From assembly GCA_004102785.1 (NCBI GenBank), contig SCEJ01000031.1, positions 1-37,418 on the forward strand: a stretch of 37,418 bases of DNA, in the 5' to 3' direction. Position 1 is the stretch's first letter; the number at the start of each line of letters is the position of its first letter. Source of the DNA: Muribaculaceae bacterium Isolate-013 (NCI) (lineage in GTDB: Bacteria; Bacteroidota; Bacteroidia; Bacteroidales; Muribaculaceae). A program made the position numbers and the translations under genes. The notes under the pieces were generated by a model. It had not been told where the DNA came from, ran no database searches, and saw nothing but the letters and a program-made list of their open reading frames with translations. This document shows, in pieces, positions 1 to 37,418 of this stretch.

Positions 1-181
1 GCAGCTTGTCCTCTGGGATTAACAACACCAAACTGTACAAATAAATCAGGCGACCTTGAAAGGCCGCCCAATACTCTATGTCTTTTGCTTGGTTGAAAAT
101 CATAAAGTTCTTATCCCGAACTCGCGTGGAAAGGTAAATTTTTGTGGCATTTTGATATGTGAATGGCTCTTCGTATTCCAA
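1..181 (-). CDS. Unidentified partial reading frame running off the left edge
   Basis: On the minus strand one frame stays open for 60 codons from a stop just upstream of 181 to the window edge. It reads EYEEPFTYQNATKIY near its start and FQGRLIYLYSLVLLIP near the edge, so residue use is protein-like, with a hydrophobic stretch at the edge. The first possible start is a TTG at 179-181; the first ATG in frame is at 101-103. No family was recognised. It diverges from the nuo operon, and the nuo -7 element (192-199) lies only 11 bp from the TTG. It could be a gene with a rare start, a gene starting at 103, or a truncated fragment. The base composition is more AT-rich than the nuo genes beside it. 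Confidence 0.4.
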   Translation of the reverse strand, partial: MEYEEPFTYQNATKIYLSTRVRDKNFMIFNQAKDIEYWAAFQGRLIYLYSLVLLIPEDKL

Positions 182-199
182 AAAAAATTGTTAACTTTG
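170..199 (+). promoter_or_regulatory. Probable promoter of the nuo-atp-nuo operon
   Basis: TAACTTTG at 192-199 matches the Bacteroidota -7 consensus TAnnTTTG exactly. The -33 element is weak: TTCG at 170-173, 18 bp upstream. It is the only good -7 match I saw before nuoA. A start about 7 bp downstream would give a leader of roughly 170 nt. Confidence 0.55.
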
Positions 200-374
200 T
201 AGCCGAAAAACTATCCTGACCGCCGGCATTAGCCTCGATTGTGGCGCAATGTGCTGGTATTCACATGATTGTTATCCAACCCCTGCGGCTCTGCAGGCTG
301 AAGCTCCCTTATGCGGGGATGCGTGGCGACAGGCCGCCGGGACTCCCGGAAGAAATATTTTCATACACATTCGC
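200..374 (+). other. Leader of the nuo operon
   Basis: About 175 bp separate the -7 element from the chosen nuoA start. No known riboswitch was recognised. The stretch contains GC-rich self-complementary patches such as CTGCGGCTCTGCAG near 284-297. An ATG at 249 is in frame with nuoA, but the 42 residues it would add resemble no NuoA N-terminus, so I treat the segment as untranslated leader or possible leader peptide. Confidence 0.4.
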
Positions 375-752
375 ATGATATCTTTAGGAATCTTTGGTAT
401 AGAACCTGTGGTTTTTGCCGTGGTGGCGCTCCTTACCGGCGTCGCTTTGGTCGGCCTGGCGCTCTGGATTGCCAAGCTCATCTCACCCAGGTCGTACAAC
501 CCTCAGAAAGGTGAAGCTTACGAGTGCGGTATCCCTACCCGCGGTTCATCCATGACCCGTTTCCATGTGGGGTACTATCTGTTCGCAATCCTGTTCCTGA
601 TGTTCGACGTCGAGACAGTGTTTCTCTTCCCCTGGGCCGCCCGTATGCGCGCCCTCGGCGGTGACGCGCTGATCTGTGTCGCCGTATTCTTCGCAATCTT
701 AGTGCTCGGCCTTATCTACGCCTGGCGGAAAGGAGCTCTTGAATGGAAGTAA
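375..752 (+). CDS. nuoA: NADH-quinone oxidoreductase subunit A
   Basis: NuoA is a small membrane subunit of complex I, next to the quinone channel. From the ATG at 375 the protein has 125 residues, close to the family norm, with three hydrophobic helices. The family signature is clear: a loop with NPQKGEAYECGIPTRG and then HVGYYLFAILFLMFDVETVF, with the acidic DVE of the second helix. An upstream in-frame ATG at 249 would add 42 polar residues unlike the family, so 375 is preferred. The end overlaps nuoB by 10 bases, which suggests translational coupling. First gene of the operon. Confidence 0.93.
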   Translation: MISLGIFGIEPVVFAVVALLTGVALVGLALWIAKLISPRSYNPQKGEAYECGIPTRGSSMTRFHVGYYLFAILFLMFDVETVFLFPWAARMRALGGDALICVAVFFAILVLGLIYAWRKGALEWK

Positions 753-1393
753 AGCAGATTACCACCAAGTCCATGCCCTACGACGCATGGAAAGACAATG
801 AATACATCGAGAAGCTCGTGCAGGAGCTGCGCGATTCCGGCACAAACGTGCTGGTGGGCTCGCTCGACAAACTTATCAACTGGGGCCGAAGCAACTCGCT
901 GTGGCCGCTCACTTTCGCTACCTCCTGTTGCGGTATCGAGTTCGTGTCGCTGGGCGCAGCCCGTTTCGACATGGCCCGGTTCGGATGGGAGGTCGCACGT
1001 TCATCCCCCCGCCAGGCCGACTTTATCATGGTGGCCGGCACTATCGTGAACCGCATGGCGCCGGTGTTCCGCCGCCTTTATGACCAGTTGGCCGAACCCA
1101 AGTATGTGATTGCTTGCGGCTCGTGCGCCATATCGGGCGGTCCTTTCCGCAAATCATACCACGTGGCAAAGGGTATCGAGGATATCGTGCCGGTCGATGT
1201 GTTCTGCCCCGGCTGTCCCCCCCGCCCCGAGGCCATGATATACTCCATCATGCAGCTCTCGCGCAAGGTGAAGGTGGAGCGCTTCTTCGGAGGCGTCAAC
1301 CGCCAGCAGAAGCGTGCCGACTTCTTTGCCGAGCATCCCGGGCAGGAAGCACTCTACAATCCGGTGCTCTCTGACGATGCCGACAAGCGCTGA
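743..1393 (+). CDS. nuoB: NADH-quinone oxidoreductase subunit B (N2 cluster)
   Basis: NuoB carries iron-sulfur cluster N2, the last electron carrier before quinone. The 216-residue protein shows the four expected cysteine ligands: the adjacent pair Cys62-Cys63 in ATSCCGIEF, Cys128 in ACGSC, and Cys158 in CPGCPPRPEA. The region around MARFGWEVARSSPRQAD is typical of the family. The tail after about residue 180 is polar and a little longer than in many homologues. The start overlaps the nuoA stop by 10 bases, and nuoCD follows after 65 bp. Confidence 0.96.
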   Translation: MEVKQITTKSMPYDAWKDNEYIEKLVQELRDSGTNVLVGSLDKLINWGRSNSLWPLTFATSCCGIEFVSLGAARFDMARFGWEVARSSPRQADFIMVAGTIVNRMAPVFRRLYDQLAEPKYVIACGSCAISGGPFRKSYHVAKGIEDIVPVDVFCPGCPPRPEAMIYSIMQLSRKVKVERFFGGVNRQQKRADFFAEHPGQEALYNPVLSDDADKR

Positions 1394-1458
1394 CGCCACG
1401 CATCACTACCCCACATCATTTATCATTAAAGCATTTCGCACCATAATATACAGAATAT

Positions 1459-3087
1459 ATGGCTAATCTGCAGGAAAAGATCGCCGGGCTGTTCCCCTCC
1501 GCCACCTTTGAACAGGAGGGCGACGGCAAGCTGCGCATCGTAATTCCCCACGACAAGCTCCACTCCCTGGTCAAGGATCTCCGCGACAACCATCGGTTCG
1601 ACTACCTGATTACAATCGTGGGTATGGACTGGAAAACATCGCTGGGTTGCATATATTATCTCACATCAAGCGTTTCCTCCGAGGTTATCGCGGTGAAAAC
1701 ATCCACCGATGACCGCGACAAACCGATGCTCCCCTCAATCGCCGACCTCTACCGTATCGCCGAATTCTACGAGCGCGAGGTTTACGATTTCTTCGGAATC
1801 ATCTTCGTGGGCAACCCCGACATGCGCCGTCTCTTCCTGAATATCGACTGGAAAGGCTTCCCCCTGCGCAAGGACTATGACGCCAATCCCGAGCTTAACC
1901 CCGTGAGCATCGAGGCCGAGCGCCAGTCAGACTTCACCGACCAGTGGGTACGCACCGAGTCGGGCGAAGTGAAATGCAACCGGCGCCGTGTTTTCGCCGA
2001 GGATGATTTTGTGGTGAATATCGGCCCGCAGCACCCCGCCACACACGGTGTGCTCCGCTTCCGTACCGCCGTCGACGGCGAGACGATAAAGAAAATCGAT
2101 GTCTACATGGGCTATATCCACCGCGGCGTGGAGAAGCTCTGCGAGGACCTCGCATATATGCAGACTCTCCACTTCATGGACCGTCTGGACTACTTCTCGG
2201 CCCACAACTACCACCACGGCCTGTGTCTGTGCATTGAGAAGGCCGCCGGCATCGAGGTGCCGCGCCGCGCACAGGTAATCCGTGTGATGATGGACGAGCT
2301 TTCGCGTATAGCGTCGCACTGCCTTTTCCTCGGCACTTTCTGCATGGACCTCGGTGCCACTACGATGCTCTTCTACACCCTGCGTGTGCGTGAGCAGATT
2401 CTCGACATCATGGAGCGCACATGCGGTGCCCGTATGACTTTCAACTACGACTGTCTGGGCGGTGTGATGCAGGACCTCGACGAGAATTTCGTCAGCGACG
2501 TGAAGGAACTCCTGGCCGTAATTCCCAAGAATGTAAAGGAGTACAACAAGATATTCACCGGCAATGTGATTGCCCGCGGACGTATGGAAGGGGTAGGCGT
2601 GCTTTCGCACGAGGATGCCGTTTCCTACGGTATCACCGGCCCCTCGGGACGTGCTTCCGGCTGGGCTTGCGATGTGCGCAAGACTCACCCCTATGCCATC
2701 TACTCCGAGCTTGATTTCGAGCAGGTTGTCCGCAACGAGGGCGACTCTATGGCTCGTTTCAAGAACCGCATTGACGAAATCCTCCAGAGCGCCGACATCC
2801 TTTCGCAGCTTGTCGACAATATCCCCGAAGGGGAGTTCTGCGCCAAGGTGCCCAAGGTGCTCAAGCTGCCTCAGGGTAGCTGGTTCCAGTTGGTGGAAGG
2901 CTGCCGCGGTGTGTTCGGCGTATATATCGAGAGCGACGGCTCGAACAAGCCTTACCGCATGAAGTTCGCCACCCCGTCGATGCCTGCCGCCTGCGTGGTC
3001 GACCACATCACCCGCGGCCAGAAAATCGCCGACCTTATCACCATCGGCGGCTCGATGGACTACATCGTGCCCGACATGGACCGATGA
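1459..3087 (+). CDS. nuoCD: Fused NADH-quinone oxidoreductase subunit C/D
   Basis: This 542-residue protein fuses the 30-kDa subunit (NuoC, about residues 1-150, with EFYEREVYDFFGI and GFPLRKDY) to the 49-kDa subunit (NuoD, from about 170). NuoD begins with VVNIGPQHPATHG and holds YMGYIHRGVEKL and the C-terminal SMDYIVPDMDR, all part of the quinone-site region shared with NiFe hydrogenase large subunits. C/D fusion is known from Enterobacteria and is usual in Bacteroidota. It forms the peripheral Q-module with NuoB and NuoI. A minus-strand open frame of 359 codons inside this gene is a codon-bias shadow. Confidence 0.95.
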   Translation: MANLQEKIAGLFPSATFEQEGDGKLRIVIPHDKLHSLVKDLRDNHRFDYLITIVGMDWKTSLGCIYYLTSSVSSEVIAVKTSTDDRDKPMLPSIADLYRIAEFYEREVYDFFGIIFVGNPDMRRLFLNIDWKGFPLRKDYDANPELNPVSIEAERQSDFTDQWVRTESGEVKCNRRRVFAEDDFVVNIGPQHPATHGVLRFRTAVDGETIKKIDVYMGYIHRGVEKLCEDLAYMQTLHFMDRLDYFSAHNYHHGLCLCIEKAAGIEVPRRAQVIRVMMDELSRIASHCLFLGTFCMDLGATTMLFYTLRVREQILDIMERTCGARMTFNYDCLGGVMQDLDENFVSDVKELLAVIPKNVKEYNKIFTGNVIARGRMEGVGVLSHEDAVSYGITGPSGRASGWACDVRKTHPYAIYSELDFEQVVRNEGDSMARFKNRIDEILQSADILSQLVDNIPEGEFCAKVPKVLKLPQGSWFQLVEGCRGVFGVYIESDGSNKPYRMKFATPSMPAACVVDHITRGQKIADLITIGGSMDYIVPDMDR

Positions 3088-3156
3088 CCCGCGGCGCTCA
3101 AGCCTCCTCTAATTAGCAATAAACTAAAAACCAATCATAGAAATCCCACCTCAACA

Positions 3157-4263
3157 ATGGGTAACGAACAGATTACAATTGACAACTTCGGCTCCTGGAC
3201 CGCCTCACTCGACGCGATGCTCAACGGCATCATGCCTTCGTGGTGCGCCACACTCCTGGAGTGCGTGCTCGTAGGTGTGGGCCTGCTGCTGGTGTATGCG
3301 GTGCTCGCGTTGTTCTATATCCTTTATGAGCGCAAGATATGCGCCTGGTTCCAGTGCCGTCTCGGCCCGAACCGCGTAGGCCCCTGGGGACTTTTCCAGG
3401 CGTTCGCCGATATGTTCAAGATGCTCATCAAGGAGATTATCGAGCTTAAGAATATCGACAGGTTCCTCTTCGCCCTGGCGCCTTACCTGGTGATTATCGC
3501 CTCGATGCTCTGCTTCGCGGTGCTCCCCTGGGGCAACGGCCTGCAGATTATCAACTTCAATATCGGCATCTTCTTCCTCATCGCCTGCTCTTCGATCGGC
3601 GTGCTCGGCATTCTGCTGGCCGGATGGTCGTCCAACAACAAGTTCACTCTTATCGGCGCTCTCCGTTCGGGCGCGCAGATGGTGAGCTACGAGCTCTCGG
3701 TAGGTCTGTCGATTCTCACCATGGTGGCTTTTGCCGGCACTATGGATGTGGAAGAGATTGTGATGGCCCAGAAGGACCACTGGTTCATCTTCTCGGCGCA
3801 TGTGCCTGCCATTATCGCACTGGTGATTTACCTTATCGCCGGTACCGCCGAAACCAACCGCGGCCCGTTTGACCTTCCGGAGGCCGAATCGGAGCTTACC
3901 GCAGGTTATCACACGGAATACTCGGGTATCCACTTCGGCTACTTCTATCTGGCGGAATACCTCAACCTTTTCATCGTATCTGGCGTGGCAGCGCTGATGT
4001 TCTTCGGCGGATGGATGCCTTTCCAGATTTCCGGATTCGACGGCTTCAATCACCTGATGGGATATATCCCCTCGGTGGTGTGGTTCCTCATCAAGGCTTT
4101 CGCCATCTCCTTCGTCATCATCTGGTTCAAGTGGACCTTCCCCCGTCTGCGTATCGACCAGCTTCTGAAGCTTGAGTGGAAGTATCTCCTCCCCATCAAC
4201 CTGTTCAACCTCGTGCTGATGGTGATTATCGTGATGCAGGGCTGGTATATCGGTGCCAACTGA
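3157..4263 (+). CDS. nuoH: NADH-quinone oxidoreductase subunit H
   Basis: NuoH is the membrane subunit that joins the Q-module to the proton-pumping arm and forms much of the quinone chamber. The 368-residue protein has about eight hydrophobic helices. Family hallmarks are LGPNRVGPWGLFQAFADM and ETNRGPFDLPEAESELTAGY with its conserved acidic loop. The roughly 35-residue N-terminal lead before the first helix is slightly long. In most operons nuoI follows directly; here atpD follows after 77 bp, with no terminator-like hairpin and no clear TAnnTTTG -7 box in the gap. Confidence 0.95.
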   Translation: MGNEQITIDNFGSWTASLDAMLNGIMPSWCATLLECVLVGVGLLLVYAVLALFYILYERKICAWFQCRLGPNRVGPWGLFQAFADMFKMLIKEIIELKNIDRFLFALAPYLVIIASMLCFAVLPWGNGLQIINFNIGIFFLIACSSIGVLGILLAGWSSNNKFTLIGALRSGAQMVSYELSVGLSILTMVAFAGTMDVEEIVMAQKDHWFIFSAHVPAIIALVIYLIAGTAETNRGPFDLPEAESELTAGYHTEYSGIHFGYFYLAEYLNLFIVSGVAALMFFGGWMPFQISGFDGFNHLMGYIPSVVWFLIKAFAISFVIIWFKWTFPRLRIDQLLKLEWKYLLPINLFNLVLMVIIVMQGWYIGAN

Positions 4264-4328
4264 TAGCTGCCTCATCCGGCTCAGACGCCCCTCTTTCTCC
4301 ACACTTATCTCAGAATACAACTCTGTAA

Positions 4329-5843
<1,515 letters not shown>

Positions 5844-5888
5844 GCTGACCTCTAATTGTTAATCCACCCGTTTACCTCCGCATTGACT

Positions 5889-6125
5889 ATGGTTCTCAAA
5901 ATTATATCGGCTGAAAAGATTGTGTTTCAGGGTGATGCCGCCTCGGTGACACTTCCCGGCGAGATGGGTCTCTTCACTGTGCTGCCGCATCATGCGTCGC
6001 TGGTGTCGACTCTGGTTCCCGGCAAAATCCGCTACGCTCTCCCTTCGGGCGAACGCGAGGAACTCCCGGTGGAGGGGGGGATTGCCGACGTTGACAACGA
6101 CGTGGTTTCGGTCTGCATCTATTAA
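5889..6125 (+). CDS. atpC: F1Fo ATP synthase subunit epsilon, short form
   Basis: Subunit epsilon links the F1 rotor to the c-ring. From the ATG at 5889 the protein is 78 residues, beginning MVLKIISAEKIVFQG and including LPGEMGLFTVLPHHASLV, the conserved beta-sandwich domain. It stops after that domain, so the C-terminal pair of helices that inhibits ATP hydrolysis in many bacteria is absent; short epsilon subunits of this kind are known in Bacteroidota. An ATG at 5856 would add 11 residues that do not fit the family start. It follows atpD by 45 bp. Confidence 0.9.
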   Translation: MVLKIISAEKIVFQGDAASVTLPGEMGLFTVLPHHASLVSTLVPGKIRYALPSGEREELPVEGGIADVDNDVVSVCIY

Positions 6126-6160
6126 CCCAAGCCTTCCTTAAAGGAAAACCTTATATTGAG

Positions 6161-7297
6161 ATGAAAAAACACCTCTTCATATTCATACTCCTGATCGGTT
6201 GCTCATTCTGGGCCACGGCTCAGAACGACGCTGCCGCCGACGGCTCCGCCGATGCCTCGCATGACCAGTACGTGCAGGAGGAAGACGGCGCCTTCGACAT
6301 CAAGGAGACAATCTTCGAGCATCTCGGCGACGGCTACGGATGGGAGGTGCCTTTCAACCATCACAAGCGGATACCGCTTCCTGTGATAGTGTTCGGCACT
6401 GACGGCATGCATTGCTTCCTGTCGTCGAAAGTGGAGCACGGCGCTGTCTATACCGACGGCGACGCCACTTTCAAAATCGCCACCGAGGGCGACAACAAGG
6501 GCAAGCTTGTGGAGATTGTCGACGGCAAGGAAATCAAGCCTTTCGACATCTCCATCACCAAGAACGTGTGCGCGCTGCTGATTGCGTGTCTCATCGTGAT
6601 ATGGCTTTGCCTGCGCCTTGCAAAGTGGTACCGTCACAATCCGTTCAAAGCTCCCCGCCGACTCAACGGTGCGATGGACTCCCTGATTGAATTCATCTAT
6701 AACGGCGTAATCAAGCCCACTCTCAAGCAGAAGGCTCCACGCTTCGCCCCGTATCTGCTCACGGTGTTCCTCTTCATCTTCTTCATGAACCTGTTGGGAC
6801 TCATCGTGGTGTTCCCAGGCGGCGCCAACGTCACCGGCAATATCGCCATCACGCTGGTGCTGGCGCTCTTCACCTTCTTCATCACCAATGTGTTCGCCAC
6901 TAAGGTGTACTGGAAGGAGATTTTCTGGCCCGATGTGCCTATCTGGCTCAAGTTCCCCCTCCCGATCATGCAGGTCATCGAGGTGTTCGGTATCTTCACC
7001 AAGCCTGCGGCCCTCACTGTGCGTCTGTTCGCCAACATGATGGGCGGCCACATGATTGTGCTCATCCTCACGATGCTCATCTTCATCTTCGCCGCCATGG
7101 GGGCTGCCGTGGCATCTGGCACCGCCGTGATTTCGGTGGCATTCTCGGTGTTCATGCTCCTTATCGATGTGCTGGTGAGCTTCATCCAGGCCTACGTGTT
7201 CACCATGCTTTCGACAATCTTCATATCTCTGGCCCAGGCCGAGCATGAGGAGCACGGTCACAAGGGGGAAAGCCACCCGGCAGCCGCCGGGGCGTGA
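6161..7297 (+). CDS. atpB: F1Fo ATP synthase subunit a with N-terminal extension
   Basis: Subunit a forms the two proton half-channels beside the c-ring. At 378 residues it is about 100 longer than the E. coli protein. The extra part is an N-terminal signal-like segment (KKHLFIFILLIGCSFWATAQ) followed by an acidic and then mixed periplasmic stretch to about residue 130, as seen in other Bacteroidota. The core holds five or so helices and the essential arginine in LTVRLFANMMGGH. No atpI-like gene precedes it: the gap to atpC is only 35 bp. The C-terminus is His/Glu rich (HEEHGHKGESH). Confidence 0.95.
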   Translation: MKKHLFIFILLIGCSFWATAQNDAAADGSADASHDQYVQEEDGAFDIKETIFEHLGDGYGWEVPFNHHKRIPLPVIVFGTDGMHCFLSSKVEHGAVYTDGDATFKIATEGDNKGKLVEIVDGKEIKPFDISITKNVCALLIACLIVIWLCLRLAKWYRHNPFKAPRRLNGAMDSLIEFIYNGVIKPTLKQKAPRFAPYLLTVFLFIFFMNLLGLIVVFPGGANVTGNIAITLVLALFTFFITNVFATKVYWKEIFWPDVPIWLKFPLPIMQVIEVFGIFTKPAALTVRLFANMMGGHMIVLILTMLIFIFAAMGAAVASGTAVISVAFSVFMLLIDVLVSFIQAYVFTMLSTIFISLAQAEHEEHGHKGESHPAAAGA

Positions 7298-7361
7298 GCC
7301 CTTGCCGGCCGCAGTCCGTCCTCCATCCGCCTCTTCTCTCTTGAAAATACAAAAGAAATAA

Positions 7362-7643
<282 letters not shown>

Positions 7644-7663
7644 TCGAAGCCTTAAAAGCGCTA

Positions 7664-7690
7664 CGCCCCTCCCCGGCATCGGGGAGGGCG
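7664..7690 (+). other. GC-rich stem-loop between atpE and atpF
   Basis: Arms of about ten base pairs (GCCCCTCCCCG against CGGGGAGGGC, one bulge) enclose a GCAT loop. No U-tract follows, so it does not look like a full terminator. It lies 21 bp after the atpE stop. I infer a role in 3'-end protection or partial attenuation that lets atpE mRNA outnumber downstream mRNA. Confidence 0.6.
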
Positions 7691-7748
7691 CGGAGGTGCT
7701 TAATCCGCTACCATCCTCTCCGAAAGTATAAAAGATAACCCTCAAGAT

Positions 7749-8246
7749 ATGGAACTTTTCAAAGTTGACTTCGGCCTTACCATCTGGATGTTCGTCTCGT
7801 TTCTGATTCTGCTGTTCATCCTGTGGAAATTCGCCTGGCCTGCAATCCTTAAAGGGGTCGATGAGCGTGCAAACCTCATCGACAAAGGGGTGGAGTACGC
7901 CCAGAACGCCAAGGAGCAGCTCGACAACGCCCAAGAAGAATCTAAAAAATACATTGCCGATGCCCGTCATCAGCAAGCTGAAATCATTGCCGAGGCCAAC
8001 AAGATGAAGTCGCAGATCATCGCCCAGGCTCACGACGAGGCCAAGAAAGAGGCGCAGAAAGTGATGGATTCGGCCAAGGTTTCAATCGAACAGTCGCGCA
8101 AAGAGGCCGAGGCTAATCTGCGCGACCAGGTGAGCCAGTTCGCCCTTGATATCGCCCAGAAAGTGACCCGCGGACAGCTCGAGAATTCTTCAGCACAGAA
8201 GAAACTTGTAAATCAGCTCCTTGACGAAATAGAAACTCAAAACTGA
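7749..8246 (+). CDS. atpF: F1Fo ATP synthase subunit b
   Basis: Subunit b is the peripheral stalk that holds F1 to the membrane. The 165-residue protein has a single N-terminal helix (IWMFVSFLILLFILWKFAW) and then a long charged coiled coil rich in Ala, Glu, Gln and Lys, the expected architecture. Its stop and the atpH start share one base (TGATG), suggesting coupled translation. Only one b-type gene is present, so the stalk is likely a homodimer. Confidence 0.94.
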   Translation: MELFKVDFGLTIWMFVSFLILLFILWKFAWPAILKGVDERANLIDKGVEYAQNAKEQLDNAQEESKKYIADARHQQAEIIAEANKMKSQIIAQAHDEAKKEAQKVMDSAKVSIEQSRKEAEANLRDQVSQFALDIAQKVTRGQLENSSAQKKLVNQLLDEIETQN

Positions 8247-8797
8247 TGAACGAAGGCCTTATACCCAAACGATATGCCAAGGCGCTTTTCAAAGTGGCCC
8301 TGGAACGTGGCGACGCCGATGCGCTCTACGCCACGATGGACACTCTGGCCAGAAGTTTCGCGGCCAATCCGCGCCTGCAGGAAACGGTGGCCAACCCGTT
8401 CCTTGCCGACGACAAGAAAACCGCCCTGCTGCTCACCGCCGCAGGGAACGCAGGTGCGGCCGGCCGGACTTACGCCGACTTCCTGAAGCTGCTGGCCGAA
8501 AACCGCCGCCTGCCCATGGCGCGCGCTGCCGCGCTGGCTTACCTTGACATATATCGTCAGGCCAATAACATATATCCGGTGAAGGTCGTATCGGCGGAGC
8601 CCCTCGACAAAGAGGAGCGCGCGCGCCTCGAAAGCCTCATCGGCAAACACCTCCGGGGAGGCACTGTGGAATACGATTTCAGCGTCGATCCCTCCCTTAT
8701 AGGTGGTTTCACAGTGAGCATAGGCTCCGAGAGGCTTGACGCCTCGGTGGAGAACGAGCTCAAACAGTTGCGTCTGCGACTCCTTTCTAAAATCTAA
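8246..8797 (+). CDS. atpH: F1Fo ATP synthase subunit delta
   Basis: Subunit delta caps F1 and binds the stalk. The 183-residue protein has the family pattern: [15 protein letters not shown] near the N-terminus, an all-helical first domain, and a C-terminal segment ending [28 protein letters not shown]. The start codon overlaps the atpF stop by one base, and atpA follows after 29 bp. Confidence 0.94.
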
Positions 8798-8826
8798 AAA
8801 ACTCACCCTCCCACTATTATAATCCA

Positions 8827-10401
8827 ATGATTAACCCAAGCGAGATTTCTGAAGTTTTAAAGCAGCAGCTTGAAAACGTAAACAAATCGGTGACCTTCGA
8901 GGAGGTCGGCACCGTGCTTGACGTAGGCGACGGTGTGGCCCACGTGTATGGCCTCGACAACGTATGCGCCAACGAGCTTGTAGAGTTCGAGAACGGCGTC
9001 AAGGGCGTGGCTCTCAACCTTGAGGAGAGCAACGTCGGTGTGATTCTGCTCAACGACGTAAATGCCGTTACCGAAAACATGACCGTGCGCCGCACAGGCC
9101 AGATCGCTTCCATCCCGGTGGGTGAGGGTCTTTTCGGCCGTGTGATCAATATCCTCGGCGAGCCTATCGACGGCCGCGGCCCCATCGACGGCCAGACCTA
9201 CATGATGCCCCTGGAGCGCAAGGCTCCCGGCGTTATCTTCCGTCAGCCGGTGAAGCAGCCGCTTCAGACCGGTATCAAGGCCGTTGACTCGATGGTGCCC
9301 ATCGGCCGCGGACAGCGCGAGCTTATCATCGGCGACCGCCAGATCGGCAAGACCGCAATCGCCATCGACACCATCATCAACCAGCGCAAGAACTTCGAGG
9401 AGGGGAAACCCGTCTACTGCATCTACGTGGCAATCGGCCAGAAAGCATCGTCGGTGGCTGCGATTGTGGAGACACTCCGCCAGCACGGCGCCCTCGACTA
9501 TACCTGCGTGGTAGCGGCTACGGCTTCCGATTCAGCAGCCATGCGCTACTATTCACCTTTCGCAGGTGTGGCTATCGGCGAGTTCATCCGCGACACCGGA
9601 CGCGACGCTCTCATCGTTTACGATGACCTCTCGAAGCAGGCTGTGGCATATCGCGAGATTTCGCTGATTCTCAAACGCCCCTCGGGCCGCGAGGCATATC
9701 CCGGCGATATCTTCTACCTCCATTCGCGTCTGCTGGAGCGCGCTGCCAAGATTATCGACAACCAGAAGGTGGCCGCCTCGATGAACGACCTCCCCGAGGT
9801 GCTCAAACCTATGGTGAAGGGTGGCGGCTCGCTGACAGCCCTCCCCATCATCGAGACCCAGGCCGGCGACGTTTCGGCATATATCCCCACCAACGTGATT
9901 TCTATCACCGACGGTCAGATTTATCTTGAGACCGCTCTGTTCAACCGCGGTATCCGTCCGGCAATCAACGTGGGTATCTCCGTGTCGCGTGTCGGCGGTA
10001 ACGCCCAGATCAAGTCGATGAAGAAAGTGGCCGGTACTCTGAAAATCGACCAGGCACAGTTCCGTGAGCTTGAGTCGTTCACCAAGTTCGGCGGCGACAT
10101 CGACCCCGTTACAGCGCGCGTAATCGACCGCGGCCGTAAGAACGAGCGTCTCCTTATCCAGCCCCAGTACAAGCCTTGGGCCGTGGAGCATGAGGTGGCC
10201 GTAATCTACTGCGGTGTTAACGGTCTGCTCTCCGATGTGCCCGTTGACAAGGTGGCCGACTTCCAGGATGCCCTTCTGCAGCTTCTCGAGGCAAAGTACC
10301 GCAAGGATGTTCTCGATGTAATCCGCTCGGGCGCCCTTACCGACGACTGCACCGCCAAGCTCACCGAAGCCGCCAAGGAGGTGGCCGCACGCTACGCCTG
10401 A
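8827..10401 (+). CDS. atpA: F1Fo ATP synthase subunit alpha
   Basis: This is the non-catalytic nucleotide-binding alpha subunit of F1. The 524-residue protein has the P-loop GDRQIGKT at 169-176, [12 protein letters not shown], and the family signature [17 protein letters not shown]. Length and domain order (beta-barrel, nucleotide-binding, helical C-terminal domain) are normal. It is followed by atpG after 61 bp. Confidence 0.97.
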
Positions 10402-10462
10402 GATTTCAACCTCGCACTCACGACGTAAATATAACTATTCCAGAATCCCCACTCATTGATAT

Positions 10463-11350
10463 ATGGCAACATTAAGAGAACTGAAAGGACGCATCGGGTC
10501 GGTAGCCTCTTCCGAGAAGATTACCGGCGCAATGAAGATGATCTCCTCGGCCAAGATGCACAAGGCCGAGCAGGCTCTGCGTCAGTTGCGCCCCTTCCGC
10601 GACCAGGTGGAGACGATTATGGCCAATCTGGCCGATACCGACGCCACCTTCTCTTCGCCTCTGATGGAGGAGCGCCCCGTGCAGCACGCTATGATTGTGG
10701 TGTGGGGTTCCGACGACGGCCTCTGTGGCGCCTACAACGTCAACATCTTCAAGCAGCTATTGCAGAAAATCGCCGAATTGCGCGGCGCCCTGGGCGAGGA
10801 TGTGCGCATCAGCGTGTGCGGCATAGGCTCTAAAATCGCCAAGGCGTGCGCCAAGCTCAAGCTCCCCGGAGTAGAGGCCGTGGCCGCTCCCGCCGGGGTT
10901 GATTCAAAAAGCTCCGACGCCGCCGTGCGCGACTTCATATGGAGTCTGCGCGACAAATTCACCTCAGGCGAGGTTGACCGCGTGGATGCCGTCTACATGT
11001 CGTTCAAGAGCATCAGCCGCCAGCGTCTGGAGTCGGCGCAGCTCCTCCCCGTGGCTCCGTCGGCTTTCGCCTCGGCCTCGAAGGAGGTAAAGGCCCGGCC
11101 ATATATCTTCGAGCCGTCGGCCGAAGCGATATTCAACCGCATTCTCCCGATGTACCTGCTGGCTGTGATGCATGATATTTTCACCGAGAACCGCGCCAGC
11201 GAACAGGCCGCCCGTGTGATGGCCATGCAGAGCGCCAACGATAACGCCAAGAAACTCCGCGACCAGCTCAACCTTGAATTCAACAAGCTGCGCCAGGCCG
11301 CCATCACCACTGAACTCCTTGACATCCTCGGAGGGCAGGTGCGTGACTAA
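10463..11350 (+). CDS. atpG: F1Fo ATP synthase subunit gamma
   Basis: Gamma is the central shaft of F1. The 295-residue protein starts with the long helix LRELKGRIGSVASSEKITGAMKMISSAKM, shown here by its core GRIGSVASSEKITGAMKM, and ends with the matching helix carrying ARVMAMQSANDNAKKLRDQL and RQAAITTELLDILGG. Both helices form the rotor coiled coil. This is the last atp gene. nuoI begins only 30 bp later on the same strand, with no terminator between. Confidence 0.96.
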   Translation: MATLRELKGRIGSVASSEKITGAMKMISSAKMHKAEQALRQLRPFRDQVETIMANLADTDATFSSPLMEERPVQHAMIVVWGSDDGLCGAYNVNIFKQLLQKIAELRGALGEDVRISVCGIGSKIAKACAKLKLPGVEAVAAPAGVDSKSSDAAVRDFIWSLRDKFTSGEVDRVDAVYMSFKSISRQRLESAQLLPVAPSAFASASKEVKARPYIFEPSAEAIFNRILPMYLLAVMHDIFTENRASEQAARVMAMQSANDNAKKLRDQLNLEFNKLRQAAITTELLDILGGQVRD

Positions 11351-11380
11351 CCTACTGAAAATCGATAAACCAATCATAAA

Positions 11381-12226
11381 ATGGGTAGCATAAAAGATTA
11401 TTTTTCATCCTTAGGCTCCGGTGTCGCATCCCTTATAAAGGGTATGCAGGTCACCGGTAAGGAATTCGTCACCCCTAAGATTACTGAAAGATATCCTGAG
11501 AACCGCGACAATATGAACATATCGCAGCGGTTCCGCGCCGTGCTTGAGCTGAAATATGACCAGGACGGCAACCACCGCTGTATCGCCTGCGGTACGTGCG
11601 AGCGCAACTGCCCCAACGGCACTATCTCCATCGAATCGAAGATGGTCGAAACCTGGGACGGAAAGAAGAAAAAGAAGCTCGACAAGTATATCTACGACCT
11701 GGGTTCGTGCACTTTCTGCCAGTTGTGTGTGACCACATGCCCCACTGACGCGCTCGACTTCTCCAACGATTTCGAGCAGGCTGTGTTCTCGCGCGCCAAG
11801 CTCGTAAAGCAACTCAACTATCTTCCCGAGAAGCCCGAGCCCGAGCCTACGCCCGAGCAGCGTGCCAAGTTCGAGGCCGAGAAAGCCGCCAAAGCCGCAG
11901 CAGCAAAGGCCGCGGCTGCCGGTCCGGCCGTTGAGCTTGACGAAAAGGCGCTCAAAGCCATCGAGGCCGCTGCCGGCGACCCCGAGAAGCAGGCCAAGCT
12001 GCGCGCCGCATTCGAGAAAGCCGCCCGTCTGAAAGCCGAGAAGGCTGCCGCCGCCAAAGCCGCCGCCGCCCCGGCCGTTGAGCTTGACGACAAGGCCAGG
12101 AAAGCGCTCGAGGCTGCTGCCGGCGACCCCGAGAAGCAGGCCAAAATACGTGCCGCCCTTGAGAAAGCTGCCCGTCTGAAAGCCGAAAAGGCTGCCGCTA
12201 ACAATAATACTGAAAATAAAAACTAA
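11381..12226 (+). CDS. nuoI: NADH-quinone oxidoreductase subunit I with repeated C-terminal tail
   Basis: NuoI carries two 4Fe-4S clusters that pass electrons towards N2. Both motifs are intact: Cys67, 70, 73 and 77 in CIACGTCERNCP and Cys110, 113, 116 and 120 in CTFCQLCVTTCP. The core ends near residue 150. Beyond it lie about 130 residues of Ala/Lys/Glu-rich sequence that ordinary NuoI proteins (about 160-180 residues) lack. This tail holds two near-identical 49-residue units starting PAVELDEKA and PAVELDDKA, and is probably helical or coiled coil. Function unknown. The gene restarts the nuo series right after atpG. Confidence 0.95.
   Translation: MGSIKDYFSSLGSGVASLIKGMQVTGKEFVTPKITERYPENRDNMNISQRFRAVLELKYDQDGNHRCIACGTCERNCPNGTISIESKMVETWDGKKKKKLDKYIYDLGSCTFCQLCVTTCPTDALDFSNDFEQAVFSRAKLVKQLNYLPEKPEPEPTPEQRAKFEAEKAAKAAAAKAAAAGPAVELDEKALKAIEAAAGDPEKQAKLRAAFEKAARLKAEKAAAAKAAAAPAVELDDKARKALEAAAGDPEKQAKIRAALEKAARLKAEKAAANNNTENKN
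11924..12203 (+). repeat. 147-bp tandem repeat encoding the NuoI tail
   Basis: CCGGCCGTTGAGCTTGA recurs at 11924 and 12071, a period of 147 bp or 49 codons. The second unit is incomplete at its end. Differences are mostly synonymous or conservative (for example AKLRAAF against AKIRAAL), so the frame and protein sequence have been kept after duplication. Confidence 0.85.
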
Positions 12227-12235
12227 GCATTATAT

Positions 12236-12751
12236 ATGGAATCAGTAGGAAGTCTCATCGCCTATGGGGTAATCACTGCGGTGATTATCATCTGCTCGGT
12301 GCTTGCTGTTACCACACGCAGAATCCTGCGTGCCGCCACCTACCTGCTGTTTACCCTTTTTGCCACCGCCGCCTATTACTTCATGCTCGACTACGAGTTT
12401 CTGGGCGCGGTGCAGATTGCGGTTTACGCCGGAGGCATTGTGGTGCTGTTCGTGTTCTCTATTCTCCTGACCAGTCACCCCGGCGACAACAGCGCCAAAC
12501 TCGCTTCTAAAAAACGTATCCTGGGTCTCACCGGAGCCCTGGCCATGCTTGCCGTGGCCGGCTATTCGCTGGTGAGCCGCACGGAATTCCTTACCGCCAC
12601 AGCCAAGGGCGATAACCCCGATATGCAGACTATCGGCGATACCCTTCTCGGCACCGGCCACGCACAGTATATGCTTCCTTTCGAGGCTATATCGGTGCTG
12701 CTTCTGGCCTGCATCATCGGCGGTGTGGTGATAGCCCGTAAAAACCGTTAA
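12236..12751 (+). CDS. nuoJ: NADH-quinone oxidoreductase subunit J
   Basis: NuoJ is a membrane subunit of the pumping arm near NuoK and NuoA. The 171-residue protein has about five hydrophobic helices and the conserved third-helix motif GAVQIAVYAGGIVVLFVF, site of the pi-bulge that is important in complex I turnover. It starts 9 bp after nuoI and is followed by nuoK after 20 bp. Confidence 0.94.
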   Translation: MESVGSLIAYGVITAVIIICSVLAVTTRRILRAATYLLFTLFATAAYYFMLDYEFLGAVQIAVYAGGIVVLFVFSILLTSHPGDNSAKLASKKRILGLTGALAMLAVAGYSLVSRTEFLTATAKGDNPDMQTIGDTLLGTGHAQYMLPFEAISVLLLACIIGGVVIARKNR

Positions 12752-12771
12752 CGCAAAAATCAAAACCGGAA

Positions 12772-13083
12772 ATGGATCTTACAATACTTTTCTACCTCAT
12801 TCCGAGCTTGATCATGTTTTGCTGCGGTCTGTATGGCTTCATCACCCGCCGCAACATGATTGCCATCCTCATCTCGCTCGAGCTTATGCTCAACTCGGTC
12901 GACATCAATTTTGTGGTGTTCAACCGCTTCCTTTATCCCGGCGAGCTTGAAGGCATGTTCTTCTCACTGTTCGCCATAGCTCTGGCCGCGGCCGAGACCG
13001 CCCTCGCCATCGCTATCATCATCAATGTGTTCCGCGTGTCGGAGAACATCGATGTGGCTGATGTTACTAAAATGAAAAATTAA
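12772..13083 (+). CDS. nuoK: NADH-quinone oxidoreductase subunit K
   Basis: NuoK is a three-helix, antiporter-like membrane subunit. The 103-residue protein shows the family core NMIAILISLELMLNSVDINF with the membrane glutamate of helix two, and a second membrane glutamate in AAAETALAIAI. Both acidic residues belong to the proton path. The length is normal, and nuoL begins 8 bp after the stop. Confidence 0.95.
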   Translation: MDLTILFYLIPSLIMFCCGLYGFITRRNMIAILISLELMLNSVDINFVVFNRFLYPGELEGMFFSLFAIALAAAETALAIAIIINVFRVSENIDVADVTKMKN

Positions 13084-13091
13084 GTGCCCGT

Positions 13092-15119
13092 ATGTCACCT
13101 GTAATTCCTCTTTTAATTCTGGCCATCCCGCTGGGGATGTTTCTGCTCCTGGGTCTGACCGGGCATAAGATGCAGCACCGATGGGCCGGTATCGCCGGTA
13201 CTGTCGGCATGGGTGTGACTGCCGTCCTCGCATACTATACGGCTTTCACTTATTTCTTCTCCGGCGACCCTGCGTTTGTCGACGCCGACGCCCACACTCG
13301 CCTCCAGGCTGTGATTTTCAACCACGACTGGCTGGCTTTCACTGACAAGCTGGTTATTCGTCTGGGCTTCCTGCTCGACCCGATTTCAGCTCTGCTGTTA
13401 GTGGTGATCACCACCATCTCGTTCATGGTACACCTTTACAGCAACGGCTACATGCGCGACCATCATGGCGTGTGGGAAACCGGTTTCCAGCGCTTCTACG
13501 CATTTCTGAGCCTCTTCTCGTTCTCGATGCTCGGACTGGTTGTGGCCACCAACATCTTCCAGATGTATATCTTCTGGGAGCTCGTGGGTGCCTCATCGTA
13601 TCTGCTCATCGGTTTCTACTACACCAAGCCCTCGGCCGTATCAGCATCGAAGAAGGCTTTTATCGTGACCCGTTTCGCCGACCTCGGATTCCTTATCGGT
13701 ATCCTCGTGCTGAGCTTCTACACCGGCACTTTCAATTTCACCGATCTCACTTCGGTTGAAGTGGCCGACGGCGTATATCAGATCAGCCAGGGCACTGCCG
13801 AAGGCGTAAAGAGCATTTTCGCCAACTCGGCAGCCCCGATGTTCATGGGTGCCTCGGTGCTCACATGGGCGCTGGTGCTCATCTTCATGGGCGGTATGGG
13901 TAAGTCGGCCATGATGCCGCTCCATATCTGGCTTCCCGACGCCATGGAGGGACCGACCCCTGTCTCGGCTCTGATTCACGCCGCCACTATGGTTGTGGCC
14001 GGTGTGTATCTGGTGGCCCGCCTCTTCCCGCTTTACCTGATGGAGACCGCCGCCCTCGACATCATTGTGGTGGTCGGTGCCCTCACTGCCCTATATGCCG
14101 CTATGGTGGCCTGTACGCAGATTGACATCAAGCGTGTGCTGGCATTCTCTACCATCTCGCAGATTGCATTCATGATGGTGTCGCTCGGTGTTGCCCGTCC
14201 GGAATTCCATCATGGCCTGGGCTACATGGCCGGCATGTTCCACCTGTTCACCCACGCCATGTTCAAGGCGCTGCTCTTCCTCTGCGCCGGAGCCCTGATT
14301 CATGCCATCGGCTCGAATGACTACACCGATATGCACGGCCTGCGCAAGCATATGCCCATCACGCATATCGCCTTCCTTATCGGCTGCCTGGCAATCGCCG
14401 GTATCATACCTTTCGCCGGTTTCTTCTCCAAGGATGAAATCCTTACCGCCACGATGGGCCATTCGATTTTCTGGTATATCTGGATGTCGCTCGTGGCCGG
14501 TCTGACCGCCTTCTATATGTTCCGTCTCTACTACCTTATCTTCTGGTGGAAGGAACACAAGGTGCGCGAGGGGCATCACGCTCCCCACGACCAGCCCTGG
14601 ACCATGACCCTGCCGCTGATTATCCTCTCGGTGGTGTCGGTGTTCGCCGGTTTCGTGCCGATGGGCAATCTCGTGACATGGAACGGCCATGAGATGTTCT
14701 CCAGCGTGAACTTCTTCACCAACCTCTCGGCTCTTGACTGGAGCGTGGCATCCATCTCCCTTGCCGTGGCTGTGCTCGCCATCGTGCTTGCCACTGTGAT
14801 GTACAAGAAGGAGAACCCGCTCCCCGCAAAACTCAAAAACGCTATGCCCGCCCTCTGGGACTGGTGTCACCACCGCTTCTACTGGGATGAGCTCTATATC
14901 TTCATCACCCACAAGATTATTTTCGGTTGCATCTCCAAGCCTATCGCATGGTTCGACCGTCATATAATCGACGGTTCGATGGACGGCCTGGCCACTGTGA
15001 CAAACAAACTCTCCTACGCCATCCGTGGCCTGCAGTCGGGCAAGATACAGATGTATGTGTGGTGGTATCTCATCGGAGTAGTGCTCCTGGGTGCCGTAGT
15101 GATGGTGTGCGTGCTTTGA
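13092..15119 (+). CDS. nuoL: NADH-quinone oxidoreductase subunit L
   Basis: NuoL is the distal antiporter-like proton pump subunit with a long lateral helix. The 675-residue protein is normal for the family, with many hydrophobic helices, FWELVGASSYLLIGFYY carrying the key glutamate, HIWLPDAMEGPTPVSALIHA, and FSTISQIAFMMVSLG. The last 150 residues fit the lateral helix and final membrane anchor. nuoM follows after 67 bp. Confidence 0.95.
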   Translation: MSPVIPLLILAIPLGMFLLLGLTGHKMQHRWAGIAGTVGMGVTAVLAYYTAFTYFFSGDPAFVDADAHTRLQAVIFNHDWLAFTDKLVIRLGFLLDPISALLLVVITTISFMVHLYSNGYMRDHHGVWETGFQRFYAFLSLFSFSMLGLVVATNIFQMYIFWELVGASSYLLIGFYYTKPSAVSASKKAFIVTRFADLGFLIGILVLSFYTGTFNFTDLTSVEVADGVYQISQGTAEGVKSIFANSAAPMFMGASVLTWALVLIFMGGMGKSAMMPLHIWLPDAMEGPTPVSALIHAATMVVAGVYLVARLFPLYLMETAALDIIVVVGALTALYAAMVACTQIDIKRVLAFSTISQIAFMMVSLGVARPEFHHGLGYMAGMFHLFTHAMFKALLFLCAGALIHAIGSNDYTDMHGLRKHMPITHIAFLIGCLAIAGIIPFAGFFSKDEILTATMGHSIFWYIWMSLVAGLTAFYMFRLYYLIFWWKEHKVREGHHAPHDQPWTMTLPLIILSVVSVFAGFVPMGNLVTWNGHEMFSSVNFFTNLSALDWSVASISLAVAVLAIVLATVMYKKENPLPAKLKNAMPALWDWCHHRFYWDELYIFITHKIIFGCISKPIAWFDRHIIDGSMDGLATVTNKLSYAIRGLQSGKIQMYVWWYLIGVVLLGAVVMVCVL

Positions 15120-15186
15120 GCCGCAGCCTCCCCGCACTGCCTTAATCTCATAGAAACACAGTAAAATACAGTAAATCATAACAGAA

Positions 15187-16680
15187 ATGTTGTTTGAAAA
15201 CATCCTGATATATTTCGTGGTGATACCCCTGCTCATGCTGGGTGGTTTCGCCCTTTGCCGGGGCATCAAGGGTGTGCGCGCCGTGGCCGTCATCGGCTCG
15301 ATAGCGCTTCTCGCCTTGAGCGTGTGGGTCATGGCCGACTACATCGCGCTGCGCCAGGCCGGCAATACCGAAGAGATGCTCTTCACCGGTAGCTGGGAAT
15401 GGTTCGGGCCGCTGCACATCAACCTGTCGGTGGGTGTCGACGGTATCTCCATCGCCATGCTCCTCCTTTCGTCGATAATCGTTTTCGCCGGCTCCTTCGC
15501 CTCGTGGAAGATTGAGAACGCACGCCACTTCTTCATGTGGCTTCTCCTCCTTTCCACCGGTGTGTTCGGCTTCTTCATCACTACCGACCTCTTCACGATG
15601 TTCATGTTCTACGAGGTGGCGCTCATACCGATGTATCTTCTCATCGGCCAGTGGGGCACAGGCCGCAAGGAGTATTCGGCCATGAAGCTCACCCTGATGC
15701 TCATGGGCGGCTCTGCGTTCCTGATGCTCTCCCTTATCGGCATCTACTACCAGGCCGGCCTGGAGTCATGGAACATCCTTGAAATCGCCAACCATGCCCA
15801 TATCGACAAGGGGTGGCAGTATTTCCTCTTCCCGATGTGCTTCGTGGGCTTCGGCGTGCTGGGCGCCATGTTCCCTTTCCACACATGGTCGCCCGACGGT
15901 CATGCCTGTGCTCCGACTGCGGTGTCGATGCTCCACGCCGGCGTGCTTATGAAGCTCGGTGGCTACGGCTGCTTCCGCGTGGCCATGTATCTGATGCCCG
16001 AGGCCGCCAACGACCTTGCATGGATTTTCCTTATCCTCACCGGTATCTCGGTGGTCTACGGCGCCTTCTCGGCATGTGTGCAGACCGACCTCAAATACAT
16101 CAACGCCTACTCCTCGGTGTCGCACTGCGGCATGGTGCTCTTCGCCATCCTGATGATCAACACCACGGCCATGACCGGCGCCATCATGCAGATGCTTTCG
16201 CACGGTCTGATGACGGCCCTCTTCTTCGCCCTTATCGGTATGATTTATGGACGTACCCACACGCGTGATATCCGTCTGATGGGCGGTCTGATGAAGATAA
16301 TGCCGTTTCTCGGCGTGGCCTATGTCATCGCCGGTATGGCCTCGCTGGGTCTGCCCGGTCTTTCGGGCTTTGTGGCCGAGATGACAATCTTCGTGGGTTC
16401 GTTTGAGCATACCGACATGTTCCACCGCACCTTCACCATCATCGCCTGCTGCTCGATTGTAATCACCGCGGTGTATATCCTCCGCGTGGTCGGCAAGCTG
16501 CTTTTCGGCCCGGTGCAGGACAAGCATCACCTCGAACTCACCGACGCCACATGGTGGGAGCGCTTCTCGGCCATCACCCTTATCGTGTGTGTGGCCGGCA
16601 TCGGCTGCTTCCCCGAATTCTTCGAGTGGCTCATCCGCTTCACGTTTAACCCTGAAATCTTCCATGCTATCGGCATGTAA
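15187..16680 (+). CDS. nuoM: NADH-quinone oxidoreductase subunit M
   Basis: NuoM is the central antiporter-like pump subunit. The 497-residue protein has FMFYEVALIPMYLLIGQWG with the essential membrane glutamate, and HTWSPDGHACAPTAVSML, the counterpart of the usual HTWLPDAHxEAPTAGS motif. The family position after HTW is normally Leu and the one after DAH is variable; here the loop is SPDGHACAP, a mild variation. The gap to nuoN is 23 bp. Confidence 0.95.
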   Translation: MLFENILIYFVVIPLLMLGGFALCRGIKGVRAVAVIGSIALLALSVWVMADYIALRQAGNTEEMLFTGSWEWFGPLHINLSVGVDGISIAMLLLSSIIVFAGSFASWKIENARHFFMWLLLLSTGVFGFFITTDLFTMFMFYEVALIPMYLLIGQWGTGRKEYSAMKLTLMLMGGSAFLMLSLIGIYYQAGLESWNILEIANHAHIDKGWQYFLFPMCFVGFGVLGAMFPFHTWSPDGHACAPTAVSMLHAGVLMKLGGYGCFRVAMYLMPEAANDLAWIFLILTGISVVYGAFSACVQTDLKYINAYSSVSHCGMVLFAILMINTTAMTGAIMQMLSHGLMTALFFALIGMIYGRTHTRDIRLMGGLMKIMPFLGVAYVIAGMASLGLPGLSGFVAEMTIFVGSFEHTDMFHRTFTIIACCSIVITAVYILRVVGKLLFGPVQDKHHLELTDATWWERFSAITLIVCVAGIGCFPEFFEWLIRFTFNPEIFHAIGM

Positions 16681-16703
16681 TGATGTAGAATAGCAATACC
16701 AAT

Positions 16704-18173
16704 ATGGATTACTCACAGTTTCTGGTAATGCGGCAGGAGATAGCGCTGCTGGTAGTGTTCCTGCTCGTTTTCCTCTATGACACATTTATGCCCAAAGGGG
16801 CACTCAAAGGCACATCGTGGTTTGCGGTAGCCTGCTTCGCGATATATACCGCCTGGTGCTTCCTCTTCCCGGTGACGCAGGATGTGCAGGCTTTTGACGG
16901 GATGTATGTCACCTCGAAAGTGTGCGCGCTGATAAAGAATGTTCTCAATGTGGGCGCGCTGATAGTGCTGGTGCAGTCGACCACCTGGTCGGCCACCGAC
17001 GAGCAGTCGCAGCGCCGCGGCGAGTTCTACGAGCTGCTGCTGGTTACGCTTTTCGGCATGTATCTGATGATTTCGGCCCGTCACTTCCTTGTGTTCCTTA
17101 TCGGTTTGGAATCAGCCTCGCTTCCGCTGGCTGCCATGGTGGCTTTCGACAAGAACCGCTATGAGAGCCATGAGGCCGCCATCAAATATATGCTCACCGC
17201 CGTGTTCTCGTCGGCTGTGTTCATGATGGGCCTTTCGTTCGTCTACGGTCTCACCGGCACCATGTACTTCTCGGGCATAGCATCCGCACTGAGCGCATCG
17301 GGCAACTCCGCCCTGCTCATCTGCGCCCTGGCATTCGTTATCTCCGGTATCGGCTTCAAGCTGTCGCTCGTGCCTTTCCATCTCTGGACCGCCGATGTAT
17401 ATCAGGGCGCTCCCACTTCGGTTACCTCCTATCTCTCGGTAATCTCCAAGGGTGCTGCCGCATTCGCCTTCATGGTAGTGCTGGTGCAGTGCTTCGGCGC
17501 TTTCTACGCCGGGGTGTGGGAATGGATGCTCTATGCGTTGATTATCCTCACCATCACCGTAGGTAACCTCTTCGCCATCCGTCAGAAGAACATGAAGCGC
17601 TTCCTGGCCTTCTCGTCAATCTCGCAGGCCGGTTACATCATGCTCGGCATCGAAGGCTTCAGCTCCGTAGGCATGGGTGCGCTGATTTTCTACGTGCTTG
17701 TCTACGTGTTCTCCAACCTCGGCGCATTCGGTGTGATCGGCGCCATCGAGAACAAGACCGGCAAGGTTTCTATGACCGACTACAACGGCCTGTCGCGCAC
17801 CAACCCCTGGCTGGCCTGCTCGATGATGCTCGCCATGTTCTCCCTGGCAGGTATCCCGCCGTTCGCCGGTTTCTTCAGCAAGTTCTTCATCTTCACATCG
17901 GCCATCAACCAGGGCTCGGTAGCCATCTACATCCTGGTGCTTATCGCTCTGATCAACACCATCATCTCGCTCTACTACTACCTGCTGGTGGTCAAGGCCA
18001 TGTATATCTCGCCCGAAGAACCTCAGATTGCCAACTTCCGCTCCACCTTTGCCGAACGCCTGGCAATGTGGGTATGCGTGGCCGGCATCGTAGGTCTCGG
18101 CATCGTAAGCTGCTTCTACAACAGCATCTACGAAATCACCGCCGGCACCGACCTCTTCGCCGCCATCCCCTGA
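16704..18173 (+). CDS. nuoN: NADH-quinone oxidoreductase subunit N
   Basis: NuoN is the antiporter-like pump subunit beside NuoK. The 489-residue protein has LVFLIGLESASLPLAAMVAF with its membrane glutamate, FHLWTADVYQGAPTSVTSYL, and RFLAFSSISQAGYIMLG, all family hallmarks. It is the last gene of the energy cluster: the strong terminator at 18201 follows 27 bp after the stop. Confidence 0.95.
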   Translation: MDYSQFLVMRQEIALLVVFLLVFLYDTFMPKGALKGTSWFAVACFAIYTAWCFLFPVTQDVQAFDGMYVTSKVCALIKNVLNVGALIVLVQSTTWSATDEQSQRRGEFYELLLVTLFGMYLMISARHFLVFLIGLESASLPLAAMVAFDKNRYESHEAAIKYMLTAVFSSAVFMMGLSFVYGLTGTMYFSGIASALSASGNSALLICALAFVISGIGFKLSLVPFHLWTADVYQGAPTSVTSYLSVISKGAAAFAFMVVLVQCFGAFYAGVWEWMLYALIILTITVGNLFAIRQKNMKRFLAFSSISQAGYIMLGIEGFSSVGMGALIFYVLVYVFSNLGAFGVIGAIENKTGKVSMTDYNGLSRTNPWLACSMMLAMFSLAGIPPFAGFFSKFFIFTSAINQGSVAIYILVLIALINTIISLYYYLLVVKAMYISPEEPQIANFRSTFAERLAMWVCVAGIVGLGIVSCFYNSIYEITAGTDLFAAIP

Positions 18174-18200
18174 CAACCCCTTCTCCACGCAGATAAACCA

Positions 18201-18239
18201 GCGGGCAGAATCCACCCAAGGATTCTGCCCGCCGCTTTT
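18201..18239 (+). terminator. Rho-independent terminator of the nuo-atp-nuo operon
   Basis: GCGGGCAGAATCC pairs perfectly over 13 bp with GGATTCTGCCCGC around the loop ACCCAA, followed by CGCTTTTC. It lies 27 bp after nuoN and is the first convincing terminator since the promoter near 192. Confidence 0.88.
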
Positions 18240-18337
18240 CCTGCACTATCTCAAATTGTTCTGGTTAAGAATTGTCTTTGGCAATTATATAATTAACGTG
18301 AGTTCGATATAACAATTCTGCTGTCCAACAATAAAAC

Positions 18338-18372
18338 AATCAGCCAATTAGTTTTATACTAATTGGCTGATT
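18338..18372. other. Perfect hairpin inside the left end of the IS
   Basis: AATCAGCCAATTAG and CTAATTGGCTGATT pair over 14 bp around a seven-base loop (TTTTATA), followed by TTTC. It lies between the left inverted repeat and the transposase start, so it may act as a terminator that shields the transposase from outside transcription. Confidence 0.65.
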
Positions 18373-18443
18373 TTCTTGGTAGTCTCACGAAAAAATCGTA
18401 AATTTATAGTGCCCAATTATAACATTTACAAGCATTTACCGCT

Positions 18444-19346
18444 ATGATTACCGAGGACAAAATTACTGAAATTTTCTGTCTTGCCGATGATTTCTGCAAG
18501 TATTTTTCTTCTGAACTCAAAAAGCATCAGCTCAGTGATGGCAAGAAGCATCGCAATAAGCCGGGACGGCTTTCCGATGCCGAGGTCATCACCATCCTGA
18601 TTCTCTTTCACAGCAAGGGATTCAGATGCCTCAGACACTTTTACACTAAGTATGTCTGCAAGCACCTTCTCCACCTGTTCCCTAAGGCTGTGTGATACAA
18701 CAGATTTGTCGAATTGCAAAAGTCCGTGCTACTGTCACTCACGGTATTCATAAAGGAAGAGTTGCCTGGGACTTGTACCGGCATTGCGTATGTTGATTCG
18801 ACTCCGTTGAGAGTCTGCAAACACCAGCGCATACTTATCCACAATACTTTCAAAGGTATCGCTCAGCGGGGCAAGTGCTCGATGGGATGGCTATTCGGCT
18901 TTAAGCTGCACCTGATCATCAATGACAAAGGTGAGATTCTGAACTTTATGTTCACCCCGGGTAATGAAGATGACCGCGAGCCACTGTATTCAGAGTCATT
19001 TATTGAAAACGTCAAGGGCAAACTCTGTGGTGATAAAGGATATATCGGCAAACAACTGTCTGAGTTCCTGTTCATGAACGGAATCCAGCTCGTTACCAAG
19101 GTTAAAAACAACATGAGGAACTCGCTGTTGTCCGTGGCTGACAAAATTATGCTTCGCAAAAGAGCTCTTGTTGAATCTGTTGACGATGAACTTAAAAATA
19201 TCGCTCAAATAGAACACTCAAGGCATCGGTCGTTCGCAAATTTCATAACCAATGCCTTGAGTGCCATTGCCGCATACTGTTTCTTCCCAAAGAAACCGTC
19301 GATTTCTTTGCCGTTCGTGGCGGACAATCAATTGACGTTGTTCTGA
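18444..19346 (+). pseudogene. IS982-family transposase interrupted by an in-frame TGA
   Basis: The reading frame begins MITEDKITEIFCLADDFCKYF and runs to FPKAV, where TGA at 18693-18695 ends it. The same frame then continues without a shift as YNRFVELQKSVLLSL to the normal end at 19346, giving 300 sense-plus-stop codons, the family length. Candidate DDE residues are Asp in AYVDSTPLRVC, Asp in CGDKGYIGK and Glu in LVESVDDELK, all downstream of the stop. One base change (for example TCA to TGA) explains the break. Read-through is possible but not supported, so the element is probably immobile unless helped in trans. Confidence 0.9.
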
Positions 19347-19383
19347 TTACTTATATCGAACTCACGTTAGTTATAATTGGCAT

Positions 19384-19419
19384 TAAAAATATAGGCCTGC
19401 CATCTCTGCAAGCCTATAT
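19384..19419 (-). terminator. Terminator of the glucan utilisation operon
   Basis: On the minus strand, ATATAGGC pairs with GCCTATAT, with further partial pairing of TGC and GCA inside, followed by TTTTTAATG. It lies 28 bp after the GH3 stop, at the end of the five-gene operon. Confidence 0.75.
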
Positions 19420-19446
19420 CAAATCTGTTTTACCTTATGAATTATT

Positions 19447-21768
19447 TTATTTGTTGGGGGTTGACCATTTGTATGTGTCGTTGCAATCAATATCCATCAC
19501 ACTGCTGCCGACTTGCATACGGAACTGTCCTTTTTCAAGTACCCACTTGCCGTCGTAGTCCACGAAGGCGAGGTCGCTGGCCTTGATTGGCAAGGTTACG
19601 GTTTTGGTCTCACCGGGCTTGAGCTCAACTTTTTCAAACGCGCGCAGTCGGCGATTGTCAGGAGTCAGAGACGCTACCATATCACGGCTGAAAAGCATTA
19701 CAACCTCTTTGCCTGAGCAATTACCTGTATTGGTAACGTCGATTGTGAACACGAGGTCATCGTTGACACCGAATTCAGATTTCGAGCAGCGGAGATTGTC
19801 ATACTTGAAAGTGGTATAACTGAGTCCATAGCCAAAAGGCCACTGCACCGATACCACCGCATCGTAGTCATAAGCACCTTCCATCTTATCCATTTCCTCG
19901 CTCACCCGATAATCGTAGGTGGTGAGTTCTGCCTGATGGCGTGGATAGGTGTAGGGCATTTTGCCACTCGGGTTGGTGTCGCCGGCAAGAATGTTGGCAA
20001 GTGCGTCACCACCGAAGTTACCGGGAAGCAGAATGTTGACTATCGCATCTGCCAATGGCTCAATATCACTGATGATACGCGGACGACCACCGTTGAGAAT
20101 CAATACAACCGGTTTGCCTGTCGCAGCAAGAGCTTTGACGAGATTGCGCTGGTTTTCAGAGACTGCGAGGTCCGACAAGTTTCCCGGTGTCTCACAATAG
20201 GAGTTTTCGCCGATACAGGCGACTATGACATCAACATCCGACGCAGTTGCCACAGCTTTTTCAATTTCCGGCTCATTTTCCTCGTGATAGGCACCTTCGG
20301 CAGGATAAGTGACACCCTGTTCAAGAACGATATTCTTTTTGCCAAACTTATTGACCAATGCCTTGTAGATGGTGTTGTATTTCGAGGCGAAACGGTCAGT
20401 CAGATGTCCCTGCCATGAATAGCTCCAACCTCCGTTAAGACAACGCATTGAATTAGCATTAGGACCTGTCAGAAGAATCTTCGTGCCTTTCTTCAACGGA
20501 AGGATTCCACCGTTGTTTTTAAGCAGTATCTCCGATTCCTCGGCTGCCTGAAGAGCGGCGTGTTCATGTCGGTCGCAGGCGAAGTCGGCATAGTCTTTGG
20601 GATATGTATTGGGAGTATCAAACAGCCCGAGACGATATTTTAGACGGATCACACGACGTGCTGCATCGTCGATACGCTCCTGTGATACACGACCCTCATT
20701 TACAAGCTCCTTAAGCAAGGTGCAGAAATTGAGATCGTATGGCTCCATTGACATATCGATTCCGGCATTGATAGCCATTTCGATAGCCTCTTTTTTGTCG
20801 TGAGCCACATATTCGCGGGTATAGAGGTTGTTGATGTCTGCCCAGTCAGTCACAATCATTCCGTCCCAGTTCAGGTCCTCTTTGAGCCACTTTGTGAGCA
20901 GCTCATTATTGGCATGAACAGGGCGACCGTTGATTGAGCCGCTATTGACCATTACAGTCAATGCCCCTGCCTCGATGCAGGCACGGTAAGGCTCAAAAAA
21001 CTTCTCGCGGAGATCAGACGGTGAAATATATGCCGGCGTGCGGTCTTTACCTGTACGTGGAGCGCCATAGCCAAGATAATGCTTCACCGATGTCGCGATA
21101 TTATGCCGGCCTACCTTATTAGGGTTATCGCCCTGAAAACCTTTGACCTGCTGAGCGCCCATGATGGCGTTGACCAGCGGATCCTCTCCGTAGTTTTCCC
21201 ATACACGGCTCCAGCGAGGGTCACGGGTAAGGTCGACAGTGGGCGAGTATGTCCACGGGCAGTTGGCCGCACGGGTCTCGTATGCCGTGATTTCGGCAGC
21301 TCTACGAGCCAACGCTGGATTAAACGATGCTCCCAAGTTGATGTTCTGAGGGAACAGCACGCCCCCGAGTGTGTAGGTTGTACCGTGGTTCTGGTCGAGA
21401 CCATAGATACAAGGAATACCGATTTCTTTCATTGATACATCCTGTATCTGACCAATCAGTTTTTCCCATTTTGCCGGAGTCTGCGCTGTCGGTCCGCCGG
21501 GGGCGTTCAACACAGAGCCGACCTTATACACGGCGATAGCTTCGTGAAGCTTCTGAGGGTCGAGGAAGAACTCCCCGTCTTTCCAGTCGCCAAGCACATC
21601 AATGGAAAGCTCGGTCATCTGGCCGATTTTCTCGTCAAGGCTCATTTTAGACAATGTGCGTTCCACTGCCGCCTCAAGATCAGGGTCAGAGGGAATCGCC
21701 GCTCCGGCAGCCTGTAAAGAACAGGCTGCTGAAGTGACGGTTAAAAATGTCATTATGTATTTCAACAT
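19447..21768 (-). CDS. GH3 beta-glucosidase, secreted
   Basis: This 773-residue glycoside hydrolase family 3 enzyme likely trims glucose from short beta-glucan oligosaccharides in the periplasm. It has an N-terminal signal peptide (to about residue 23), a TIM-barrel domain with GLDQNHGT and SVKHYLGYG, and the nucleophile Asp308 in MIVTDWAD. A second alpha/beta domain ([24 protein letters not shown]) and a C-terminal fibronectin-III-like domain ([15 protein letters not shown]) follow. Length matches BglX-type enzymes. The start is one base after the stop of the upstream lipoprotein gene, suggesting coupled translation. Substrate is inferred from context. Confidence 0.92.
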
Positions 21769-21769
21769 A

Positions 21770-23026
21770 TTAGCGAAGAGTTACGAGATCTACATAGTAA
21801 CCATGACCGACGCAGATGAATCCTGCCTGCTCCTGAATCATGTCAAGAGCTTCTTTTGTCAGCGTGATTTCTGCGACACCGTCAGTTGAGAGTTCAATCG
21901 TTCCTGTGCCGGGAAGGTCGTTCCACCATACGGTAGTTGTGCGAAGCTGATGGTATTCGGCGGTAGGTTCTATCGAATAATGAATTGACATTACAGCACC
22001 CGGTTTGATACCCGCAAAAACATCCATGCCGATAAGGTTGAAGGTCTTGTTGGGGCTGTCATCGGGAAGATCCCACGAAACATAGTGGTGTCCTGACCAC
22101 AAGGTCTGCTGAGATGACATAACCACTGTTGTGGCGGTCTCAACCTGACCGTTCTTGTAGAACTGAACTTCGGCACCATCATTCATAACGCCCGACATCG
22201 GATACTCTCCATCTTCGAGAGCCGGGGCAGAGAAGCTGATTGCAGTTGAAGTTTTTTCGGTAAAATCAGAAATCTTGGTTCCTCCGATTTCAAGAGAAGC
22301 CACTCTGTCGAGATTGATACCTGTAAGCGTTGTCGTAGCGCCAGAAATAATACGGTCTGTACCTGAAGTAATGAGAGTGGAAGAGCTCACAGTCACTTTA
22401 TTTGCGCCGTAGTTCATACCCTCGGCATCAATGAGTTCCAGTCTGAAAGTACCATTGACGGCATTTGCTGGAACAGTATAGGTGAGAATATCATTGCCGT
22501 TTTCGGTAGAATAGACAACAGGAATCGGTTCAGAATCACCGATAGTGATTGATTTCACCGAGCTTAGATTGCGGCCATAAAGTACCGCGTTCTGTCCGGG
22601 AGCGACAATGCGTTCAAATGAGACTTCCGAAGCCCAGGGATCACTATCCAGCGGATTGACATTGATGATGCCTTCGCGTGAAGTTGATTTACCCCGAGTG
22701 GTTGTGACAACAACCTTCATCTCGTATGTACCTGCGGGGAGAGGCATGTCAATAGACTTTCCGGTAGCAGTCTGCTCTCCGTCGATATACCATGCCACAT
22801 CAACATAGTCGGCCGGTGTCACGGTAAGTTCCATGGCGAAATTTGCATCGCGGCTGATGTTGGCTACTACGGGCAGTTGACCATTATTTCGGTCAGGGAA
22901 AGTCGGTGCCAAAATATGGGGCTCGTCGTCGGGACCTGCCACAGAGAACGGCTCGTCGCTGCTGCATGAAGCAAGCATGACGCTTACCGGCAGCAATGTC
23001 AAAATTGTCTTATATATGAAATTCAT
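21770..23026 (-). CDS. Surface glycan-binding lipoprotein (SusE/F position) with IPT/TIG-like domains
   Basis: The 418-residue protein follows SusD in the position of SusE or SGBP-B. A lipoprotein signal ends at Cys21 ([11 protein letters not shown]) with acidic residues just after the Cys, consistent with export to the cell surface. Residues about 30-130 look like an Ig-type domain. Residues about 135-300 contain two repeats with the IPT/TIG style ([19 protein letters not shown] and [18 protein letters not shown]). The C-terminal part is Trp/Tyr-rich ([18 protein letters not shown]) and may be the glycan-binding domain. Binding specificity cannot be read from sequence alone. Confidence 0.82.
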
Positions 23027-23046
23027 TGTAGTTTATTTTTATGTTA

Positions 23047-24711
23047 TTAGTCAACGTCCCACCACATGGGGATGTACCAACTGTTGCTTCCGCCCATACG
23101 GTCCAAAGCCTCATCATAGCCGGTCTTATTATACGATGATTCAAGAACCGGATAGCAAAGGCGAACGGGGATTTCCTGTCCTCCGGTGAGGAACTGGCCG
23201 AAACCGTATTCAGCCGGAGATTTAAGTCGGGGATAACCTGAACGGCGCACGTTTGCCCATGCCTCGGAGGGATTGGTGAAGTGCAGAATCCATGCCTGAG
23301 TATTGATTGCTGCCTTACGCTGCTCGTTGGTGTAACCGATACCGTTGTTGGCAATGAAAGTAGAGAACTCATCGTCAGTAATCTTACGGCAGCCGTAGTT
23401 GTCAGTAAGGAAGTCCATTGACGCACGTACACCAGTTTTGTAGTAGCCGTCAGCACTGCCGTCGACTGCCCAGAGTTTAAGGGCGGCCTCAGCCATAAGG
23501 AAGTTTACCTCGGCGTAGGTCATAACGACGCCCGGATTATCACTCTTAAGGAAGTTGTTGGCAAGCTTGGGCTCGGTTTCGCGCGCCATGCTTACTTCGA
23601 CTGAAGGATTGTTCTCGGCAATCTCTTTCATGATATCGCTGTCATAGCCTGCCGGCCACGGTTCCCACGAGTAAGCACCCGGATCTCTCGGATTCATAGG
23701 AATACCTTTTGAAAGAATTTCTTCAGTAAGGTCAATGCGGTTATCGGGGCTTGTAAGGCTTATCAGACCGTCATAGTAGAATCGGGCAAAGATAAATGTG
23801 CGAGGGTCGCCGCTGTTATACATCTGGTTGAAGAATGTAGAACAGAGATAGCTCGGGTTGTTTGCCGGGTCATTACCGAACAATAGTTTGGAAAGGGCAT
23901 TGCCACGATAGTCGGAATATGTATCCTGACCAAAGCTGAACGATACTTCCATATATTTTATGAGAGCGTCATCAGCCGCGCTTGTAAACACGCCTCCATC
24001 AGCCTTCAGAGCCTCTTCAAATTCCTGCTTAGCCTTGTCGGGGGCTACGTCGGATATACGCATGGCAAATCGGAGGCGGAGACTGTTGGCAAGTTTTTTC
24101 CACTTGTTGACATCTCCGTTGTAGATTACATCGCCTGTAATCTTATCGCCTGACAATGACAGAGCGCCGCAGGCATCGGTGAGTTCATTGAAGAAAGCTG
24201 CGTAGATTTCTTCCTGAGTGTCGTATCGAGGGTTGAATTTCTCGGCAATATACCCAAGACCTGCTTCGCTGAAAGGCGCATCGCCATACACATCGGTAAT
24301 AAGGGACATCATATAGACGCGATAGATGCGCAGAGCGGCATTTATGTTTGTCAGGCCTTCTTCCTCACTGTTATGAATGCCATCAGTAAGATTTTTTATA
24401 GCGTTGGGATATAGCGAAGTCCAGATGCGACACATTTCGTTATTGTCGATTGTGTGGCGGCCTCCATAGTTGGTTGTATTCCAGCAACCCATCAGCATCT
24501 GAGAGAAAGCATAATGGTAGTTGCGGTAGATTTCCACCATACCCAGATCGCCGTAGGTCTGGAGCTGGGCTGTGGTCAGTTGGGCATTGGGGTCAATGCC
24601 GTTGGCTTTTGAAGGGTCTGTGTTCAGATCCTCCATGTAGCTGTCGCTACATGAACCTGCAATGAGCGCAAGAGCCGCTAAAACAGGAGTGAATATCTTA
24701 TGTAGTTTCAT
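23047..24711 (-). CDS. SusD/RagB-like glycan-binding lipoprotein
   Basis: SusD-like proteins form the lid on the SusC channel at the outer surface. The 554-residue protein has a lipoprotein signal with Cys21 (ALIAGSCSDSYMEDLN), acidic residues after the Cys, and TPR-like helical segments. Recognisable stretches are ALRIYRVYMMSLITDVYGDAPFSEA, KKLANSLRLRFAMRI and YAEVNFLMAEAALK, all typical of the SusD family. It follows the SusC gene by 14 bp, forming the usual pair. Confidence 0.93.
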   Translation of the reverse strand: MKLHKIFTPVLAALALIAGSCSDSYMEDLNTDPSKANGIDPNAQLTTAQLQTYGDLGMVEIYRNYHYAFSQMLMGCWNTTNYGGRHTIDNNEMCRIWTSLYPNAIKNLTDGIHNSEEEGLTNINAALRIYRVYMMSLITDVYGDAPFSEAGLGYIAEKFNPRYDTQEEIYAAFFNELTDACGALSLSGDKITGDVIYNGDVNKWKKLANSLRLRFAMRISDVAPDKAKQEFEEALKADGGVFTSAADDALIKYMEVSFSFGQDTYSDYRGNALSKLLFGNDPANNPSYLCSTFFNQMYNSGDPRTFIFARFYYDGLISLTSPDNRIDLTEEILSKGIPMNPRDPGAYSWEPWPAGYDSDIMKEIAENNPSVEVSMARETEPKLANNFLKSDNPGVVMTYAEVNFLMAEAALKLWAVDGSADGYYKTGVRASMDFLTDNYGCRKITDDEFSTFIANNGIGYTNEQRKAAINTQAWILHFTNPSEAWANVRRSGYPRLKSPAEYGFGQFLTGGQEIPVRLCYPVLESSYNKTGYDEALDRMGGSNSWYIPMWWDVD

Positions 24712-24725
24712 TGGTAATCTTACGT

Positions 24726-27700
24726 TTAGAATTTAACATACAGGTTGAAACCATAGCTCTTGCGTGAAGGCAGCGAACCATATTCAAGACCCATACCGGT
24801 TGTGTTGTTGTAGTTGGAGTCAGGATCGATGTCGGGAATGTTCTTCCATACGATGAACGGGTTTCGTGTCACAAATGAAATAGACATATCCTGCACTACT
24901 TTACCAAGCCATTTCTTCGGGAACTGGTAGGTAAGTGTGATTTCACGACACTTTATGTAAGAGTTGTCATAAATGAACATTGAAGGAGCATTGCGGCAGA
25001 CGCTCATCCAATAGTCTTCGGGGTTGACCTTGATGTCATTGGGACGATATGTGCCATCGCCGTTGTCAATAACACCGGGTGCGACAAAACCGCCGGTTGG
25101 AGTCCATGTCGAGGCGCCTTTTGCAATACCTGCTGCCTGACGCTCTTCTTCCGACTTATACCATTCTTCACGACCGACCAGTGTAGCAAGGCTTTTGCCT
25201 GATTCGTGAGCGGCACGTGCCGACATTGAATACAGATCGGCTCCAACCTTTACGTCAAACAGAGCGGTGAGTCCGAAATTCTTGTAATGGAACGTCGTGC
25301 TCAGACCACCGGTCCAGTCCCATGAGGCATTTCCGAGTACATGATTGCTCTTATCGTACATCGGCAGACCGGTTGCGGGGTCGATGAGGATATCGCCGTT
25401 TTCGTTTCTCTGGAAATCGGGACCCACGATAGAACCGAAGTTTTCGCCAACCTTAGCGGCGACCTGAACATCAAGCCATGAAGCCTTTTCAAGCTCAAAC
25501 ATATCCATATCATCGACAAGTTTCCGCACCTTATTATTGTTCTTTGAGAAGTTGATGCCCAAATCCCAAGAGAAGTCACCGATGATAAGGGGTCGTGTGT
25601 TAAGTGCGATTTCGATACCTTGGTTCTGGATTTCACCGGCATTGATAAGACGATAGGGGTATCCTGTGCCCCAGCTACTTGCCATGCCCATAATCTGGTC
25701 TTTACTTATCTGATTGTAATATGTGAAGTCAAGACCGATACGGTTATTGAGGAACTTTGTTTCAAAACCCACTTCAAATGAGTTGGTCCGGGTAGGTTTG
25801 AGGTTCTTATTGGGGATAGTGGTATTGTCAATAAAGCCGATGGTGTAACCGGGATATGTGAATTTTGATTTTGTATATACCAGTCCTAACTGATAGGGAT
25901 CTGTATCACTACCAACCTGTGCGAATGACAGGCGAACTTTACCGTATGGCAGAATGTCGCCACGCTTGATCAGTTCAGAGAATACGAAGCTACCCGACAC
26001 CGAGGGGTAAATATAGGTGTTATTGCCAGTAGGCAGAGTTGATGATTTGTCACCACGGATAGTCGCATCAAGATACAACAGGTTTTTCCATCCGAGATTG
26101 ACGGCTGCGAACAGCGAGTTAATCTGCTTGCGGTAGCTGTTTTCCTGAAGACTTGTCTCGTTGAAACTCATAAGAGCAACCACATCACGAATCTGCATTT
26201 CCTGAGCGGTGGTAATGTTTGTACGGTTATCGACCTTATAGATGTTTCCACCGGCTGTACCTGTGAAGTCAAAGTCACCCCAGCGGTTGTTATAGGTCGC
26301 TATGAGTTCAAAGTTATACATCTGGTTCTTGAACTGGCTCTGCTGTAAGTAACCTGACTCATAGCCGGGAGTTGTCGGAGCCTTGAAATCATTGAAATTA
26401 AACCAGTTGAGTTCAGCTCCCGCTGTTCCTTTGATTTTGAGGTGTGATGTTACATTATAAATAGCAGATGCGTGTAAACGAAACAGGTCCTTCTTTGAAT
26501 CATTGGAATTCTTGTAGACGTCCCAATAGGGGTTTACATTATAGGGGTCCATACCGTTCCAGTTGGAATACTCTCCGTTGGCATCCTGATATGTACGCAA
26601 CCAACGCTGGTCGTAGGTGGTTGCAAGGGTCATTAGGTTCTTGCCGACGTTAGACTTACTGTCGCCAAGAGCAGGACGATTCTTTACATTTTCGTGGGTA
26701 TAGTTTACGGTAAAGTCGAGGTCAACCTTCCCCATAGATGTATTGGCACGCAGATTGAAAATGTCGCGGCTCATGTGAGTCTTGGGGACAATATCCTTGT
26801 TGCGCATATCGGTCAGTGTGAAGCGAATGCCTGTATTGCCTGAATTGGATGAGACTGTAACCGTGTTGTTTGCGGTAAGACCGGTTCTGAAGAATCCGGA
26901 GGTATTGTCAGGTATTATAAGATATGGACGCTCCACGCCGTCAAAGTATCGAAGGACGTTGCTTCCGTCTGCTTTCGGTCCCCAGCTCTTATTGGTATTT
27001 GAAACTGCGTCGATACTGTATGTGCCGTTGCTGCCCATACCGTAGATCTGCTGTACGTTATCCCATTTAGAGAGCTGTTTGTCAAATGTCAGTGTTCCAT
27101 TATACTCTACCGAAAATTTTTCTTTACCGGCTTTCTTAGTTGTGATGAGAATCACACCGTGGCTGGCACGGCTGCCATATAGAGCGGAAGCGGCCGGACC
27201 TTTAAGTACCGACATGCTTTCTATATCATCTGGATTGATGCTTGAGATACCGTCACCAAGGTCGTATCCGCCTGATGTTCCTGCGCTGCCGAAGTTTGTA
27301 TTGTCAAGAGGCACACCATCGACAACATATAATGGCTGGTTATTACCGGTCATTTCAGTACTACCACGCAGAATTACACGGGTAGATCCGGAGGGGCCAC
27401 CTGCGGTCTGACTTACAACGAGACCGGCTACACGACCTGCCATGGAGTTGATGACGTTAGTTTCTTTGGTTTTTTCAAAGGCATCACCTTTTACTTCATC
27501 AAAACCGTAACCGAGAGCCTTTCGGTCACGTTTGATTCCAAGGGCAGTGACCACCACTTCGCTGAGCATCTGTGTACTCTGCTTCAAGGTGATTTTCATC
27601 GGAGTCTCTGTCGCCTTGACTTCAACAGGGTCACTGCCGACATAGCTGATTCTCAGTGTTGCATTTGGTGATACCATCAGCGTAAAGTTACCGTCAAGAT

Positions 27701-27917
27701 CGGTAGCTGTTCCATTGCTGGTTCCTTTCTCAATTACTGAGGCGCCGATAACGGGACCTTCTGCGTCTTCAACGACACCGGTCACCTTTATCTTCTGAGA
27801 TGGCGATGCCTCAGTTGCGCTGGGTTCTGCAAACGACTGAAGCGGCATAGCAAAGGATACCGCTCCGACAAGCAGGAAACCGCACAGGAGCTTGTTTGTT
27901 AAGGTTCTCTGTTTCAT
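24726..27917 (-). CDS. SusC/RagA-like TonB-dependent transporter
   Basis: This 1063-residue outer-membrane barrel takes oligosaccharides into the periplasm using TonB energy. In order: signal peptide (to about residue 30), a carboxypeptidase-regulatory-like domain (VTGVVEDAEGPVIGASV...DLDGNFTL), a plug domain with SEVVVTALGIKRDRKALGY, RVAGLVVSQTAGGPSGSTRV and PLYVVDGVPLDN, then a long beta-barrel ending NLYVKF with the terminal Phe common in barrel proteins. No N-terminal anti-sigma-interacting extension is present, in line with control by the neighbouring HTCS. The gene starts 9 bp after GH16. Confidence 0.95.
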   Translation of the reverse strand: MKQRTLTNKLLCGFLLVGAVSFAMPLQSFAEPSATEASPSQKIKVTGVVEDAEGPVIGASVIEKGTSNGTATDLDGNFTLMVSPNATLRISYVGSDPVEVKATETPMKITLKQSTQMLSEVVVTALGIKRDRKALGYGFDEVKGDAFEKTKETNVINSMAGRVAGLVVSQTAGGPSGSTRVILRGSTEMTGNNQPLYVVDGVPLDNTNFGSAGTSGGYDLGDGISSINPDDIESMSVLKGPAASALYGSRASHGVILITTKKAGKEKFSVEYNGTLTFDKQLSKWDNVQQIYGMGSNGTYSIDAVSNTNKSWGPKADGSNVLRYFDGVERPYLIIPDNTSGFFRTGLTANNTVTVSSNSGNTGIRFTLTDMRNKDIVPKTHMSRDIFNLRANTSMGKVDLDFTVNYTHENVKNRPALGDSKSNVGKNLMTLATTYDQRWLRTYQDANGEYSNWNGMDPYNVNPYWDVYKNSNDSKKDLFRLHASAIYNVTSHLKIKGTAGAELNWFNFNDFKAPTTPGYESGYLQQSQFKNQMYNFELIATYNNRWGDFDFTGTAGGNIYKVDNRTNITTAQEMQIRDVVALMSFNETSLQENSYRKQINSLFAAVNLGWKNLLYLDATIRGDKSSTLPTGNNTYIYPSVSGSFVFSELIKRGDILPYGKVRLSFAQVGSDTDPYQLGLVYTKSKFTYPGYTIGFIDNTTIPNKNLKPTRTNSFEVGFETKFLNNRIGLDFTYYNQISKDQIMGMASSWGTGYPYRLINAGEIQNQGIEIALNTRPLIIGDFSWDLGINFSKNNNKVRKLVDDMDMFELEKASWLDVQVAAKVGENFGSIVGPDFQRNENGDILIDPATGLPMYDKSNHVLGNASWDWTGGLSTTFHYKNFGLTALFDVKVGADLYSMSARAAHESGKSLATLVGREEWYKSEEERQAAGIAKGASTWTPTGGFVAPGVIDNGDGTYRPNDIKVNPEDYWMSVCRNAPSMFIYDNSYIKCREITLTYQFPKKWLGKVVQDMSISFVTRNPFIVWKNIPDIDPDSNYNNTTGMGLEYGSLPSRKSYGFNLYVKF

Positions 27918-27926
27918 GTGTATTGA

Positions 27927-28772
27927 TTAGTTTGTTGTGGTTACTTTTATCCAGTCGATATACATTGATGTCGTCTGGCCATCCTTTAAAGCTGTTAAGC
28001 CTTCGATGTCATAGATACCGGTGAATGATCCGCCAACAGCAAGGTTAAACAGAATATAAAAGTCATTTTGAAAATAAGGGTTACCGGTAATGTCAAAACT
28101 ATGAAATTTTACATCATCTACTGAAACATCAATCTTATTTTCATTCCAAATAAGCGTATATGTGTGATATTTGCCGTCCTGTAAATTTGAACCGGCATCT
28201 CCGGCGAAATATTGCTGTTCATGTCCGGCAACATCAGGGCCATAATGGAGCGCGGTATTTACTCGCGTGGTACTTGTCCCGTCGGCGATACCTTGGGCAT
28301 CTCCCATCTCCATTATATCTATTTCACCACAGGCAGGCCACTCCTGCTTATTGTTGCCCATCATCCAAAATGCGGGCCACAGACCATTTGCGGTCTCAGG
28401 CAGTTTTATACTTGCCTCAACCTTTCCATACTTGAAATACTTTTTATTCTTAGTGTTCACGCGACCGGACACCACCTTGTTGCCGGTGCGCTTGGCTGTA
28501 AGAATTAGTACAGTCTTACCTTCGTCCTTGCCGACTTTGACCTGACTGGTACTATAGGATTGTAACTCTTGATTTGTCCATCCGGCTTCGTGTGTCTCTT
28601 TTGACCAGTAAGCGGAATTGAATGAATCAAAATCGTCAAAGAACACCACATCATCGACAGGTTCAACTACCGGTGGTGTTGGTGTCGGTTCATTTCCCGA
28701 GTCGCCACACCCTGTTAAGGTCGCTACTGCGAACGCAGAGATGAACAAATGTTTGATATTGAAAAAGACCAT
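27927..28772 (-). CDS. GH16 endo-beta-glucanase lipoprotein (laminarinase-type active site)
   Basis: GH16 enzymes cut beta-1,3 or mixed beta-1,3/1,4 glucans internally. From the ATG at 28772 the protein is 281 residues; an ATG at 28805 would add 11 residues before the signal sequence. A lipobox LTGC gives Cys22, then a Pro/Thr-rich linker, then the fold with GLWPAFWMMG and the catalytic motif EIDIME (about 150-155). The six-residue ExDxxE form with the beta-bulge is the laminarinase type, as opposed to the five-residue lichenase type. Probably on the cell surface, cutting polymer for SusC/SusD uptake. First gene of the operon. Confidence 0.92.
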   Translation of the reverse strand: MVFFNIKHLFISAFAVATLTGCGDSGNEPTPTPPVVEPVDDVVFFDDFDSFNSAYWSKETHEAGWTNQELQSYSTSQVKVGKDEGKTVLILTAKRTGNKVVSGRVNTKNKKYFKYGKVEASIKLPETANGLWPAFWMMGNNKQEWPACGEIDIMEMGDAQGIADGTSTTRVNTALHYGPDVAGHEQQYFAGDAGSNLQDGKYHTYTLIWNENKIDVSVDDVKFHSFDITGNPYFQNDFYILFNLAVGGSFTGIYDIEGLTALKDGQTTSMYIDWIKVTTTN

Positions 28773-28824
28773 GGTATTGATTGGTTGGTTTATTTGCTCC
28801 CACATAGACCTTATATGGGTTTTG

Positions 28825-28832
28825 CAAAATTA
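28825..28832 (-). promoter_or_regulatory. -7 element of the glucan operon promoter
   Basis: On the minus strand TAATTTTG fits TAnnTTTG. A TTGG lies about 17 bp upstream as a weak -33, shorter spacing than the usual 19-21 bp, which is what one expects for an activator-dependent promoter. The GH16 start is about 50 bp downstream. Confidence 0.55.
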
Positions 28833-28851
28833 CCACCGTTCGTTATTACCA

Positions 28852-28890
28852 AGGTTTGATTACTGACATTTTGAGGTTTGTTTTCTGACA
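28852..28890 (-). promoter_or_regulatory. Candidate HTCS operator: two 17-bp direct repeats
   Basis: On the plus strand the copies read AGGTTTGATTACTGACA (28852-28868) and AGGTTTGTTTTCTGACA (28874-28890), 14 of 17 identical and exactly 22 bp apart, two helical turns. The conserved halves AGGTTTG and CTGACA flank a variable four-base core. The inner copy ends 20 bp upstream of the -7 element. AraC-type regulators commonly bind such direct repeats next to the -33 region. Confidence 0.72.
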
Positions 28891-28938
28891 TATTATGCTA
28901 TTATTCATAAAATCAGACATAAACACGTTAAACCTCAT

Positions 28939-31900
28939 TCAGTTCTGTTCACAAAATTTACTTGGAGACACCCCGAAATGCTTTTTGAAGACAGTGCTGA
29001 AATACTTGGAATTGGCAAAGCCTGTCATCACCGCAACCTCTGCTACCGGCGTTTTTTGTTTAAGTAATTCGGCCGCTCGTTCGAGTTTAAGGACTCGGAT
29101 AAATTCCTGTGGTGCTTTTCCGGTCAATGACTTCAGGCGACCAAAAAACAGGGTCCTACTCATTGCCATTTCTCGGCATAGATGTTCAATGTCAAACTCG
29201 GTGTTTGACATATTTGCGATAATTATATCAACTGCCTTATCGACAAATGCCTTGTCAGATGCCGGCATTTCGCTTGTCCGATTGCCTTCGGTTAGTGTCG
29301 GTCCCTCAACGATTTGTGGAATTGTCTTCACTTCGACTACGTCACCCTCGGCTCTCATCAGTGCGAGCCTCATAAGATATTCACGGATACGCTTGCGATT
29401 GTGGAGCATACCTCTGACCTTGCTTTTGAGGATGTCAAGGCTGAACGGCTTGGCGATATAGTCATCGGCTCCTTTTTCAATGCCGTTCACAATCGCGTCA
29501 TGAGTGGTTTTCGCAGTAAGTAAAATGACCGGAATACCGGCGGTGTCGGGATTGTTCTTGATCATGCTGCACAGCTCGTCACCCTGTATGCCGGGCATCA
29601 TCACGTCTGAGATGATAATATCCGGATAGTGATTCTCAAGGAATCTTAGGGCATCCTCAGCCGAAATAGTTGACACGACATTATATTCAACCGAGAATGT
29701 TGCTGTCAAATAATTCCTGAGATCATCGTTGTCCTCGACAATCAACAATGTCTCATCCTTACTCTCAGAAACAGCGGATACTACGGGAGAAGGTATGCGT
29801 ATTTCATTCAAGGCCTCATTCAGATTATTCGGATTCCAGTGAATGACAGGCTCGTCATAGATACGCTTGAATGAGATTGTAAAAGTTGTTCCTGCATTCT
29901 CTTTGGATGTAAAGCCTATGTTGCCGTTGAGCATTTCCACTATACGCTTGACCTGAAGCAGACCGAAACCGTTGCCTGTTTCTTGTGACGCTCTCGCATT
30001 CTCGGCTCTATAGACATTTGTGAATATGTTTTTCTGCTCTTTCTCAGGTATGCCTATACCATTGTCGGTAATCCTGATGACAGCCTTTGACTTGTTTGCG
30101 GTTAGTGACACCTCCACTTTGCCACCTTGATTGGTATATTTGCAGGCATTCGACATGAGGTTATCAAGCATGAGTTCAAGCAGATGTCTGTCAGCTGAAA
30201 CCACTACCTGCTCATCGGGAACTTGCAGGTGAAGCGTGATGCCGCGTTTTTCACCAACATTATTGAAACAACTCAGTTCCTCCGACAATAGATAATTAAG
30301 ATTGATCGGCTCGATGTTGACCTTTGCTTTTCTCGAGTCAATCTTTTCAAAATCGAGCAGTTGAGCGGTGACAGCATTAAGCTTTCGTATATTTGCGCCC
30401 GCCACATCGAGCAGATATTTAGCCTTTTCGGAAAGGCCGTTCTGTGTCTTCAGCTCTTCAATGGGCGACATGACCAATGACAATGGAGTGCGGATGTCGT
30501 GGGCTGTATTGATGAAAAATCTGATTTTGTCTTCGTCATGCTCTTTTCGCAACTGATACCATTTATACCTAATTATAAAATATATAATAAAGGCTATTAT
30601 AGCCAGATAGCATATTCTGGCCCATATTGTATTCCACCACGGTTCTTCGACAGTGATGTCAATAGAGGTTTCATCTATGACTCGTCCGTCGCTTTTACGC
30701 AACGCTTTTATTTTTAGGGTATAACTGCCCGGCGGCACATTCCGGAAGCGGGCGGTACCGTCCATGGTCATTTCGCTCCAATCGTGGTCATACCCTTCAA
30801 GGATATACTGATAAGCGATGTCATTGCGATAGTCTATGTTTATTGCCTCAAAATCAACATCAAACGAGTTATGACTGGCACTGAGCACTATATTCCGGTT
30901 TTGCAGCATCTCAAAAAGCTCCGGTATAATCTTGGCAGACTCCTCTTCGCTGATGCCGTCAATAGTGAATCGGGATATTCTCAATGGTGCGGAGTATTCA
31001 GCTACACTGATTTTGTCGGGCGACAGCCTGACTGCGCCTGCCGTACTGCCGAAAATCAAATCACCGTTAGATGTCCTTAAAATCGAGGACTTGTTATATT
31101 CTCTGGCAATTCCGTTGATAAAGTTAAGACTGGAAACTGTTGAATCGCCTATGATTGCGAGGCCGTTGCCTGTACTTGCCCAAAGGCGTCCCTTGTCATC
31201 ATGCACAAGACCGTATATATCATTTGAGGGCAATCCGTCTGACATTTTTATCTCGCGTATGATTTTCCTGTTCTTATAATCATACAGGTTAAGACCACCA
31301 CCTTCGGTCCCAAGCCATACTGTGGTGCCTTTTGTGAACATCATCGGGATTATATATGCACTTACGTCGTGCTCTGACTGCTCTTGAAAATTGGCGTACC
31401 AGTTATAGCTGTTCGTGTCGGCATCGATGATATAAAATCCGTTGCCGGTAGCGACACCTATACGCTTCTCGTCAACGACACTGATTGACATAACGCCGTC
31501 TATCTCAAACCTATGATATAACGAGCCGTCGCTATTAAGGGCTACGAGGCAGCCGTGAGGAGAGCCGACCCATATCTTGCCATGACAATCAGTCTGTATT
31601 GCGAAGATATAGTTCGATGACAAGGCTCCATAGCTTTGTGTCCAGTGCCCCTTTATGTTTCCCGACAAATCTATACGGTATACGCCGTCGCCATAACAAC
31701 CGGCCAGTACATTTCCGTTGCCGTCCTCACACAGCGACACAACGACTATTCCGGATAATGAATTTCTCCAGATTCCGGTACGGGGATTGTAAATGCTTAT
31801 TCCGCGGTCAGTTGCATACCATATATTTCCGTCTGTCGACTCTATGATATAATTCACATTGTTGTTGACAAGAGAGTTGGGATTGTCTTTTATATGTGTA

Positions 31901-32943
31901 ATTATCTGTATGGGCGACTGCGACAGACTCACCATTGTCACCCCTCCGGTATAACTGCCAATCCACAGATTGCCGTGGCCGTTACTCAACAGTGCATATA
32001 TGCCGTTGCCGGTAAATGAAAACTCCGGGGCGAGTTCCGTGTTGACAAACGTGGCCAAAGAGTTGGCCTTTACATTATAAGCCAGGACACCGCTGCCGTC
32101 AATACCTATGGCAAGCCTTTCCGGGCTAAGTTTGACAATAGAACGTATCGGCTTATGCAACAGGCTGTTTGTAGCATGGATTTGGGCAACACTGAAATCC
32201 GACAAATCAAGTTTATATAAGCCCTTGTTGAAAGCTCCGATATATAGGGCATCGTTTTCCTCATCGAAATACAGGCTCTGTATTTTGGTATCTTTAAGCA
32301 GCCCGACATCTTTGACCGCGTGGTCGTTGCGCATGAATTTTAAGCCTGATGAAGTAGCTGCAAACAAATAGCCCTTTGCAATAATAATGTCGTTGACAGC
32401 CGAGCCGGGCAGAATGGGGCGATAATCCTTATCTGACACGTATTTGAACAGACCGTTATTGGTTGCATATAATATACTGCCGTCATTGTTAACAAGCATC
32501 TTGTTGAGCACAACATCGCCGTGACTTAAGTCGGAAAGATTGCTCGTCAATATAAACGAGTCATATACGGGTGAATATTTGTGAATTTTGCCCGTACTTT
32601 CGTAGGCATACAAATCGCCTTCATTGTGATACAGCCGAATAATGCGACCGGCTCTATCGCCATAGAACGAATCGCCTTCAAGAGAGTAATTCTTAAGAAT
32701 CCTACCATTATACCTGTCAACCCCCGACTTGGTACTTATCCAGATAGCTCCTGACGCATCTTCAGCAAGCGAATACACCTTCTGACTACTGAGTCCCGTC
32801 GAGTTGTCAATACGCAGAACTTCTGAAATTACATGCTGACTTCCATAGCCTTTCTGTGCAAGAAACAGAAAAACCATGACAACCACTGTAATAAACAGCC
32901 CGTTCTTAGTGCTCTTTAGCGAGGTTGGCGTATAATCACCCAT
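28939..32943 (-). CDS. Hybrid two-component system sensor/regulator (HTCS)
   Basis: One 1334-residue protein senses breakdown products in the periplasm and activates the glucan operon. It has an N-terminal signal or anchor helix (LFITVVVMVFLFLAQKGYG), about 14 propeller repeats (such as GLSSQKVYSLAEDASGAIWIST), a Y_Y_Y domain (about 670-760), a membrane helix, a histidine kinase domain with His815 in NTAHDIRTPLS, an ATPase domain (NLMSNACKYT, DNGIGIPEKE, GNGFGLLQVKRIV), a receiver with Asp1113 in IIISDVMMPG, and a C-terminal AraC-type helix-turn-helix (FANSKYFSTVFKKHFGVSPS). All key residues are present. It is upstream of and in line with the operon it probably controls. Confidence 0.95.
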   Translation of the reverse strand: MGDYTPTSLKSTKNGLFITVVVMVFLFLAQKGYGSQHVISEVLRIDNSTGLSSQKVYSLAEDASGAIWISTKSGVDRYNGRILKNYSLEGDSFYGDRAGRIIRLYHNEGDLYAYESTGKIHKYSPVYDSFILTSNLSDLSHGDVVLNKMLVNNDGSILYATNNGLFKYVSDKDYRPILPGSAVNDIIIAKGYLFAATSSGLKFMRNDHAVKDVGLLKDTKIQSLYFDEENDALYIGAFNKGLYKLDLSDFSVAQIHATNSLLHKPIRSIVKLSPERLAIGIDGSGVLAYNVKANSLATFVNTELAPEFSFTGNGIYALLSNGHGNLWIGSYTGGVTMVSLSQSPIQIITHIKDNPNSLVNNNVNYIIESTDGNIWYATDRGISIYNPRTGIWRNSLSGIVVVSLCEDGNGNVLAGCYGDGVYRIDLSGNIKGHWTQSYGALSSNYIFAIQTDCHGKIWVGSPHGCLVALNSDGSLYHRFEIDGVMSISVVDEKRIGVATGNGFYIIDADTNSYNWYANFQEQSEHDVSAYIIPMMFTKGTTVWLGTEGGGLNLYDYKNRKIIREIKMSDGLPSNDIYGLVHDDKGRLWASTGNGLAIIGDSTVSSLNFINGIAREYNKSSILRTSNGDLIFGSTAGAVRLSPDKISVAEYSAPLRISRFTIDGISEEESAKIIPELFEMLQNRNIVLSASHNSFDVDFEAINIDYRNDIAYQYILEGYDHDWSEMTMDGTARFRNVPPGSYTLKIKALRKSDGRVIDETSIDITVEEPWWNTIWARICYLAIIAFIIYFIIRYKWYQLRKEHDEDKIRFFINTAHDIRTPLSLVMSPIEELKTQNGLSEKAKYLLDVAGANIRKLNAVTAQLLDFEKIDSRKAKVNIEPINLNYLLSEELSCFNNVGEKRGITLHLQVPDEQVVVSADRHLLELMLDNLMSNACKYTNQGGKVEVSLTANKSKAVIRITDNGIGIPEKEQKNIFTNVYRAENARASQETGNGFGLLQVKRIVEMLNGNIGFTSKENAGTTFTISFKRIYDEPVIHWNPNNLNEALNEIRIPSPVVSAVSESKDETLLIVEDNDDLRNYLTATFSVEYNVVSTISAEDALRFLENHYPDIIISDVMMPGIQGDELCSMIKNNPDTAGIPVILLTAKTTHDAIVNGIEKGADDYIAKPFSLDILKSKVRGMLHNRKRIREYLMRLALMRAEGDVVEVKTIPQIVEGPTLTEGNRTSEMPASDKAFVDKAVDIIIANMSNTEFDIEHLCREMAMSRTLFFGRLKSLTGKAPQEFIRVLKLERAAELLKQKTPVAEVAVMTGFANSKYFSTVFKKHFGVSPSKFCEQN

Positions 32944-32950
32944 AATACTG

Positions 32951-32958
32951 CAAAGTTA
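32951..32958 (-). promoter_or_regulatory. -7 element upstream of the HTCS gene
   Basis: TAACTTTG on the minus strand is an exact -7 match. It ends only 7 bp before the ATG at 32943, so the transcript would be almost leaderless, or translation may start slightly further in. No good -33 was seen. Confidence 0.4.
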
Positions 32959-33058
32959 GCTAAATTTCTCGACATTAGAGGCTTTACAACTCAAAAACTT
33001 TAATAATAGCATAATAGCAAAGACAGACGCAGATGGAAAACCCAGGCGCGGATGCTCC

Positions 33059-33130
33059 CTGCGGCCAGGTTGGTTTGACCCAATAAGCCAAAATAGGACT
33101 AACCCCTTTGCCCAAAATAAAAATGACCCC
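33059..33130 (-). repeat. Three imperfect 24-bp tandem repeats, IS21-end-like
   Basis: Three adjacent units run 33059-33082, 33083-33106 and 33107-33130. The last two match at 16 of 24 positions (AGCCAAAATAGGACTAACCCC against GCCCAAAATAAAAATGACCCC in their 3' parts), and the first matches the second at 12 of 24. Each ends in a GACCC-like core. Multiple short repeats at an end are a feature of IS21-family elements, but no istA or istB was found here, so this is probably a leftover end. Confidence 0.45.
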
Positions 33131-33157
33131 TGAAGACATGCCGTCAACAGGGGTTTT
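33126..33157 (+). other. Terminator-like hairpin beside the tandem repeats
   Basis: ACCCCTG and CAGGGGT pair over 7 bp around a 15-base loop and are followed by TTTT. It may be a terminator of a lost mobile-element gene. The remaining sequence from 32959 to 33218 holds no gene that I can support. Confidence 0.4.
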
Positions 33158-33217
33158 ATATGTATGTTTGTAAAACATTTGGATTTATGCAATTTTTGAA
33201 TCCTGTTCCCAATCTAA

Positions 33218-33511
33218 GGTAACTATTTCATTGATGAAAATTTATCAAGGCTCAACGAAAAGTTTACCTCTTTCAAGAACGGCTTGCTGAAATGCCGTGA
33301 CTACATCTTCAACTTTCTACGAGACCCGGCAATACCGCCGGACAACAACGTCTCAGAACGTGGAATAAGAAAGTTGAAAATCAAACTCAAAAACTCCGGT
33401 TGCTTCCGTTCAGACCTCGGTGCCGATGCCTTTATGTATCTGCATTCAATCGTCGAGACAACCAAGAAGCACGGCAACTCGCCCTACAACGCAATCCTCG
33501 CCCTTTTCTAA
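33218..33511 (+). pseudogene. C-terminal fragment of IS66-family transposase
   Basis: The frame is open from just after a TAA at 33215 and ends at TAA 33509-33511. The translation contains SFKNGLLKCRDYIFNFL, PPDNNVSERGIRKLKIKLK, SGCFRSDLGADAF and LHSIVETTKKHGNSPYNAIL, the typical last 90 or so residues of IS66 transposases, including the conserved NNxxERxIR block. The N-terminal 80 percent and the accessory orfs are absent, so it cannot be active. Confidence 0.85.
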
Positions 33512-33547
33512 ACGGCGACTACATCGGCGTGTCCGCTGAATAGTTAC
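33219..33547 (+). mobile_element. Internally deleted IS66-family remnant
   Basis: The right end is TGAATAGTTAC (33537-33547), matching the GTAA...TTAC termini of IS66 elements. A near match to its complement, GTAACTATTTCA with one extra T, lies at 33219-33230 and may be the left end. Only the 3' end of the transposase lies between. No 8-bp target duplication is visible (AATCTAAG against GGCCGGAG). A full IS66 is over 2 kb, so most of it is gone. Confidence 0.6.
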
Positions 33548-33961
33548 GGCCGGAGACTGACCAAAGCCGACAGTATTCCAGGCGAGATACCTTTGGTTAC
33601 GACCGGACGGCATAACCAGGGAGTAAGCCGTTGTGTCGACAATGATATGCAGATTTTCTGTAATTGTCTGACAATTGATATGTTCGGATATTGTGTATTC
33701 AGGGATTATGAATTTTGTTGCGATGACAATATTCTGATTTTCAAACCTAAAAAACGTATCTCGAGCTATGCCATGATGTTCTTGTCGACCGTTATCAATC
33801 TTGATGGCTATAAGTGTGCATATGGTCGGCAGTATCGAAAGAAAACTCAGATGGGGCACCGCATACAATTGCCTGTAACTGAAAATGGCGAGCCTGATTT
33901 CGAGCTGATGGAGCGATATATAAAGGCCCTTCCTTACAGTTGTAACATCAGGGAAGAGTGA
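33548..33961 (+). pseudogene. C-terminal fragment of a restriction-modification specificity (S) subunit
   Basis: Directly after the IS66 right end the same frame continues as GRRLTKADSIPGEIPLVTTG and NQGVSRCVDN, the start of a target recognition domain, and ends with MGHRIQLPVTENGEPDFELM and YIKALPYS, typical of the closing part of S-type subunits (Type I or related). About 137 residues remain; an intact S protein needs two such domains (about 400 residues). No methylase or nuclease gene is nearby. The IS66 insertion probably cut the gene. Its end overlaps the convergent barrel gene by 14 bp. Family call is from motif memory. Confidence 0.65.
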
Positions 33962-34988
33962 CGGAGAGGATGACGCGCTGGTAGAAGGTGAAGGCGTCGG
34001 GGGTGACGTGGAAGTCGAGGCCGGCGCGGAGTGTCACGTAGCGGTTGCGGAGCACATTGGCATATATGTCGGTGCGGTTGTAGAGCTTGGCCTGGTAGAA
34101 TGGTTCGCCCTGGTACAGATCGGCGCGGAAGGGGATGTATGAGGGCTGCTGCCGGCCGCCGGCGTAAAAGGTGTTTTTCAGTCCGAGCCAGCGCCATTCG
34201 CCGCAGGCTTCCACCCATGCTCCGACGGGTGTTTTCCATGTGTTGCCGTCGGCCCGGTTGCGTTCGATGGTCAGCAGTGGGCCGGCGCGCACAATCAGGG
34301 AGTCGAGCGGGGTGCGTCCGCCGAGATTCACTCCGGCATATGGATTTACCACGAAGTTGTCGATGATGTGCTGGTCGGAGGGGGCGTCCTGCTGAAGGGC
34401 GAAATGGTTCATCATCGCATATCCGCCGATAAATAGAGGGTTGCCCGGGCGTGGGTGCCAGCGTGTGTGCACCACCACGTTGAAAGCCTCGCGCTGTGTG
34501 CGGCTCTGCATCCCCCGCCAGTCAACGTATGCCTCGGCGAAGCCTGATGGACGGCGGTACTGCACCAGCAGCCCGCGGATGTTGCGCTGGTGGTATGCCA
34601 GGGAGTCGCTCCAGAGGAATCCGGGCATCTCCTCAGTGAGCTGGCGTCGCGGAAACATGCCCATGGAGAAGCTCCATGGCGACTGCGCCGGGGCGCCGTC
34701 GCGGCGGAAATACAGTGTAGGCTCAAGGTGGTAGTTTTTCCATCCCGATCCTACGGGCTGGTTCCACACCACGCCGCCGGCAATGCGGCATGCATCGCCG
34801 AAGCGCAGGCCAATCTCAGGTGCGAGCGAAGTGAAGAGGAAAGTGCGTGTGGCAGTGTAGCGGTTTGACCCCTCGCGGTTGTCGAACACAGCGTCGAAAT
34901 CCACCGTCCATGTGGGTGCGATACTGTTTTCGGCGTACAGAGGCGTAAAGGTGGCCAGCAGCGCCAGTAATAAGATCAGTTTTTTCAC
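33948..34988 (-). CDS. Predicted outer-membrane beta-barrel protein, function unknown
   Basis: The 346-residue protein has a clean signal peptide (KKLILLLALLATFTPLYA) and then alternating hydrophobic/polar strands rich in Trp, Tyr and Arg, such as EPTLYFRRDG, FAEAYVDWRGMQ and TLRAGLDFHV, ending QRVILSVTLP. This pattern fits a monomeric outer-membrane barrel; no named family was recognised. It lies 13 bp after the yitT-like gene and is probably co-transcribed with it. Composition is GC-rich like the nuo region, so it belongs to the core side of the island boundary. Confidence 0.7.
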   Translation of the reverse strand: MKKLILLLALLATFTPLYAENSIAPTWTVDFDAVFDNREGSNRYTATRTFLFTSLAPEIGLRFGDACRIAGGVVWNQPVGSGWKNYHLEPTLYFRRDGAPAQSPWSFSMGMFPRRQLTEEMPGFLWSDSLAYHQRNIRGLLVQYRRPSGFAEAYVDWRGMQSRTQREAFNVVVHTRWHPRPGNPLFIGGYAMMNHFALQQDAPSDQHIIDNFVVNPYAGVNLGGRTPLDSLIVRAGPLLTIERNRADGNTWKTPVGAWVEACGEWRWLGLKNTFYAGGRQQPSYIPFRADLYQGEPFYQAKLYNRTDIYANVLRNRYVTLRAGLDFHVTPDAFTFYQRVILSVTLP

Positions 34989-35001
34989 GTCGGGGTGGCA
35001 A

Positions 35002-35991
35002 TCATACGATTTTCGACGAGGCCTCGGGGCGGGCAGGAGGTGTGTCGGTCTGGCCCGGGCGGCGCATCTTCAGTTTCAGTTCGTCGAAGCCTTTGCCGTA
35101 AACGCCGTTGACCTGCGCCTGCGATATGAGGGCGTCCTTGTCGATTGACTTTATAATTCGGAAAATAGTGACAGATTCGATTTTTCGGCACATCACCAGA
35201 AGCACTTTTACCTCCTTTTTCGAGTACCATCCCATGCCGGAGAGCACCGTGCAGCCGCGGTGGGCCTCATTGTTTATGGCCGTGGCGATTTCCTCCCATT
35301 TGCGTGAGAAGATGGTGAACTGCACCGCCATGCGGTTGGTGTTGATAATCATGTCGGTGACGAACGGGATGATAAACAGAGTCACCAGGCCGTAGACCAG
35401 GGCCGGTACCGCCTCGGCGAACTCGAAGTCGGGGATAAACACGAATTTCAGCAGCACCGACGACGAGATTATCGAAAGGTCGAAGTAGACCATCGCACGC
35501 CCTACCGACACATTCGACACCTTCGAGGCCACCGCCGCAACGATGTCGGTGCCGCCGGTAGAGCCGTTGTGGATGAACACCATTCCCAGGCCGAGCCCGC
35601 AGAGCACAGCGCCGATGATTACGTCCATAAAGGTCTGGCCGGCCACCGGGGGGGTGCGGAATATCGGCTGGAGCACGGCGAAGAGCACCGACACCACCAG
35701 CACGCCGAACAGCGTGCGTATCACAAACGTGCGCCCCACTATGCGGAAGGCGAACGCGAGCATTATCACATTGGCAACGAAAATCGTGACGGAGTAGGGC
35801 ACATGAAACCCGAAAAGCCCTATCGAAATCATGTCAACAACCTGGCTCACGCCCGCCATGCCGCCGATAACCACCTTTTCAGGCGCCGTGGCGATGAAAG
35901 CGTTGAAGCCGAAGGCATACATTGCGATGCCGAAAATAATAAACAGGTAGTCTTTGGCGTAGAGCCACAGTTTCGGACGTACGATATTCAT
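35002..35991 (-). CDS. YitT-family membrane protein (DUF161/DUF2179)
   Basis: The 329-residue protein has about five or six N-terminal hydrophobic helices with GGMAGVSQVVDM and HNGSTGGTDIVAAVASK, both hallmarks of the YitT family, and a cytoplasmic DUF2179 domain from about 215 to 300 (RGCTVLSGMGWYSKKEVKVLL and VTIFRIIKSIDKDALISQ). The biochemical role of the family is not established. It starts the two-gene minus-strand unit with the barrel protein. Confidence 0.9.
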   Translation of the reverse strand: MNIVRPKLWLYAKDYLFIIFGIAMYAFGFNAFIATAPEKVVIGGMAGVSQVVDMISIGLFGFHVPYSVTIFVANVIMLAFAFRIVGRTFVIRTLFGVLVVSVLFAVLQPIFRTPPVAGQTFMDVIIGAVLCGLGLGMVFIHNGSTGGTDIVAAVASKVSNVSVGRAMVYFDLSIISSSVLLKFVFIPDFEFAEAVPALVYGLVTLFIIPFVTDMIINTNRMAVQFTIFSRKWEEIATAINNEAHRGCTVLSGMGWYSKKEVKVLLVMCRKIESVTIFRIIKSIDKDALISQAQVNGVYGKGFDELKLKMRRPGQTDTPPARPEASSKIV

Positions 35992-36022
35992 CAGAGGTAA
36001 GTCGATTCAATGGTTAACGTGG

Positions 36023-36030
36023 CAAAGTTA
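36023..36030 (-). promoter_or_regulatory. -7 element upstream of the yitT-like gene
   Basis: TAACTTTG on the minus strand is an exact -7 match, 31 bp upstream of the ATG at 35991. No clear -33 was seen; the region upstream is an A/T run. Confidence 0.5.
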
Positions 36031-36157
36031 CATTTTTTTTCGAGAAAAATACCGATAAACAGGCCATAGATTCCGAAAAAAACGCCGACGCACGCCACCC
36101 CCTGAACTTTAGCTTGAAAAAGAGATTAAAGAGTAGCGCGGTTTATGAAATTTTTCG

Positions 36158-36165
36158 TAAATTTG
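36158..36165 (+). promoter_or_regulatory. -7 element upstream of fructose-bisphosphate aldolase
   Basis: TAAATTTG is an exact -7 match and lies 35 bp before the chosen ATG at 36201. It falls inside the longer open frame that begins at 36114, which supports the downstream start. No clear -33 was seen. Confidence 0.55.
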
Positions 36166-36200
36166 CAGCTCGAAACTTCAACCAAACACTCCATATCAAA

Positions 36201-37199
36201 ATGGTAAATTACAAAGACCTCGGCCTGGTGAACACCCGCGAAATGTTCGCCAAAGCCATCAAAGGGGGCTACGCTATCCCCGCTTTCAACTTCAACAACA
36301 TGGAGCAGCTCCAGGCAATCATCAAGGCTGCTGCCGAAGAGAAATCTCCCGTAATCCTCCAGGTTTCCAAAGGTGCCCGCAACTATGCCAACGCCACACT
36401 GCTCCGCTACATGGCCCAGGGTGCCGTAGCCTACGCCAAAGAGCTGGGCTGGGAGCATCCCCAGATTGTGCTGCACCTCGACCACGGCGACAGCTTCGAG
36501 CTCTGCAAGGACTGCATCGACAACGGCTTCTCCTCCGTTATGATCGACGGCTCGCACCTCCCCTACGAGGAGAACGTGGCCCTCACCAAGAAAGTAGTTG
36601 ACTACGCACACCAGTACGACGTGACCGTAGAAGGTGAGCTCGGCGTGCTCGCCGGCGTTGAGGACGAGGTTTCCTCCGACCACCACACCTACACCGATCC
36701 CGCCGAAGTGGTTGACTTCGCCACCCGCACCGGCTGCGACTCGCTGGCCATCTCGATCGGCACCAGCCACGGCGCCTACAAGTTCACTCCCGAGCAGTGC
36801 ACCCGCAACGAAGAGGGTATCCTCGTTCCCCCCCCACTGGCTTTCGATGTGCTCGACGGCGTGATGAAAGAGCTTCCCGGCTTCCCCATCGTGCTCCACG
36901 GCTCTTCGTCAGTTCCCCAGGAATATGTGAAGACCATCAACGAGCTCGGCGGCAAACTCCCCGATGCCATCGGTATCCCCGAAGAGCAGCTCCGCAAGGC
37001 CGCCAAGAGCGCTGTTTGCAAAATCAACATCGACTCCGACTCCCGTCTGGCCATGACCGCCGCCATCCGTCAGGTGTTCCATGACAAACCCGGTGAGTTC
37101 GACCCCCGCAAATACCTCGGCCCGGCCCGCGACGAAATGGAGAAACTCTACAAGCACAAAATCGTGAACGTGCTCGGTTCCAACGGCAAAGCCGAATAA
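36201..37199 (+). CDS. fba: Class II fructose-bisphosphate aldolase
   Basis: This zinc enzyme interconverts fructose 1,6-bisphosphate with glyceraldehyde 3-phosphate and dihydroxyacetone phosphate in glycolysis and gluconeogenesis. From ATG 36201 it has 332 residues. Motifs include PAFNFNNMEQ, LHLDHGD (catalytic Asp94, zinc-ligand His95), TVEGELGVLAG, SIGTSHGAYK and VLHGSSSVPQ. A start at 36114 would add 29 residues unlike the family and would lie upstream of the -7 box. Codon use is strongly biased to C-ending codons, as for a highly expressed gene. A strong terminator follows. Confidence 0.95.
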   Translation: MVNYKDLGLVNTREMFAKAIKGGYAIPAFNFNNMEQLQAIIKAAAEEKSPVILQVSKGARNYANATLLRYMAQGAVAYAKELGWEHPQIVLHLDHGDSFELCKDCIDNGFSSVMIDGSHLPYEENVALTKKVVDYAHQYDVTVEGELGVLAGVEDEVSSDHHTYTDPAEVVDFATRTGCDSLAISIGTSHGAYKFTPEQCTRNEEGILVPPPLAFDVLDGVMKELPGFPIVLHGSSSVPQEYVKTINELGGKLPDAIGIPEEQLRKAAKSAVCKINIDSDSRLAMTAAIRQVFHDKPGEFDPRKYLGPARDEMEKLYKHKIVNVLGSNGKAE

Positions 37200-37213
37200 A
37201 CCGCGCCTGATTC

Positions 37214-37253
37214 TCTGAGAATAACAGAAAAGATCTGAGAATAACAGAAAAGA
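37214..37253 (+). repeat. Perfect 20-bp tandem duplication
   Basis: TCTGAGAATAACAGAAAAGA occurs twice without a gap, at 37214-37233 and 37234-37253, between the fba stop and its terminator. Confidence 0.9.
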
Positions 37254-37290
37254 AAGGTGTATTCCCGCCAAGGGGATACACCTTTTTTGT
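37253..37290 (+). terminator. Rho-independent terminator of fba
   Basis: AAAGGTGTATTCCC pairs with GGGGATACACCTTT over 14 bp (one G-T pair) around the loop GCCAA, followed by a run of T to 37288. It lies 53 bp after the fba stop and directly borders the intron. Confidence 0.92.
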
Positions 37291-37291
37291 T

Positions 37292-37418
37292 GTTCGCCCG
37301 ACATGGGCATAATCTAACGGGTGAAAGTCCCGAGCGCGCCCCGATAGCGGGAAGCACATAGTCCGAGGCAACGGTGTCTACCGTGAGGAGAATCGAAAGG
37401 AAGCTAAGGACAAAAGTC
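37292..37418 (+). mobile_element. 5' end of a group II intron (runs off the window)
   Basis: From GTTCG at 37292, close to the GUGYG consensus, the sequence has domain I features of bacterial group II introns: GCCCGACATGGGC hairpin, TAATCTAACGGGTGAAAGTCC, AGTCCGAGGCAACGG, and GAGAATCGAAAGGAAGCTAA. The intron begins 3 bp after the fba terminator U-tract, the favoured target of group IIC introns. The reverse transcriptase gene and 3' domains would lie beyond 37418. A possible EBS1 (GACAAAA, 37409-37415) could pair with the last seven exon bases (TTTTGTT, 37285-37291). Confidence 0.82.

Follow-up and report, generated by a model that had tools for sequence, protein, structure and literature searches.

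In a branch of Bacteroidales that comprises at least seven families, a complete F-type ATP synthase (atp) operon is located inside the complex I (nuo) operon, between nuoH and nuoI. We consider it probable (roughly 0.78) that the atp operon moved into the nuoH-nuoI gap long ago, lost its own promoter and has since been read jointly with the nuo genes from a promoter upstream of nuoA, with the arrangement locked in as a result. Genomes and loci with the nested arrangement are referred to as carriers, and other Bacteroidales as outgroups; the window is the whole stretch of DNA that was analysed, 37,418 nucleotides from a Muribaculaceae bacterium.

Organization of the nuo-atp locus

Open reading frames (ORFs) and NCBIfam matches on the forward strand of the window give the order nuoA-B-CD-H, atpD-C-B-E-F-H-A-G, nuoI-J-K-L-M-N (375-18173), with the F-type ATP synthase set atpDCBEFHAG occupying positions 4341-11350 between nuoH and nuoI (Table 1). 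All eight ATP synthase subunits (a, b, c, alpha, beta, gamma, delta and epsilon) are present in the embedded set, and NuoA, B, CD, H, I, J, K, L, M and N are all encoded at the locus; in the same scan, limited to the locus, no nuoE, nuoF or nuoG was detected between nuoA and nuoN. The preliminary description of this DNA had placed a complete atp operon inside the nuo operon on one strand, with junction gaps of 77 bp (nuoH-atpD) and 30 bp (atpG-nuoI), and both the arrangement, coordinates included, and the gap lengths are borne out. The scores of NuoA, NuoI and NuoJ do not reach the cut-offs of the NCBIfam families that they match best, and that of AtpC (epsilon) falls just short, with 66.8 bits against a cut-off of 67.25; in each case, the best matches are still models of the respective subunit. 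The C-terminal helical domain of AtpC seems to be missing, given the limited part of the profile that is matched (Table 1).

Table 1 Features of the nuo-atp locus in window coordinates.
Feature	Position	Strand	Basis or remark
−7 promoter-like box TAACTTTG before nuoA	192..199	+	position in window; box enriched before nuoA over 89 carrier loci
nuoA	375..752	+	ORF open from 249; start placed at the internal ATG at 375, in line with the family length
nuoB	743..1393	+	NF011391, over cut-off
nuoCD fusion	1459..3087	+	NCBIfam
nuoH	3157..4263	+	NCBIfam
Left junction nuoH-atpD, 77 bp	4264..4340	+	no −7 box, no terminator-like hairpin
atpD (F1 beta)	4341..5843	+	TIGR01039, 766.9 bits, cut-off 462.85
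atpC (epsilon, short)	5856..6125	+	start codon uncertain; covers positions 2-76 of the 130-position profile
atpB (Fo a)	6161..7297	+	NCBIfam
atpE (Fo c)	7398..7643	+	NCBIfam
atpF (Fo b)	7749..8246	+	NCBIfam
atpH (F1 delta)	8246..8797	+	NCBIfam
atpA (F1 alpha)	8827..10401	+	TIGR00962, 747.5 bits, cut-off 484.45
atpG (F1 gamma)	10463..11350	+	NCBIfam
Right junction atpG-nuoI, 30 bp	11351..11380	+	no −7 box, no hairpin; sigma-70-like match overlaps
nuoI, long Ala/Lys-rich C-terminal tail	11381..12226	+	NCBIfam
nuoJ	12236..12751	+	NCBIfam
nuoK	12772..13083	+	NCBIfam
nuoL	13092..15119	+	NCBIfam
nuoM	15187..16680	+	NCBIfam
nuoN	16704..18173	+	NCBIfam
Terminator-like hairpin 3' of nuoN, 13 pairs (9 G-C)	18201..18232	+	hairpin scan
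Second terminator-like hairpin 3' of nuoN	18338..18372	+	hairpin scan

The C-terminal tail of NuoI in the window contains two similar repeats of about 47 residues. NuoI length ranges from 148 to 350 amino acids over 78 carrier loci (at least one of which, L147, includes masked bases), a spread that points to a fast-evolving tail behind a conserved ferredoxin core; NuoI tails are also found in some outgroups, reaching 239 amino acids. Directly behind the nuo hairpins, at 18444-19346, pieces of an IS982-family transposase are present in two ORFs, the second of which matches the family model. The reverse strand at 19447-32943 carries a cluster resembling a polysaccharide-utilisation locus, with GH3, SusD-like, SusC-like TonB receptor and GH16 genes and a hybrid two-component regulator of 1334 amino acids. 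No known RNA elements were found at gathering score within the window.

Promoter and terminator signals

The −7 consensus of the main sigma factor of Bacteroides is reported as TAnnTTTG (PMC7366714). We scored this box over the 150 bp preceding each start codon and took dinucleotide-shuffled sequences as the control. In carriers, the box precedes nuoA in 62 of 89 loci (9.7 expected from shuffles), with the caveat that these loci are related and their counts not independent, and is at the chance level before atpD (5/94, 6.0 expected) and nuoI (3/78, 3.1 expected); the counts for nuoB (9/93, 7.3), nuoH (4/97, 3.1) and nuoN (4/64, 3.7) are likewise given with the shuffle expectation, and those for the remaining twelve genes are below it. 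In outgroups, the box was found before atpD in 6 of the only 8 upstream regions available (1.6 expected), before nuoA in 5/10 (1.4), nuoB in 4/12 (1.8), nuoJ in 2/12 (0.6) and atpA in 2/8 (0.9), with all other genes near expectation. The scan thus detects promoters where these are expected, so that the box signal before atpD is gone in carriers. With the box present before carrier nuoA and outgroup atpD and at the chance level before carrier atpD, the carrier atp operon has probably lost its own promoter and is read from nuoA.

Within the window, TAnnTTTG is absent from both junction gaps, and so is any terminator-like hairpin, in agreement with the preliminary description, which had noted neither a hairpin nor a clear −7 box there. 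Terminator-like sites in the scanned region were not in excess over shuffles (20 vs. 16.7, sd 4.1). Because the box is clearly enriched only before nuoA in carriers, and strong forward-strand hairpins lie behind nuoN and not in the seams, the shared nuo-atp transcription unit proposed earlier is the likeliest reading of these signals. Transcription would start upstream of nuoA, continue through atpDCBEFHAG for a total of approximately 18 kb and end at the hairpins behind nuoN.

The alternative is that the genes are nested but transcribed separately, with non-consensus or intragenic promoters before atpD and nuoI providing independent control. The TAnnTTTG scan would not pick up other types of promoter or a promoter located far within nuoH, and sigma-70-like matches are more numerous than in shuffles (22 vs. 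12.1, sd 3.3), with one of them (11355-11382, 9 of 12 positions) overlapping the right gap, although Bacteroides is reported to have a different consensus (PMC7366714). Moreover, a few carrier loci have a −7 box within a junction gap, namely, 3 of 94 in the nuoH-atpD gap (L048, L053 and L054, all of one genus) and 3 of 78 in the atpG-nuoI gap (L045 and L088 with one or two each, and L137 with two). Against separate transcription, the box before carrier atpD and nuoI is at the shuffle level in the same scan that detects it before nuoA and before outgroup atpD, the gaps are short (carrier medians of 44 bp for nuoH-atpD and 55.5 bp for atpG-nuoI), and those of the window lack terminator-like hairpins. 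We consider separate transcription unlikely.

In three loci, L132, L133 and L137, the atpG-nuoI gap is unusually long (228, 269 and 357 bp, respectively, measured from match to match). The two −7 boxes in the gap of L137 could perhaps represent an additional promoter that serves the downstream nuo genes.

Co-transcription of nuo and atp, likely as judged from these signals, does not imply equal or fixed levels of the two enzymes. The preliminary description had suggested that a shared transcript would fix their relative levels; this is not supported, given that a shared transcript leaves translation and mRNA decay free to differ. Within the atp set itself, a single message has to yield the subunits in unequal amounts.

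Distribution across Bacteroidales and probable single origin

We searched 393 Bacteroidales genomes for NuoH and AtpD. The carriers belong to seven families (f1, f109, f22, f60, f88, f28 and f68), in which nuoH and atpD are adjacent in all 32 sampled genomes that have a NuoH match; the match-to-match gap is 29-106 bp in 31 of these, and in the remaining one (G201), adjacency was seen in the fetched locus. Both seams are present in 19 of the 20 loci fetched from these families, the twentieth (L053) being cut by a contig end, and the boundaries and gene order are the same in all seven. Family f109 is a Barnesiella group: NuoH of Barnesiella sp. An22 (L144), a locus with both seams, is 97.7% identical to that of L040. 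Genomes without a match are listed only in part, so some members of the seven families may lack both enzymes.

Among the outgroups, nuoH directly precedes nuoI in 12 of the 12 fetched nuo loci, confirming that this is the usual arrangement, as stated earlier, and all eight fetched atp loci are separate from nuo. The order D-C-B-E-F-H-A-G, with all eight genes matched, is found in five of these (L056, L058, L066, L069 and L071), whereas in the other three, one gene is unmatched or only the first two genes are matched. By eye, among the matches listed, no nuoH-atpD adjacency was seen in the order outside the seven families, and no same-strand adjacency was seen in a sample of 138 genomes across the phylum; because the absence rests on the matches listed, rare further cases may escape. 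Thus, the comparison of nuoH-nuoI spacing and atpD neighbours across Bacteroidales that the preliminary description had proposed finds the nesting in at least seven families and points to an old relocation rather than a local insertion. In several distant genomes of the phylum sample (f134, f146 and f152), nuoH and atpD appear, again by eye, on one contig about 7-22 kb apart and on opposite strands; this neighbourhood may have a separate origin.

Trees were built for six Nuo proteins and for four Atp proteins from 26 genomes (19 carriers and 7 others). In both, the 19 carriers group together, with an ultrafast bootstrap of 100 for nuo and of 94-95 for atp. Since both trees unite the carriers, we infer a single relocation followed by vertical descent; by the same token, the atp operon does not appear to have come from afar but rather to have moved within the lineage. 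Insertion on several independent occasions, or horizontal transfer of a nuo-atp cassette from family to family, would be in keeping with the inconsistent placement of f106, a family with separate operons, which falls beside the carriers in the atp tree, in a well supported split from the other outgroups, and within the outgroups, beside f24, in the nuo tree (support of only 66). However, the grouping of carriers in both trees, the identical boundaries and gene order across seven families, and the lack of a second same-strand nuoH-atpD case among the matches listed for the phylum sample make this explanation very improbable.

In the scenario of a single relocation, the ancestor shared by at least seven Bacteroidales families had a complete atp operon of vertical descent, which relocated to the short nuoH-nuoI gap and subsequently lost its own promoter. 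Once atpD was without a promoter, the arrangement would be locked in, and this would account for the lack of reversal in any readable genome of the clade.

Conservation within Muribaculaceae

The genome of the window belongs to Muribaculaceae (family label f1, shared with G037 and G324): NuoH of G037 is identical to that of Heminiphilus faecis (L142, NZ_VSMC01000006.1), and NuoH of G324 is identical to that of the Muribaculaceae locus L078 (JAFSCJ010000003.1). Of the 149 genomes of this family, 147 have NuoH and 144 have AtpD above the threshold, and the two are adjacent in 140. The remaining nine were inspected individually. In four (G509, G533, G460 and G442), the start of atpD follows nuoH and the contig then ends; in two (G437 and G532), the right seam, atpG followed by nuoI, is on a contig; in two (G444 and G471), the contig ends at or just past nuoH; and in G488, nuoH and atpD are each at a contig end. 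Overall, 144 genomes show the left seam, two others show the right seam, and the last three are interrupted at the left seam, so that no counterexample to the nesting was met among the 149. G437 and G532, in which neither NuoH nor AtpD is above the threshold, had been candidates for a joint loss, which we reject: each has a contig on which nuoI follows atp genes, so these are broken assemblies. A search of G011 (71% complete) for NuoH, NuoL and AtpA gave no match.

Among the best 80 of 573 relatives with named loci, a set biased to close kin by this very choice, the left seam is found in 78 and both seams in 62, with 18 loci ending before one or both seams; the ordinary nuoH-nuoI order was found in 0 of these 80.

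Misassembly or a binning error had to be excluded because the window is a complete contig from a draft assembly of 385 contigs and 3.3 Mb; the recurrence of the junctions in independent genomes, with nuoH-atpD found in the single-contig assemblies G303, G270 and G487 and in 144 of the 149 family genomes, leaves this explanation, named in the preliminary description as a possible refutation at both junctions, with a negligible probability and rules it out for the clade.

Rotary ATPases and complex I function

In the genome of the window, PF00006 matches atpA, atpD, Rho and, weakly, one further protein. A second rotary ATPase can be rejected on these matches: the other match over the cut-off (L003) is Rho, and the weak one (L004) reads as an ABC-type ATPase from its sequence. 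Thus, under joint transcription, the only rotary ATP synthase of the cell would be read together with the complex I genes. The earlier characterization of the two enzymes as those that make and spend the proton gradient is safe by half; the reservation concerns complex I, for which nuoEFG are not at the locus, as in the B. fragilis enzyme, reported to have no NADH:quinone activity and an unknown electron donor (PMC7002350). Subunit A of Nqr, the sole Nqr subunit sought, was found, and NADH oxidation is probably left to Nqr.

Implications

If the joint transcript is real, abundant gut bacteria rely on the nuo promoter for their supply of ATP synthase. It would then be predicted that nuo is strongly and steadily expressed in this clade, unlike the nuo operon of B. 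fragilis, for which poor expression in rich medium has been reported (PMC7002350). The locus is a clean natural example of one operon captured by another and deprived of a promoter signal, and outgroups without the change are available for comparison; the nesting is also a handy gene-order marker for the clade. A broader and rather doubtful conjecture is that this branch of gut Bacteroidales no longer controls the transcription of its only rotary ATP synthase separately but produces the enzyme in a single unit with a complex I devoid of the NADH module, possibly because the two enzymes work or assemble together, and that promoter loss made the capture irreversible.

Comparison with known systems

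The nesting proper is already known: Ormerod et al. (2016, Microbiome 4:36; PMC4936053) reported in one sentence that in S24-7 ('Ca. Homeothermaceae') the ATP synthase is integrated in the locus for complex I, which has 11 of 14 subunits there and lacks NuoEFG. No account was found, in the literature searched, of the nesting in the other families, which number at least six, of its exact boundaries or of the missing promoter signal before atpD. The S24-7 locus and that of the window represent the same family and the same nesting of F-type ATP synthase genes in a complex I locus; the section of PMC4936053 that describes the former gives no boundaries, other families or promoters. That section also suggested true absence of both enzymes in genome H5, whereas the two candidate losses encountered here are due to genes split over contigs.

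The nuo operon of B. fragilis (Ito et al. 2020) lacks nuoEFG, like the locus in the window, and the relevant part of that report mentions no atp genes within it (PMC7002350); nuoH and nuoI are neighbours in the fetched outgroup Bacteroidales, a set that does not include B. fragilis. The stand-alone Bacteroidales atp operon, D-C-B-E-F-H-A-G, shares its gene order with the embedded set. The difference is in context and signal: the stand-alone outgroup operon has a −7 box before atpD in 6 of 8 loci, whereas the carrier operon is embedded in nuo and lacks that box signal. The nesting is older and wider than one family.
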